Shown here piece by piece: positions 1 to 55,429 of a stretch of 55,429 nucleotides of DNA. Origin of the DNA: Gemmatimonadaceae bacterium (lineage in GTDB: Bacteria; Gemmatimonadota; Gemmatimonadetes; Gemmatimonadales; Gemmatimonadaceae); the NCBI GenBank assembly GCA_947457545.1, contig CANGXD010000008.1, forward strand, positions 1-55,429, read 5' to 3'. Each line of letters starts with the position of its first letter. The stretch's first letter is position 1. A program made the position numbers and the translations under genes. The notes beneath the pieces are model-generated. The model did not search any database. It was given only the letters and a program-made list of their open reading frames with translations, and was not told where the DNA came from.

Positions 1-2
1 CC

Positions 3-1793
3 CGAGGCGCCGGCAGGCGCCCCGCCGGCACCGACGCCGCTGACGGTCGCGTCGAGTCCGCTCCCGAGCCGCGCAGCGAGATGCGCAGCGAGCCCGCGCC
101 GCGTCCGGAGCCCCGCGTTGAGCGGCCGGCCGCCGAGTTCCGCTCGTATGCTCCGCCGGTCTACGATCCGGCGGAGCGCGCGAACTCCGAGAAGCGCGAG
201 CCGAATCCGTACGACCGCGCCTTCGACCGCACCGACGGGCCTGAGCGCGCCGAACCGCCCCGCGAACCGCGCGGCGGGCGCCCGGAGCGTCCCGACCGTC
301 CGGAGCGTCCGTTCGACAACCGTCGTGAGCGCGGCGGTCGCCGCCGTGGCCGTCATCGCAACCGCGAACGTGGGGAACGCCCGGGTGGCGCCCCGTTTGC
401 GGGCGACCGTCCGGACGCACAGGATCGTCCGCCCCGCCCCGCTGCCGACTTTGGTGGGGATCGGCCGGAGCGCCCCGAACGTCCCGACCGTCCGGAACGC
501 CAGGAGCGTCAGGGCGGCTTCGACAATGATCGCCGTAACGGTCGCCGAGGGCGGAATCGATTCCGTCGCGGCGGTGGTGGTGGTGGCGGCGGTGGTGGCG
601 GCGGAGGTCCGGTAGGCGGAGGCGCCGAACGCCCCGACGCGGGCTTCGACCGGGCACCGCAGACGCCGGTCGCTGTCGAAGGCACGATGTCCGGCTGGTT
701 CGATGCGTCTCGTGACGGTGGCTTCCTGCGCCGTCCGGTGAACAGCTACCTCCCCGACCCTGCCGACCCGTTCATTCCGCCCGCACTGGTGCGCCTGCAC
801 CAGCTGCGTCGCGGCGACAAGCTCGACGTCACCTACGGACGCGATCACCGCGGCCGCAACGTCGTCGTCGAGGTTCAGCAGCTCAACGACGGCTCGCCGG
901 TGGTGCTCGAAAAGCGCCCCGACTTCAATACGCTCACGGCCAGCTACCCTGACCGGAAGCTCACCCTTGAAACCGGGAAGCCGGCCAAGACGGGTCCTGA
1001 ACTTACGCGCCGCGCCATCGACCTCATCGCACCCATTGGCTATGGCCAGCGTGCCCTGATCGTCGCGCCGGCGCGCGCCGGTAAGACGACGCTCCTCCAG
1101 GCCATCGTCGAAGGCGTGGCGATCAATCACCCCGAGGCGGCGCTCCTCGTCCTCCTCGTGGACGAGCGCCCCGAAGAAGTCAGCGAGATGATCACGTGGG
1201 GCTACGGCGAGGTCGTCGCCTCCAGCTTCGACATGCCGCCCAAGCGCCATGTGGAAGTCGCCGAAATGACACTCGAACGGGCGCGGCGCCTCGTCGAGCA
1301 AGGCAAGGACGTCGTGATCGTGCTCGACTCGATCACCCGTCTGGCGCGTGCACACAACACCGTCGATCGCGGCACCGGGCGCACGATGTCCGGCGGCCTC
1401 GATGCCACCGCCATGCAGAAGCCCAAGGCGTTCTTCGGCTCGGCGCGCATGATTGCCGAGCAACACGGCGGCGGCTCGCTCACGATCATCGCCACGGCGC
1501 TCGTCGAAACCGGCTCGCGCATGGACGACGTGATCTTCGAAGAGTTCAAGGGCACCGGTAATTGCGAGATCAAGCTCGATCGCTCGCTCGCCGATCGCCG
1601 CATTTTCCCCGCGTTCGATATCGCCACCAGCGGTACGCGGCGCGAAGAGAAGCTCTATCGTCCCGACCAGCTCGAAAAGGTGCACCTGCTGCGCCGCGGT
1701 CTCCATCAGTTGCCGCCGCAGGCGGGGATGGAATGGCTCATCAAGCGCATTGCGGCAACGTCGAACAACGATTCGCTCCTCGACGGGCTCTAA
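3..1793 (+). CDS. rho: Transcription termination factor Rho, 5' end beyond window
   Basis: Hexameric RNA helicase that ends transcription at Rho-dependent sites in the cytoplasm. The frame is open from base 3 to the TAA at 1791-1793. The first ATG is at 81, but the frame stays open to the window edge with the same Arg/Pro/Glu composition, so the true start may lie outside. Counting from Met81: residues 1-195 are disordered and rich in Arg, Pro, Asp and Glu, with RPERPDRPERP-like repeats and 13 consecutive glycines (164-176). The RNA-binding fold starts near 197. The P-loop is VAPARAGKTTLL (about 328-339) and the Walker B strand is VVIVLDSITR (401-410). The Q/R-loop region and conserved TSGTRREEKL lie near the C-terminus. 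E. coli Rho has 419 residues, so the extra length is the N-terminal extension. A strong terminator follows. Identity is certain; only the start is open. Confidence 0.97.
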   Translation, partial: RGAGRRPAGTDAADGRVESAPEPRSEMRSEPAPRPEPRVERPAAEFRSYAPPVYDPAERANSEKREPNPYDRAFDRTDGPERAEPPREPRGGRPERPDRPERPFDNRRERGGRRRGRHRNRERGERPGGAPFAGDRPDAQDRPPRPAADFGGDRPERPERPDRPERQERQGGFDNDRRNGRRGRNRFRRGGGGGGGGGGGGGPVGGGAERPDAGFDRAPQTPVAVEGTMSGWFDASRDGGFLRRPVNSYLPDPADPFIPPALVRLHQLRRGDKLDVTYGRDHRGRNVVVEVQQLNDGSPVVLEKRPDFNTLTASYPDRKLTLETGKPAKTGPELTRRAIDLIAPIGYGQRALIVAPARAGKTTLLQAIVEGVAINHPEAALLVLLVDERPEEVSEMITWGYGEVVASSFDMPPKRHVEVAEMTLERARRLVEQGKDVVIVLDSITRLARAHNTVDRGTGRTMSGGLDATAMQKPKAFFGSARMIAEQHGGGSLTIIATALVETGSRMDDVIFEEFKGTGNCEIKLDRSLADRRIFPAFDIATSGTRREEKLYRPDQLEKVHLLRRGLHQLPPQAGMEWLIKRIAATSNNDSLLDGL

Positions 1794-1828
1794 AGCGCCG
1801 GTTTGACACGCTACAACTGTGATGAAGA

Positions 1829-1868
1829 CGCGGGGCCTGAAATAGTTTTCAGGCCCCGCGTTTTCTTT
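1829..1868 (+). terminator. Intrinsic terminator after rho
   Basis: A perfect 12-bp stem (1829-1840 with 1849-1860) has an 8-base loop and is followed by TTTTCTTT. It lies 35 bases after the rho stop codon. No other hairpin in the window is a stronger candidate for a classical intrinsic terminator. Confidence 0.9.
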
Positions 1869-1946
1869 GCCGTATTCTGGGGTCAACAATGAATGCGTCT
1901 CCGGCGTGACGATTGTGCCGGGAGTGTGACAATGAAGCCGAATTCC

Positions 1947-1973
1947 TAAAGATCACTGCGCGGCACCCGATAC
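1947..1973 (+). promoter_or_regulatory. Sigma28 (FliA)-like promoter of the chemoreceptor gene
   Basis: TAAAGATC, then 11 bases, then CCCGATAC. The flagellar sigma28 consensus is TAAAGTTT-N11-GCCGATAA, so spacing is exact, the TAAAG core is complete and the -10 element matches at 6 of 8 positions. Transcription would start near 1980, leaving a leader of about 60 bases before the ATG at 2041. The downstream gene is a chemoreceptor, a classic FliA target. A weaker sigma70-like alternative is TTGGGC (1991-1996), 16 bases, CATAAT (2013-2018). Confidence 0.6.
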
Positions 1974-2040
1974 CACTTCATGTGGCTCTCTTGGGCGACG
2001 AAGTCCAATTCGCATAATTCGCAGTCTCTTGCCGATCTCC

Positions 2041-4194
2041 ATGTTCCGTATTCTGACTCTGCGAGCCAAGATTTTGGCTCTCCCCGTTGTCGCCGCGGTC
2101 GGGTTTCTGACCACGCTCGGCACGACCGTGGTTCTGGGCCGTCGCGCTCAGGCCGAACTGGTTTCCATTCGCACGGGGCACTCACCGGCGCTCGAGCTCA
2201 CGCGGGCGCAGTTTGCGCTGCTCGAGAGTTATCAGCGCGCGCTTCGTGACGCCGTGGGGGCGAGCGATACGGCCGCTATTTCGCAGGCGGACACCGTTCT
2301 CAAGGCGTTTTCCGCCAAGGGTGACTCGCTGGCCACCAACCCCACGGTGAAAGCCGAAGAGGCCAAAGCGACCGTGGCGGCCTTCGCGGCCTACACCGAG
2401 CAAGCCAAGAGCACGAGCGTCGGCATGATCTCGGGCACCATGGAAGATCTCATGGGCGGCATGACGGGCGTCAAAGAGAAGTACTCGGGTTTGTCCAAGT
2501 CGCTCAGCGAGCAGATCGCTGCCCGCCAGAAGGGCATTGCCGATGCGTATGCGAGCGCCGACAAGGTGCAGAGCACGACGCTGGCGGTCACCACCGGCGT
2601 CCTCGTCGTGGCGTTGGCCGCGCTCGGTGTGCTTGCATGGGGAACGCTCACCAGCGTCATCACCGCTATGCGTCAGCTGTCCGACACCGGTCGTGACATT
2701 GCGCGCGGCAAGATCGACGTGCAGGTCGACATCGAGAGCAAGGACGAAATCGGCGAACTCGCTGAAGCGTTCCGCGGAATGATCGCGTACATCGGCGGCG
2801 TCGCGCATGCGGCCGACCGCCTCGCCAACGGCGACCTGTCCGCCAAGGTCGAAGTGCGCAGCGAACACGACGTCCTGTCGCGCAGCATCAACGGCGCCAC
2901 CGAAACGCTGCAGGGCGTGACGGGCGAGATCGCCACCGTCATCGAAGCGGCGAAGCATGGCGACCTTTCGAAGCGCGGCAACCCGGAGCAGTTCCGCGGT
3001 GCGTACGCCGAGCTCATCACCGGCACCAATGTGACGCTCGACGCGGTCATCGAGCCGATCACAGAAGCGAAGGACGTCCTGGCGCGTGTCGCGGCCAAGG
3101 ATCTCTCGGCGCGGGTGCGAGGCAACTACGTGGGCGAACATGCGGCGATCAAGGAATCGCTCAACATGGCGCTCGAGAACATCGCAGAAGTCTTCGCCTC
3201 GCTCACCACGGCCATCAGCCAGGTGAACTCGGCGGCGCGTGAAATCGGTGACGGTAGCCAGGAACTGGCGAGCGGCGCGGCCGATCAGGCCGGCGCGATC
3301 GATCAGGTGTCGAATCGCATCACGGTGGTCGAGGAGCGTACGAAGGCCAACGCGGCTGATGCCGCCGAAGCCCGCGCCGCCATGGACAAGGCGACGCAGA
3401 CGACCGAGCAGGGTGTGGAACGCATGACGGCGCTGGCCGATGCGGTGGCCGAGATCAAGCGCTCCGCCGACTCGACGGCCAAGATCGTCAAGACGATCGA
3501 CGAGATCGCCTTCCAGACGAACCTGCTGGCGCTCAACGCGGCCGTCGAAGCGGCGCGTGCTGGTGATGCAGGCAAGGGCTTCGCGGTGGTCGCCGACGAA
3601 GTGCGCAGCCTCGCCATCCGTGCGTCGGAAGCGTCACGCAATACCGCCACGCTCATCGAAGAATCGGTGGCGAAGGCGGAGACGGGTGTGCAGCTCAATG
3701 AAAGCGTGAAGCGTCGCCTCGAGGAAATCCGGACGGGCGTGCAGCGCGCATCGACGATCATGAACAACATTGCCGAAGGGGCGGTGGAGCAGGAGCGTGA
3801 ACTCGCTGAGGTCACGTCCGCCATGTCGCAGATCAGTGGCCTGACGCAGCGGACCGCTGCGAATGCGGAAGAGTCGGCGAGTGCGGCGGCCGAATTGTCG
3901 GCGCAAGCGTCGGAAATGCAGGAGTTGGCATCGCAGTTCGATGTGGGTGACCGCGGTCACGCGGCGCTCCGTCGGCCGCAGCAGTCGCAGGCGCCGACGC
4001 GTCGTGCGGCGACTGCGCCGAGTGCTGCTCCGGCAGCACCGCGTGGCAAGCGCGCGCCGGCCAAGGCGAAGTCGGCCAGCCGTGCAACAGCGGGTGCCGC
4101 GGCCAAGAGTGACGATGTGTTTCCGGTGAGTGCGACGGCGCTCATCCCGTTCGACGATGACGACGCGTCCGACGACGTGCTCGGCTCGTTCTGA
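2041..4194 (+). CDS. Methyl-accepting chemotaxis protein with HAMP segments
   Basis: Inner-membrane chemoreceptor that signals to CheA/CheW. The chosen start is ATG 2041; a TTG at 2029 would add four residues. One membrane helix lies near residues 8-30 and the second near 178-202 ([20 protein letters not shown]). The short ligand region between them, about 150 residues, looks helical, like a four-helix-bundle sensor. A HAMP domain follows, then more HAMP-like segments up to about residue 370. The highly conserved signalling tip ([20 protein letters not shown]) starts near residue 488. The last 90 residues are an Ala/Arg/Pro-rich tail ending in an acidic stretch ([13 protein letters not shown]). 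No CheR-binding NWETF-type pentapeptide is present. No che or flagellar gene is adjacent. Its ligand is unknown; the porin and PstS-like genes that follow on the same strand give only a weak hint of anion sensing. Confidence 0.93.
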
Positions 4195-4201
4195 TCTCTC
4201 T

Positions 4202-4235
4202 CCGGGCGTCGTAGCCTGCGACGCCCGGCAGTTTC
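4202..4235 (+). terminator. Probable terminator after the chemoreceptor
   Basis: A perfect 10-bp GC-rich stem (4202-4211 with 4219-4228) has a 7-base loop. It is followed by CAGTTTCCC, a short T run only, so termination may be partial. It sits 8 bases after the stop codon and before the porin gene. Confidence 0.6.
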
Positions 4236-4257
4236 CCAATACGGAACCTACTTAAAG

Positions 4258-5406
4258 ATGACCATCCAGAAGATGGTCCGCGGAGTCGCGGGCCTCACCC
4301 TCCTCCTTGCTCCGGCCCTTGCTGGTGCGCAGGAAGACCGCCTGTCCATTCACGGCTCGGCCAACCTGGCGTACGGCAAGTCGGACAAACTGCCCATCAA
4401 CGGCGTGACGCAGGACGGGACGTCGGATTATCGCATCATTGCGCTGCAGTTCGGTTACAAGATTTAAGATAAGGATCGTGTGGTCACGCAGCTGTTGCAC
4501 CGCAAGATCGGCAGCAGCCCGCTGAATGCGATTACCCCGGACATCGATCCGGTGTGGGCGTTCTATGAGCGTCGCTTCGACAATGGCACGTCGGTGAAGG
4601 TGGGCCGCAATCCCCTGCCGCGCGGCCTCTTCAATGAGATTCGCTACATCGGCACGCTGCTTCCGACGTTCCGCGTGGGCAATGCCGTGTACGGCGAGAC
4701 GCTCGAGTACCTGGATGGCGCCGTGGTGCGCAAGCCGTTCGAGCTTGGCAGCGATTGGAAGCTCGACGTCTCCGCGTTTGCGGGCGGCTACAGCATCAAG
4801 GCGCAGCTTCCTGGGGCAACGGGCATCAGCACGATCGATTCGCGCAACGAAAACTCGTTCGGCACGCAGGTGTTCCTCAATACGCCGATCGAGGGTGTGC
4901 GCGTCGGCGCGTTCTATAACAACTACCTCGGCACGCCGAGCGCGACGCTTCCCGAAGCGCAGCGCCCCAATCGCACGACCACGATGATGTACTCGGCCGA
5001 GGCGGTGTTCTCCAAGGTGTTTGCCCGCTCGGAACTCACCACGTTCAAGCAGACGAAGGCGCCGAATTTCGTCGACTTCACGTCGTACTACGTGCAGGGC
5101 GGCATTACGCCGACGGACAAGATCACCTTTGTCACGGAATACAGCTCGGGCACCAATGTCGTGCGCTTTGCGGGCACGCCCATTCCCGATCTCAACTTGC
5201 CGCTCAACAACGATCTCACGATCGGCGTGGCCTACAAGCCGAACCCGCAAGTGGCCTTCAAGCTCGAAGGGCATCAGGTGGAAGGCTACTCGTTCGACCG
5301 TCCCGTGCCGTCGATCATTCCGCCCACGGCGCCGCCGCTGGTGGCGCGCCTCGCGCCCAAGTCGAAGACGTACTTCGCGCTGGCGTCCGTCGCGTTCACC
5401 TTCTGA
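4258..5406 (+). pseudogene. Outer-membrane porin gene split by one in-frame TAA
   Basis: Residues 1-24 form a signal peptide (LTLLLAPALAGAQ). Mature sequence starts like a porin (RLSIHGSANLAYGKSDK) and breaks at TAA 4465-4467, giving a 69-residue fragment. The same frame resumes at once (DKDRVVTQLLHRKIG) and runs to TGA 5404-5406, ending in a beta-strand with terminal Phe (FALASVAFTF), as expected for a beta-barrel. Full length would be about 382 residues. A single base change (for example TAC or GAA for TAA) restores the gene. The downstream part could start only at GTG 4480 and would lack a signal peptide, so it could not be exported. The PstS-like gene starts 10 bases later. The fold class is clear; phosphate or anion selectivity is a guess from that neighbour. 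Sequencing error, recent nonsense mutation and stop readthrough cannot be told apart here. Confidence 0.75.
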
Positions 5407-5416
5407 GGATCCGACC

Positions 5417-5848
5417 ATGACGCGATTCTTCAAGACCGTGGCGTTCGCACTGGTGGCCGTCGTAGCCGCCGCCGTGCCGGCCCAGGCGCAGGATTTCAAG
5501 GTGATCGTGAACAGCGCCAACAGCACGTCGGATCTAACAGCCGAAGTGGCGGCGAAGCCGTTCCTCAAGCAGACGTCCAAGTTCCCCAACGGCACGTCGG
5601 CTCAGCCCGTCGATCTCGGCAAGGCGAGCCCGGTGCGCGCGGCGTTCAGCAAGGCGGTGCTCAGCCGCCCGGTGCCCGCGGTGGAGACGTACTGGCAGCA
5701 GCAGATCTTCTCGGGCAAGGACGTCCCGCCCGCCGCCAAGGCGAGCGACGACGATGTGATCGCGTTCGTGAAGGCGAACCCGGGCGCTATCGGGTACGTG
5801 AGCGCTGGTGCGTCCACGGCCGGTGTAAAGGTCATCGACGTCAAGTAA
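5417..5848 (+). CDS. Short PstS-like periplasmic substrate-binding protein
   Basis: 143 residues with a clear Sec signal peptide (VAFALVAVVAAAVPAQAQ, about residues 8-25). The mature part follows the pattern of the short single-domain phosphate-binding-like proteins: DFKVIVNSAN at the mature N-terminus, a PVDLGKASPVRAAF segment, a tryptophan-containing YWQQQIFSGK segment and AFVKANPGAIGYVSAG near the end. True PstS proteins are more than twice as long, so this is not a full transporter component and no permease genes are nearby. The start ATG 5417 has GAGGA at 5405-5409, overlapping the porin stop, which suggests translational coupling with the porin. Role in anion binding next to the porin is inference. 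Confidence 0.8.
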   Translation: MTRFFKTVAFALVAVVAAAVPAQAQDFKVIVNSANSTSDLTAEVAAKPFLKQTSKFPNGTSAQPVDLGKASPVRAAFSKAVLSRPVPAVETYWQQQIFSGKDVPPAAKASDDDVIAFVKANPGAIGYVSAGASTAGVKVIDVK

Positions 5849-5879
5849 GCGCGTTCGACCTTCAACACATTGCCTGAAC

Positions 5880-5917
5880 ACAAAACCCGGAACCGATCAG
5901 TTCCGGGTTTTGTATTT
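5880..5917. terminator. Bidirectional terminator between convergent genes
   Basis: A perfect 14-bp stem (5880-5893 with 5900-5913) with a 6-base loop. The arms begin with ACAAAA and end with TTTTGT, so each strand reads a T run at its 3' side. It can serve both the PstS-like gene on the plus strand and the dipeptidase gene on the minus strand. Confidence 0.9.
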
Positions 5918-5933
5918 GGGCAACGGGTTTGCG

Positions 5934-7325
5934 TTACTGCTTGCGTGCGCGTTCGCCGAACTCTTGGTACAACACCGCCGCGGCGCGGATGCCGAGCTGG
6001 TAATTCTCCTGGCTGATCCACTCGTTGGGGGCATGCGCGTTTTCGCCGGGAAGGCCGAAGCCCATGAGGAGTACGGGCGCGCCGAGAATGCGCTCGAAGT
6101 CACCGACCACGGGAATGCTGCCGCCTTCGCCAGTAATCACCGGTTCGCGCCCGAAGGCAGCTTCGAGTGCCGCCTTACCGGCGTCGATGATAGGCCCCTG
6201 CAAGTCGGCGCGCCACGGACGTCCGCCGTGCAGATGCTCCACCATGACCGTGACCCCCGGAGGCGCGACGCGATCGACGTGATCCTGCACCAGCTCGGCG
6301 ATCTTCTCGGGGTCCTGATCGGGCACGAGACGGAAGCTCACCTTCGCCATGGAGACGGCGGGAAGGACGGTTTTGGCGCCTTCGCCGGTGTAGCCGCTGA
6401 GCAACCCATTCACTTCGCACGTGGGGCGCGTCCAGAGGCGCTCGAGTGTCGTGTACCCCGGTTCCCCGCCCAATCCCGTGACGCCGACTTCGTGCATGAG
6501 CGCGTCATCGCTGAAGGGCAGCGTACGCATCTGCGCGCGCACATGATCGGGGAAAGGCCGCACGTCGTCGTAGAAACCGGTGATGGCGATGCGTCCGGTG
6601 TCGTCGTGCATGGTGGCGAGAATGCGCGCCAGCGCCATGGCCGGGTTCACGACGGCGCCGCCATACATGCCGCTGTGCAAATCGCCGTTGGCGCCGCGCA
6701 CATTGATTTCGAGATACGCCATGCCTCGCAGCGACGAGAGAATGCTGGGAATTCCCGGCGCGAACATGGTGCTGTCGGAAATGACGACAGCGTCGCACGC
6801 CAGGCGCGCCTTCTCGCGCTCGAGGAACTGCTCGAGGTTCACACTGCCCACTTCCTCTTCGCCTTCGGCGAGCACAATGACGTTTACGGGCAGCGTCCCG
6901 CGTGCGGCGAGATGCGCTTCGAGCGCCTTGATATGCAGGTAGAGCTGCCCCTTGTCGTCGACGGAGCCGCGCGCGTAAATGCGGCCGTCGCGCAGTGTGG
7001 GCTCGAAGGCCGGTGAGGTCCAGAGCTCCAGCGGCTCGGCGGGTTGCACGTCGTAGTGGCCGTAGATGAGCAACGTCGGGGCACCCGCCGGTGCCTTGCG
7101 CCACTCACCGACAACAATGGGATGTCCCGGAGTGTCTTCGAGCGCGGCGTCGAAGCCGATGCGGGTGAGCGAATCGGCGACGAACTGCGCGGCCGCTGCG
7201 CAGTCGGCTTTGTGCTCCGAACGCGCCGATACCGACGGGATGCGCAGAAAGGCGAAGAGTTCGTCGAGCGCGCGCGCGTCGTGCGCATCGCAATACTGCG
7301 CGAGGTCAGCGGGAATACGGGACAT
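5934..7325 (-). CDS. M20 family dipeptidase/metallopeptidase
   Basis: 463-residue zinc peptidase of the M20 family, of the type that hydrolyses dipeptides in the cytoplasm. No signal peptide. Metal and catalytic motifs are in order: YGHYDVQPA (His90, Asp92), the bridging Asp in GSVDDKGQ (about 121-127), EGEEEVGS (Glu154-157), and the lid-domain HSG in DLHSGMYGG near residue 217. A late His sits in LMGFGLPGENAHAPNEW. Length and motif spacing are normal for the family. It is the last gene of an apparent operon behind the glycosyltransferase and crcB, 21 bases after crcB, with the bidirectional terminator downstream. Exact substrate cannot be read from sequence. Confidence 0.93.
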   Translation of the reverse strand: MSRIPADLAQYCDAHDARALDELFAFLRIPSVSARSEHKADCAAAAQFVADSLTRIGFDAALEDTPGHPIVVGEWRKAPAGAPTLLIYGHYDVQPAEPLELWTSPAFEPTLRDGRIYARGSVDDKGQLYLHIKALEAHLAARGTLPVNVIVLAEGEEEVGSVNLEQFLEREKARLACDAVVISDSTMFAPGIPSILSSLRGMAYLEINVRGANGDLHSGMYGGAVVNPAMALARILATMHDDTGRIAITGFYDDVRPFPDHVRAQMRTLPFSDDALMHEVGVTGLGGEPGYTTLERLWTRPTCEVNGLLSGYTGEGAKTVLPAVSMAKVSFRLVPDQDPEKIAELVQDHVDRVAPPGVTVMVEHLHGGRPWRADLQGPIIDAGKAALEAAFGREPVITGEGGSIPVVGDFERILGAPVLLMGFGLPGENAHAPNEWISQENYQLGIRAAAVLYQEFGERARKQ

Positions 7326-7346
7326 GAGAGAGGCGTTGGGTGAAGG

Positions 7347-7730
7347 CTATTTGCGACCGACAGTCATGCCCAGCGCCGCAGCGCCGAGACCGAGTGTGAG
7401 CGAGAGCGCGATGTAGGCGACGGCGCGACCAGTGCGCCCCTGCTGCAACAGCAGGAGGGTTTCCGCGCTGAAGGTGGAGAAGGTGGTGAAGCCACCACAC
7501 AGTCCCGTGGTCAGCGCGAGACGCACCAGCTGATTGCTGTCGGGTGCGTCGAGCAGTCTGCTCAGGAGGCCGAGCAGGAATGAGCCGGTCACGTTGACGA
7601 GGAGCGTAGCCAGCGGAAAGGTGGCACCGGTCGGGGTCATGAAGAGTGTGACCAGATACCGCAGCACACTCCCCACGGCACCGCCCATGGCGACAGCCGT
7701 CACCGCCGAGAGTGCGGGTGCGCTGTTCAC
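7347..7730 (-). CDS. crcB: CrcB/Fluc fluoride ion channel
   Basis: Small inner-membrane fluoride exporter that works as a dual-topology dimer. With the GTG at 7730 it has 127 residues, the family's usual size, and this GTG overlaps the TGA of the upstream gene (GTGA). A longer frame to 7790 would lie inside that gene and adds Cys-rich non-family sequence. An ATG at 7688 would give 113 residues and start right at the first conserved motif. Family motifs: GGAVGSVLRYL in helix 1, LLVNVTGSFLLG with the conserved Asn in helix 2, and GLCGGFTTFSTFSAE in the broken helix 3 that lines the pore. Four hydrophobic segments are visible. No fluoride riboswitch was recognised upstream of the operon. Confidence 0.94.
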   Translation of the reverse strand: MNSAPALSAVTAVAMGGAVGSVLRYLVTLFMTPTGATFPLATLLVNVTGSFLLGLLSRLLDAPDSNQLVRLALTTGLCGGFTTFSTFSAETLLLLQQGRTGRAVAYIALSLTLGLGAAALGMTVGRK

Positions 7731-9343
7731 GGCTGCGGTGGATGCGTGGGGCTTTCGGTCGGCACATCGCGCGCAATGCGATAGAGCCACACGCGGCGCG
7801 TGGCGACTTCACCGCTGTCGCGACGGAGTGAGACCAGCGCCCCCTGCTTGGTGTCCTTGAACCAGGAGCCGACCACGCGCGCGAGCGAGTCGCCCTTGGC
7901 GTCGGCGTCAAAGGCCACCACGAGTCCATCACCCGGGCGCACCTTCTGCCAGGCGTTGGGCCAGACGTCGTACTGGTTGGTTCGCCCGCCAAGGTTGAGG
8001 GCAAACACCATCGGCTGATCGGGCAGATGGAAAGCCAACTCGGAGGCATCCTGATAGCGATCGGCCGCCACCCACCGGTCCACGGTCCCGTCGAGAAACG
8101 GGTCTTGGCGGGCGGTCTGCATGGCGGCCGCAAGCGTCGTCCATCCGTGGGCGCGGGCGATGGGGTCTTTGCGCGGCGCCACAGGCAGCACGGGCGTGAA
8201 CGCCTGGACACCAACGATGGCCAGCAGCACCGCAGCGAAAGCCAAGCCACGTCGCCACCACACGCCGCGCACGGCGGACTGCTCGCTGGTGGCGAGCAGC
8301 ATCATGGCGCCGGGGTAAATCATCGCGGGCCAGTTGGCTTCGACAGGACGGCGCCAGGCACTAACGGCGAAGAACGCCAGCGGCGCCACGGAGATGACCG
8401 CGAGAGCAAAGCGGCGCACGGTGGTATCGGTAGGCTGCGCCGTATGGCGCGCCGCCCACCCGTCGCGCAGGGCCCACCACACCACCATTGCCAACAGAGC
8501 GAAGAGAATGGGTGATGCGAGACCGATCTGCCCACCGACCATTTCGAGTTCGCGCGAAATGGGATTGCCGCGGGTCGCGGCATTGAAGCCGTGTCCAAGC
8601 TGAAAGCGGAACGAGATCCAGTTGTTGAGGGCGTTCCAGATCACCACCGGGGCAAAAAGCGTGAGGGCGATGGCGCTCGCCACCCACGGACCGGCATCGA
8701 GGTAGCGCCGGCGAAGCGCGGGGTGCACGAGACACGCAACGACGAGCCCCATGGGCAACAGCACTGCCGTGTACTTGGAGACGAAGGCCCCGCCCAAGGC
8801 AACGCCGGCGACCACCCACCAGGCGAAGCTCGCCAGTGACCGGACGGGATGCGCCAGCGCCCGTTCGACGGCCAGGAGGGCGACCATAGCGGTAGCGAAG
8901 AGCGCGGCGTCGGGAGTGGCGAGTACGAGGCCAAGGGTGGCGATGGGGAGCAGCGCCATGAGCATCGCGGCCCGACGGGCGGCGGTCGCACCCGGCGCTC
9001 CTCGCCCGGCGAGTTGCCACGCGCAAATCACCGCGGCCCCATGCGTGACCAGCGCGGCGATGGCGGGCCCAGCCCGGACGCCCGCGACCGTATTGCCGAA
9101 GAGCTCGACGCCCAGCGTGATGAGGAGGGCGATGCCCGGCGGATGATCGAAATAGCCCCCTTCGAGCCGGCGGGTCCATTCCCAGTAATAGGTCTCGTCT
9201 GGGAGCAACGGGACGAACGCCGACAGCAGCAACCGGAGCAGTGCGGCTCCTACGATCCAGCCGGCGACCAGCAGCCACTGCGTGGTCCGTTCCTGCCGGG
9301 GGAGAGAAGACGCAGCGTTTTCCATGACCCGCGTAAGTTGCAT
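7727..9343 (-). CDS. PMT/ArnT-like family 39 membrane glycosyltransferase
   Basis: 538-residue polytopic inner-membrane protein. Residues 25-47 form the first helix, followed at once by the family's first extracytoplasmic loop with the acidic motif FVPLLPDETYYWEW (Asp/Glu that would act as catalytic base), then GGYFDHPPG. At least ten further hydrophobic segments follow. The C-terminal 150 residues are a soluble periplasmic domain. This matches the dolichyl/undecaprenyl-phosphate-sugar dependent GT-C fold, which moves a sugar from a lipid carrier to a lipid or protein outside the membrane. Acceptor and donor are unknown. An alternative start is ATG 9325. It is the first gene of the operon and overlaps crcB by 4 bases. 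Confidence 0.88.
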   Translation of the reverse strand: MQLTRVMENAASSLPRQERTTQWLLVAGWIVGAALLRLLLSAFVPLLPDETYYWEWTRRLEGGYFDHPPGIALLITLGVELFGNTVAGVRAGPAIAALVTHGAAVICAWQLAGRGAPGATAARRAAMLMALLPIATLGLVLATPDAALFATAMVALLAVERALAHPVRSLASFAWWVVAGVALGGAFVSKYTAVLLPMGLVVACLVHPALRRRYLDAGPWVASAIALTLFAPVVIWNALNNWISFRFQLGHGFNAATRGNPISRELEMVGGQIGLASPILFALLAMVVWWALRDGWAARHTAQPTDTTVRRFALAVISVAPLAFFAVSAWRRPVEANWPAMIYPGAMMLLATSEQSAVRGVWWRRGLAFAAVLLAIVGVQAFTPVLPVAPRKDPIARAHGWTTLAAAMQTARQDPFLDGTVDRWVAADRYQDASELAFHLPDQPMVFALNLGGRTNQYDVWPNAWQKVRPGDGLVVAFDADAKGDSLARVVGSWFKDTKQGALVSLRRDSGEVATRRVWLYRIARDVPTESPTHPPQP

Positions 9344-9823
9344 GGGGGGGAGCGCGAGTTGAAGCGGCTCTCACCTCTCGGCGCTTGAGATCTCAGTCTC
9401 CAGACTCAAGACTCGAGAATGAGAAGTTGAGAGTCGAGAGCCGAGCCTTTGATAGGGGTGAGAGTCGAGTAACGCAGCAGCGAGAGGCCAGACCTCGCTG
9501 CTCGCTGCTGCGTTACTCGACTCTCACCGCCTATCCGGGCTGTCGTCTCGCCATCTCGGCCTCTTCGTCTCGATTCTCCCACTCAGCGCTGAGACGCGGG
9601 GAGGGTGAGCCTCTTTGCCCGGCCGGACTCTTGCAGCCGCTGTTGTGTCCGTGCTTGCCGGCAGGTGAACGCTCCGTCAGCTTCAGGGGTACACCCCAAG
9701 GGCGGTCGTGCCGGTGGCGTAACGGTTACGGCTGCCGACGGCGGGGCGTCCTATCTGTGGTTACCTCCGGCTGCCCCGCATGGGCCAGTCGATTTTCACT
9801 CTTTGTTTCCAGGACGGAGCTGC
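9344..9823. other. 480-base gene-free stretch with hairpin element
   Basis: Lies between divergent genes (glycosyltransferase minus, Big2 lipoprotein plus). Bases 9380-9610 are built from short GAGTCGAG / CTCGACTC / GAGAG-type words and contain the long inverted repeat listed separately. Bases 9611-9810 look like ordinary GC-rich sequence with a small palindrome GTAACGGTTAC near 9718-9728. I see no coding potential: open frames here are extensions of the downstream gene with unlike composition. The last 13 bases hold AGGACGGAG, the likely ribosome binding site of the gene starting at 9824. No riboswitch class was recognised. Confidence 0.6.
9451..9535. repeat. Long inverted repeat (34/35-base arms)
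   Basis: Left arm 9451-9484 and right arm 9501-9535 pair over their full length with one bulged C; the inner 28 bases are perfectly complementary. The loop is 16 bases (9485-9500). Each arm carries GAGTCGAGTAACGCAGCAG or its complement. Flanks on both sides repeat related words (GAGAGTCGAGAGCCGAG on the left, CTCGATTCTCCCACTCAG on the right), so pairing could extend imperfectly to about 230 bases. No poly-T tail, so it is not a normal terminator. A small non-coding mobile element or structured RNA are both possible. Confidence 0.85.
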
Positions 9824-11575
9824 ATGCTGGCCGCAGACCGAATTGCGTCTTTTTCCCGCGTGTTGGGTGCCCGCCGTCTGGGTGCCGCGCTGCTTGTGGC
9901 CGCGCTTGGCACAACGACCGCCTGCCTCGACCTCAAGCCGCCCGCTGCCTGCACGGTGAGTGTGGCGCCGGCGTCCCTGACGCTGCCGGTGAATGGCGCC
10001 GCCACCATCGTCGGCACCGCCTTCAACTGCGACGGCAACTCGATCCGCAACAAGCGGGTGAACTTCTCGTCGAGCAACTCGGCAGTCGTCACCGTCACCA
10101 CCGAAGGCAATGTGATCGCCGTGGGGGTGGGTACCGCTACGGTCTCCGCCACCGCCGACGGCAAGAGTGCGTCGGTCCCGGTCACCGTCACGCCCGAACA
10201 GGCGGCGACCGTGACCGTTACGCCGAACACGCTCACGCTGCGCCGCACCAATACCCGCCAGCTGGCAGCCGTCGCGCGCAACAGCCAGAACGTGATCATC
10301 ACGGGGCGCACGTTCCGCTGGAGCTCGAGCAACTCCTCCATTGTGTCGGTCGATCAGAACGGCTCGCTCACGGCGATTGCCGCGGGAGGGCCGGTGGTCA
10401 TTACGGCAGAGTCGGATCAGACGGTTGGGAGCGCGAGCATTCTGGTGACCGAAATTCCCATCGGCGCGTGCAGCCTGACTCCGACGAACAGCAAGGTGAC
10501 GGTTGGGCAGAGCGCGCAGCCGGTGCTGGCGTTGCGGGATACCGCCAACAACCCGCTGCCGACACTCGGCCGCGCCATCAGCTGGACGAGCGACAACGAA
10601 ACCGTCGCGGTCGTGTCGAATTCAGGCTTTGTGACCACGCGACGGGCGGGACGGGCGACGATCACTGCCTCTCCCATCGAGAATCCGCAGATCCGCTGCA
10701 CGGCGACCGTCGAAGCCGTGGATCCCCGCATCGACAAGGTCATCATTTCGCCGCGCGTGGGCTCGCTCCGCCTCGGCGTCCCGCGGTCGTTCGGCGTACT
10801 GTTGCTCGACTCGGCGAACGTGCAGATCCCCACGGGCCGCATTGTCACCTGGAGCACCAATACGCCCACGGTCGTTCAGGTCTCGCAGGTTGGCATCGTC
10901 ACCGGGCTCACCCTCGGCACCGCCCGCATCATTGCCAGCTCGGAAGGCGTGAGCGACACGGTAACGCTCTCGGTGACACGCGTCCCGGTCGCGACCATTG
11001 CGGTGACCCCGTTGCAGGCGACCGTCACCGAAGGACAGACGGTCCAGCTCCGCGCGACGGTCACCGACTCGGCCGGCGTCGACGTGACGGATCGCCCGGT
11101 GGAATGGATCACGAGCGATCCGTCACGGGCCACGGTGAACAGCAACGGACTCGTGACGACGATCTCGGCGGGCACCGTCGTGATCTCGGCGACTGCTGAA
11201 AACCGGGCCAGCCAGGCCTCCATCATCATCCAGCAGATCCCGGTCGACTCGATCATCGTGCCGGCGACGTTCTCGATCACGCGCGGCAGTACGCTTCCGT
11301 TCGCCATCGAGCTGCGCGACGCGGCGGGCAACATTCTTCGCAACCGCATCGTGGACGTCCGCAGCAGTCGGCCCGACGTGGCCAACGTGCCGTCTACCAC
11401 CTCGACGGCGCAGGTGGCCGTGACGGGCCTGCAGCTGGGTACCGCTACGATCACGCTGCAGGCACTCAACAGCGTGACGGGTCAGGCGCAAGGGAAGGTC
11501 AGTACGGTTACGGTGACGGTGACTGCGCCGCCGACGGGACCGACGGCCCCACCACCAGCGGCTCTCAAGCGCTGA
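9824..11575 (+). CDS. Big2 (Ig-like) repeat lipoprotein
   Basis: 583 residues. The start ATG 9824 is favoured over the longer frame because a good ribosome site (GGAG at 9816-9819, AGGA at 9811-9814) precedes it and a signal sequence follows directly: ARRLGAALLVAALGTTTAC, with a plausible lipid-modified Cys near residue 37. The rest is about seven tandem Ig-like Big2 domains of 75-85 residues, each with the pattern VTPxxxTLxxGxTxxLxA, a central WSSSNxxVxxVxxxGxVTAxxxGTATITA and a closing strand. The C-terminus is a short Pro/Thr tail. Such proteins act as surface stalks or adhesins in the outer membrane or envelope. No partner domain that would reveal a ligand is present. A terminator follows. 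Confidence 0.87.
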   Translation: MLAADRIASFSRVLGARRLGAALLVAALGTTTACLDLKPPAACTVSVAPASLTLPVNGAATIVGTAFNCDGNSIRNKRVNFSSSNSAVVTVTTEGNVIAVGVGTATVSATADGKSASVPVTVTPEQAATVTVTPNTLTLRRTNTRQLAAVARNSQNVIITGRTFRWSSSNSSIVSVDQNGSLTAIAAGGPVVITAESDQTVGSASILVTEIPIGACSLTPTNSKVTVGQSAQPVLALRDTANNPLPTLGRAISWTSDNETVAVVSNSGFVTTRRAGRATITASPIENPQIRCTATVEAVDPRIDKVIISPRVGSLRLGVPRSFGVLLLDSANVQIPTGRIVTWSTNTPTVVQVSQVGIVTGLTLGTARIIASSEGVSDTVTLSVTRVPVATIAVTPLQATVTEGQTVQLRATVTDSAGVDVTDRPVEWITSDPSRATVNSNGLVTTISAGTVVISATAENRASQASIIIQQIPVDSIIVPATFSITRGSTLPFAIELRDAAGNILRNRIVDVRSSRPDVANVPSTTSTAQVAVTGLQLGTATITLQALNSVTGQAQGKVSTVTVTVTAPPTGPTAPPPAALKR

Positions 11576-11592
11576 TCACCATGTGATATTTT

Positions 11593-11632
11593 GAGGAGTC
11601 CCCGTCTCACGATGGGGACTCCTCGACGTTTC
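11593..11632 (+). terminator. Intrinsic terminator after the Big2 lipoprotein
   Basis: A 14-bp stem with one G-T pair (11593-11606 with 11611-11624) and a TCAC loop, followed by GACGTTTCCC. The T run is weak but the stem is strong. It lies 17 bases after the stop codon and 35 bases before the acyl-CoA dehydrogenase gene. Confidence 0.75.
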
Positions 11633-11666
11633 CCCCCCGGCGTCCTGCCATTCCGAGCATCCCGTC

Positions 11667-13523
11667 ATGTCTTCCGTCGCTGTTCCTGCCAAGCCGTCGT
11701 TCCTGCGTGACCTGTTCGCGGGAGACATCAACGAGTCGTTGCTCTTTCCGTATCCGGCCACGCTCGATGCGCGCGATCCCGAAGAAGCGCGCACGGTGCA
11801 GCGCCTCGTGGATGCGGTCAACGCCATGGTCGCTTCAGGACTGATCGACCCGAAGCGCTTCGACGAGCAGGAAAGCATCGACGAGGCGGTGGTGCAGGCA
11901 TTCGCCAAGGCAGGCTTGCTCGCCTTGACCATTCCCAAGGCATACGGCGGACTCGGTCTGTCGGCGAGTGCCTACGCCCGCGTCTTCGGTGCGGTCGCGT
12001 CCATCGATGCGTCGCTCGGTGTGCTCATTGGCGTGCACTGCGGTCTTGGCAGCAAAGCCGTGGTGATCGCGGGCAACGATGAGCAGAAGGCGCGCTACCT
12101 ACCGGGACTGGCGCGCGGTGAAACGCTCGCCGCCTACGCGTTGACGGAGCCGGAAACCGGTTCCGACGCACAGCATATCGTCACGCGCGCCGAACGCAGC
12201 GCGGACAATACGGGCTGGGTACTGAATGGTCGGAAGCACTGGATCGGCAACGGACAGCGCGCGGGCGTGATCGCGACCTTCGCGCAGACGCCGGTGCAGC
12301 GGAACGGCGAGACGGTCATGCGTCCCACGGCGTTCATCATTCGCCCCGACATGCCTGGATTCCGTGTGGATGGCACGATTCGCAAGCTGGGCATTCGCGC
12401 GTCGACGCAGGCCGAGTTGGTGTTCGAGAATCTCTTCGTACCCGACGACCATGTGCTCGGTGAAGTCGGGAAAGGCTTCCGTGTGGCGGTGAATGCACTC
12501 AACGCGGGACGCCTCTCGCTCGCGTCAGGGTGCACGTCGGCCTGCAAGAAATTGCTGGGGGAGTTTACGCGCTACGCGGAAGCCCGTACGCAGTTCGGCG
12601 ACACGCTGGCGAGCTTCGAGATCACGCAGCGCAAGATGGCCACCATGGCGAGCGAGACCTACGCCGCTGACGCGATGGTCGGTGCGCTCGCCGCGGCACT
12701 CGACACGGACAACATCGATGCCTCACTCGAGGCCGCGTGCATCAAGGTGTTTGCGAGCGAACTGGTATGGCGAAGCTCCGACGAACTGGTGCAGCTGGCG
12801 GGTGGTCGCGGATTCGTGAAGCCGTGGCCGTACGAGCGATACCTTCGCGATGCGCGCATCAATCGCATTTTCGAAGGGGCCAATGAAATTCTGCGCCTGT
12901 TCGTGGGACTGAACGGGATTCAAGGTCCCGCCGAAGAGCTCAAGGAAATTGCCGGCGCGCTCAAGAACCCCATTCAGAACTGGGTACTCGTTTCCAGCTT
13001 TGCGGCCGACCGAGTGGCGAGTGCGTTCGGCAAGCGTGATCGTTTTCAGATGACGCTGCATCCGCTGCTCAAGACGCATGCGACGTACGTGGAGAAGCAC
13101 GTGGCGGAGCTGGCCAAAGCGACGCAGCAGGCGATCACGACGCACAAGACAGAGATTCTGCAGCGGCAGCTCGTGGTGGAGCGGTTGGCCGATATGGCCA
13201 TCGAGCTCTATGCGCGTGCGACGACCATCTCGCGCACGCAGAAGCTCATCGAGGAGCGCGGGGCCGATGCGTGTGCGCGCGAGGTTGCGCTCACTGAGCT
13301 GTTCTGCGTACAGAGTGGACGCCGCTTCCGCGCGCTGCGCGTGGAGCTGGACAGCGATGCTGGCGGGCAGGTCGATGCGCTTCGTCGCTCGATCGCGCAG
13401 CGCGTCCGCGCCGAACACGGCTATGCCTCGAGCGATGCCTTGCTCGATGTGGCCGTGCCGCCGCTGCCGGCGTGGAGCCTGACGCGCGATGAGCAGGCGC
13501 GCGCCGTGGAGCCCAAGGGCTAA
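11667..13523 (+). CDS. Acyl-CoA dehydrogenase, long form with C-terminal extension
   Basis: 618-residue flavoenzyme that introduces the alpha,beta double bond of acyl-CoA in fatty-acid oxidation. After an 80-residue lead, the N-terminal helical domain carries KAYGGLGLSASAYARV. The FAD/substrate region has YALTEPETGSDA and GRKHWIGNG. The C-terminal helical domain has RTQFGDTLASFEITQRKMA and the motif RIFEGANEILR, where the Glu occupies the position of the catalytic base of medium- and very-long-chain enzymes. About 180 extra residues follow the core, as in VLCAD/ACAD9-type proteins, so a long-chain substrate and membrane association are plausible but inferred. No beta-oxidation partner is adjacent; it stands as a single gene between terminators. 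No clear Shine-Dalgarno site precedes ATG 11667. Confidence 0.92.
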   Translation: MSSVAVPAKPSFLRDLFAGDINESLLFPYPATLDARDPEEARTVQRLVDAVNAMVASGLIDPKRFDEQESIDEAVVQAFAKAGLLALTIPKAYGGLGLSASAYARVFGAVASIDASLGVLIGVHCGLGSKAVVIAGNDEQKARYLPGLARGETLAAYALTEPETGSDAQHIVTRAERSADNTGWVLNGRKHWIGNGQRAGVIATFAQTPVQRNGETVMRPTAFIIRPDMPGFRVDGTIRKLGIRASTQAELVFENLFVPDDHVLGEVGKGFRVAVNALNAGRLSLASGCTSACKKLLGEFTRYAEARTQFGDTLASFEITQRKMATMASETYAADAMVGALAAALDTDNIDASLEAACIKVFASELVWRSSDELVQLAGGRGFVKPWPYERYLRDARINRIFEGANEILRLFVGLNGIQGPAEELKEIAGALKNPIQNWVLVSSFAADRVASAFGKRDRFQMTLHPLLKTHATYVEKHVAELAKATQQAITTHKTEILQRQLVVERLADMAIELYARATTISRTQKLIEERGADACAREVALTELFCVQSGRRFRALRVELDSDAGGQVDALRRSIAQRVRAEHGYASSDALLDVAVPPLPAWSLTRDEQARAVEPKG

Positions 13524-13533
13524 GCCCTTGGGC
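13511..13533. terminator. Hairpin containing the stop codon, shared by convergent genes
   Basis: GCCCAAGGGC (13511-13520) pairs perfectly with GCCCTTGGGC (13524-13533). The 3-base loop is exactly the TAA stop codon of the acyl-CoA dehydrogenase gene. The response-regulator gene on the other strand ends 8 bases further. No T run follows on either strand, so termination is likely but not certain. Confidence 0.6.
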
Positions 13534-13541
13534 GGCGGGCG

Positions 13542-14237
13542 TCAGACTTCGTTTTTGAGCAGCCCGAGCTTGAGCGCGAGCTTCACGTAGTCGGTGCGGT
13601 GCGTGAGGCCGAGCTTCTCGCCAATACGTTGCTTGTACGTGTCGACCGTCTTGGGCGAGATGGTGAGATGCTCACCGATTTCCGGCGCCGTGTATCCCTC
13701 GGCGACCATTTTCAGCACGACCTGTTCGCGATCGGTGAGTTTCTCGAAGCGTGTGCGCTCTTCGGCGTTGCCGTCGCGCTTGGCGAGGCCACGTGCGAGC
13801 GCGCGGGCGGCCGTCGGCTGCACGTACACATCACCGGCGGCCACGGTGCGCACGGCGTCGACCAGTTCGCGATCGGCGACCGACTTGAGCAGATATCCGC
13901 CCGCGCCTGCTTCGAGCAGCGCGACCAGGTGCTCATCTTCGGTGTGCATGGTGAGCACCAATACACGACGCGTGGGCGGTTCGTCGGAGCGCTGAACACG
14001 CGCGGCGTTGGCCTTCTGCAGCTCGCGGGTGGCCGTAAGCCCGTCCATTTCGGGCATGGACAGGTCCATGACGATCACGTGCGGATCGAGCCGTTCGGCC
14101 AACGCGAGGGCATCCTTGCCGGAACCACCCTCGCCAACGACGGTGATGTCCTTGGCGGTCGACAATACGGCTTTCAGACCGGAACGGACGATCTGATGGT
14201 CGTCGACGAGAACCACGCGAATGAGGTCAGGGCGCAT
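13542..14237 (-). CDS. NarL/LuxR-type response regulator
   Basis: 231-residue two-component transcription factor. The receiver domain (1-125) has the acidic pair VDDH (11-14), phosphorylation site Asp58 in VIVMDLSMPEMDG, the switch Thr96 in VLTMHTED and Lys118 in GYLLKSV, so all key residues are present. The LuxR-type helix-turn-helix (about 165-225) has LTDREQVVLKMVAEG and the recognition region TISPKTVDTYKQRIGEKL. An insert of about 12 residues (NAARVQRSDEPP) lies between beta-3 and beta-4 of the receiver. No histidine kinase is encoded nearby, so its sensor is elsewhere. It lies 47 bases behind cydB on the same strand and may be cotranscribed with cydAB. A redox or oxygen role is inference from that position. 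Confidence 0.93.
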   Translation of the reverse strand: MRPDLIRVVLVDDHQIVRSGLKAVLSTAKDITVVGEGGSGKDALALAERLDPHVIVMDLSMPEMDGLTATRELQKANAARVQRSDEPPTRRVLVLTMHTEDEHLVALLEAGAGGYLLKSVADRELVDAVRTVAAGDVYVQPTAARALARGLAKRDGNAEERTRFEKLTDREQVVLKMVAEGYTAPEIGEHLTISPKTVDTYKQRIGEKLGLTHRTDYVKLALKLGLLKNEV

Positions 14238-14284
14238 GGCGGCAAGTTACGACATGGACCCAAGGTCCGGAAAGCCCTCGCGGT

Positions 14285-15346
14285 CTAGACCTGATCGTTT
14301 CCGAAGGCTGTTTCGCCGCTCTTGAAGATCCTGAACAGGTACACGAAGCTGGGCAGCAGAATGGCGGTCCCGACGGCGAGCGCTCCAACGGTGAGTTGCA
14401 GCGTGACGTGCGGCGCCGCGAGGGACGTGATGGTGCGATCCGGAGGGAGAATCCAGGGGAATTGCGTCCAGGCCCATCCCCAGAGGATGAAGCTGGCCTG
14501 TGCCGCGGCCGCCAACCGTGCGACCTGAAAGCGACGAGTCCCCAATGCCCAGAGCGAAAGCGCCGCCGCCAACGCAGTCACGGCGTGCATGGCCAATGCA
14601 GTGGTGCCGCGGGTGAGCCCACTGAAGAGGAGCGGATTTTCCACGCGCGCCAAGAGCAGGGTGGCGGCGGCGGTCAACAACAATGCGAGCTGCGACTGCT
14701 GGGCCCGGCGGCGAAAGAGATCGCGGAGCGCGTCGTCGGGAGCTTCGACGGTCAGATAGCTTGCCGCCAGAAAGGCGAAGAGCATGAGCGTGAGCAGCCC
14801 GACCGCCCACGGGAAGGGCGACGCGAACCACGGGTCGATGAAGCGCTGCATGAAGGTCAGCGCCGCGGCCTCCTTCGCCGTGCGCATGGGGACCGCGCCA
14901 CTGGCCACTGTCCCGAGGCACACACCAAGAATGATGGGCGTGAGCAAGCTGGCCATGGAGAAGATGCGTCCCCAGCGTCGCTGCACGGCGTCCTGCTTGC
15001 TGTCGTAGGTACGAAAGGTGAACGCCGACCCTCGCAAGACGATTCCCACCAGCATGATCGTGATGGGAACGTGCAACTCGGTGGAGAGGTGCGCGAACGC
15101 CTTGGGGAAGCAGGTGAAGAGCAACACCACCACGAGAATGAGCCAGACGTGGTTGGCTTCCCAGATGGGCCCGATAGCGTTGGCAATGAGCGCGCGCTGT
15201 TCATCGCGTCGCTGCCCGCGCGCAAAGAGATCCCACACACCACCGCCAAAGTCCGCGCCACCGAGCAGCACGTACGCATTCAGCGACAGCACCATGACTC
15301 CCGCCACGATGTGCGGCAGTGTCCACGTGATATCCGTGGGACTCAC
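14285..15346 (-). CDS. cydB: Cytochrome bd-type quinol oxidase subunit II
   Basis: 353-residue integral membrane protein with eight to nine hydrophobic helices, the partner of CydA in the bd-type terminal oxidase that reduces O2 to water with electrons from quinol. Typical features are the N-terminal LNAYVLLGGADFGGGVWDL, IGPIWEANHVWLI and FPKAFAHLSTELHVP near residue 80, and LMLFAFLAASYLTVEAP midway. The GTG start overlaps the cydA stop codon as GTGA, which signals tight coupling. No cydX-like small frame was seen directly downstream; the response regulator follows after 47 bases. Length is normal for the family. Confidence 0.95.
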   Translation of the reverse strand: MSPTDITWTLPHIVAGVMVLSLNAYVLLGGADFGGGVWDLFARGQRRDEQRALIANAIGPIWEANHVWLILVVVLLFTCFPKAFAHLSTELHVPITIMLVGIVLRGSAFTFRTYDSKQDAVQRRWGRIFSMASLLTPIILGVCLGTVASGAVPMRTAKEAAALTFMQRFIDPWFASPFPWAVGLLTLMLFAFLAASYLTVEAPDDALRDLFRRRAQQSQLALLLTAAATLLLARVENPLLFSGLTRGTTALAMHAVTALAAALSLWALGTRRFQVARLAAAAQASFILWGWAWTQFPWILPPDRTITSLAAPHVTLQLTVGALAVGTAILLPSFVYLFRIFKSGETAFGNDQV

Positions 15347-16752
15347 GGCGCCTTGCTGCTGGGGCTCTGATGCGCGCCGGTCACACGCAACGCGATCGGC
15401 AGTTCATTGGTCAGTCCAAGCGGAGCGGGCGTTACCCCTGTCTTGAGAATCTGACGCCAGAGCAGGAAGAGCACGGTGATGGCCAAGCCGATGTACAGCG
15501 CGGTGAACAAGGCGAAGGTGACGCCGAGGCCAGGCATCGGCGTCACCGCTTCGGCGGTCCGCAGTACGCCTTGCACGATCCATGGCTGACGTCCGACCTC
15601 GGTCACCGTCCAGCCGGCTTCGAGCGCAATGAACCCAAGCGGTGATGCAAGCATGATCGCGAGCAGAAAACGCCGGTCGTCGGGGAGCGCCACGCCACGT
15701 CCGCGCTTGCGCTGCCACCAGCGAAACGCGCCGAACAGTGCAAGCGCCGCCATGATGGAGCCGCAACCGACCATGATCTGAAACGCCAGGTGTACGATAC
15801 CGAGCGGCGGACGATCCTCGGCCGGGACACTATCCACGCCCGGTACGATCGCGTTGGCATCACCATGCAACAGCAACGAGATCGCGCCGGGAATTTCGAT
15901 GGCGCCGCGGTGCTCGAGCGTGGCTTCGTTGGGCCATCCACCAATGACGAACGCCGCGGGGCCCGTGCGCAGGTGCCCTTCCATCGCGGCCAGCTTCACC
16001 GGCTGACGTTCAGCGACGTCGCGCGCACTCCAGTCACCGCTGAGGGGCTGCACGACCGCCGCGGGCAAGCCAATCATGAGCGCGATTTGGAGCGCCGCAC
16101 GATGGAAGGCGCGATGCAGCGTGCCACGCCACAGCGCCAACGCGTGAACACCAGCCACCGCGAACCCCGTCGCGGCAAACGCGGCGAGCGTCATGTGCAC
16201 GATCTGCGATGGCGCCGCCGCATTGAACATCGCCGCGAGCGGATCGACGTTGGTTACTTGCCCATTCACCATATCGAAACCGGCGGGGGCGTTCATCCAC
16301 GCATTCGCGCACACCACGAAGGCGCCGCTCAGCGCACCACTGACCGCGACGACCACGCCCGCCGCAAAGTGCGCGCGCGGCGGAATGCGCTTCCACGCAT
16401 ACAGGTAGATGCCAAGGAAGATCGCTTCCGTGAAGAACGCAAACCCTTCGAGCGAGAAGGGCATGCCGATGACGGCCCCGGCATGCTCCATGAACGTAGG
16501 CCACAGCAAACCGAGTTCGAAGCTGAGCACCGTGCCTGACACGGCACCGACCGCAAAGAGAATGGCGGTCCCCTTCGCCCATCGTTTGGCCAACTCCAGC
16601 AACACCGGATCACGCGTCTTGAGCCAGCGCCACTCCGCAATGACCATGAGCGCCGGCATGCCGATGCCGACCACGGCAAAGACAATGTGAAACGCCAGCG
16701 ACATCGCCATCTGCGATCGCGCGAACAACAGATCTGACATCATGCGAAACAA
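15343..16752 (-). CDS. cydA: Cytochrome bd-type quinol oxidase subunit I, short Q-loop
   Basis: Haem-bearing subunit of the bd oxidase, about nine helices. Conserved features: the N-terminal His in SLAFHIVFAVVGIGMP (b595 ligand position), LSFELGLLWPTFMEHAGAVIG, SLEGFAFFTEAIFLGIYLY, the b558 His in APSQIVHMTLA and the Met region LAFQIMVGCGS. The quinol-binding loop is short: GDWSARDVAERQPVKLAAMEGH runs quickly into the next helix, as in the CIO (cyanide-insensitive) and Bacillus types rather than the long-loop E. coli type. ATG codons at 16743 and 16740 are equally possible starts; MSDLLFARSQ from 16740 matches the family N-terminus best. The gene starts 25 bases after fah, with no terminator between, so it may be read from the nad promoter as well as its own. 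Confidence 0.95.
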   Translation of the reverse strand: MFRMMSDLLFARSQMAMSLAFHIVFAVVGIGMPALMVIAEWRWLKTRDPVLLELAKRWAKGTAILFAVGAVSGTVLSFELGLLWPTFMEHAGAVIGMPFSLEGFAFFTEAIFLGIYLYAWKRIPPRAHFAAGVVVAVSGALSGAFVVCANAWMNAPAGFDMVNGQVTNVDPLAAMFNAAAPSQIVHMTLAAFAATGFAVAGVHALALWRGTLHRAFHRAALQIALMIGLPAAVVQPLSGDWSARDVAERQPVKLAAMEGHLRTGPAAFVIGGWPNEATLEHRGAIEIPGAISLLLHGDANAIVPGVDSVPAEDRPPLGIVHLAFQIMVGCGSIMAALALFGAFRWWQRKRGRGVALPDDRRFLLAIMLASPLGFIALEAGWTVTEVGRQPWIVQGVLRTAEAVTPMPGLGVTFALFTALYIGLAITVLFLLWRQILKTGVTPAPLGLTNELPIALRVTGAHQSPSSKAP

Positions 16753-16777
16753 AGGACCAGCGAGTGGCGCGCGTTCC

Positions 16778-18109
16778 TCAAGCCGTCACGCTGGCGAGGA
16801 TCTGCCCCGAGCAATGCCCGAAGCCAATTCGCCCCACGCCTTCACGCTCGGCATACGCCGTCATGATCACCTCGTCGCCATCGGCCAGAAAGCCGCGGGT
16901 CTCTCCATTGGGCAGCGTAATGGGCTCGGCCCCGCGCGACGTCAACTCGAGCAGACATCCACGACTGTCAACCGACGCACCGGAAATGGTGCCGCTCCCC
17001 AGCAGATCGCCCGAGCGCATGTTGCAGCCACTGCTCGCGTGATGGGTGAGCATCTGCGCAAAGCTCCAGTACAGATCGAGCGCACTCCCCTGCGAAATTC
17101 TTACCGCCGGTTCGTTGGCGTCGCGCATGCGTGGCGTTCGCAGCCAGACTTCCACGGTGAGCGCAAATCCGCCCTGCGCACGATCGGAGTTCGCCGTGAG
17201 ATACGGCAGTGGAGCGGGATCACCCTCGGCGCGCGGTGCCAGCGGCGCACGGAACGGTTCGAGTGCTTCGAGCGTGACAACCCACGGGCTGATCGTGCTC
17301 GCAAAGTTCTTGGCGAGAAACGGGCCGAGCGGTTGATACTCCCACGCCTGGATGTCGCGTGCCGACCAATCGTTCAGCAGACAGAGTCCCCACAGATGCG
17401 ATTCGGCATCCGCAATGGCGATCGTGTCGCCCAGTGCATTGCCGGTCCCGACGAACGCACCGAGCTCCAACTCGTAATCGAGTGAGCGCGATGGCCCCAC
17501 CGAGGGCTCGGCGTCATTGGGCCCCTTCCGTTGCCCCAAGGGCCGCCGCACTGCGGTCCCCGACGGCACGAGGCTCGACGCGCGTCCGTGGTACCCAATG
17601 GGTACCCACTTGTAGTTGGGGAGCAGCGGATTGTCGGGACGGAACATGGCGCCCACGTTGGTGGCGTGGTGCACCGACGCATAGAAGTCGGTGTAGTCGC
17701 CCACCTGCACCGGCAAGAACAGCTCGGCCTCTCGCTGCGACACGAGCGCATGCTGCGCCGTTTGCCGACGATGGGCCGACGCGTCTTCGCGCAGCAGCTC
17801 GAGCACGGCGGTGCGCAACGCGCGACGCGACGCGCCCCCGAGTGCCATCAGTGCATTGAGCGAAGGGGAGGCGCAGGCACGGGCGGCGCGCTGAAGGAGA
17901 TCGTGTGTCTCGGGATCGCCCGCGTCGAACAGGCCGGCCGCCTGACAGGCAGCGACATCAAGAATGTCGTCGCCGATGGCTACGCCAACCCGCGGCGCTT
18001 CGGTGCTGTTAGCGCGGCGGAACACGCCGAACGGCACATTCTGCAGCGAGAAATCGGGGTGTCCGTTGGCGCTGGTCACCCAGCTGCGAGCTGGAGCGGA
18101 GGGGGTCAT
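16778..18109 (-). CDS. fahA: Fumarylacetoacetase
   Basis: 443-residue cytosolic hydrolase that splits fumarylacetoacetate into fumarate and acetoacetate, the last step of tyrosine and homogentisate breakdown. The N-terminal SH3-like domain shows DFSLQNVPFGVF. The catalytic FAH domain has QVGDYTDFYASVHHATNVG, with the metal-binding Asp and catalytic His of the family, then YHGRASSLVPSG, LDYELELGAFVG, LLNDWSARDIQAWEYQP and FLAKNFASTISPWVV. All are family signatures and the length is normal. Homogentisate dioxygenase and other tyrosine-pathway genes are not in the window. It sits between an uncharacterised gene and cydA in the minus-strand run. Confidence 0.96.
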   Translation of the reverse strand: MTPSAPARSWVTSANGHPDFSLQNVPFGVFRRANSTEAPRVGVAIGDDILDVAACQAAGLFDAGDPETHDLLQRAARACASPSLNALMALGGASRRALRTAVLELLREDASAHRRQTAQHALVSQREAELFLPVQVGDYTDFYASVHHATNVGAMFRPDNPLLPNYKWVPIGYHGRASSLVPSGTAVRRPLGQRKGPNDAEPSVGPSRSLDYELELGAFVGTGNALGDTIAIADAESHLWGLCLLNDWSARDIQAWEYQPLGPFLAKNFASTISPWVVTLEALEPFRAPLAPRAEGDPAPLPYLTANSDRAQGGFALTVEVWLRTPRMRDANEPAVRISQGSALDLYWSFAQMLTHHASSGCNMRSGDLLGSGTISGASVDSRGCLLELTSRGAEPITLPNGETRGFLADGDEVIMTAYAEREGVGRIGFGHCSGQILASVTA

Positions 18110-18130
18110 ACAGTTGGGGTGTGAGCCACG

Positions 18131-19096
18131 TCAGATCCAGCCCAAGGCACGGTTTTCGTCGACGGGTTCGGTGAAAGAACAGGAGCCGATGCTCACCAGC
18201 ATGCGTTCGCGCACCTGTTGCAGCAGCGCGCGACTGATCGTGATGATTCCGTCCGGGCCATGCCAGGCCACATGGAGATCATTGAATTCGATGGAGGCGG
18301 CGTTGGATTCGTTGAGGAGCAGGAGCGCGTCTTCATCGCTACCGCCCTTGGCGATCACCGCCGCCGCGAGGAGCACGTTGAGCATGCCGAACATGCGTGC
18401 CGTCGCCGCGTCGGGTTCGTATGTGAGGCGGTACGCCCCGCACAACGGGTGATGCAATCCCGCGGTGGCTTTGGCAACGACGTCGTGCGTGACGAGCGCA
18501 CGCAGGAAACGCACGATCGCGGCGGCGGGCGGGAAGGCGTCGGCCACCGTACCGCCTGTGCGCATCTTGGCGCGGCGCCCCGTGCTCGCGATGGCCTGCA
18601 CGAGCACATCGACGGTTGCGTCGAGTGGGACTTCGAAGTACACCTCGAGCGACGCCGGCAGCTGCTCGTGCAGCAAGACGATTTCCTGAACCGACGTGAC
18701 CTTCATCTCGTAGGCGTCGACCTTGGCCCCGCATTCTTCGAAGCAGACCCGATGTCGCTCGTTGAAGGCTGCGATGGCCGCGAGATCGGCCTGGACATCA
18801 CCGGTGCCCGTGACCGACAACCGCCAGGGAATGGCGCCCGCATCGCGGGGAAGCAGTGGCTCGGCACTCGTGGAGAACGCGTCCAGCCGTGACGCCGGGC
18901 AGATGAACCGCCCCAGCATCCAGCCCGTACCGCCGGCGCGGTAATGCGCGAAGTTGCGCACCGCTTTCGGAATGTCGAGGGACGCCGGAGGAAAGAGTCC
19001 GGCGTAATCGACGATGCCTTCGAGCAGAATACGGGACGCGCGTTCGGTTGGCGGAGGGAGTCGGACAGGCATGGCAGGAGACTCCGTCTGTTTCAC
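18131..19096 (-). CDS. Conserved uncharacterised protein (KMRTGG / KATAGLHHP motifs)
   Basis: About 321 residues, no signal peptide or membrane helix. I do not recognise a function. Visible conserved-looking blocks are LEGIVDYAGLFPPASLDI near the N-terminus, a beta-strand/helix alternation through the middle, AKMRTGGTVADAFPPA, then VVAKATAGLHHPLCG and FGMLNVLLAAAV. The repeated strand-helix pattern with Lys, Arg and Gly-Gly at strand ends suggests a TIM-barrel enzyme binding a phosphate or carboxylate; this is inference. I recall similar hypothetical proteins in other environmental bacteria. The GTG at 19096 overlaps the nadC stop (GTGA). ATG 19072 with GGAG nine bases upstream is an alternative start giving 313 residues. 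fah follows after 21 bases, so a link to NAD synthesis or tyrosine breakdown is plausible. Confidence 0.8.
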   Translation of the reverse strand: MKQTESPAMPVRLPPPTERASRILLEGIVDYAGLFPPASLDIPKAVRNFAHYRAGGTGWMLGRFICPASRLDAFSTSAEPLLPRDAGAIPWRLSVTGTGDVQADLAAIAAFNERHRVCFEECGAKVDAYEMKVTSVQEIVLLHEQLPASLEVYFEVPLDATVDVLVQAIASTGRRAKMRTGGTVADAFPPAAAIVRFLRALVTHDVVAKATAGLHHPLCGAYRLTYEPDAATARMFGMLNVLLAAAVIAKGGSDEDALLLLNESNAASIEFNDLHVAWHGPDGIITISRALLQQVRERMLVSIGSCSFTEPVDENRALGWI

Positions 19097-20052
19097 AAAC
19101 CGTCGAAGTCGAGACCGAGGTCGAGCGCCGGCGCAGAGTGCGTCAGCGCTCCGATGGAAATGCGATCGACACCCGTGTCGGCAATCGCGCGGACAGTATC
19201 GAGCGCGACACCACCCGAGGCCTCCGTGACGACACGCCCACGGCAGCGCGACACCGCCTCACGCAGCTGATCGAGCGACATGTTGTCGAGCAGGACCCAA
19301 TCGGCACCGGCAGCGACGGCGGCATCGACCTGCGCGAGCGTATCGCATTCGACCTGCACGGGCGTGCCGGTCAGCGCGAGTGCACGCGCACGAGCGACAG
19401 CCATCGCAATGTCGCCCCCGATGGCCGCGAGGTGATTGTCCTTGATGAGCACTCCGCTGCGCAAATCGAGGCGGTGGTTGGTGCCTCCACCGGCACGCAC
19501 CGCGTACTTCTCGAGCGTGCGCCACCCCGGTGTGGTTTTGCGGGTGTCCAGAATCTGCGCCCCTGTGCCCTGCACCGCGTCGGCGAAGCGGCACGTCAAC
19601 GTCGCGATCCCCGAGAGATGCTGCAGAAAGTTCAGCGCGGTGCGCTCTGCGGACAGCATGCCGCGTGCGTGTCCCGTGAGCGCCATGACCGTGTCACCGG
19701 CTTTCACGCGCGTGCCGTCTTCGGCTTCGATGCGAATGGTGACGTTGGCATCGAGCTGACGGAACGCGTCGACCGCCAGGGGAATGCCGGCGATCACCCC
19801 GTCACGTCGCGCGACGATCGAGCAGCGCACGTGGCGCGTGCTGACCTCCGTCGCGAGCGTGGAGATGTCATTGAACGCTTCGTCTTCCTGCAATGCCACC
19901 CGCACGCGCGCGGCCGTTTCGTCTGCACTGAGTGGAAACGCGAGCGTAGACACGGTTACCGCGCGTGTATCGAGCGGGGTAATCGTCCGCGGTGCCACGG
20001 CCATGTGCGACGTTGGTGGCGTCGGGCGGAGCGGCGGGTGGAAAGAGCTCAT
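19093..20052 (-). CDS. nadC: Quinolinate phosphoribosyltransferase (decarboxylating)
   Basis: 319 residues from ATG 20052, which overlaps the nadA stop as ATGA; longer frames run into nadA and do not look like the family. The enzyme joins quinolinate to PRPP and releases CO2 to give nicotinate mononucleotide. Motifs: EDEAFNDISTL near the start, RTALNFLQHLSGIATLT, the substrate loop TRKTTPGWRTLEKYAVR and GGGTNHRLDL, LIKDNHL, VQVECDTL, WVLLDNMS and EASGGVALDTVRAIA. The N-terminal 30 residues are Pro-rich and non-conserved. Third gene of the nadBAC unit. Confidence 0.96.
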   Translation of the reverse strand: MSSFHPPLRPTPPTSHMAVAPRTITPLDTRAVTVSTLAFPLSADETAARVRVALQEDEAFNDISTLATEVSTRHVRCSIVARRDGVIAGIPLAVDAFRQLDANVTIRIEAEDGTRVKAGDTVMALTGHARGMLSAERTALNFLQHLSGIATLTCRFADAVQGTGAQILDTRKTTPGWRTLEKYAVRAGGGTNHRLDLRSGVLIKDNHLAAIGGDIAMAVARARALALTGTPVQVECDTLAQVDAAVAAGADWVLLDNMSLDQLREAVSRCRGRVVTEASGGVALDTVRAIADTGVDRISIGALTHSAPALDLGLDFDGL

Positions 20053-21059
20053 TCGCCAGGGTCCTCTGGGCCGAAGGGGCTGACGCCGGCATTTCCGCCG
20101 ATGCTCACCATGCGCTCGATCGCCGTCCGCGCACGCGCGGCCATATCCTCGGGGACGGTAATGCGATGCTGCATATACAGCAGCGCATCGCGCACCTTGG
20201 GGAGCGTCGTGACCTTCATGTACGAGCACTGCGCGCGGTCATTGGCCGCAATGAAGTGCTTGGTAGGATTCTCACGGCGCAACCGGTGCAGAATACCGAT
20301 TTCGGTGGCCACGATGAACGTGTCCTGCGTCGTCTGCGACGGGCGCTTGATCATCCCCTCGGTGGAGAGAATGTGCGCGTTCTCCTTGTCGACCGCGCCG
20401 GCACTCATCGCCTCCACCACCGACGTAGCGCAACCGCACTCGGGGTGAATGAGGAACTCCGCGCCGGGGTGCTGCGCGCGTGTCCGTGTAATGTGCTCGG
20501 GATCGATGCCCGCATGCACGTGGCACTCGCCCATCCACACGTGAATGTTCTCCCGCTTGGTTTCGCGGCGGACATGCGCGCCGAGGAACATGTCGGGGAG
20601 GAACAGAATCTCCTTGTCGGCGGGAATCGCGTTGATCACCTCGACGGCATTGCCCGACGTGCAGCAGTAGTCACTTTCCGCCTTCACTTCGGCGGTCGTG
20701 TTCACGTAAGCGACGACCACTGCGCCCGGATGCTCGGCCTTCCATGCTCGCAGTTGGTCCGCATCGATGGTGCTGGCCAGCGAGCAACCGGCGGCGAGAT
20801 CGGGAAGCAGCACGGTTTTCTGTGGCGACAGAATCGCGGCGGTTTCCGCCATGAAGTGCACGCCGCAGAAGACGATGACATCGGCTTCGGTCTTGGCCGC
20901 TTCGCGCGAGAGTCCGAGCGAGTCGCCCACATAGTCGGCCACGTCCTGAATTTCGGGACGCTCGTAGTTGTGCGCGAGAATGACCGCGTTCTTCGCCTTG
21001 GCGAGGGCGCGGATTTCAGCCGCGAGCGCGGGATCGTAGTGAGCTTCGAGGACGGTCAT
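20049..21059 (-). CDS. nadA: Quinolinate synthase
   Basis: 336-residue [4Fe-4S] enzyme that condenses iminoaspartate from NadB with dihydroxyacetone phosphate to quinolinate. The three cluster cysteines are Cys92 (AAGCSLA), Cys179 (WMGECHVH) and Cys278 (DRAQCSYMK), with spacing close to the Thermotoga-type enzymes. Other conserved parts are ILAHNYERPEIQDVADYVGDS (about 27-47), FCGVHFMAE (64-72), YVNTTAEVKA, YCCTSGNAVE and IHPECGC. The start ATG 21059 lies 69 bases after the nadB stop. The family is oxygen sensitive in vitro. Confidence 0.97.
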   Translation of the reverse strand: MTVLEAHYDPALAAEIRALAKAKNAVILAHNYERPEIQDVADYVGDSLGLSREAAKTEADVIVFCGVHFMAETAAILSPQKTVLLPDLAAGCSLASTIDADQLRAWKAEHPGAVVVAYVNTTAEVKAESDYCCTSGNAVEVINAIPADKEILFLPDMFLGAHVRRETKRENIHVWMGECHVHAGIDPEHITRTRAQHPGAEFLIHPECGCATSVVEAMSAGAVDKENAHILSTEGMIKRPSQTTQDTFIVATEIGILHRLRRENPTKHFIAANDRAQCSYMKVTTLPKVRDALLYMQHRITVPEDMAARARTAIERMVSIGGNAGVSPFGPEDPGE

Positions 21060-21128
21060 GCTGAGAGAGAAAGCAGGAAGCAGAATGTCGCAGGATCGGC
21101 AGACGGCACAGAGTCACGTACCCGGCAC

Positions 21129-22652
21129 TCACCAGGTAATGTGGCGCCCCTGCCATTTCCGGCGGGTCTTTGGAAAATCGCTCCGGAAGTGCCCTCCCCG
21201 CGACTCCTTGCGCAGGAGGGATGCTTCGGCCACGAGGGTGGCGGTCGTGAGCAGGTTGCGCTCCTCGGTGGCACCGGGCGGAAGCCGCTCGCCCACCCGC
21301 TGGAGGGCGCTGAGGCAGCGCCGGAGTCCGGGAGCCGTGCGGGCGATGCTGGCGTGATCCCACATGATCTGCCGGATTTCGTCGGCGGCCACCTGGGCGG
21401 CGCCGCGGTCGGCCAGCGGCGGGACATCCCAGGGGGCGAGCTCCGGTTCGGCGAGCTCTTCCGGGGTTTGCACCATGTCGCGAGCGACCCGCTCGGCAAA
21501 CACGAGCCCCTCGAGGAGGGAGTTCGACGCCAGGCGGTTGGCACCGTGCACCCCGGTCCGCGCCACTTCCCCCACCGCGTACAGCCGGGGGACGCTGGAG
21601 CGACCCGCCAGGTCTGTCATGACCCCGCCCATCATGTAGTGCGCGGCCGGCGTGACGGGGATAGGCTCGAATCGGGGGTCGATACCGCGGGCACGACATA
21701 GCGCCGTGATCCCCGGGAATCGGGTGAGGAACTCCTCCCCCAATTTGGTCGCGTCGAGAAAGACCCGTCCGTGCGCGTGCTGCTCCCGGAAGATTTCCCG
21801 GGCCACCACATCGCGCGGGGCCAATTCGGCGAGCTTGTGGCGGCTTGTCATGAACCGCTGGCCCCGCCCATTGAGCAGGATAGCCCCTTCGCCACGCACC
21901 GCCTCGGAAATGAGCGCCAGCGGGTTTTCCGGGGTGTCGAGCGCGGTCGGGTGGAACTGCACGAACTCCATGTCCGCCAACCGGGCACCAGCACGGTGCG
22001 CCATGGCAAAGCCATCGCCGGTGGCCACCTGCGGATTGGTCGTATAGCGGAAAATCTGCCCGCACCCGCCCGTAGCGAGCACGGTGGCGTCGGCGACGAT
22101 CTCCACCGGCATACCGGCAATGGAGACCCGCACCCCCGCGCACTGCACCCCGGATTCGTCCTCGACCATGAGCAGATCGAGGACGCGGGCGGTCTCGTAG
22201 ACCGTGATGGCCGGCGATTCCCGCACCTTGGCGACGAGCGTCCGAGCTACCTCCGCCCCCGTCTGGTCGCCGTGGGCGTGCACAATACGGTGCCGGGAGT
22301 GGGCGGCCTCTTTCCCCAGCTTGAAATCGCCGTCAGGGTCGAGGTCGAAACGGGCGCCGGCGGCCTGGAGCTCCCGTACACGGGCGGGCCCCTCCTCCAC
22401 CAGCACCTGCACGGCCTCGCGGTCGCAGAGGGCAGCCCCGGCGGCCAAGGTGTCCTCCCGATGGAGTTCGGGGCTATCCCCGGCCCCGAGCGCAGCGGCG
22501 ATGCCGCCTTGTGCGTATGCCGTGGCAGAGTCGAACAGCGTGCGCTTGGTGAGCACGGTCACGGGGCCGTGGGCCGAGGCCCGCCACGCCGTGTGCAAAC
22601 CAGCGACTCCGCTGCCAATCACAAGGAACCGGGTGCGGATCCGTTTGGTCAT
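21129..22652 (-). CDS. nadB: L-aspartate oxidase
   Basis: 507-residue FAD enzyme that oxidises L-aspartate to iminoaspartate, first step of de novo NAD synthesis, using O2 or fumarate as electron acceptor. ATG 22652 is chosen because the dinucleotide-binding motif FLVIGSGVAGLH follows within ten residues; an upstream frame to 22685 adds non-family sequence. Other motifs: ATAYAQGGIAAAL, HSRHRIVHAHGDQTG, EFVQFHPTALD, FMTSRHKLAELAPRDVVAR and the HYMMGG segment near residue 345, with a helical C-terminal domain. It heads the minus-strand run and shares a 96-base divergent upstream region with the TPR gene. Confidence 0.97.
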   Translation of the reverse strand: MTKRIRTRFLVIGSGVAGLHTAWRASAHGPVTVLTKRTLFDSATAYAQGGIAAALGAGDSPELHREDTLAAGAALCDREAVQVLVEEGPARVRELQAAGARFDLDPDGDFKLGKEAAHSRHRIVHAHGDQTGAEVARTLVAKVRESPAITVYETARVLDLLMVEDESGVQCAGVRVSIAGMPVEIVADATVLATGGCGQIFRYTTNPQVATGDGFAMAHRAGARLADMEFVQFHPTALDTPENPLALISEAVRGEGAILLNGRGQRFMTSRHKLAELAPRDVVAREIFREQHAHGRVFLDATKLGEEFLTRFPGITALCRARGIDPRFEPIPVTPAAHYMMGGVMTDLAGRSSVPRLYAVGEVARTGVHGANRLASNSLLEGLVFAERVARDMVQTPEELAEPELAPWDVPPLADRGAAQVAADEIRQIMWDHASIARTAPGLRRCLSALQRVGERLPPGATEERNLLTTATLVAEASLLRKESRGGHFRSDFPKTRRKWQGRHITW

Positions 22653-22748
22653 AGTAGTTTCAAGTAAAGGACATCGGGTCCCCAACTGAACCCCTGGCCA
22701 GAGCTCCGGCCACTTTCTCTCAGCATCTTTTCGCTTTTAGGAGACGTC

Positions 22749-24257
22749 ATGCGTTTGACGTTCATGGCAGGTGCCGTGGCGGCTGTGTCGTTCACCGGCG
22801 CACTTCCCGCGACGCTTACCGCTCAGCCCGGCGGCGTGTCGGCCAGCTGTACGATCGACGTGAATCAGCCCAAGGAGCTGGCGCTTCAGTCGCTCAGCTT
22901 CCAGCAGGCCAAGGCGGCGACCGCCCCCGAGCAGCGCAAGAAGCTGCTCACGCAGATGATCAAGGAGCTGGATACCAAGCCGGAGCGTTATGCGAAGAAC
23001 GCCACGGGCTACCAGTTCATGCTCAGCGAAGTGCTCAAGATGTGGGCGATCGAGCCCGGCATCCCGGCGGCTCCGGTTCGCAGCACGCTGGGCTTCATCA
23101 CCGCTCCGACCGACCCGATCGATCTCTTGGTCGCGATCGACGCCGCCTACAAGGCGATCGTCGCCGCCGCGCCCGCGTGTGAAGCCGACATCAAGGCGCA
23201 GCGGCAGAACGAGCTGTGGCTGGCGCAGACGCAGGCGGCACTCTCGGCGTCGAGCGCGGGCAACCTCGATTCGGCCGAGTATTACGCCAAGCGCTCGATG
23301 TTGATGAGCGACGGCCCGTACGCGCATTACGTGCTCGCCAACGTGGCGAACCAGCGGAACGACAAGAAGGGCGCGATGATGCATTGGAAGCACGTCGTCG
23401 ATCGTTCGGGCGCCGACACGACGTACCGTGAGCTCAAGAACGGCTCGATGTACTACATGGCCATGACGTCGCTCGAACTGGCGTCTGCGGCCCAGGGTGC
23501 GGACCAGCAGGCGCAGGCGCGCGATGCGGCTGGTCTCTTCAAGGCGCTCATCGCGGCCACGCCGGACAGCCCGGATGTGGCCAACCACTTCAACAACTGG
23601 GCGGAAGCGCTGACGCTGGCCAAGGACACGGCCAACCTGCCCTCGGTATACGCCGACATGATCGCCAACCCCAGCAAGCACAGCGACATCGTGCTGGCTG
23701 TCGGCGGCGTCGTGGCCACCCGTGCCAACCGTACCGACGACGCGCTCAAGCTGTTCGAAGCCTCCGTCGAGCGGAATCCGAATAGCCGCGACGGCCTGCG
23801 CAACGTGGCCGCCTCGCTGTACGCGAAGGACCGCTTCAAGGACATGTTCAGCCCGAGCGCGAAGTTGGTGGCGATCGACCCCAACAACTACGACGGCTGG
23901 ATGATGTTTGCCTATGCGTCGCAGGGGCTCGCGAAGAACGTGAAGCTCCCCGCCGAGAAGAAGGCGTGGACGGATTCGCTGGTGAAGTACCAGACGATCG
24001 CCGAAGCGTTGCCGGTCAAGGTCGAGGTGGCGGGCTTCTCTCGCGGCGCCAGCGAGGCGACGTTGACGCTCGCGCTCGAGCAGATTGCCCCGACCGGGTC
24101 CTACACGGTGACCGCCGAATTCCTAAACCAGGCGGGTGCGGTCGTCGGAACGGCGACGGCGACGTCCGGCGCCCTCAAGAAGGGTGATCGCAAGAACGTC
24201 GAGCTCAAGGCGTCCGCGACTGGCATCTACGCCTACCGGTACAAGCCCATCAAGTAA
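22749..24257 (+). CDS. Secreted TPR-like protein
   Basis: 502 residues. AGGAG at 22739-22743 is well placed for ATG 22749. A signal peptide covers about residues 1-26 (MAGAVAAVSFTGALPATLTAQ). Helical tetratricopeptide-like repeats follow, with recognisable units around residues 160-200 (SAGNLDSAEYYAKRSMLM), 215-235 and 310-390 (TDDALKLFEASVERNPNSRDGL; KLVAIDPNNYDGWMMF). The last 80 residues form an Ig-like or FxLyD-like beta domain ending in YAYRYKPIK. Such proteins act as periplasmic or envelope scaffolds. No enzyme motif is present and neighbours do not define a role. A strong terminator follows, so it is probably monocistronic. Confidence 0.85.
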   Translation: MRLTFMAGAVAAVSFTGALPATLTAQPGGVSASCTIDVNQPKELALQSLSFQQAKAATAPEQRKKLLTQMIKELDTKPERYAKNATGYQFMLSEVLKMWAIEPGIPAAPVRSTLGFITAPTDPIDLLVAIDAAYKAIVAAAPACEADIKAQRQNELWLAQTQAALSASSAGNLDSAEYYAKRSMLMSDGPYAHYVLANVANQRNDKKGAMMHWKHVVDRSGADTTYRELKNGSMYYMAMTSLELASAAQGADQQAQARDAAGLFKALIAATPDSPDVANHFNNWAEALTLAKDTANLPSVYADMIANPSKHSDIVLAVGGVVATRANRTDDALKLFEASVERNPNSRDGLRNVAASLYAKDRFKDMFSPSAKLVAIDPNNYDGWMMFAYASQGLAKNVKLPAEKKAWTDSLVKYQTIAEALPVKVEVAGFSRGASEATLTLALEQIAPTGSYTVTAEFLNQAGAVVGTATATSGALKKGDRKNVELKASATGIYAYRYKPIK

Positions 24258-24278
24258 TTGGCGGCGATCGGATGGGAA

Positions 24279-24312
24279 AAAGGGCCACGGGATCTCCGTG
24301 GCCCTTTGTGTT
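24279..24312 (+). terminator. Intrinsic terminator after the TPR gene
   Basis: A perfect 12-bp stem (24279-24290 with 24296-24307), 5-base loop, A run before and TTTGTGTTT after. It separates the TPR gene from the ABC importer operon that starts at 24405. Confidence 0.88.
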
Positions 24313-24404
24313 TCCGGTCGGCTGCAGGGAGCCGGGCGCCCACTGCATTTCCCCAGCCCGCAGGCCCTTCCGGTGAGAGGGCCAGACGGCGAACCTTCGT
24401 GGCC

Positions 24405-25454
24405 ATGCGCCGCACCCTCTCCTTGATCGGGGCGCTCGTCCTCGCCCATCTCGCCCTGCTGACGGTCCGCCCCTCCGGGGCCACGGTCGCAGACACCTCC
24501 GAAGGCCTCGACGTCGGCATCGTTTTCGATGTCGGCGGACGCGGTGACAAGTCGTTCAACGACGGCGCCTATCTGGGCGGCGAACGTGCGGAGAAGGAAC
24601 TCGGCGCGCGCGTCACCTACATCGAGCCGGGCGAAGGCTCCGACCGCGAAGCCGGTCTGCGGCTGCTCGCGGCCGAAGGGATGGACCTCGTGATCGGCGT
24701 GGGCTTCATCTTCACCGATGATGTGCTCGCGCTGGCGAAAGAATATCCCAACGTGCGCTTTGCCGACGTCGATATGTCGGTCCCGCTCGACTCCGTCGGA
24801 AACCCGCTGCCGCTGCCGAGCAATTTGCGCGCGCTCAAGTTCCGCGAAGAAGAAGGGTCGTTTCTGGTAGGCGCCCTCGCCGCGCTGGTGGGGAAGAGCA
24901 AGAAGGTGGGCTTCGTGGGCGGCATGGACATCGCCCTCATTCACAAGTTCGAAGCCGGGTATCGCGCGGGCGTGAAGCACGTGTGTCCCGACTGCGAGGT
25001 CATCGTGAACTACGCCGGCGTCACCCCCGAAGCGTTTCGCAATCCGGGGCGTGGCAAGGAGATGGCGCTCTCGATGTACAATCAGGGCGTGAATGTCATC
25101 TTCCACGCCTCCGGCTCGACAGGGCTGGGCGTGTTCGAGGCGGCACGCACGACCGGCAAGCTTGCCATCGGCGTGGATGCCGATCAGTACAACGAAGCGC
25201 CGGGCTATGTGCTCACAAGCATGGTGAAGGGGATCGATGCGTCGGTGGTGGCCGCCGTGAAGTCGGTGAAGGACAATGAGTTCACCGGTGGCATTCAGCA
25301 GTTCGGTCTCGCGGAGAACGGCGTGGGGTACATCTACGACGACAACAACCGCAAGCTCATTCCGCCTGACGTGCGAACCCGACTCGACGCGCTCACCGCC
25401 GATATCATCGCCGGTCGCATCGTGGTGCCGTCGACGCGCGAGGCCAAGCGATGA
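24405..25454 (+). CDS. BMP-family ABC substrate-binding protein
   Basis: 349 residues with an N-terminal signal (LSLIGALVLAHLALLTV) that lacks a clear lipobox. The mature protein follows the basic membrane protein (BmpA/Med) family: VGIVFDVGGRGDKSFNDGAY right after the signal, IGVGFIFTDDVLALAKEYP, FREEEGSFLVGALAALV, KVGFVGGMDI, and VIFHASGSTGLGVFEAA with VDADQYN near residue 250. Family members bind purine or pyrimidine nucleosides in the periplasm. ATG 24405 is chosen because the signal peptide follows directly. Its TGA overlaps the next start (ATGA), the first of three such overlaps in this importer. Confidence 0.92.
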   Translation: MRRTLSLIGALVLAHLALLTVRPSGATVADTSEGLDVGIVFDVGGRGDKSFNDGAYLGGERAEKELGARVTYIEPGEGSDREAGLRLLAAEGMDLVIGVGFIFTDDVLALAKEYPNVRFADVDMSVPLDSVGNPLPLPSNLRALKFREEEGSFLVGALAALVGKSKKVGFVGGMDIALIHKFEAGYRAGVKHVCPDCEVIVNYAGVTPEAFRNPGRGKEMALSMYNQGVNVIFHASGSTGLGVFEAARTTGKLAIGVDADQYNEAPGYVLTSMVKGIDASVVAAVKSVKDNEFTGGIQQFGLAENGVGYIYDDNNRKLIPPDVRTRLDALTADIIAGRIVVPSTREAKR

Positions 25455-27010
25455 GCCAGACACCTGCTTCGAAAACATCGCCGGCCATTCGCCTGCGTGG
25501 CGTCGTAAAGACATTCGGTGCCGTCGTCGCCAACCGTGACGCCACCCTCGAAGTGCAGCGCGGCGAAATTCACGCGCTCGTAGGCGAGAACGGTGCCGGC
25601 AAGAGCACGCTCATGCGGGTGCTGGCGGGTATGTATGCCCCCGATGCCGGCACCGTCGAGGTCTTCGGTCGTGACGTGCAGGGATGGACGACGCAGGAGG
25701 CCATCGCGGCGGGCGTGGGCATGGTGCACCAGCACTTCATGCTCGTCCCGACGTTGACCGTCGCCGAGAATGTGGTGCTGGGGTCAGAGCCCACCAACGG
25801 CATGACGATCGATTTGCACCGTGCCGTCACGGAGGTCGAGTCCCTGTGCCGCACGAGCGGGCTACACGTCGATCCGCGTGCGCGCATTGCCGATCTGAGT
25901 GTTGGAGAAGCCCAGCGCGTCGAGATTCTCAAGGCGCTCTATCGCGGCGCGAAGGTGCTCATCCTCGACGAGCCCACCGCCGTGTTGTCGCCGCCGGAAG
26001 TGCAGGAGCTGTGGACGGTGCTGCGCACGCTGCGCGATGACGGCGGGACAGTCGTACTCATCACGCACAAGCTCGACGAAGTCATCGCGATTTCGGACAA
26101 CATCACCGTGATGCGCGCCGGCACCACCGTCTCGCAGTTTCCCACGCAGGGCGTGACACCGCGGGAGATCGCGCGCGCCATGGTGGGGCGCGACGTGAAT
26201 CTGCATCTCGATGCCGTCGGCGGCGCGCGCGAGGCGACGCACGTTTCGGCAACTGCAGCGGGGGGCACGCCGGTGTTGCGCGTGCATGGGCTGCGCGCAC
26301 GCTCCGACCGTGGCACGGTCGCGGTGAACGATGTCTCGTTCGAGATCATGCCGGGCGAGATCGTGGGCATTGCCGGCGTCGAAGGCAACGGGCAGACTGA
26401 ATTGCTCGAGGCGATTGCCGGCCTGCGTGCCGTCCAGCAGGGGCGCATCGAAGTGGCGGCGCAGGACTTCACGACACTCTCCGTTCGTGAACGCGCCGAC
26501 CGCGGGCTGTCGCACATTCCCGAAGACCGGCATCGTCGTGGTCTCGTGCTCGACTATTCGATTGCCGACAACCTCATTCTCGGGCGCCAACACCACTTCT
26601 CCTCGCGCGCGGGGCTCGATCTCGCGCGCATCGCGGCCAACGCGAACGAGCAGGTGCAACGCTTCGACATCCGTCCACCCATGGCATCGCTGCCGGCGCG
26701 CGCACTCTCCGGCGGCAATCAGCAGAAGATCGTGATTGCGCGGGAAATGGGACGACCGTTCAGCGTCCTCCTTGCCGCACAGCCCACGCGCGGCGTGGAC
26801 GTTGGTGCCATCGAGTTCATCCACGAGCAGCTGCGTGCGGCACGCAACGCCGGGAAAGGCATTCTGCTGGTCAGTGCCGATCTCCCCGAAGTGCTCGCGC
26901 TCTCCGATCGCATTGCGGTCATGTATGGCGGCCGATTCGTGACGATACTGCCGGCGGCCGAGTGTTCTGCGGAACTGCTCGGGCCGTTCATGACGGGAGC
27001 CGCCGCATGA
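25451..27010 (+). CDS. ABC importer ATPase with two fused nucleotide-binding domains
   Basis: 519 residues, two ATPase halves in one chain as in nucleoside and CUT2 sugar importers. Half 1 has Walker A GENGAGKSTLM, a VGEAQRVEILKAL signature and Walker B VLILDEPTAVLSP. Half 2 has a degenerate P-loop GVEGNGQTELLE lacking the Lys-Ser/Thr pair, but an intact LSGGNQQKIVIAREM signature; the region after Walker B reads AAQPTRGVD instead of the more usual family SQPTRGLD. One catalytically weak site is normal in this family. Overlaps both neighbours by 4 bases and energises the permeases that follow. Confidence 0.95.
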   Translation: MSQTPASKTSPAIRLRGVVKTFGAVVANRDATLEVQRGEIHALVGENGAGKSTLMRVLAGMYAPDAGTVEVFGRDVQGWTTQEAIAAGVGMVHQHFMLVPTLTVAENVVLGSEPTNGMTIDLHRAVTEVESLCRTSGLHVDPRARIADLSVGEAQRVEILKALYRGAKVLILDEPTAVLSPPEVQELWTVLRTLRDDGGTVVLITHKLDEVIAISDNITVMRAGTTVSQFPTQGVTPREIARAMVGRDVNLHLDAVGGAREATHVSATAAGGTPVLRVHGLRARSDRGTVAVNDVSFEIMPGEIVGIAGVEGNGQTELLEAIAGLRAVQQGRIEVAAQDFTTLSVRERADRGLSHIPEDRHRRGLVLDYSIADNLILGRQHHFSSRAGLDLARIAANANEQVQRFDIRPPMASLPARALSGGNQQKIVIAREMGRPFSVLLAAQPTRGVDVGAIEFIHEQLRAARNAGKGILLVSADLPEVLALSDRIAVMYGGRFVTILPAAECSAELLGPFMTGAAA

Positions 27011-28128
27011 GTTCGTCCAACAGCACGCCCTCGATGAATCGCACGCGCATGCTGGACGCGCTGTTGCCGCCGCTGGTGGCGCTCGCCCTCGCGGCGGTCC
27101 TGGGCGACCTGCTCATCCTGTCGTTTGGCGAATCGCCGGCCGCGGTATGGACACTTCTCGTGAAAGGCACGTGGGGGAACGCGTACGGCATCGGACAGGT
27201 GCTCTACAAAGCCACGACACTCACCTGCACCGGTCTGGCATTCGCGCTGGCCGGGCGTGCGGGACTGTTCAATGTCGGTGCCGAAGGGCAGCTCGCAGCT
27301 GGCGGCTTTGGCGCCGCGCTCCTGGGGCTCCTGCTGCCATCGTCGATCCCCGCGCTGCTCGCCGTGCCGCTCTGCGTCATGGCGGCGATGCTCGTGGGTG
27401 CTCTCGTGGGCGCACTCCCGGGCGCGCTGCGCGCCCGCTTCGGAGCGAGTGAGGTGATCGTGACGATCATGCTCAACTTCATCGTGCTCGCATTGCTCAA
27501 TTGGATCGTCTCGGCCAAGCTGCATTTGCCCGAGACGCTGCGCACGCCGGACATCGCGGCCGGTAACGTCCCCCGACTGGCTGATGCGTTCGCCATGTTT
27601 CGTGGCAGCGCCGTGAACTTCACCGTGCTCTTTGCTATCGCGGCCGCCGTCGCTGCGTGGTGGTACCTGTTTCGTACACGCGGTGGCTATGAGCTGCGTG
27701 CCGTCGGGCTGCAGCCCGAAGCGGCGGAGTATGCCGGCGTGAAGGTGCCGCGTGTCCTGCTGGTGTCGATGGCCATTTCCGGGGCATTGGCGGGGCTGGG
27801 CGGCGTGAACTTCGTCCTGGGCTACAAGGGCTATTACGAAGAAGGCTTTGCCGGTGGCGCCGGCTTCCTCGGCATTGCCGTGGCGCTCGTGGGCCGCAAC
27901 CACCCGTTCGGCATTTTGGCGGCGGCGTTGCTCTTCGGCACGTTGTCGCAGGGTGGGCTCGCGGTAAATGCGATCGTGCCCAAGCAGCTGACCGACATTC
28001 TCACGGCGGCTGTGATTCTGTCGGTCGCGACCGCCGTCCCCGAAGTGCAGAAGCAGCTGCGCGCCGCCGCAGCGAGCGTGACCGCGTCGCTCACGAAGAA
28101 GGGCAATGCGCAGGGGGCGCCGGTATGA
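27007..28128 (+). CDS. ABC importer permease, nucleoside type (first subunit)
   Basis: 373 residues from ATG 27007, which overlaps the ATPase stop. Eight to ten hydrophobic helices. Typical family pieces are LTCTGLAFALAGRAGLFNVGAEGQL near residue 75, FGASEVIVTIMLNFI midway, and GGAGFLGIAVALVGRNHP and LFGTLSQGGL late. This is the longer of the two permeases usual for BMP-type nucleoside importers (NupP-like). It forms a heterodimer in the inner membrane with the next gene product. Confidence 0.94.
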   Translation: MSSSNSTPSMNRTRMLDALLPPLVALALAAVLGDLLILSFGESPAAVWTLLVKGTWGNAYGIGQVLYKATTLTCTGLAFALAGRAGLFNVGAEGQLAAGGFGAALLGLLLPSSIPALLAVPLCVMAAMLVGALVGALPGALRARFGASEVIVTIMLNFIVLALLNWIVSAKLHLPETLRTPDIAAGNVPRLADAFAMFRGSAVNFTVLFAIAAAVAAWWYLFRTRGGYELRAVGLQPEAAEYAGVKVPRVLLVSMAISGALAGLGGVNFVLGYKGYYEEGFAGGAGFLGIAVALVGRNHPFGILAAALLFGTLSQGGLAVNAIVPKQLTDILTAAVILSVATAVPEVQKQLRAAAASVTASLTKKGNAQGAPV

Positions 28129-29003
28129 TGCTCATCGCATTCATCCTGCAAACCATTCGTATTGCTGTGCCCTACCTGCTCGCGGCAGCCGGCGGGGTTA
28201 TGTCGGAGCGTGTCGGCGTCATTGCGCTCGGCCTCGAAGGACTCATGCTCTCCGGCGCATTCGGTGCGGCATTGGGGAGTTACTACGGCAACAGCGCGTG
28301 GGCCGGTCTGCTGGGCGCGCTGGTGGCCGGCGCGATCATGACGAGCGTGCTCGCCGTGGCGACCATTCGCTTCAAGGCCAATCAGGTCGTAGTGGGTGTG
28401 GCGATCAACCTCATTGTCGCCGCAAGCACGCGCTACTTCCTGCGACTGGTGTTCGACAGCTCCAGCAACTCGCCGCGCGTGCCCGGCTTTGGCGGTGAAG
28501 GCGTCGGCAACGCGATGTTGTCGAGCTTCCTCAATCCGGTGGTGTGGATTGGACTCGCGGCGCTGCCGACACTGGCGTGGGTGTTGTACCGCACGCCGTT
28601 CGGGTTGCGCGCGCGCGCGGTCGGCGAAAAGCCGGAAGCAGCGGCGACACTTGGCGTGCCGGTGAACGCGTTGCGGCTCAAGGGGCTCTACATCGCCGGC
28701 GCGTTGGCCAGCCTGGGTGGCGCCTACCTGGCCCTCGATCAGCACCAGTTCACCGATGGCATGACCGCTGGCCGTGGGTTCATTGCACTGGCCGCCGTCA
28801 TCTTCGGCCGCTGGGAGCCGGTGCGCGTCGGTGTCGCGTGCCTGCTGTTCGCCGGAGCCGAGACGTTGCAGATTCAGCTGCAGGGCGCGCAGCTGGTACC
28901 GAGTCAGTTCGTGGAGATGATCCCGTACGTGCTCACTATCGTTGCCCTCGCAGGTGTAGTGGGACGCAGTGTTGCGCCTGCCGCGCTTGGAAAGACCGAA
29001 TAA
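28125..29003 (+). CDS. ABC importer permease, nucleoside type (second subunit)
   Basis: 292 residues, ATG 28125 overlapping the previous stop (ATGA). Shorter NupQ-like permease: IRIAVPYLLAAAGGVMSERV at the start, IALGLEGLMLSGAFGAAL, IRFKANQVVVGVAINLI and TDGMTAGRGFIALAAVIFGRW in the last third. These match the second membrane subunit of the BMP-linked importer family. With 24405-29003 the transporter is complete: binding protein, ATPase and two permeases. The exact nucleoside or base imported is not readable from sequence. Confidence 0.94.
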   Translation: MMLIAFILQTIRIAVPYLLAAAGGVMSERVGVIALGLEGLMLSGAFGAALGSYYGNSAWAGLLGALVAGAIMTSVLAVATIRFKANQVVVGVAINLIVAASTRYFLRLVFDSSSNSPRVPGFGGEGVGNAMLSSFLNPVVWIGLAALPTLAWVLYRTPFGLRARAVGEKPEAAATLGVPVNALRLKGLYIAGALASLGGAYLALDQHQFTDGMTAGRGFIALAAVIFGRWEPVRVGVACLLFAGAETLQIQLQGAQLVPSQFVEMIPYVLTIVALAGVVGRSVAPAALGKTE

Positions 29004-29012
29004 CCCTACCTC

Positions 29013-30266
29013 GTGAGCATCAGCAGCGCGCCATCGCACCACACCGACGAGCATCCAACGGACGACGGGAAATCCGCCTTCGGTAAGCTTGTCGTGCTCA
29101 TGGTGACCGCGTTCATCGACATGCTGGGGCTGTTGATGATTCTGCCGCTCCTGCCTTTCTACGCGAAAACGCTAGGCGCCGGTGGCGCGGTGGTTGGGCT
29201 GCTCGTGAGTTCGTTCAGCGTGGCGCAACTCCTCAGCGCGCCGATATGGGGACGTTTCAGCGACAAGTACGGGCGCCGTCCGGCGCTCATGGTCGGACTG
29301 GGGGCCAGCGCGGTGGCGTACGTTGTCTTCGCCTACGCGGACAGCCTTTGGCTGCTCTTTCTGTCGCGCATCGTGCAAGGCGCTGGCGGCGGCACGGTGA
29401 GTGTCATTCAGGCGTATGTGGCCGATGCTACCCGCCCGGAAGACCGCGCGAAGAGCCTCGGGTGGCTCTCGGCGGCCACGAATGCCGGCGTAGCACTTGG
29501 GCCGGTCATTGGCAGCTGGGTGCAGCTGTTCAGCAAGAACACGCCGGGACTCGTTGCGGCGGGGCTGTGCGTCGTGAACATGATCTTCGCGTCGCGCTAT
29601 CTCACCGAAATTCGCAAGCCGGGCGGAGAAGCCGGCAAGGCTAAGCCCAAGGGATCGCGCGAAGCCGTCATGCGCGTGGTGAGTCACCCCAGCGATGCGG
29701 CGTCGCGTCTCATTCTGATTTACGCGTTGGCCATTGGTGCCTTTCAGGGAACGACCGCCATTCTTGCGCTCTTCCTCGCGTACCGTTTTGGCGTGACCGA
29801 AGCGACGATCGGATATTTCTTCATGTACATCGGTGTGCTCAGCGTGCTGGTGCGCGCGTTGATGCTCGGCAAGCTGGTCGACCGCATCGGCGAACCTCGC
29901 CTCAGTCGCGCGGGGCTGCTGTTCCTGGCGGCAGGATTGATAGGGTTGTCAGTGTCACCCAACCTGCCGCTACTCGCACTGTCGGTCGGCATGCTTCCGT
30001 TGGGCACTGCGTTCACCTTCCCGTGCGTAACGGCCATGCTATCACGCGTGGTGAGCAGCGCAGAACGCGGGTTGTACATGGGTGTGCAGCAGACCTTCGG
30101 TGGCATCACGCGCGTGGTATTCCCCATCGTGCTCGGCGTGGCGTTCGACACCTTCGGCAAGCAGAGCCCGTTCTGGATCAGCGCGACGGTGGTGTTGGCC
30201 ACACTGCTCATGGGACGTGACCTCGAGCTCTACGCGCCCCGCAAAGCGCCGACACCTGCGGCGTAA
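29013..30266 (+). CDS. MFS transporter, TetA-like drug/metabolite exporter
   Basis: 417 residues, twelve helices. It starts with GTG 29013, nine bases after the permease, with a hydrophilic His/Asp-rich lead of about 25 residues. Motifs of the drug:H+ antiporter-1 family: FIDMLGLLMILPLLPFYA in helix 1, motif A APIWGRFSDKYGRRP, RIVQGAGGGTVSVIQAYVAD in helix 4 and the motif C-like ATNAGVALGPVIGSW in helix 5. Second-half motif repeats are weaker. It may be cotranscribed with the importer and could export a related compound; actual substrate is unknown. Confidence 0.88.
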   Translation: MSISSAPSHHTDEHPTDDGKSAFGKLVVLMVTAFIDMLGLLMILPLLPFYAKTLGAGGAVVGLLVSSFSVAQLLSAPIWGRFSDKYGRRPALMVGLGASAVAYVVFAYADSLWLLFLSRIVQGAGGGTVSVIQAYVADATRPEDRAKSLGWLSAATNAGVALGPVIGSWVQLFSKNTPGLVAAGLCVVNMIFASRYLTEIRKPGGEAGKAKPKGSREAVMRVVSHPSDAASRLILIYALAIGAFQGTTAILALFLAYRFGVTEATIGYFFMYIGVLSVLVRALMLGKLVDRIGEPRLSRAGLLFLAAGLIGLSVSPNLPLLALSVGMLPLGTAFTFPCVTAMLSRVVSSAERGLYMGVQQTFGGITRVVFPIVLGVAFDTFGKQSPFWISATVVLATLLMGRDLELYAPRKAPTPAA

Positions 30267-30287
30267 CCTGCGCAGCTGGGCCCGCTA

Positions 30288-30686
30288 ATGAGCGAACGCA
30301 TACGCGTAGTGGCTGCAGTGATAAGCCGGTATGACGAGACAGGACAGCAGTGGCTGGTCTGTCAGCGTCCGGCCCACAAGCAGCACGGTGGCCTCTGGGA
30401 GTTTCCCGGTGGCAAGTGTGAACCGGGAGAAAATGATCTTGAGGCTACGCGCCGCGAATTGCTGGAAGAGCTTGGCGTGCGTGTGCTCGAAGTGGGCGAG
30501 CCCCTGCTCGAGATCACCGATGCGGCGTCACGGTTTCTGATCGTCTTCGTGCCGACGACGATTGAAGGAGCGCCTACGTGCCTTGAGCACGATGCACTGC
30601 ATTGGGGAAGCGCGGCGTCGCTGCTGCAGTTGCCGCTGGCGCCGAGCGATTTGGCATTTGTACAACAACGGCTCGCGGTGCCCTAG
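30288..30686 (+). CDS. MutT-type Nudix hydrolase
   Basis: 132 residues. It carries a complete Nudix box, GKCEPGENDLEATRREL followed by LEELGV (G-x5-E-x7-REL-x-EELG), at about residues 43-65. The N-terminal VVAAVISRYDETGQQWLVCQRP and GGLWEFPGGK are typical of MutT, which removes 8-oxo-dGTP from the nucleotide pool; other (d)NTP or NDP-sugar substrates are possible. It follows the exporter after 21 bases, so nucleoside import, an exporter and a nucleotide-pool hydrolase may share a transcript. The 3' end is followed by the repeat element at 30701-30800. Confidence 0.92.
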   Translation: MSERIRVVAAVISRYDETGQQWLVCQRPAHKQHGGLWEFPGGKCEPGENDLEATRRELLEELGVRVLEVGEPLLEITDAASRFLIVFVPTTIEGAPTCLEHDALHWGSAASLLQLPLAPSDLAFVQQRLAVP

Positions 30687-30700
30687 AAGTCCGCTGCTCC

Positions 30701-30800
30701 TGCGCGCCTGCCGTCTGTAGTGTCTGCCGTCCGTCGTCTAGGCGCGATGCAGCGAGTTCGCGCCGAGACGGCAGACGGCAGGGTTTTAGACGGCAGGGGC
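30701..30800. repeat. Iterated CTGCCGTCTG inverted-repeat element
   Basis: CTGCCGTCTG-like words occur on the left (30708-30718, 30722-30731) and as the complement on the right (30767-30780, 30788-30796). Core arms 30723-30746 and 30759-30782 pair with about three mismatches around a 12-base loop. GGTTTTAGACGGCAG follows. It lies exactly between the convergent Nudix and TonB-receptor genes. It may act as a terminator for both, but the iterated word is unlike the other terminators here and resembles in style the hairpin at 9451-9535. Confidence 0.7.
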
Positions 30801-30815
30801 GGGGGAACTGCGGCT

Positions 30816-33438
30816 TTACAGGGAGTACGCCACTCGCGCGAACAGGAAACGGCCGTTGAAGCCGAACGGCGAGAGGCCGGAATAGCGGAACACGCCGAAG
30901 GTGCCCTGGCCGCTGTAGTTCGTGGCCACGTTGCCGAGGTCGGTGATCGCGTCCGGGCTGACGACCGGTCACCTCACCGAAACGCTGTCCGCGGAGATTG
31001 AGGCCGAGCTTTCCGCGCTCGTAGCTGCCACTGAGCACCAGATTGTTTCGCGGCTGACCAACCTCGATGCGTCCGCGCTCGGCGCGTCCGAACAGGGTTT
31101 CGTTGAGATTTCCGAGCTGCGCCGGCGTGTTGACCACCACCTTGGTCACGCGGGTCTTGTTCTGGTTGTAGCCAGCGGTAAAGCGCATCACGCCATTGGC
31201 CTTCAAATCGAGACCGTAGTTGGCGACGACGTCGAGACCATTGGTTTTGGTGTTGATGGCGTTCGTGAAGTAGCGGCCGCCTCCAATGCCGGTAAAACCG
31301 TTCTGCGCGAAGAAATTCACAATGCCGGTCCCAATGAAGTTCTCCGACAGCACGATACGATCGGTGATCGCGATATCGTAGTAGTCGGCGGTCACGGTGA
31401 GATTCTTGCTCGGCTGCAGCGTGATACCGGCGCTGAGATTGACCGAGTTCTCGGGCTTGAGTTCACGCGCTCCAAGCAGCCGCGCTTCGCGACTGGCGAC
31501 GGGCAGCGTCTTGATGTCCACGGGCAGCCCGTTGACGAACGTGGTCGCCGTCGAGGTGAAGAAGCTCTGCTGGAGCGAAGGCGCGCGGAAACCCGTCGAT
31601 GCGGCGCCACGAATGGCGAACTTCTCAGTGGGCGCAAATCGCGTAGTGATCTTTCCCGTCGCCTGCGAACCGAAATCGCTGAAGTTCTCAAAGCGGGCAG
31701 CAGCGCCCACCAGCCACTTCTTGGTCAAGTCGCTTTCGACATCCAAATACGCCGCCGTCGCAGTCCGTGACTGGTCGGTGGCATCGGCCGGCGAGAAGCC
31801 AGGGAACACCTGTGATCCGACGAGTGCGATCGTGGTGTTTCCGGCTGCGTTGCGAATGGGCGTCCCGTTGGCGTCGAGAACGGGCACGCGGCCGTTCAGA
31901 TAGGACGCCTCTTCGCCCGCCTTGATGGAGTAGCTCTCCCACCGAAGTTCGGCGCCGCTCGACAGACGCACCGGCTTGCCGCCCACACGGACCTCGCGCG
32001 TCACGTCGAAATTGGTGAGCGCCTGGCCGAAGCCGAGCGTCCCGGCATCGAACACCGTCGGGCTATTGAGGCCGAGCGATGCGTTGTTCGAGTTGGACAC
32101 GATGAACTGGAACGCGTTGTTGCCATAGACCTGGCTGAGGTCCCAGTCCCATCCCTTGGCTGTGCCCTTGGCACCGACACCGAAGGAGAAGTCATCGATG
32201 TTGCTTTCGATGTTGGGGAGGAAACCGCTCGGGTGGATCCTTGCCACCACCTGCGTGTTCTGCAGCGGGCGACGGAAGAAGCCGGTCGAGCGACCATCAC
32301 GTCGGCCGAAGGATCCGAAGCCATAGAGCTGCAGCTTCTCGCTGATGTTCTGCGAGGCGTTGATCATACCGACGACGTCGGCCGTGGCAGCATCTCCGGA
32401 CCAATGCGTATCACGTCGCGCCGTCGCCTCCCGCGGATCGCCAACGGGGAACTGCTGCCGTGGATCGTTGAAGGCGCGATTGGTCATGGCGCGGTTACGC
32501 CATTCGATGCCGGCGTGCACGAAGCTGCCGTTGCCCCACGAGTACCCTTGGTCAGCGCTGGCGGCGATGTTGCCGCCATCATTGCGCTTGCCGAGTCCCT
32601 CGACGTCGGTATTGAACTGGCCGGCCTGCACCGACGCACCACCTGCGGATGCGCCCTTGAGGATGATGTTGATGACGCCGGCGATGGCATCGGAGCCGTA
32701 CTGCGCCGCGGCACCATCACGCAGAATTTCAATGCGATCGATCATCGATGCTGGAATCGCATTGAGATCGACCGCCGAGGTACCGCGACCCACCGTCCCG
32801 TTGTTGTTGATCAGGGCGCTGGTGTAGCGCCGCTTGCCGTTTACCAGCACGAGCGTCTGGTCGGGGGCGAGACCGCGCAGGGTGGCAGGACGCACGTGGT
32901 CGGTGCCGTCGGACACCGCCGGTCGTGGGAAGTTGAGCGATGGCGCCGCGGCCTGCAGCATTTGCGCGGTCTCCACCCGCCCCGTCGACCGGAGCTCTGA
33001 GCTGTTGATGACGTCAACAGGCACGGGGCTGCTGACGACGGTTCGCGCGCCGCCGCGTGAGCCGGTCACAGCCACGGCTTCGAGCTGCGTGCTCGACTTG
33101 TCGAGCACAAAATTCTGGGTGACCCGCCCGCCTGCGCTCAAAGTTATGCTCGCAGTTTTTCCGGCATAGCCGAGCATGCGGACGCGCAACTCGTACGTAC
33201 CGGCGCGGAGCGAAAAGCGGAACGTCCCGTCGGCGCGGGTAATGGCACCGACTTGTGTGCCAACCACGCCGACGGACGCCCCTTGCAACGCTTCACCGCT
33301 GCCACTGACGGTGACTTTCCCTTCCAGCGTACCGGTGGCTTGCGCCACCGCTGCGGACGCGCGACCGGTCAGTACTGCGAGACCGACAACTCCTGTCATA
33401 ACTGCGCGAACTACCGACCGGCTCCAAACACGTCGCAT
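30816..33438 (-). CDS. TonB-dependent receptor, frameshifted near its C-terminus
   Basis: Outer-membrane active-transport beta-barrel. ATG 33438 has GGAGAG six bases upstream. Signal peptide about residues 1-32 (MTGVVGLAVLTGRASAAVAQ), a carboxypeptidase-regulatory-like domain (about 35-110, KVTVSGSGEALQGASVGV), then a plug with LRGLAPDQTLVLVNGKRRYTS and IEILRDGAAAQYGSDAIAGV. Barrel strands continue to RGQRFGEVT near 30970. There the frame turns to Arg-rich sequence and would run on to 30574, inside the Nudix gene. In another frame of the same strand a perfect barrel end appears: PDAITDLGN, then FRYSGLSPFGFNGRF and ARVAYSL with TAA at 30818-30816. So a net +1 (or -2 mod 3) change lies near 30957-30968. 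From memory of the family, a strand pair of 30-40 residues also seems missing there. Substrate unknown; no SusD partner is adjacent. Confidence 0.85.
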
Positions 33439-33561
33439 GCGGGACTCTCCGATGAAGGGACTGGCATCCTCCAGCGGACAGGGAGATGCGAAAACATTCA
33501 TCGGATTGGGCCGAGACGCAAGAAAATGACGTTGGACCGCTATTCCAGACTACAAAACGCA

Positions 33562-34896
33562 CTAGGCGTCCGGGCCGGTCCGCCGGAGGACCTCGTCACT
33601 GCGCTGCTTGCCGCGGCGCGTATTGTAGCTGCGCTGCATCTGATACTTCGCATCGCGCTCACTGAACGTGCCGTCGCTGTACAGCTCGGCCATCTGCCGA
33701 ATGTCTTCGACTTCTTCAAGCAGAGGCATGGAGTACTTGATGTCGGACGCCAGTGGGCTGCTTTCCAATGCACTCGTCGCTTCGCGCATGACGCGCTCGG
33801 CCGAGCCGGCATCGCCCTCACGCTGGTAGCGCGCCGCCGCTTCGCGCGCTTTCGCGGTCCGCGCCAGGAGTACCGCGTGTTCGATTTCCGGGACCACCAG
33901 CTGCTGCCCCTCGAGCGTCGACGCGATTGGCAGGTGGAGCGTGCGGAATTCCACACTGCCCGACGATGTCATGACGTTCGCCTGCACCGTGAGCGTGGCG
34001 AGCGGCGTACTCGCGGCGCTGAGGGCTTCGAGCTTCGACGCCGGTACGAACAGTTCGACCAGGAGCGGCTTGGGTTCGGCCGCGTAGAGATCACCCAGAT
34101 CGAAATGCACGCGTCCTGCCGCTGAGAGATGCGTTGGCCAGTCCGAGTGGGTGACGAGGATCTGCACGGCCTCGTGCAAGTCGAGGGAAACCGTCACGCC
34201 CTGTGCGGACACGGAGAGGAGATCGCCGATCTCGGCCGCCAGGACATCGTGCGACTGGTCGGGATGTTCGATGTACCACGCGTTGCCGCCACCGGCGTCG
34301 GCCATCGCGCGCAGGAGGGCGTCGTCATAGCCTTCGCCGATGCCGATGGTGGTAGTCGTGATGCCTTGCGCACGTGCCAATCGCGCGAGCTCGATGAGCG
34401 TTGCGGGCTCGGTGATGCCGGCGTTCGCGTGTCCATCGGTCAGCAGCAGAATCCGACGTGACGAGCCCGCGAGGTCACCAATCATCCCCTGCGCGGCCTG
34501 CATGTCCTGTCGGCCACGCAACCATCCACCACTGAGATTGGTGCCGCCACGCGCGTCGATCGCCTGAAGGTTGGCCATGAGACCAGCCTGCTGTGCACGA
34601 CGTGCCGGGGCGGCAAGACACTCAACGATGTGATCGAAGATGACCACCGAGACCACGTCGTCCGGGTGCAAGCGTTCGAGCGCGCGCGACGTCGCCATTT
34701 TGGCGGCTTCGATTTTGTCGAACTCCATGGAGCCGCTGCGATCGAGCACGAACGACAACGCCAAGGGCGCGCGTGCATTGGCCGACGGCGCGGTGCCGCC
34801 GACGGAGAGTAAGGCCCGGACAACGACACCGGGCTCGCCATTGGGGGATTGAAGAACGTCGATCGCTTGGTGATCGATTTGCAAAGCTGCGTCCAT
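33562..34896 (-). CDS. VWA-domain protein
   Basis: 444 residues, no signal peptide. AGGAGA seven bases before ATG 34896. The von Willebrand A domain (about 45-215) has an intact metal-adhesion site: DRSGSM (Asp52), Thr in RGGTNLSGG (about 117) and Asp in LLTDGHAN. A beta-rich middle region and a helical tail rich in Arg/Glu/Gln follow (TSALESSPLASDIKYSMPLLEEVEDI; SYNTRRGKQRSDEVLRR). This layout resembles cytosolic VWA proteins with a C-terminal helical part. It lies between trehalase and the TonB receptor on the same strand, with gaps of 143 and 123 bases, so it is probably transcribed alone. Partner not known. Confidence 0.88.
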   Translation of the reverse strand: MDAALQIDHQAIDVLQSPNGEPGVVVRALLSVGGTAPSANARAPLALSFVLDRSGSMEFDKIEAAKMATSRALERLHPDDVVSVVIFDHIVECLAAPARRAQQAGLMANLQAIDARGGTNLSGGWLRGRQDMQAAQGMIGDLAGSSRRILLLTDGHANAGITEPATLIELARLARAQGITTTTIGIGEGYDDALLRAMADAGGGNAWYIEHPDQSHDVLAAEIGDLLSVSAQGVTVSLDLHEAVQILVTHSDWPTHLSAAGRVHFDLGDLYAAEPKPLLVELFVPASKLEALSAASTPLATLTVQANVMTSSGSVEFRTLHLPIASTLEGQQLVVPEIEHAVLLARTAKAREAAARYQREGDAGSAERVMREATSALESSPLASDIKYSMPLLEEVEDIRQMAELYSDGTFSERDAKYQMQRSYNTRRGKQRSDEVLRRTGPDA

Positions 34897-35039
34897 GCAC
34901 TGTCTCCTGTTGGAGGTGTGCAGGGAGTATCACCGACCCCTCTGACAATTCTCGAAGTCGTTAACCCGCGTGGAGACAACGACTTGCGCTTCGGCTTTGC
35001 TTCGGGTTTTCGGATCGTGTGCCGTGTCGGGACCGATGC

Positions 35040-36683
35040 TCAGCGCGGAGCGCGCGTCGCGCGAGACAGCGTGAGCGCGACACCGTTGGTCCAGCCGAAA
35101 CCGTCCTGCGTGGGATACTCGCCACCACCGGCGGGCTTGGACAGATCCCATACATCGTACTTTTCGGTGAGCTTGCCAGTGGCATCGTACACTTTGCGAT
35201 TGAGCGCGAGCCAACGCTGCGACGCAGAGTCGGCGAGCGCGGTGTGCCCGTATCTGCGCACACCTTCGATGGCAAGCCATTGCAACGGCGGCCAGCCATT
35301 GGGCGCGTCCCACTGCTGCCCTGACTTGATGAGGGTGGTGGTGAATCCACCGGGCTTGAGAAAATCTTTCTGCAGACGGGCCGCGACCTGCGCGCCCTGT
35401 TCGGCCGTGGCGATGCCAAAGTACAGCGGCGCCGCTGCGGCCATGGAGGGACGGTCGGTGACGCGCTCGTTGCTGCGCCAGCGTACGTCGTAGAAGAAGC
35501 CGCTCGCAGCATCCCACATGTGCGCTTGCATGGCCGCCTTCCGCGCTGCTGCCATCGCCTCGAATTGCTTTGCCACCGTGGCGTCGCCGCGCTGGTCACG
35601 GCGACGGCGAAGTGCCGCAATCGTGCGTTCGGCGTGGTACATCAGGCTGTTGAGATCGACGGGCGCGAGGTCGGTTGTCTCGAGGGAGGCCAACGACTTG
35701 GCATTGCGCATCCACCGGCTCGAAAAATCCCACCCGCTCTCTGCCGCGGCGCGCACGTTCCGATAGAACGCTTCGCGCGATTGCTCGGGGAGCGACTGCG
35801 CGATGGTGAAATCTTCCTTGAACGATTCGGGACGCGGTTCTGGGCGATCGTCCCAGTAGCGATTGAGGACGCTCCCATCGGCAAGTCGCACCACACGCCG
35901 GTGCGCGTTGCCCGGCGTGAGTGTATCGGCTCCATCCATCCAGAAGCGATGCTCTGCCTCCATCGCATCGAGATATGCCGCGGCGGCCGAGCTGTCTGCT
36001 GCCGCCGCGTATCGACCGACCATGGCCGCGAAGTACGGCGGCTGACTGCGACTCAGATAGTAGCTGCGATTGCCGTTGGGGATATGCCCCACCGTGCGAA
36101 TGAGATGCGCGAAGTTGTCGAGCATCTGCCCCATCTGCGCGGTCCGCCCGCTTTCGACCAGTCCGAGCATGGTGAAGTACGAGTCCCAGTAGTACACCTC
36201 GCGGAACCGCCCGCCGGGTACGATGTACGGCTTGGGTAGCGGCAACAGCGACGAACGGGGATCACTGATATCGGCCTGACGTGTGAGCACGGGCCACAAA
36301 TCGTCGATGTGCTCTTCCATGGTGCGCTTCTTTGCGGCGGAGGCCGCGACATCTGGTGCACCGGGTGCCGTGAACTCGCGCGCCATGAATTTCTTCAGGG
36401 AGAAGTTCCGGTTTCCCTTTTCCACGTTGTACGCGTTGGCAATCGCCTGCGGATCGCGTTTGGGCGTGGCATCCACGAGCGTCTTCGAATCGGGATAGAC
36501 GCTCATCATTTGGGCATCGACGAACAACCCGCCCAGATCGCGGGCGGGATCGTATGGCGTCACGGCGAGTGCACGCGTTGCACTATCGGCGCCCGCGGTG
36601 GTCGTCCGCGGCGGCTCGGCGGTCGAGCATGCCGCGAGCATCACCATGGTCAGGGGCGCCAGCGCGCCGCGCCGCGTGGTCAT
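35040..36683 (-). CDS. treA: Trehalase (GH37), lipoprotein
   Basis: 547 residues from ATG 36683, which overlaps the MFS stop codon (ATGA). It hydrolyses trehalose to two glucose molecules. Both family signatures are present: PGGRFREVYYWDSYF near residue 155 and QWDAPNGWPPLQW near 465. The N-terminus is a lipoprotein signal (LAPLTMVMLAACSTAEPP, Cys about residue 19), so it is membrane-anchored in the periplasm or at the surface. GGGEYPTQDGFGWTNG near the C-terminus is also typical. Together with the MFS transporter it forms a two-gene disaccharide unit. Confidence 0.95.
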   Translation of the reverse strand: MTTRRGALAPLTMVMLAACSTAEPPRTTTAGADSATRALAVTPYDPARDLGGLFVDAQMMSVYPDSKTLVDATPKRDPQAIANAYNVEKGNRNFSLKKFMAREFTAPGAPDVAASAAKKRTMEEHIDDLWPVLTRQADISDPRSSLLPLPKPYIVPGGRFREVYYWDSYFTMLGLVESGRTAQMGQMLDNFAHLIRTVGHIPNGNRSYYLSRSQPPYFAAMVGRYAAAADSSAAAAYLDAMEAEHRFWMDGADTLTPGNAHRRVVRLADGSVLNRYWDDRPEPRPESFKEDFTIAQSLPEQSREAFYRNVRAAAESGWDFSSRWMRNAKSLASLETTDLAPVDLNSLMYHAERTIAALRRRRDQRGDATVAKQFEAMAAARKAAMQAHMWDAASGFFYDVRWRSNERVTDRPSMAAAAPLYFGIATAEQGAQVAARLQKDFLKPGGFTTTLIKSGQQWDAPNGWPPLQWLAIEGVRRYGHTALADSASQRWLALNRKVYDATGKLTEKYDVWDLSKPAGGGEYPTQDGFGWTNGVALTLSRATRAPR

Positions 36684-38044
36684 GATGCAACCGTCCCCGG
36701 CTTCTTGACCGTGACGAAGGCGCACGCCACCGCCGCGCATCCCAGCATGGCACCCGCGAGACGGATGACCGTGGCGGGGTTACTCCCCAGCAGCGAATCG
36801 TAGAAGAGCGGCAAGGTGAGATTCTGGATGAGCATGGGGATGACGATGAACATGTTGAACACGCCCATGTACACCCCAACTCGATGTTTGGGGATGGAAT
36901 CCGACAGCATCACATACGGATTCCCCATCATGCTTCCCCAGGCGAGTCCAATGCCAAGCATGGGGACGAAGAGCAGCGTGCGGCTGGTGATCGCCGGAAT
37001 GGCCATCATCGATACCGACGCCGCCACGAGGGCGATGACGTGCATCCACTTGGCGCCGATGCGCCGCGTGATCGGCACCATGGCAAACGCCGACACGAAG
37101 GCGATGAAGTTGTAGAAGGCACCCACCTGCCCTGTCACGAGTCCCGCCTCGCGGAAGCCGGCCGATGTCGCGTCTTTCGTACCGAACAGCGTGAGCGCGA
37201 GTGCCGGCGCGATATAGATCCAGTAGCAGAACATGGCGTACCACTGGAAGAACTTCATGACCGCCATCTGCCGCATGGTGGTGGGCATGTCGCGGAAGGC
37301 GTCGACGATCTCACGCAACGTATGCCCGATGCCGCGGGGCATCTGTTCGATCTGGCGGCGTTCGGTCGCGGTGAGCGGCAGCTCGGGGACCTTACGGAGC
37401 GACCACAGGATGGAGCTGATGGAGAAGATCGCTCCCATGAGGAACGCCAACATGGTGATGTTGGGAATCCCGCGGTCGTTCACGGCATCGCGGTTCATGC
37501 CGAGGAACACCAGCAGCGACGGCGTGATGTACGAGAGGGTCTGCCCCAGTCCCGTAAAGGCACTTTGTGTGAGGAATCCCAGCGACGTCTGCGCATCGTC
37601 GAGCCGGTCCGAGACATAGGCGCGGTACGGCTCCATGGTGATGTTGTTCGCCGCGTCGAGGATCCACAGGATTCCGGCCGCCATCCAGAGCGACCGACTG
37701 AAGGGCATCGCGAGCAGCGAGATGGAGCAGAGAAGCGCCCCGATCAGGAAGTAGGGGGTGCGTCGTCCACGGGGACTCAGTGTCCGGTCGCTCATGGCCC
37801 CGATGATGGGCTGGACGATGAGTCCCGTGACGGGCCCCGCCAGGTACAGCAGCGGCAGACTGGCCTCGTCCGCCCCCAGGTACCGGTATATCGGGCTCAT
37901 GTTGCTCTGCTGCAGCCCAAAGCTGTACTGGATTCCGAAGAAGCCAACGTTCATGTTCACGATGGACATGAACGACAGATGTGGACGCGTTGGAGCGCTG
38001 GTGAGAGGCGCCGACGTCGGCACCGCAGTCACTGTACTGGCCAT
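36680..38044 (-). CDS. MFS sugar transporter (GPH/sucrose-type)
   Basis: 454 residues from ATG 38044 with GGAG at the right distance. About twelve helices. FGIQYSFGLQQSNMSPIYRYLGAD in helix 1 and the loop motif GAMSDRTLSPRGRRTPYF (RGRRxPY) place it with the sucrose/maltose-type glycoside:cation symporters. Its stop overlaps the trehalase start, so trehalose, or its hydrolysis products, are likely substrates; sucrose is also possible given the invertase-like neighbour. An internal ATG at 37969 would still keep helix 1. The start codon is only nine bases from the divergent glycosidase start. Confidence 0.92.
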   Translation of the reverse strand: MASTVTAVPTSAPLTSAPTRPHLSFMSIVNMNVGFFGIQYSFGLQQSNMSPIYRYLGADEASLPLLYLAGPVTGLIVQPIIGAMSDRTLSPRGRRTPYFLIGALLCSISLLAMPFSRSLWMAAGILWILDAANNITMEPYRAYVSDRLDDAQTSLGFLTQSAFTGLGQTLSYITPSLLVFLGMNRDAVNDRGIPNITMLAFLMGAIFSISSILWSLRKVPELPLTATERRQIEQMPRGIGHTLREIVDAFRDMPTTMRQMAVMKFFQWYAMFCYWIYIAPALALTLFGTKDATSAGFREAGLVTGQVGAFYNFIAFVSAFAMVPITRRIGAKWMHVIALVAASVSMMAIPAITSRTLLFVPMLGIGLAWGSMMGNPYVMLSDSIPKHRVGVYMGVFNMFIVIPMLIQNLTLPLFYDSLLGSNPATVIRLAGAMLGCAAVACAFVTVKKPGTVAS

Positions 38045-38053
38045 CGATTCTCC

Positions 38054-39211
38054 ATGAAGGACGAACTTCCGTTCAACGAATCCATCTCGCTGCTGCATGA
38101 GCTCGCGACGCCGATTGGCATCCGCGCCTCACGCAGCAGCGTAGCGAACTATGCGGCCATTTTCGCACGCGATGCGATCATGGCGGGTTTGGCTGGTGTG
38201 GCGGTGAACGACGCGACGATCACGACCGGGCTGTTGCGCACCCTCGAACAGCTGCGCGATTTGCAGGGCCCGGAAGGACAGATCGCGTCGAATTTCCGGC
38301 GCGAGGCAGACGGCACGTATCACGTGAGTTTTGGCACGCTCGCGCCGCGCTTCGACTCCGCCACCTGGTACCTGTATGCGGTGGGGGTTGTGTGCAGCAC
38401 CGGGCACGCGACCTACGACGACTTCGCGTTGTCCGTGGAGCGTACCGTGGCGTTGCTCAACGGCATCGAATACAACGGACGCCATCTGTTGTATGTCCCC
38501 GCCGGTGGAAACTGGGCGGACGAGTATCCGTTCGACGGCTACATCCTGTACGATCAGGTGCTGCGTGCCATGGCGCTGGCGGTTCTCGCCCGCGTGGCGC
38601 ATCGAGCCGACTGGCAGGAGAAGTCGTCGCGCATTGCGGCAGCGATCGACGAACGGTTCTGGCCGTCCGGCGCGTGGCGCTACGGCGGCCCACGACGGTT
38701 TCCCGTGGCCGCGATTTCTCCGGTACGCACCGACGAACATGTCGATCTCGCGGCGTGCGCCCTGCTCGCGGCGGCGAACTTGATTCCGTCGCGATCCGAC
38801 GCCCTGCTCGATGCGCTGCGCGATACGTACCTCGCGCACGCCACCCTGCCGCCCGCGTTCTCGCCTGTCATTCAGGAAGGCGATGACGAGTGGCCCGCGC
38901 TCGCCGGCTATCATCTGCACGGCTTTCGCAATCGTCCGCACGAGTACCACAATGGCGGTATCTGGCCCGTGTGGCTCGGATGGCTTGGCATCGCCTTCGC
39001 GCGGCACGGCCGCCGCGCCGACGCGCAGTGTCTGTACGACCTCACGGCGGCTCATCTGGCGACGCTCACGGACTTCGCCTTCGAGGAGTACTTCCACGGA
39101 CAGAGCGGCCTCGCGCTGGGCACCACGGGCATGGCGTACACCGCCACGGGCTTTGTGCTCATGGATGTCGCTCGACGGCTCGACACACCGGAGTTGCCAT
39201 GGACCCGTTGA
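38054..39211 (+). CDS. GH100/invertase-like (alpha/alpha)6 glycoside hydrolase
   Basis: 385 residues, no signal peptide, so cytosolic. Start ATG 38054. Blocks shared with alkaline/neutral invertases and amylo-alpha-1,6-glucosidases: NYAAIFARDAIMAGLAG (the Asp corresponds to the catalytic acid region FxRD), IASNFRREADG, VSFGTLAPRFDSATWYL, GNWADEYPFDGYILYDQVL and, near the C-terminus, EYHNGGIWPVWLGW, close to the invertase YHNGGSWP motif. It would cleave sucrose or a short alpha-glucoside brought in by the neighbouring symporter. Substrate is not decided by sequence. The 3' end overlaps the kinase gene by 13 bases. Confidence 0.82.
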   Translation: MKDELPFNESISLLHELATPIGIRASRSSVANYAAIFARDAIMAGLAGVAVNDATITTGLLRTLEQLRDLQGPEGQIASNFRREADGTYHVSFGTLAPRFDSATWYLYAVGVVCSTGHATYDDFALSVERTVALLNGIEYNGRHLLYVPAGGNWADEYPFDGYILYDQVLRAMALAVLARVAHRADWQEKSSRIAAAIDERFWPSGAWRYGGPRRFPVAAISPVRTDEHVDLAACALLAAANLIPSRSDALLDALRDTYLAHATLPPAFSPVIQEGDDEWPALAGYHLHGFRNRPHEYHNGGIWPVWLGWLGIAFARHGRRADAQCLYDLTAAHLATLTDFAFEEYFHGQSGLALGTTGMAYTATGFVLMDVARRLDTPELPWTR

Positions 39212-39831
39212 GCGGAAGCGCGGTGGCTGCGCTGATCGATGGGCTGAACGAAGAGGGGCGGCTGCAGGGGGCACCGCTCGTGATTGGCGTGGCCGGCGAG
39301 TCGGGGAGCGGCAAGAGCACCGCAGCCATGCAGCTGTCGACGATGCTGAATGCGCGTGGCGTGCCGACGGCGTTCATCAATCAGGACAACTACTTCATCC
39401 GTCCGCCGCGCACCAATCACGAAGCACGCGTGCGTGACATTGGCACCGTCGGTCCGCAGGAGGTTCAGCTCGGCCTCATCAGCGAACACATCGCGGCGTT
39501 TCGTCTCGGCGGTACGGTGTCGGCTCCGCTGGTGAACTATCCGGAGAACCGCTTCGATGCGGAAACCCGCGACTTTGCGGGTACGCAGGTCCTGATTGTC
39601 GAAGGGACCTACGTCCTCATGCTCGACGGTCTCGATGTGCGCGTCTTTCTCGAAGCCACGCACACCGACACGCACGAGCGGCGCATGGCGCGCAACCGCG
39701 ACATCTGGGAACCGTTCATCGATACCGTGTTGGGTATCGAACACCGGCTCATCGCGCCTCAGGCCGATCAGGCGCACTGGCTGATCGACCGAGAATTCCG
39801 CTTGCGTCGCGGACTGGCACACGGTCGCTGA
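39199..39831 (+). CDS. Uridine-kinase/phosphoribulokinase-like P-loop kinase
   Basis: 210 residues from ATG 39199 with GGAG six bases upstream, inside the end of the glycosidase gene. P-loop VAGESGSGKSTAA near residue 35, FINQDNYFIRPP with the Asp/Tyr typical of uridine kinases near 62, a VNYPENRFD segment, and VEGTYVLMLDGLDVRVFL as the Walker B/lid region near 130. Family members phosphorylate uridine/cytidine, ribulose-5-phosphate, pantothenate or related hydroxyl groups. Coupling to a glycosidase and sugar transporters makes a sugar or sugar derivative a reasonable alternative substrate; that is inference. Confidence 0.85.
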   Translation: MDPLSGSAVAALIDGLNEEGRLQGAPLVIGVAGESGSGKSTAAMQLSTMLNARGVPTAFINQDNYFIRPPRTNHEARVRDIGTVGPQEVQLGLISEHIAAFRLGGTVSAPLVNYPENRFDAETRDFAGTQVLIVEGTYVLMLDGLDVRVFLEATHTDTHERRMARNRDIWEPFIDTVLGIEHRLIAPQADQAHWLIDREFRLRRGLAHGR

Positions 39832-39843
39832 GCCCGCAGCAGG

Positions 39844-40059
39844 TCAGCGACGGGCAGCGCGCTGCGCCAGCCCGTAGAAGATACTGCCGAAGACCAACAT
39901 CACCCCGCCCCACACGAGGTTGATGTTGAGGCCGCCACTGCGCTCGTACATGGCCGTGTCACCGTTGGTGACGAGGCCGTACACGCCCAGAATCGCGCCC
40001 AACACCAGGAACAGTCCGCCGATCGGCAGACGGAGATCCATCGAGGCTCCACCACTCAT
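39844..40059 (-). CDS. Small two-helix membrane protein
   Basis: 71 residues with two hydrophobic helices (LPIGGLFLVLGAILGVYGLV and LVWGGVMLVFGSIFYGLA) joined by a polar loop, and a basic end (QRAARR). An alternative start is ATG 40041. It lies 15 bases behind the symporter on the same strand, so it is very likely cotranscribed and may be an accessory subunit. I recognise no named family, though small membrane proteins next to SSS symporters are known (for example the YhdT partner of PanF). Convergent with the kinase gene, 12 bases away. Confidence 0.8.
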   Translation of the reverse strand: MSGGASMDLRLPIGGLFLVLGAILGVYGLVTNGDTAMYERSGGLNINLVWGGVMLVFGSIFYGLAQRAARR

Positions 40060-40074
40060 CGTCGTTGTCCCGGA

Positions 40075-41799
40075 TCAGAAGAAGGCGACATTCAGGCCGA
40101 TCATCGCCACCATGACGACGACGGCAAACACACTGGGCTTCTCGTACCACACCCGCGCGTCATCCTTCGGCTTGGGCGTGAGCGAGAAGACCAGTCCTTC
40201 GAGTTCTGTTTCACGACGCGGCGCCGTCGCGAGACTCACCACGATCGTCACGACGAAGCAGGTTGTGAACGCCGCAATGGCGGTCCAGAAGGTCTGCGCC
40301 ATTTCGCTGGGGTAGTTGAGCAGCACCCCGAAGAAGCCACCCTTTACGCCAATTTCCGCGCCGTTGGCCAGCGAAATGCCGTGGTGAATGGCCGGGGCCA
40401 CCGTGCCCGCCACGAGGCCCCAGAACGCACCGTGTCCCGTGCTGCGCTTCCAGAACATCCCCAGCGCGAACGTCGCAAAGAGCGGCGCGTTCACGAAGGC
40501 AAAGACGAGCTGCAGGAACTCCATGATGTTGTTGAAGGCACCCGCGACGTACGCCGCGGCGACCGACAGCGCGATACCGCCCACCGTCGCGACACGCCCC
40601 ATCCACAGATAGTGTTCGTCGGTACCGGTCTTCTTGATGTGCGCCTGATAGATGTCGTACGTCCACACGGTGTTGAACGCCGTGACGTTGCCGGCCATGC
40701 CCGACATGAACGACGCGATCAGTGCGGTGAGGCCCAACCCAAGCATACCGGTGGGGAAGAGCTTCACCAGCATCATGGGCGTGGCCAGGTCGTAGTCGAG
40801 CACCACGTTGCCATTGGTGTCGAGCAGCGGCATCCCCGCCGGGGTGAGCTTGGCCGGAATGATGTTGTCACCCATCGCCAACGCAATCATGCCGGGCACG
40901 ATCACGAGGAACGGAAAGAACATCTTGGGTACGGCGGCAATGAGCGGGGTACGCCGTGCAGCGGTCATGCTGTCCGCGGCCATCGCGCGCTGCACCACCA
41001 GAAAGTCGGTGCACCAGTAGCCGAACGACAACACGAAGCCGAGGCCCATCACCATACCGAACCACTCGATACCGATGGAGTTGGTCGTTGCCGACCCCAT
41101 GCCCTGCCACACGTTGGTGTAGGCGTACTCCGGCAATCCTCGCTGCGTGGCGGCCGCCGCAAGCTTGCCGGTGAGCCCATCCCATCCGCCCACCTGCTTG
41201 AGCCCCACCCACACCAGCGGCGCGAAACCGAACACGATCATGAAGAACTGCAGCACTTCGTTGTAGATCGCGCTCGTGAGGCCGCCGAGCGTCACGTACG
41301 CGAGTACGATGACCGCCGACACCAGGATGCTGGTGTCGAAGTCCCAACCCAGGAGCAGGTTGAGCAGCTTGCCCATGGCATACATTGACACGCCGCTCGA
41401 AAACACCGTCATGGCCGCGAAGCCCAACGCGTTGAAGGTGCGCGTCTTTTCGTCGAAGCGGAGCTTGAGATACTCGGGGACCGAACGTGCCTTCGAGCCG
41501 TAGTAGAACGGCATCATGAAGATGCCCACGAACACCATGGCCGGAATGGCGCCAATCCAGTAGAAGTGCGCCGTGGCAATGCCATACTTGGCACCCGACG
41601 CCCCCATGCCGATCACTTCCTGCGCACCCAGGTTCGCCGACAGGAACGCGAGACCGGTCACCCAGGGAGGGAGCGACCGACCTGACAGGAAAAAGTCCGT
41701 CGAGGTGCGCATCTTGCGCCGCAGTACCCAGCCAATGCCGAGGACGACGACGAAGTAGATGGCCATCACGACATAGTCGATGGTGGTCAGCTGGGTCAT
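40075..41799 (-). CDS. Sodium:solute symporter (SSS family)
   Basis: 574 residues from ATG 41799, overlapping the stop of the VCBS gene (ATGA). Thirteen to fourteen helices. Family features: FFLSGRSLPPWVTGLAFLSA (36-55), GASGAKYGIATAHFYWIG, LGGLTSAIYNEVLQFFMIVF (161-180, the SSS signature) and FGYWCTDFLVVQRAMAA. It resembles the SGLT-like branch that moves sugars or related polyols with Na+ (a closer match than proline or pantothenate carriers), but the substrate cannot be fixed. In context it would be the inner-membrane uptake step for whatever the SusCD/VCBS/haloperoxidase proteins handle. Confidence 0.94.
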   Translation of the reverse strand: MTQLTTIDYVVMAIYFVVVLGIGWVLRRKMRTSTDFFLSGRSLPPWVTGLAFLSANLGAQEVIGMGASGAKYGIATAHFYWIGAIPAMVFVGIFMMPFYYGSKARSVPEYLKLRFDEKTRTFNALGFAAMTVFSSGVSMYAMGKLLNLLLGWDFDTSILVSAVIVLAYVTLGGLTSAIYNEVLQFFMIVFGFAPLVWVGLKQVGGWDGLTGKLAAAATQRGLPEYAYTNVWQGMGSATTNSIGIEWFGMVMGLGFVLSFGYWCTDFLVVQRAMAADSMTAARRTPLIAAVPKMFFPFLVIVPGMIALAMGDNIIPAKLTPAGMPLLDTNGNVVLDYDLATPMMLVKLFPTGMLGLGLTALIASFMSGMAGNVTAFNTVWTYDIYQAHIKKTGTDEHYLWMGRVATVGGIALSVAAAYVAGAFNNIMEFLQLVFAFVNAPLFATFALGMFWKRSTGHGAFWGLVAGTVAPAIHHGISLANGAEIGVKGGFFGVLLNYPSEMAQTFWTAIAAFTTCFVVTIVVSLATAPRRETELEGLVFSLTPKPKDDARVWYEKPSVFAVVVMVAMIGLNVAFF

Positions 41800-44700
41800 C
41801 TGGATGGCGTGAGAGGAGTGAATCGAGCGGACGACAGAAGTTGCAGCGTGGCACTGTTTCGTGCGACTGCCAGCAGTGGGGATTTCGTGCCGCGAGCGAC
41901 GAACGCGAGCCCTCGGATCTGTCCGTCGAGCGGGAAAGCCAGCGAGGGGTCGGCTGCACGAAAGCCGCCTCGACCGTCGCCAAGCATGAGCGTGCCACGC
42001 GACGCGTCGTAGCGACCGAGCACCGGCGGCACTCCGTACTGATTGCCGGCCAGCAGAATGTCGGGGTGCGAGTCCCCATTCGCGTCGAAAACCACGGAGG
42101 CGAACACGATCGAGAACTGCGCCTCGACGGGCAGCGCGGTCATCGTGAAGTGTCCACGTCCATCGTTCATCGCGACCGCGCTCTCGAAGCAATGTGCTTC
42201 GCGGCGCGCGGCCTTGGCGATCTCTGCCACGTCGAAGATGTCCTCGAGTCGACTGGCCCCGAAGGACGCAAACGACGGGTACTTGGCACGAATGGCGGGC
42301 ATGAGCTTCACCAGTTCATCGCGGCCAGCGAGGGGATACGACGTGCCACCGACGTAGCGGGTGATGATCTGCTTGGTGCTCCCGGTGCCGGTGAAGTCGT
42401 GCACGTACATCTGCACCGGCTCTTTGGCACTGGCCTTGAGCAGAGTGTTCTGCCCCACATTGCCAAGCACAAGATCTGGAGCACCGTCGTGGTTGAGATC
42501 GGCAACGGTCACACTGTTCCACCACCCCTCCGTGCCGACAAAGCCCGACACGGCGGCGCGCTCTTCGAGGCGCCCCTTGGCATTGTACCAGACGCGCACC
42601 GGCATCCACTCACCGACGACCACCAGATCCAGCGCCTTGTCGCCATCGACATCGAGCCACTTGGCATCGGTGACCAGACCGGCCTCGCTCAAACCCTTGG
42701 CCATGACGTCGGTGACGTCGGTAAAGCGACCCGATCCGTCATTCTGCAGCAAATGGCTTTGCGGGGTGCGACCGTATTCGCGGGCAACGACGCGAGTCCC
42801 GACAAAAAGATCCTGATCGCCGTCACCATCGAAGTCACCCGCCGTGACGACACTCCCATTCTCGCGGAAACCCGCCGGAAGCGCCGTCGTTGAACGCGTG
42901 AAGGTACCGCGACCATCGTTGAGATACAGCCGGTCGTCGAGGGCGTCGAACTCGCGCCAGAATTCGTTGCCGGCACTCACGACATACAAGTCGAGATCGC
43001 GATCATTATCGGCGTCGAAGAACAGTGCGTCGACATCTTCGGCAACACTGTCAGCGGCAAAGGTGGCGACACTCGACTCGCGGAACTGCCCATTCGGCTG
43101 CTGCACGAGCAACGAACCACGCTGCCACTTGGCGCCCCCAACGTACAGGTCATCGAGGCCGTCGCCATTCACGTCACCCACTGCCAGCGCCGGTCCTTCT
43201 GCCGACACCACGTGGGGCATGAGCGGCTCACGGTTGTAGTCGAGAAAATCGTTCTCGACGTGCACACGCGCCGCCCGCAGCAGCGGGGCCTCATCGCGTA
43301 GCGTTGGAACCGCGGCGCGCGGATACTGCCACGTGCCAGTGGCGCTGTCCTGATGCACCGTGATGGCGCGATCGAGCGCCACAGCGGTCATGACCTGATA
43401 GCGGGCATCGGGCCAGACAACGATGAGCGAGTCGGCGGTCGTCTGTGTGCCGAATCCGAAATGCAGCCGCCGGTCGACACTCGACTGAAAGCCACGCACC
43501 GGCTGCTGTTCCAGCAGCTGGCGATGCGTCCCCGTGACGGCAATGACTTTCGTACCAATTCCGTCGGTGTTGCGCGTATTGCCGACAAGCTTGACCTGCA
43601 GGTAATGACCGGCGTTGGGCAACTCCCGCATGCGACTGCGGTAAACGGCCAGCGGCGCATTGATGCGATTCACGACCAGGTCGAGCGCGCCATCATCGTC
43701 GAGATCGGCATACACCGACCCGTTCGAGAAGCCCTTGTCGCCCAACCCCCACGCTTCGGCCATGTTGGTGAACCGAAGCCCCCCCTCGTTGCGATAGGCA
43801 TGATTGGGGAGCGGAATCTGCGGCATCCGCTTGAGCAGCTCCTGATTTTCGGCAGGCGTGACACCACGCGCGAGTGCCGCCTGTGCGGCTTCGTTCCCGA
43901 TGTAATTGATGTAGTCGAGATCGTTCGGCCGACGGTAAATGCCGTTCGTGATGAACAGATCCTTGCGCCCGTCGTTGTCGAGGTCCGCGAAGAGCGGCCC
44001 CCAGCTCCAGTCACTCGCGGCGACTCCGGCGAGCAATCCGATCTCGGCGAACGATCCATCGCCGCGGTTGAGCTGCAGCGCATTGCGCGGGTATTGCACC
44101 GAGTAGCCGGCGCGCAACCGCATCTCGAAGAGATTCCATCCTTCGTAGCTGGCCGAGGTCTTGAAGATGGATTCCTGCTCGGGGAGCATATCGACCGTCA
44201 TGAGGTCGGGACGCCCATCATCGTTCATGTCGGCGGCGTCGGCACCCATGGAGAAGCGCGTCGTGTGACTGAACGACGACGTGCCGACTTCGGTGAAGTG
44301 GCCGCGGCAGTCGTTCAGGTACAGAAAGTCGTTCTCCTGAAAATCATTGGCCACATACAGATCCATGCAGCCGTCGCTGTTCACGTCACTGGCGACAACG
44401 CCGAGGCCGTACCCTTCCACGCCACCGAAGATACCGGCGGCAGCACTCACATCGGTGAAGCGGGCACCGTCGTTGCGATAGAGGCGATCGCCGGCAGTGG
44501 GGTGCCGCACATCGCGACGGGCCGCAACACCGATCTGCCGCTCGGTGTGCGCCGAGTGATTGAGGAGATAGAGATCGAGGTCGCCGTCGCGATCGTAGTC
44601 GAAGAAAAGCGCCTGCGTGGAGAAGCCGGAGAAGGCGAGCCCGTACGCGTCGGTGCTATCCGTGAATACGCCGGTGCCATTGTTGACGTACAGCGCGTTC

Positions 44701-45182
44701 CGGCCGTGCATGGTGAGGTAGTTCACCGCCGACACGTAAATGTCGAGCGCGCCGTCGCCATTCACATCGGCCATGGAGACGCCCGTCTTCCATCCCGGCG
44801 GTCCGCTCACACCGGCCTTGTCGGTGATGTCTTCGAAGCGGAAGTCGCCACGATTGCGATACAGCTTGTTGCCGTCGAGGTTGGACGACACGTATACGTC
44901 GGGCTTCCCGTCACCGTCTACATCGCCAACGGCGACACCACCGCCGTTGTAGTAGTAGAGGTAATTCAGAATGCTGAACTCGGGCGATTCCGGCAGGCGG
45001 TTTTCGAAGGTGATGCCGGTACGTGCTGCCGGCAGCAACTCGAACGCGCGCGGACCTGGCGCCGGTACAGCGGTAGCCACCGCGTCACCAGATGGGACCT
45101 TCTCCGTACAGCCGAGGGCTGCGAACGAGAACGCCAGCAGTACGGCCCCGTAGACACGAGGTCCTACGCGCCGAAGCTTCAC
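41796..45182 (-). CDS. CRTAC1-like VCBS/FG-GAP lipoprotein with UnbV/ASPIC domain (copy 1)
   Basis: 1128 residues, GTG start overlapping the haloperoxidase stop (GTGA). Lipoprotein signal AVLLAFSFAALGC, Cys25. The protein is built from calcium-binding FG-GAP/VCBS blades of the form DxDxDGxxDLYV: VAVGDVDGDGKPDVYVSS (82-99), MADVNGDGALDIYVS, FFDYDRDGDLDLYLLNHS, ASDVNSDGCMDLYVAND, AADMNDDGRPDLMTVDMLPE, FADLDNDGRKDLFITNG and more. Near residues 525-590 is the UnbV/ASPIC module (RGFQSSVDRRLHFGFG). A second propeller-like half follows (VGDVNGDGLDDLYVGGA). Family function is unproven; such proteins are surface beta-propellers for binding. Paralogue of the gene at 46561-49914. Confidence 0.92.
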   Translation of the reverse strand: MKLRRVGPRVYGAVLLAFSFAALGCTEKVPSGDAVATAVPAPGPRAFELLPAARTGITFENRLPESPEFSILNYLYYYNGGGVAVGDVDGDGKPDVYVSSNLDGNKLYRNRGDFRFEDITDKAGVSGPPGWKTGVSMADVNGDGALDIYVSAVNYLTMHGRNALYVNNGTGVFTDSTDAYGLAFSGFSTQALFFDYDRDGDLDLYLLNHSAHTERQIGVAARRDVRHPTAGDRLYRNDGARFTDVSAAAGIFGGVEGYGLGVVASDVNSDGCMDLYVANDFQENDFLYLNDCRGHFTEVGTSSFSHTTRFSMGADAADMNDDGRPDLMTVDMLPEQESIFKTSASYEGWNLFEMRLRAGYSVQYPRNALQLNRGDGSFAEIGLLAGVAASDWSWGPLFADLDNDGRKDLFITNGIYRRPNDLDYINYIGNEAAQAALARGVTPAENQELLKRMPQIPLPNHAYRNEGGLRFTNMAEAWGLGDKGFSNGSVYADLDDDGALDLVVNRINAPLAVYRSRMRELPNAGHYLQVKLVGNTRNTDGIGTKVIAVTGTHRQLLEQQPVRGFQSSVDRRLHFGFGTQTTADSLIVVWPDARYQVMTAVALDRAITVHQDSATGTWQYPRAAVPTLRDEAPLLRAARVHVENDFLDYNREPLMPHVVSAEGPALAVGDVNGDGLDDLYVGGAKWQRGSLLVQQPNGQFRESSVATFAADSVAEDVDALFFDADNDRDLDLYVVSAGNEFWREFDALDDRLYLNDGRGTFTRSTTALPAGFRENGSVVTAGDFDGDGDQDLFVGTRVVAREYGRTPQSHLLQNDGSGRFTDVTDVMAKGLSEAGLVTDAKWLDVDGDKALDLVVVGEWMPVRVWYNAKGRLEERAAVSGFVGTEGWWNSVTVADLNHDGAPDLVLGNVGQNTLLKASAKEPVQMYVHDFTGTGSTKQIITRYVGGTSYPLAGRDELVKLMPAIRAKYPSFASFGASRLEDIFDVAEIAKAARREAHCFESAVAMNDGRGHFTMTALPVEAQFSIVFASVVFDANGDSHPDILLAGNQYGVPPVLGRYDASRGTLMLGDGRGGFRAADPSLAFPLDGQIRGLAFVARGTKSPLLAVARNSATLQLLSSARFTPLTPSR

Positions 45183-46564
45183 CGGCCGGCGACAGTCGTC
45201 CCGGGCTTCGTGATGACACGCGCCACCACATTGAGCCCAACCTGCTTGCCTTGGCGCTGTCCTTCTTCGATCGCCTGACGATAGTGAATGCCGCCGTACA
45301 GGCGGCTGATGGCCGCCTCGTTTGCGGCCGCGTCAAAGCTGGTAAACGAACGCACCGGCATGCCGTATGGCACTTCGGACGAATCGGCGAACGCGAAGTT
45401 CTGACCGTAGATGGCCGTGAGGACCTGCGCGGCCGATGTCGAAATCACGCTATGTCCGCTGGGATACTCGGGGAATGGCGGCGTCTGGAGCAGCGGCGCC
45501 CATTTCTCGTCGATGTACGCGTTAATGACGGTTTCCGGGCGAATGACGCCCGACCGGAACTTCTCTTCCCACGCGGCAATGAAGCCGTCGGCGAGCGCCA
45601 TCGCCGTGCGCACGTAGGTATCGGCCGTCTGCAGTGCCGTGGCGTTGGCCTTGCGCGCGGCAATGCCGGCAATGCCCATCCAGTGGCCGCCCGGCGTGAT
45701 TTTCTTGGTGGCGAACATGGTGTGACCCTGCACGTTCATGACGTACGGGTTGCAATCCCAGAAGGCGGCAATGGCGCGCTGCTCTTCGGTGAGAGTGCGA
45801 CCGGTGTCGTACACCTCGAGCGCCTGCGCGTAGAAGGGCGTGCCCTTGGTAGAGTCGAACGCAAAGGGTACCGGCGGGCGGAACTGCGTCGCCGAGTCCA
45901 TGGCGAATGGCAGCACGGTTCCCCAGTTCGGTTCGACCGCGTCCATGTACGCTGGCGGTGTGGGAATCCATCGTCCGGGTTGCCGGGTCACGCTGAACTT
46001 CGGGAGTCCGCGCGACTCCTTGAACTTGTCCTTGCTCGCCCACGCCAACACGTGACGCGCGACGGTGTCACCGTAGGCAATGCTGCGCGCATACACATCG
46101 GCCGGCAGCGACGACTCATACCGCTGCGAGATCGCAGTGCGCACGGAGTCCATGCGCTCGCGCGAGAACGTCAGCTGATGACTCACGGTGAGCATCGCCC
46201 GCACACCGGCGAGGGCGTAGGAATACTCCTTGCTGCGATCGGGCGCCGGTACCGCGGGCATATTTCGCACCTGGCCCGCCAGCGAACGCCAGCTGGTATC
46301 GCTCTGTCGCAGCGCCTCGTAGCCGGCGATGCTCGCGTAGCTGTACACGCGGCTCGCCTGCGGCGGACTGAAGATGTCGTACACCATGGTGCCCGTGAGC
46401 TGCTCCATAGCCTCGTGCAGCGGCTCCGCAGAATTGAGCGTTTCCGGCGATGCGCTTGGCTTCGACTGGCAGCCGGTGGCCACCAGCAGCAGGACACAGC
46501 TCATGCGAACAAAACGCATACCGCGCAGCGCGCGCGTGAAGGGCAGTACCGTAGCGTTGCTCAT
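45179..46564 (-). CDS. Vanadium-haloperoxidase-like PAP2 lipoprotein
   Basis: 461 residues. Lipoprotein signal VRMSCVLLLVATGC (Cys32); ATG 46519 just before it is an alternative start. Active-site motifs of the vanadium haloperoxidase / acid phosphatase fold are in order: Lys335-x6-Arg342-Pro343 (EKFRSGVIRP), Pro-Ser-Gly-His 368-371 (PEYPSGH) and Ser420-Arg421-x5-His427 (SRLYGGIH). The Asp usual four residues after the last His in PAP2 phosphatases is Ala431 here. So oxyanion binding (vanadate or phosphate) is well supported, but halide oxidation versus phosphatase activity is not. Flanked on both sides by VCBS paralogues with 4-base overlaps. Confidence 0.9.
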   Translation of the reverse strand: MSNATVLPFTRALRGMRFVRMSCVLLLVATGCQSKPSASPETLNSAEPLHEAMEQLTGTMVYDIFSPPQASRVYSYASIAGYEALRQSDTSWRSLAGQVRNMPAVPAPDRSKEYSYALAGVRAMLTVSHQLTFSRERMDSVRTAISQRYESSLPADVYARSIAYGDTVARHVLAWASKDKFKESRGLPKFSVTRQPGRWIPTPPAYMDAVEPNWGTVLPFAMDSATQFRPPVPFAFDSTKGTPFYAQALEVYDTGRTLTEEQRAIAAFWDCNPYVMNVQGHTMFATKKITPGGHWMGIAGIAARKANATALQTADTYVRTAMALADGFIAAWEEKFRSGVIRPETVINAYIDEKWAPLLQTPPFPEYPSGHSVISTSAAQVLTAIYGQNFAFADSSEVPYGMPVRSFTSFDAAANEAAISRLYGGIHYRQAIEEGQRQGKQVGLNVVARVITKPGTTVAGR

Positions 46565-49500
46565 GGGCGACCCATGGAAAAGACGAGGGGAGCAGCGTTG
46601 TTGCGGGCGACGACTACCTGTACCCCGCGCCTGGTACGGAGCGTGGCAATACCACGCGTTTGTCCTGGTACGCGGAATCCGCTCTCCGCCGGTCGCAGCG
46701 CGGTGAACGTGCCCTTCTCACCACCAAGCAGCACGAGGCCATCGCTGGCCGCCATGCGCCCGAACTCCGGCTTGACGCCATCGAAGTTGCCGGCGAGCAG
46801 AATATCCTGACGACCGTCGCCGTTGACGTCACGCGCGGCCAAGCCGTACACCGGCGCCATCTGCGCCTCCAGCGGCAGCGGTTCGAACGCAAAGGTGCCA
46901 TCGGCACTGCGACGCAGCACGGCGCTCTCGAAGCGATACACCTGCTTCACGACCGCATCGCTGCGCTCGGCGGCGGGAACGACATCGTCGAGCGTCTTGA
47001 GCGCGTAATCCTTGAAGTTGAGAAAGCGTGCCTTCCAGGGCGGCACCGCTTTGATGAGGTCATCGCGCAGCACCAGCGGATACTGCTTCCCGCCGTTGTA
47101 CATGCCGATGACCTGTTCGACGAAATCATTCTTGTCGAAGTCCTTCACGATCATGGTGAGCGGCTCGTTGGCGCTGGCGTGCAGACGGATATTCCGGCCG
47201 AAATTTCCAAGCACGAACTCGCTGCGCCCATCGCCATCGAGGTCGGCGGCGATGATGCGGGTCCACCAGCCGTCGCTCTTCTCGAGTCCCTTCGCCATGA
47301 GGCGTTCGAACCTTCCGGCGCCGCGGTTTCGGTACACCACCACCGGCATCCATTCGCCCACGACGATGAGATCGAGCTTGCGATCGCCATCGATGTCGTG
47401 CCAGAGCGCGTCGGTGACCATGCCGATGGTCTTGAGCCCGGGCGCATTCGCCACGACGTCGGTGAAGTGACCGCGGCCATCGTTCAGCAGCAATTGGCTG
47501 CTGGGGTCCATACCGTAACGCCACGGAATACTGCGGGCACCCACGAAGAGATCGAGATCCCCATCGGCATCGATATCGCCTGCGGTTACCACACTCCCAC
47601 TGGTGAGCGTGGCCGGTAGGGCGTTCGCCGCGCGCGTGAAGCGTCCGCGTCCATCGTTGAGATAGAGCCGATCTTGAAGCGCCGGACTATCTTCGCTGAA
47701 CTCGTTGCCGCCGCTCACGACGTACAGGTCGCGATCCCCGTCACGATCGGCGTCGAAGAAGAGTGCGTGAACATCTTCCGACGCCGCATCGAGATCAAAC
47801 GCGGCGTTGGCCAGCGGCGCGAACGTTCCGGCCGCCGATTGCACGAAGAGCTTGCCCGCCTGCTCTTTCGCGCCGCCCAGGTACACGTCGTCGAGACCAT
47901 CGCCATTGACATCGCCAACGGCCATTGCCGGCCCGTCGGTGGAGAGCATGTGCGGAATGAGCCGTTCGCGGTCGAAGTCGACGTAGTCGTTCTCAGCGTG
48001 CGTGAACGTGAGTCCGGACGCCGCGGTCGTGTTGACCAGCAGCGGCGTTACGGCAGGAGCGACAAACGGTGCGGCCGTCGGCGCATTGGCTGTCTGCGCG
48101 ATGGTGATGGTCGTATCGGGGGCGATATTCGCCTGCACCGTGCGTGTCCCGTTGGGCCACTCCACCACGAGCGAGTCGACACGGGCATGGTCGCCCAAGC
48201 CGAACGAGAGCGCATAGTCGACGCTCGACTGGAAGCCGCGCGCCGGATACAGCTCCTGCATGTAGCGATCGTCCGCCGCGAAGAGCGTGGCGCGCGCACC
48301 CACGGCATGGCTGTTGCGCCCCTCGCCCGTGAGCCGCAGCTGCAGCCAGTGTCGGTTCTTGATGAGCGTCCGTGCATTGTTGCGATAGACGAAGCTCTCG
48401 GCGTTCACGTTGTTCACGACAAGATCGAGCACGCCGTCGCCGTCGAGATCCCCGTAGGCCGCACCGCTCGAGATATTGGGGGCATCGAGGCCCCACGACT
48501 TCGCCTGATTGCTGAAGGCCCAGTTCCCGTCGTTTCGGAACGCGTAGTCGGGGATGGGCGTGGAGCTCATGGCGTTGATGAGACGCATGAAATCAACGCG
48601 CGGCCCGCTGGCCTCGCGTTGCATCGTGGTACGATCGGCAAGGAATGCGACGTAGTCCTGCGAGGTCACGTCGCGCGCGAGGCCATTCGTGACGTACACG
48701 TCCTTGCGGCCATCGAGGTCGAGATCCGCAATGAGCGCACTCCAGCTCCAGTCGGTTTCGGCGGTGCGCGTGAGATAGCCCACATCACTGAAGGTGCCGT
48801 CACCGTTGTTGCGCTGCAGCATGTTGCGCATGAGCTGGTGATGGTACCCATCACGCACCTTGGCCATGTACACGTCCCACCCTTCGTACATCGCCGTCGT
48901 CTTGATGCGGAATTCGTCTTCCGGCATCATGTCGGTGGTGTACAGGTCGGGCCAGCCATCGTTGTCCACGTCACCGATGTCCATGCCCATGGAGAAGTAG
49001 CTCGACACCGGCATGACCTGGTCGAGTACCTCCTTGAACGTGCCGTTTTTCTGATTGAGGTAGAGGTAATCGCGCTCGAAGAAGTCATTCGAGACGTAGA
49101 CGTCGGGCCAGCCGTCGCGATTCACATCACCCACGCCGATGCCAAGGCCGAAGGCAATCTCGGCGCTGAACAACCCGGTGGCTTCACTCACCTCAGTGAA
49201 GCGCTCCCCGTCGTTGCGATAGAAATGATGCCCGCCGTACGGATGACGCTCGGCGCGCGTGTTGCGCAGGCCGAAGCTGTTGACTGGACGCGGCGAGTTG
49301 TTGATGACGAAGAGATCGAGGTCTCCGTCGCGATCGTAGTCGAAAAATGCGGCGTGTGTGGACCAGCCTTCATCGGCGATGCCGTATTGGCGCGCCATTT
49401 CCTTGAAGGTTGGCACCGAGTCGGCCCCGTTGCCCTGATTGATCCAGAGGGTATTTGCGCGGGTCGCGGGCTCGCCGTCGCCGGCGTGACTCACGTAGAT

Positions 49501-49914
49501 GTCCAGTTTCCCGTCGCCATTGACGTCGGCGAGCGTGACGCCGGTGGTCCACGGCTGCTGATCGCGAAAGCCAGCGTCCTTGGTGATGTCGCGAAAACGG
49601 AATTGCCCCTGGTTCATATACAGCGAGGGGCCATCCTGATTGGACGTGAGGATGACTTCCGGGCGCTTGTCGCCGTTGAGATCGCCAATCGCGACACCGC
49701 CGCCGTTGTAGAAGTTGCGGTAGGTGAACACGTTGCGCTCTTGCGAGTCCACGACGCGGTTGGTGAACCGGATGCCGGTGTAGTCGGAGGGCATCTGCGT
49801 GAACAACGTGGAATCGACCGCGGGGGCGTCGGCACGGTGCGCGGTGGACTCAGCGCATGCCGCAAGGGCCAGGAGCGGGAGCGCCGGCAGCAGGCGCGGA
49901 AGAAAGTGTTTCAC
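46561..49914 (-). CDS. CRTAC1-like VCBS/FG-GAP lipoprotein with UnbV/ASPIC domain (copy 2)
   Basis: 1117 residues, GTG start. Lipoprotein signal LLPALPLLALAACAES (Cys20). Same build as copy 1: opening blade VAIGDLNGDKRPEVILTS, LADVNGDGKLDIYVSHAG, FFDYDRDGDLDLFVINNS, VGDVNRDGWPDVYVSND, IGDVDNDGWPDLYTTDMMPE, IADLDLDGRKDVYVTNG; UnbV/ASPIC near 525-590 (RGFQSSVDYALSFGLG); second half from VGDVNGDGLDDVYLGGA. The two copies align end to end by eye. Its stop overlaps the haloperoxidase start (ATGA). It lies 90 bases behind susD with a hairpin in between. Confidence 0.92.
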   Translation of the reverse strand: MKHFLPRLLPALPLLALAACAESTAHRADAPAVDSTLFTQMPSDYTGIRFTNRVVDSQERNVFTYRNFYNGGGVAIGDLNGDKRPEVILTSNQDGPSLYMNQGQFRFRDITKDAGFRDQQPWTTGVTLADVNGDGKLDIYVSHAGDGEPATRANTLWINQGNGADSVPTFKEMARQYGIADEGWSTHAAFFDYDRDGDLDLFVINNSPRPVNSFGLRNTRAERHPYGGHHFYRNDGERFTEVSEATGLFSAEIAFGLGIGVGDVNRDGWPDVYVSNDFFERDYLYLNQKNGTFKEVLDQVMPVSSYFSMGMDIGDVDNDGWPDLYTTDMMPEDEFRIKTTAMYEGWDVYMAKVRDGYHHQLMRNMLQRNNGDGTFSDVGYLTRTAETDWSWSALIADLDLDGRKDVYVTNGLARDVTSQDYVAFLADRTTMQREASGPRVDFMRLINAMSSTPIPDYAFRNDGNWAFSNQAKSWGLDAPNISSGAAYGDLDGDGVLDLVVNNVNAESFVYRNNARTLIKNRHWLQLRLTGEGRNSHAVGARATLFAADDRYMQELYPARGFQSSVDYALSFGLGDHARVDSLVVEWPNGTRTVQANIAPDTTITIAQTANAPTAAPFVAPAVTPLLVNTTAASGLTFTHAENDYVDFDRERLIPHMLSTDGPAMAVGDVNGDGLDDVYLGGAKEQAGKLFVQSAAGTFAPLANAAFDLDAASEDVHALFFDADRDGDRDLYVVSGGNEFSEDSPALQDRLYLNDGRGRFTRAANALPATLTSGSVVTAGDIDADGDLDLFVGARSIPWRYGMDPSSQLLLNDGRGHFTDVVANAPGLKTIGMVTDALWHDIDGDRKLDLIVVGEWMPVVVYRNRGAGRFERLMAKGLEKSDGWWTRIIAADLDGDGRSEFVLGNFGRNIRLHASANEPLTMIVKDFDKNDFVEQVIGMYNGGKQYPLVLRDDLIKAVPPWKARFLNFKDYALKTLDDVVPAAERSDAVVKQVYRFESAVLRRSADGTFAFEPLPLEAQMAPVYGLAARDVNGDGRQDILLAGNFDGVKPEFGRMAASDGLVLLGGEKGTFTALRPAESGFRVPGQTRGIATLRTRRGVQVVVARNNAAPLVFSMGRP

Positions 49915-49942
49915 ATCTCGAGGGGATATCTACCACGAATGC

Positions 49943-49976
49943 CACGGCCTGCGTTCGATCGCGAACGCAGGCCGTG
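49943..49976 (-). terminator. Hairpin between susD and the VCBS genes
   Basis: A perfect 15-bp stem (49943-49957 with 49962-49976) and a 4-base loop. There is no T run on the minus strand after it, so full termination is unlikely. A partial terminator or an mRNA-stabilising hairpin that sets susCD above the downstream genes is a better reading. Confidence 0.6.
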
Positions 49977-50004
49977 ACAACTACAGTGAACCTACCCCAC
50001 CAGC

Positions 50005-51576
50005 TTAGTAGCCGGGGTTCTGCTTGAGCAGGGGGTTGGTTTCGATCTGGTTCTGCGGGATGGGCATGAGGATGCGGTACGGGGCCGAGGCCTGCTTGAA
50101 CAGGCGGGCATTGGTGTACGTACCGGCACGGATCATGTCCTGACGACGCTTGGCTTCGCCGACGAACTCGAACAGACGCTCGTTGAAGATGGCGTCGCGG
50201 AGTGCGGCCTGCGAAATCCCCGTCGGCAACGGCTTGGCCGGCGTGAAGGCGCGAGCACGCACCTGGTTCACGATCGCCACGGCCGCCGGCGTCTGCCCCA
50301 GTTCGTTCAGGGCTTCGGCCTTGATGATCATCATTTCGGCCAGTCGGAAGTACACGTAGTCGTTTCCGTTGTCACCGCCGTTGAAGGCCGGGTCGACGGG
50401 GTACTTGTAGATACGAGCGCCTTCGCCTTCACCCGCCTGCGAGACGTCGCGGATTTCCGGCGTAAAGACCAGCGGGTTACCCGCGCGGTCCCGAATCGGA
50501 GCACCCGTCAGCAAGTCGACCTGCGGACCGACCAGGAAGACCTTCTTGCGGTCGTCGGCATCGTCGAACGAGTTGTACGTGGTGGCGATGGTGGCGAACC
50601 CGTTCCACGGCGAGGCGCTGAACGAGTTGTAGTGCAGACCACGCATCACGAACGTCAGGCCGATGCCCGGCACCTTGGTGCTGTGACGGATGACGAAGAT
50701 GTTTTCCGGCGAGTTTTCGTTCGTCGCCGTGAAGTTCGCACGCCAGTTGGCCGAAAGGCTGTAGCGTCCCGAGTTGAGCACGCGGTCTGCTGCGGCTGCC
50801 GCTTCGGTCCACTTGGCCGCGCCGCGGGTGAGGCCGGTAGGAGTAACCGTACCGGTGAACACCTGCGCGTTGACGTACATGTTGGCCAACACGGCATCGA
50901 CGGCACCCTTGGTCAGGCGGCCATAGTTGGCCGCCGGCCAGGCGTCGGGAAGCGCCGCGCGCGCGTCGGTCATTTCCTTCTCGATGAAGGCAAAGACCTG
51001 GGCGCGGGTGGCCTGCTCACGCGGCTTCACTTCGGTGGTCGTGACGATGGGCACGCCGCCGAAGAAGTCCATGAGCAGGTAGTAGTAGAAGGCGCGCAAT
51101 GCCTTCATTTCCGCCTGCACGACGGCCTTGTCGGGCACTTCGGTCGTCTCGAGCGCCTGCAGCACGACGTTGGCACGAGCCACGCCGCCGAACAGGTCGT
51201 TCCACACGCCCGAGATGTCTTCGAGGCCGGAGCCCGACGTGGGCGTCCAGGTGTGGCGATACAGATCGAGCCAGCGGCCGTTGTCGAACCAGTCGGAGCC
51301 GCGCGTGGGCACGACGTTTTCGTCCGACGAGACCTGGCTCAGGTTGTAATAGCCCCACATGGTGCCGCGAAGCGCGGCGTACACGGAGGCCACACCACCA
51401 ATGACTTCGTCGCTGTTCTTGAAGAAGTTATTGGGGGTGATGGCGCTGGTCGGGGACTCTTCAAGGTCGGTGCAACCCTGCACCGTAAATACCGTCGCGG
51501 GCGCCGCGAGCAACGCGGCGCTGATGCGACCGGCGCGCCAGAGCGACGCGAAGCGGGTCTTGTGTGAATTTCGCAT
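50005..51576 (-). CDS. RagB/SusD-family outer-membrane lipoprotein
   Basis: 523 residues. Lipoprotein signal ISAALLAAPATVFTVQGC, Cys about residue 35, followed by LEESPTSAITPNNFFKNSD. Typical SusD landmarks: EVIGGVASVYAALRG, FYYYLLMDFFGGVPIV, NVYVNAQVF-like helix (AVLANMYVNAQVF), the FRLAEMMIIKAEALNELGQ helix, and the ending YRILMPIPQNQIETNPLLKQNPGY. It caps the SusC barrel and helps pull in ligand. Ligand type cannot be read. Gap to susC is 26 bases. Confidence 0.96.
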   Translation of the reverse strand: MRNSHKTRFASLWRAGRISAALLAAPATVFTVQGCTDLEESPTSAITPNNFFKNSDEVIGGVASVYAALRGTMWGYYNLSQVSSDENVVPTRGSDWFDNGRWLDLYRHTWTPTSGSGLEDISGVWNDLFGGVARANVVLQALETTEVPDKAVVQAEMKALRAFYYYLLMDFFGGVPIVTTTEVKPREQATRAQVFAFIEKEMTDARAALPDAWPAANYGRLTKGAVDAVLANMYVNAQVFTGTVTPTGLTRGAAKWTEAAAAADRVLNSGRYSLSANWRANFTATNENSPENIFVIRHSTKVPGIGLTFVMRGLHYNSFSASPWNGFATIATTYNSFDDADDRKKVFLVGPQVDLLTGAPIRDRAGNPLVFTPEIRDVSQAGEGEGARIYKYPVDPAFNGGDNGNDYVYFRLAEMMIIKAEALNELGQTPAAVAIVNQVRARAFTPAKPLPTGISQAALRDAIFNERLFEFVGEAKRRQDMIRAGTYTNARLFKQASAPYRILMPIPQNQIETNPLLKQNPGY

Positions 51577-51602
51577 GGTCGGTTCGGTTTCGTCCGGAGT
51601 GA

Positions 51603-54600
51603 TCAGAACTGGACGCGGAGTCCCGACGTGAACGTCCGGGCACGCGGGTAAACGAGATAATCGACGCCGCGCGACGCGAGGCCGGCATCGACGAACACCT
51701 CAGGATCGTATCCCGAGTACGGCGTGAAGAGGAGCAGGTTGTCGCCCGACACGAACAAGCGCGCCGTGTTCGCCTTGGTTCCCGGGATCTTGAACGTGTA
51801 GCCAACCGTCACGTTCTGGAGACGGAAGAACGAGCCGTCTTCGATCCAGCGCGACGAGTAGACGGCGGGCTCGGTGAGCGCGTCCGTCTGGGTGAGTGCG
51901 CTGCGGAGGAAGTTGCGTCCCTGGAGGACCGCCGACTGCGTGGAGTACACGAGCGCCGTGTTGTTGAAGACATCGCGGCCGAACTCACCGCGCCACAGGT
52001 AGCTCATGTCGAACTTGTTCCAGCGCAGGTTGCCGCGCCAGCCGAGGCTGAAGGCCGGGTTGGCATCGCCGATGATGCCGAAGTCGTCGGCATCGGGCGA
52101 CGTCGTCGTGCCGCTTTCCTTGCGGCTCGTGATCACGCCGTTGGTGCGCGTGACGTCGTAGTTCTTGAACACCTGCTTGCCTTCGGCATTCACGTTCACG
52201 AACGTCGGGCCCCAGAACGTGCCGAGCGGCTGGCCCGGGATGATGCGCTGCGCCGTGTTACCCGACTGACCCTGACCGGAGACGCTCGACGTCGTGATGA
52301 ACGAGCGGCCACCAAGATCATCGACCGTGTTGCGTTCGATCGAGGCCACGATGCCGGTGCTGAACGAGCGATCCTTCTTGTCGAGCAGGTTGGCGTCGAA
52401 GCTGAATTCGATACCGGTGTTGTGCAGGCTACCGACATTTTCGAGACGCGTCGGCACGAGCGCCGGCTGCGGCACGGCGACCGTGAGGAGCAGGTCGCTG
52501 GTGTTCTTGCGGTAGTACTCGAGCGTACCGGTGTACTTGTTGTCCTTGAAGCCGAATTCGGCCGCGACGTTGTACTGCGCCGTCTGCTCCCACTTGAGGA
52601 GCGGGTTTTCGTTCCGCGTGGGCACGACACCGGTGACGATGTTGTCGCCGAACGGATAGCGCGCACCGTCGTTGGGCTCGAGGAGGATGAGCGAGGCGTA
52701 CGGCGACACGGCCTGGTTACCCTGCAAGCCGTAGCCGGCGCGCAGACGCAGGTTCGAGAAGCCCTTGCCCTGCATCCAGCTTTCGTCGCTGATCTTCCAG
52801 CCAGCCGAGAAGGCCGGGAAGACGGCCCACTTGTTACCGGCACCGAAGCGCGACGAACCGTCGCGGCGAATCACGCCGGTCAGGAAGTAGCGGTCCTTGA
52901 AGCTGTAGTTGGCCTTACCGAAGAAGGAGACCAGGCGGCTCTGCTCGCGGAACGAGAAGGGCGCGACCAGCGTGCCACCGCCACCGAGGTTGTTGAAGCT
53001 GAACGCATCGGTGAGGTAGTTACGACCTTCCGCACCGAACTCGCCGTTGTCGAAGTCGGTGTATTCGTAGCCGCCCACCACTTCGATTTCCTGCGACTCG
53101 GAGAGACGCGGCGCGAAGGTGAGGAGCGACTGCAGCGTGTTGTTGCTGAGGGCGCGGTTCACCTGACGCGCACGACCGTTCCACTCGGCGCCGACGGCGC
53201 TGGCACGCGGGAGGTACGTCTTGCGAACACCGCTCGTGCGGTCGGTACCGACGTTCACGGAAGCCGTGAGGTAGTCGGTCAGGCTGTACGACGCCTGGAT
53301 GTTACCGAGCGTGCGGTTGGTCGTGGCGATGTCGGCCACCTGTTCGGCGATCGCGACGGGGTTACGCACCGACTGACGGCCCGGGCCGATTTCGTAGAAC
53401 GACGTGATGCCGTTCGTCGTCGTCGTGATCGGACGCGTCGGGTTGAAGATCACCATGTTGGTGAAGACGCCGCCTTCAAAGCCACCCGTGTTTTCGAACG
53501 GGAGGTAGTCGTTGTCCACCTTGGACGCCGTCATGTTGAAGTTCAGGCGGAGCTTGCCGTCGATCGCGCTGTGGTTCGCATTGAAGCGACCCTGGAAGCG
53601 ACGGAAGCCGTTCGACACCACCACGCCGTTCTGATCGAGGTAGTTGAGCGACGCGCGATACTGCGTCGTGTTCGTACCACCGGTGAACGACAGGTTGTGG
53701 TTCACCGTGGAGCTGGAGCGCATGAGCTCCTTCTCCCAATCGGTGTTGGAGGTGCCGAGGTTGGTCAGCGCCGACTGGGCGAGCTTGCCCGAGGTGACGA
53801 GCCCCTGCACGAACGAGCGGTATTCATTGCCCGAGAGCACGTCGAGCGTGTTCGACGGCGCCGAAGCAGCGACGAACGTTTCGTATTCAACCTGCGAGAC
53901 ACCGGCCGCGCCGCGGCGCGTTTCGATGAGCACCACGCCGTTGGCGCCGCGGGAGCCGTAAATGGCCGTCGCCGAGGCGTCCTTGAGGACCGTGATGTTC
54001 GCGATGTCGCTCGGGTTGAGCATGTTGAGCGGATTACGCGCCAGCGCGGCGCCACCGCCGATGCCGATGCCCGAGGCTTCGGTCTGATCGTTCTGGATGG
54101 GCACGCCGTCGATGACGTACAGCGGCTCGTTGGAGGCCGAGATCGAGGTGCCGCCACGGATACGGATCTGGGCGCCAGCGCCCGGCTCACCGTTGTTGGC
54201 CACCACGTTCACACCAGCGACACGACCCGTGAGCAGACCGGTCGCGTTGGGGATCACGCCGACGTTGGCGTCAGCTCCCTTGATCGTCGCCACGGCGCCC
54301 GTGATCGCTTCCTTCCGCTGCTGGCCGTAACCGGTCGTGACCACCCCGGTGAGCTGCGCGGCGATCGCGTTCAGCGCGACTTCGACGCTGGCCTGGCCGT
54401 TGGCCGTCACGGTGACCGTGACTTCCTTGGCCGAGTAGCCGATGCGCGAGACGCGAATCCGCTGCTGGCCGGCCGGCACGGCTGGCAGCAGGAAGCCGCC
54501 ATCGTTACGCGTGTAGGTGCCGACCTGTGTCCCGACGACTTGGACCGATGCATTTGCGAGCACACCGGCAGTCGCGGAGTCAACCACGCGGCCAGAGACT

Positions 54601-54686
54601 CTGCCCGTTTGCTGGGCACTGACCTGGCTCGCCGAGAGCAGCGTACCCGCTGCTGCCGCGGCCAACCAACGGACGCCTACCGCCAT
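51603..54686 (-). CDS. SusC/RagA-family TonB-linked outer-membrane protein
   Basis: 1027 residues from ATG 54686 with GGAGG nine bases upstream; the longer frame is leader sequence. Signal peptide VRWLAAAAAGTLLSASQVSAQ. Carboxypeptidase-regulatory-like domain about 28-105, TonB-box-like VVTTGYGQQRK (about 119-129), plug with LLTGRVAGVNVV, AQIRIRGGTSISASNEPLYVIDG and ITVLKDASATAIYGSRGANGV. Barrel to the C-terminal strand TSGLRVQF ending in Phe. Energised by TonB to import ligands too large for porins, together with SusD. First gene of the cluster, with a leader of roughly 250 bases. Confidence 0.96.
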   Translation of the reverse strand: MAVGVRWLAAAAAGTLLSASQVSAQQTGRVSGRVVDSATAGVLANASVQVVGTQVGTYTRNDGGFLLPAVPAGQQRIRVSRIGYSAKEVTVTVTANGQASVEVALNAIAAQLTGVVTTGYGQQRKEAITGAVATIKGADANVGVIPNATGLLTGRVAGVNVVANNGEPGAGAQIRIRGGTSISASNEPLYVIDGVPIQNDQTEASGIGIGGGAALARNPLNMLNPSDIANITVLKDASATAIYGSRGANGVVLIETRRGAAGVSQVEYETFVAASAPSNTLDVLSGNEYRSFVQGLVTSGKLAQSALTNLGTSNTDWEKELMRSSSTVNHNLSFTGGTNTTQYRASLNYLDQNGVVVSNGFRRFQGRFNANHSAIDGKLRLNFNMTASKVDNDYLPFENTGGFEGGVFTNMVIFNPTRPITTTTNGITSFYEIGPGRQSVRNPVAIAEQVADIATTNRTLGNIQASYSLTDYLTASVNVGTDRTSGVRKTYLPRASAVGAEWNGRARQVNRALSNNTLQSLLTFAPRLSESQEIEVVGGYEYTDFDNGEFGAEGRNYLTDAFSFNNLGGGGTLVAPFSFREQSRLVSFFGKANYSFKDRYFLTGVIRRDGSSRFGAGNKWAVFPAFSAGWKISDESWMQGKGFSNLRLRAGYGLQGNQAVSPYASLILLEPNDGARYPFGDNIVTGVVPTRNENPLLKWEQTAQYNVAAEFGFKDNKYTGTLEYYRKNTSDLLLTVAVPQPALVPTRLENVGSLHNTGIEFSFDANLLDKKDRSFSTGIVASIERNTVDDLGGRSFITTSSVSGQGQSGNTAQRIIPGQPLGTFWGPTFVNVNAEGKQVFKNYDVTRTNGVITSRKESGTTTSPDADDFGIIGDANPAFSLGWRGNLRWNKFDMSYLWRGEFGRDVFNNTALVYSTQSAVLQGRNFLRSALTQTDALTEPAVYSSRWIEDGSFFRLQNVTVGYTFKIPGTKANTARLFVSGDNLLLFTPYSGYDPEVFVDAGLASRGVDYLVYPRARTFTSGLRVQF

Positions 54687-54929
54687 AAACTGATGCCTCC
54701 ATGGGGCTGTAAAGACCGCGACCTGGTGGGTCTCATTGGCCAGATACAATTCGGACCGTCGGTCCGGACTACATCTATAGAATGAGGGGAGTGGTCGCAG
54801 TGAGTGGGGTGAACCGAGGGAGGTTCGGCCGCCAACAACCACTCGCACCTAGGGCACGACCGGTCGACGACGGCTTTGTCAAGCAAGACCCGCGACCCGG
54901 AAGGGGGTGAGTCGCGTGTAGGAAGGGAT

Positions 54930-54968
54930 GTGTAACGCTATGAAACAAGTGTGAGCGGGAACTGTCAA
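54930..54968 (-). promoter_or_regulatory. Candidate susC promoter with shared motif
   Basis: On the minus strand TTGACA (54968-54963) is a perfect -35 hexamer. Fourteen bases on lies TTGTTTCATAGCGTTACAC (54948-54930). TTTCAT within it is 17 bases from TTGACA, at the -10 place, though a poor TATAAT. The same motif stands upstream of the divergent gene. The start codon of susC is about 250 bases further. Confidence 0.5.
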
Positions 54969-55035
54969 GACTCTTTTTGGATTCAGGGCGTTTTTTGCCG
55001 AGTTTTTAGCCGGCGCTGGCGCCCGCACGCTCCCA

Positions 55036-55074
55036 TTGCGAGTTTCCGCCTAACGGTTGTTTCACGCGTTACAC
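55036..55074 (+). promoter_or_regulatory. Candidate promoter of the edge gene with shared motif
   Basis: TTGCGA (55036-55041), 15 bases, then TTGTTTCACGCGTTACAC (55057-55074). It matches the minus-strand motif at 54930-54948 in 17 of 18 positions apart from one inserted base, and has a -35-like hexamer at almost the same distance. It may be a paired promoter core or an operator for one regulator acting on both genes. Confidence 0.45.
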
Positions 55075-55208
55075 GCCGCGGCGACGCGGCCGACGCTCCC
55101 GCTCCCCCCGCCCGCCCTTCCCCGACGCGACGCCCGCCGATCCCCCCGGCGCCTGCCCAAGTCGTTTCGGATCAAGTACTTCTCCTCCGTGCCCCGCACG
55201 AGCTGCTC

Positions 55209-55429
55209 GTGAGCTTTCTTGCGTTCGTCCTGGTTGCCCAAGTCGCAGCCGCCGGCCAGCCTTCGCCCCCCGTCCTCACGTTCCCCGAAAAAGGGCTGGA
55301 CGACAGCGTCGCGTATGCCGGCTACAGCACCCGGTTCTTTCGCGACGCCACCAACAACACCCTCCAGATCTACCTCGATCGGCGCGAGGGACGGACCGTA
55401 CACCTCCTCGCCAATGGCGAAAACGAAAG
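55209..55429 (+). CDS. Secreted protein, 3' end beyond window
   Basis: Open to the window edge. GTG 55209 starts a signal peptide (SFLAFVLVAQVAAAGQ) followed by PSPPVLTFPEKGLDDSVAY, then YAGYSTRFFRDATNNTLQI and YLDRREGRTVHLLANGE. Codon use and the mature sequence look like a real protein. No ATG lies upstream in frame near the signal; the frame itself extends further left, so the start is uncertain. I do not recognise the family. It shares the divergent control region with susC, so a function in the same pathway is possible. Confidence 0.7.
   Translation, partial: MSFLAFVLVAQVAAAGQPSPPVLTFPEKGLDDSVAYAGYSTRFFRDATNNTLQIYLDRREGRTVHLLANGENE

Follow-up and report, generated by a model that had tools for sequence, protein, structure and literature searches.

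The seven-gene array at one end of the window (the whole 55,429-nucleotide stretch of a Gemmatimonadaceae contig analyzed here) encodes, in order, a SusC-SusD pair, a large propeller protein (VCBS1), a PAP2 protein, a second propeller protein (VCBS2), a sodium:solute symporter (SSS), and a 71-aa membrane protein. We propose, with a probability of about 0.57, that this operon serves to acquire small alpha-glucosides across the outer membrane and that in it two CRTAC1-type propellers stand in for surface glycan-binding proteins (SGBPs) and a coupled haloperoxidase is optional. The alpha-glucoside class is suggested by the MFS transporter and trehalase genes downstream, by the SGLT-like symporter, and by GH65, GH37, GH13, GH31, GH97, and glycerol genes in relatives. 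This sugar context had been overlooked in the initial annotation of this DNA. Trehalose and related compatible solutes are the most likely substrates. Because two binding proteins of 1100 aa seem excessive for a disaccharide, the actual substrate may be larger.

Table 1. Genes of the array and of its downstream flank in the window
Feature	Coordinates	Strand	Evidence and remarks
SusC/RagA TonB-dependent outer-membrane transporter	51603..54686	-	TIGR04056 683 bits (cut-off 368)
SusD-like lipoprotein, substrate-binding lid	50005..51576	-	PF07980 (SusD_RagB) 110 bits; VQGC
VCBS1, CRTAC1-type lipoprotein, 1117 aa	46561..49914	-	propeller + UnbV + second propeller; FG-GAP_3, UnbV_ASPIC
PAP2/vanadium iodoperoxidase-type lipoprotein (VIPO), predicted	45179..46564	-	PAP2 40 bits (cut-off 27)
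VCBS2, second CRTAC1-type propeller lipoprotein, 1128 aa	41796..45182	-	FG-GAP_3 261 bits, UnbV_ASPIC 68 bits
Sodium:solute symporter (SSS), SGLT-like	40075..41799	-	SSF 193 bits
71-aa small membrane protein	39844..40059	-	translation; homologs adjoin symporter in relatives
Uridine-kinase/PRK-like gene, convergent	38890..39831	+	PF00485 49 bits; true start later than ORF start
Convergent ORF, C-terminal part GH100-like	36884..39211	+	PF12899 39 bits (cut-off 24); start uncertain
MFS transporter	36680..38098	-	PF07690 84 bits
Trehalase (GH37) lipoprotein	35040..36740	-	PF01204 486 bits; NF009774 585 bits (cut-off 560); LAAC lipobox

All seven ORFs, described in the initial annotation as a single-strand envelope system, were confirmed on the minus strand, with families called using Pfam and NCBIfam (Table 1). 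SusC starts at the ATG at 54686, and a longer ORF with a GTG start begins at 54848. Exact 4-bp overlaps join VCBS1 to PAP2 (ATGA), PAP2 to VCBS2 (GTGA), and VCBS2 to the symporter (ATGA); the overlaps had been reported only from VCBS2 to the symporter, where they are exact, but the series begins two junctions earlier. The remaining junctions are gaps of 26, 90, and 15 bp. Lipoprotein calls combined a lipobox pattern with a reading of the N-termini by eye, and lipobox-like cysteines were found in all four products for which such signals had been claimed: the pattern scan gave LAAC in VCBS1 and ATGC in PAP2, and the reading by eye gave VQGC in SusD and ALGC in VCBS2. A consensus scan of positions 38500-55429 found no excess of terminator-like (13 versus 11.8 ± 4.0 in shuffles) or promoter-like sites (1 versus 2.9 ± 1.9), and, with counts at shuffle level, the presumed single transcript is neither backed nor denied. 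In the search for a linked sugar-responsive regulator, the window reaches the contig end upstream of SusC. Given that the gene order is kept in other genomes and that the 4-bp overlap between VCBS1 and PAP2 is retained at 10 of the 13 loci compared, counting that of the window (the L039 pairs, as well as PAP2/VCBS2 in L040 and L042, were left out as cut contigs or wrong copies), the array is not a chance arrangement.

The array has the tandem susC-susD genes of polysaccharide utilization loci (PULs). The best PDB chain for SusC is the SusC of the dextran utilisome (8aa4), and the best PDB homologs of SusD are 9sje/9sjj. The symporter matches SGLT1/vSGLT at 192-199 bits versus 76 bits for the iodide symporter, and sodium/iodide import as the purpose was set aside on this comparison. 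The 71-aa protein has no family in Pfam/NCBIfam, and its homologs adjoin the symporter in L033-L036 and L067.

Over its full length the PAP2 protein is homologous to the vanadium iodoperoxidase of Zobellia (48-49% identity; E = 1e-142 against 4cit/4usz by phmmer), and the vanadium-haloperoxidase-like active site noted at the outset is borne out more strongly than had been claimed. All vanadate-site residues compared (K335, R342, S369-G370-H371, R421, and H427) are identical to those of the iodoperoxidase. Its predicted fold superimposes on 4usz with TM scores of 0.84/0.93 (0.93 on target), an rmsd of 1.7, and 48% identity (Foldseek, E = 7e-36). The closest structure matches are the iodoperoxidase and NapH-type and fungal chloroperoxidases (E = 7e-36 to 5e-10). 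Class A acid phosphatases are not the closest structural relatives by Foldseek, as they match at E of about 1e-2 only, over about half the length, and algal bromoperoxidases do no better. A 12-residue loop is common to the PAP2 protein and the iodoperoxidase and missing in the distant PAP2 relatives aligned, although it is modeled with low confidence (residues 275-286, pLDDT under 50). Homology and the predicted fold thus point to an enzyme of the vanadium iodoperoxidase type, which would oxidize halide. The initial annotation had left a choice between removal of a phosphate- or sulfate-like group and halogenation or oxidation; the full-length homology weakens the former and upholds the haloperoxidase type.

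Both VCBS proteins carry FG-GAP_3 and UnbV_ASPIC domains over the Pfam cut-offs; VCBS2 has 12 motifs and is about 46% identical to VCBS1, whose place in the CRTAC1/ASPIC-UnbV family a further comparison also bore out. Neither matches a known SGBP family in Pfam, and both have an SGBP-like position and a lipobox. In the structure comparison, a dehydratase does not stand out from other seven-bladed propellers that match equally well or better (LGI1, 31.3; KICSTOR, 29.1), and a sequence search did not turn it up. We know of no established physiological role for large CRTAC1/UnbV propellers or for bacterial vanadium iodoperoxidases.

Downstream of the seven genes, a sugar-type MFS transporter and a trehalase span 1.7-4.8 kb, with the trehalase 3 kb away. 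The trehalase probably starts at 36683, as read from its ORF, and would then overlap the MFS stop by 4 bp. The MFS protein is weakly similar to sucrose/H+ symporters (TIGR01301, 90 bits; cut-off, 511), and copies 72-91% identical to it adjoin the gene set in L033, L035, L036, and L038. Two convergent genes stand between the array and this pair. The uridine-kinase/PRK-like gene is conserved in L033, L034, L067, and L068; the GH100-like ORF overlaps the oppositely oriented MFS gene and has a longer homolog in L066 that weakly matches alkaline invertases (27 bits). Because these genes cut off the MFS/trehalase pair, a common transcript with the array is at most presumed.

In a sample of 150 genomes of the phylum Gemmatimonadota, 25 have a VCBS1 ortholog (a hand-read list that includes four partial hits). 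Locus genes were called with a simple ORF caller, which can miss or mis-start genes, and one representative per neighbor cluster was compared with Pfam. Co-occurrence in other genomes, set beforehand as a test of the initial annotation, was found: VCBS1 lies directly upstream of PAP2 for all 11 close PAP2 orthologs, and SusC-SusD lies upstream in all nine whose contig extends far enough. The haloperoxidase is an optional insert in the array. Of the 25 VCBS1-ortholog genomes, 14 have no close PAP2 ortholog, and SusC-SusD-VCBS1 is kept in 11 of the 12 such genomes examined. The enzyme therefore cannot carry out a substrate-processing step that the set as a whole depends on, contrary to the pathway originally suggested. 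Trehalase is present in 16 of the 25 genomes versus 4 of the 125 without a VCBS1 ortholog (Fisher P = 5.5e-12, with independence inflated by kinship), at similar frequency with VIPO (7/11) and without it (9/14). Thirteen of the 16 trehalase genes share a contig with a VCBS1/VCBS2-type gene, within about 18.5 kb (distances read by hand from coordinates), and three are on another contig (G022, G047, and G090, the last only 48% identical). The nine VCBS1-ortholog genomes that lack this trehalase include the close relatives G055 and G079. The glycoside hydrolase that PULs call for also occurs within co-directional sets: L156 and L157 read SusC-SusD-VCBS1-VCBS2-trehalase in one direction, with no PAP2. 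In L158 a GH97 gene directly follows VCBS1. GH31 and LacI lie near the set in L131, and LacI is also close in L068 (nine flank proteins scanned). Ten neighbors scanned from the distant PAP2-VCBS-SusC loci L044, L047, and L052 include no sugar gene.

Related arrays also occur in Bacteroidota, as the initial annotation had indicated for similar partners; VIPO is placed differently there, adjoining VCBS2, GH65, or GH37. Among the best 80 of at least 580 confirmed relatives (76 loci from outside Gemmatimonadota and 4 from within, of which L066 and L069 duplicate the contigs of L034 and L039 and so are not independent of the phylum sample), GH37, GH65, GH13, or glycerol genes accompany 23 of 38 PAP2 loci with VCBS versus 6 of 38 without. 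In stretches over 15 kb, which omit 27 shorter loci (6 with VCBS and 21 without), the counts are 22 of the 32 loci with VCBS and 2 of the 17 without (P = 2e-4, again with independence inflated by kinship); the other 10 of these 32 long Bacteroidota loci lack every sugar gene counted. VIPO instead directly follows an FAD oxidoreductase in ten Aquirufa/Cytophagaceae-type loci. This amine-oxidase-like protein is a candidate peroxide source, whose nearest NCBIfam models (hydroxysqualene dehydroxylase, protoporphyrinogen oxidase, and desaturase) all score below cut-off. Another candidate source in Bacteroidota, a putative glycerol-3-phosphate oxidase, scores 491 bits against a cut-off of 840 and 336 bits (cut-off, 360) with the glycerol-3-phosphate dehydrogenase model.

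We suggest the following course of uptake. The lipid-anchored double propellers VCBS1 and VCBS2 would fill the role of SGBPs, gathering substrate and passing it to the SusD lid and then to the SusC barrel; the capture at the surface and import through SusC advanced in the initial annotation thus seem right. The trehalase lipoprotein would cleave trehalose in the envelope, and the SGLT-like symporter and the MFS carrier would bring the sugar into the cell. At the same surface, the VIPO-type lipoprotein may oxidize halide with hydrogen peroxide. Tentatively, and with less than even confidence, we see its job as consuming peroxide and making short-lived hypohalite around the feeding complex, for protection and/or attack on neighbors, with no part in sugar processing. 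A bolder version seems distinctly unlikely to us: that the CRTAC1/UnbV double propellers form a new class of lipoproteins that handle sugars at the surface, in a SusCD "halo-utilisome," whose hypohalite, made at the transporter mouth, damages neighboring phototrophs or other microbes so that leaked compatible solutes can be harvested.

Sugar genes and haloperoxidase might instead occur together through operon hitch-hiking by an enzyme with a general surface role (attachment, biofilm, or defense) unrelated to uptake. Half of the non-Gemmatimonadota loci (38/76) show no VCBS in the stretch examined, 21 of these 38 spanning under 15 kb, and the Aquirufa-type placement fits such a role. The 4-bp coupling to VCBS1 conserved in Gemmatimonadota and the different placement beside VCBS2, GH65, or GH37 in Bacteroidota speak against it, and we hold it to be rather doubtful. 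If the enzyme tailored the substrate before import, by halogenating or oxidizing an aromatic or lipid linked to sugar, the many arrays that keep SusC-SusD-VCBS1 without a close VIPO would be hard to explain, and the dehydratase match lends no help; we consider such tailoring very improbable.

The oxyanion site that holds vanadate in haloperoxidases is also that of PAP2 acid phosphatases, and halide is scarce in freshwater or soil. Both points count for a surface phosphatase that would remove phosphate from alpha-glucosides, whether phosphorylated or phosphodiester-linked, for import and cleavage, as do the kinases and glycerol genes near the set in relatives and, going by the title of the entry, a phosphate intermediate trapped in apo-chloroperoxidase (3bb0). 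The iodoperoxidase-like fold over the full length, set against the partial acid phosphatase matches, and the 12-residue loop argue otherwise, and we regard this explanation as unlikely. Scavenging of halide, with iodide oxidation by VIPO, uptake of the product, and iodide import through the symporter, has a parallel in Arenibacter C-21, which carries five or more homologs of the Zobellia enzyme and accumulates iodine in a process that needs glucose, oxygen, and calcium (PMC5064120). Such a function is highly improbable for the array, given the SGLT-like symporter, the similar trehalase frequency with and without VIPO, and a SusCD pair that iodide should not need.

The alpha-glucoside acquisition operon that we favor would make redox/halogen chemistry part of an outer-membrane sugar-uptake system. 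The gene set ties vanadium iodoperoxidases and CRTAC1/UnbV propellers to one apparatus in two phyla, and the operons with and without the enzyme offer a built-in comparison that, with a short list of substrates, makes the roles testable at the bench. Among the open-access papers listed in literature searches, none describes the whole set. Its parts can be compared with several known systems. The Zobellia galactanivorans enzyme ZgVIPO (4cit/4usz) resembles the window protein over its full length, in fold, in vanadate-site residues, and in the extra loop that lies between FWDCNP and PGGHW. It differs in having D where the window protein has E (residue 333) and in about half of its sequence (48-49% identity), and the window protein is a predicted lipoprotein whose gene overlaps two propeller genes. 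Murine CRTAC1 (9etn) shares the calcium-motif propeller and UnbV domain (residues 35-609 at 2.3 A); the window proteins add a second propeller, are predicted lipoproteins, and are encoded with SusCD. The main text on FjDexUL of Flavobacterium johnsoniae (PMC10316084) mentions neither FG-GAP nor haloperoxidase. That locus is described with a SusE/F-type binding protein, unlike the window, and its FjGH65A (PMC8626586) is the closest match of the GH65 in the Bacteroidota relative L082 (772 bits). In the levan and dextran SusCD PULs/utilisomes (PMC7618045), surface-type lipoproteins likewise come after SusC-SusD, and genes for glycoside hydrolases and sugar transporters lie close by. The window departs from them in that two CRTAC1-type double propellers replace the known SGBPs, a haloperoxidase lies among the overlapping genes, a disaccharidase takes the place of an endo-acting surface hydrolase, and the whole lies outside Bacteroidota.

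All seven ORFs of the operon are present where the initial annotation had placed them, and domain scans returned the families that it had assigned: SusC/RagA, SusD, two FG-GAP and UnbV_ASPIC proteins (the propeller lipoproteins VCBS1 and VCBS2), PAP2, and an SSF symporter (SSS). In the same scans, the 71-amino-acid protein had no family match. Three successive junctions (VCBS1/PAP2, PAP2/VCBS2, and VCBS2/SSS) are 4-bp overlaps. The window is an entire contig (G000:C8, 55,429 bases) of a 4.63-Mb genome assembled into 321 contigs, and in this 85.8% complete assembly only the VCBS1 and VCBS2 genes match UnbV_ASPIC. Its closest relatives with a name are Gemmatimonas and Gemmatimonadetes MAGs, which makes it a probable relative of Gemmatimonas. 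Elsewhere in the window, a row of genes for a Bmp/PnrA substrate-binding protein, an ABC ATPase, two BPD_transp_2 permeases, and an MFS protein is probably a nucleoside-type importer.

A PDB search with the PAP2 protein matched the Zobellia vanadium iodoperoxidase (4cit/4usz) over residues 17 to 449 (E = 1e−142), and its AlphaFold2 model (pLDDT 87.1) superposes on 4usz with TM-scores of 0.84/0.93, an rmsd of 1.7 Å, and 48% identity. The alignment pairs 431 residues with the Zobellia enzyme, 211 of them identical, and the vanadate-site residues K335, R342, S369-G370-H371, R421, and H427 are unchanged; a loop common to both proteins (residues 275 to 286) is modeled with low confidence. The next structural matches are NapH-type and fungal chloroperoxidases (TM of ~0.6 on the query). 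It is possible that the PAP2 protein acts as a phosphatase, or that it tailors the substrate of the system; acid phosphatases match the model at an E of ~0.01 only, as do algal bromoperoxidases. The Zobellia protein to which the vanadium iodoperoxidase (VIPO) assignment refers is named an iodoperoxidase in its PDB title and in citing papers. Homologs of this type occur in Arenibacter C-21, in which iodine uptake requires glucose, oxygen, and calcium (PMC5064120). A halogenase-mining preprint places undescribed VIPO-like sequences in one cluster (PMC12871659), and expression of vIPO3, one of the Zobellia iodoperoxidases, is reported to be higher on a brown alga than on alginate (PMC9296495).

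Across a sample of 150 Gemmatimonadota genomes, PAP2 matches (E ≤ 1e−20) were found in 30, 11 of which, the window's included, hold close orthologs (55 to 100% identity). VCBS1 lies directly upstream of PAP2 in all 11. VCBS2 is located downstream in all 10 loci in which the contig extends beyond PAP2; in four of them (L037, L039, L040, and L041), small or other ORFs lie in between. SusC-SusD lies upstream in 9 of the 9 whose contig reaches that far. In L035 and L037, an overlapping frame displaced PAP2 from the ORF calls, and the order there was read from separate analyses. The symporter and 71-amino-acid genes follow VCBS2 in five of seven loci with continuing contigs (the window and L033 to L036) but not in the other two (L037 and L038), and the VCBS1/PAP2 4-bp overlap is kept in 10 of 13 loci tested. 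VCBS1 matches (E ≤ 1e−40) occur in 58 of the 150 genomes. In a subset of 25, the VCBS1 ortholog has ≥56% identity (four partial hits included), and 14 of these 25 lack a close PAP2 ortholog. Twelve of the 14 were fetched, and 11 show SusC-SusD-VCBS1, whereas the stretch from the twelfth (L159) is a contig with VCBS2. The gene set thus occurs with or without the haloperoxidase, which is optional. VCBS2 is on the same strand of the same stretch in 8 of those 11.

Downstream of the seven genes, the same strand encodes an MFS carrier and a trehalase of family GH37. Two genes in convergent orientation, one for a kinase and the other a GH100-like ORF, lie between these and the seven genes. The trehalase scores 585 bits against NF009774 (cut-off, 560) and has its own lipobox; the genes beside it encode another TonB-dependent receptor and a protein with von Willebrand factor A homology. 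This trehalase was detected in 20 of the 150 genomes (E ≤ 1e−60), namely in 16 of the 25 with a VCBS1 ortholog versus 4 of the 125 others (Fisher test, P = 5.5e−12). Thirteen of the 16 genomes have the trehalase gene within ~18.5 kb of a VCBS1- or VCBS2-type gene on the same contig, and G022, G047, and G090 carry it on a different one. Given that trehalase is found in 7 of the 11 VIPO-positive and 9 of the 14 VIPO-negative genomes of this subset, it goes with the propellers and not with the haloperoxidase. Two VIPO-lacking loci (L156 and L157) read SusC-SusD-VCBS1-VCBS2-trehalase in one direction, and in L158 a GH97 gene immediately follows VCBS1. The symporter is nearest to SGLT1/vSGLT (199 to 192 bits), with the iodide symporter far lower (76 bits). 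SusC is nearest to 8aa4, the SusC of the dextran utilisome (PMC7618045; 320 bits versus 240 for the levan SusC), which is weak support because few SusC structures exist.

Scanning GTDB contigs with nine close orthologs yielded at least 580 relatives, and the 80 best were retained. Four of these come from Gemmatimonadota; the titles of the remaining 76 nearly all name Bacteroidota groups, among them Rhodothermaceae and Salinibacteraceae. Within this set of 76, a VCBS relative is present within the fetched stretch of 38. The recurring orders combine into the composite SusC-SusD-VCBS-VCBS-GH65-PAP2-GH37, SSS or MFS, then aquaglyceroporin-glycerol kinase-glycerol-3-phosphate dehydrogenase/oxidase-like-GH13, although no fetched locus holds every gene together. 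GH37, GH65, GH13, or glycerol genes accompany 23 of the 38 loci with VCBS versus 6 of the 38 without it, and 22 of 32 versus 2 of 17 when only loci of >15 kb are counted (Fisher test, P = 2e−4). The GH65 of one such locus (L082) is closest to FjGH65A (772 bits), reported as a kojibiose hydrolase (PMC8626586). The alpha-1,2-glucosidase together with glycerol genes suggests glucosylglycerol as a possible substrate, and the trehalase suggests trehalose; both are compatible solutes.

In Zobellia russellii (L143), three consecutive VCBS proteins directly precede a homolog of the iodoperoxidase that shares 47% identity with the PAP2 protein of the window, and thus the genus of the characterized enzyme has the association too. 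In ten Aquirufa/Cytophagaceae-type loci (L097, L106, L110, L115, L117, L120, L122, L124, L130, and L134; neighbor families taken from one representative each), the homolog directly follows an FAD-dependent oxidoreductase, no VCBS was found in the fetched stretches, and a small globin-like gene is next in nine (the L120 contig ends there). A more distant type (L043, L044, L046, L047, L050, L052, L053, L058, and L060) has a PAP2 haloperoxidase-like protein (30 to 44% identical), then a VCBS protein of 1,216 to 1,397 amino acids, and the stretch also holds a SusC gene. This fold is therefore paired with such propellers in a second arrangement as well. The distant PAP2 proteins that were aligned lack the 12-residue loop, and neighbors in L052 and L047 have DsbA-like thioredoxin domains. 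Some loci also carry, adjoining VCBS1, a stand-alone ORF of mostly 144 to 186 amino acids with a signal and a lipobox-like cysteine. It has the SusC/RagA plug signature only (~43 to 50% identical to window SusC residues 205 to 312), mostly sits between VCBS1 or PAP2 and VCBS2, and is absent from the window.

Coordinates of plug-only ORFs and of other features
Feature	Location	Coordinates	Strand
Plug-only ORF	L154	9793-10269	Opposite to operon
Plug-only ORF	L155	8525-9001	Opposite to operon
Plug-only ORF	L157	10353-10787	Opposite to operon
Plug-only ORF	L160	9182-9682	Opposite to operon
Plug-only ORF	L162	6790-7350	Opposite to operon
Plug-only ORF	L165	10147-11058	Opposite to operon
Plug-only ORF	L040	3135-3599	Opposite to operon
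VCBS genes and iodoperoxidase homolog	L143	3-11359	
TonB-dependent receptor and von Willebrand factor A protein	Window	30574-34896	Same as trehalase
Candidate nucleoside-type importer	Window	24258-30266	+

We propose, at somewhat better than even odds (roughly 0.57), that the operon is an alpha-glucoside acquisition apparatus with VIPO peroxide/halide chemistry at its surface. The propeller lipoproteins would gather the sugar, SusD/SusC would import it, and the envelope trehalase with the SGLT-like and MFS carriers would complete its use. The VIPO lipoprotein, whose gene overlaps both propeller genes, would most likely carry out this chemistry there. What the enzyme is for is the weakest link of the proposal: it may be a peroxide shield, a weapon, or both. 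Our confidence is slightly lowered because algal bromoperoxidases match no better than phosphatases and because three trehalases are on other contigs.

Every single part of the gene set is of a known kind, and our searches of open-access papers turned up none that describes these parts together. We therefore regard the gene set as a variant of the SusCD utilization system, in which the propellers are possibly a new class of surface binding protein.
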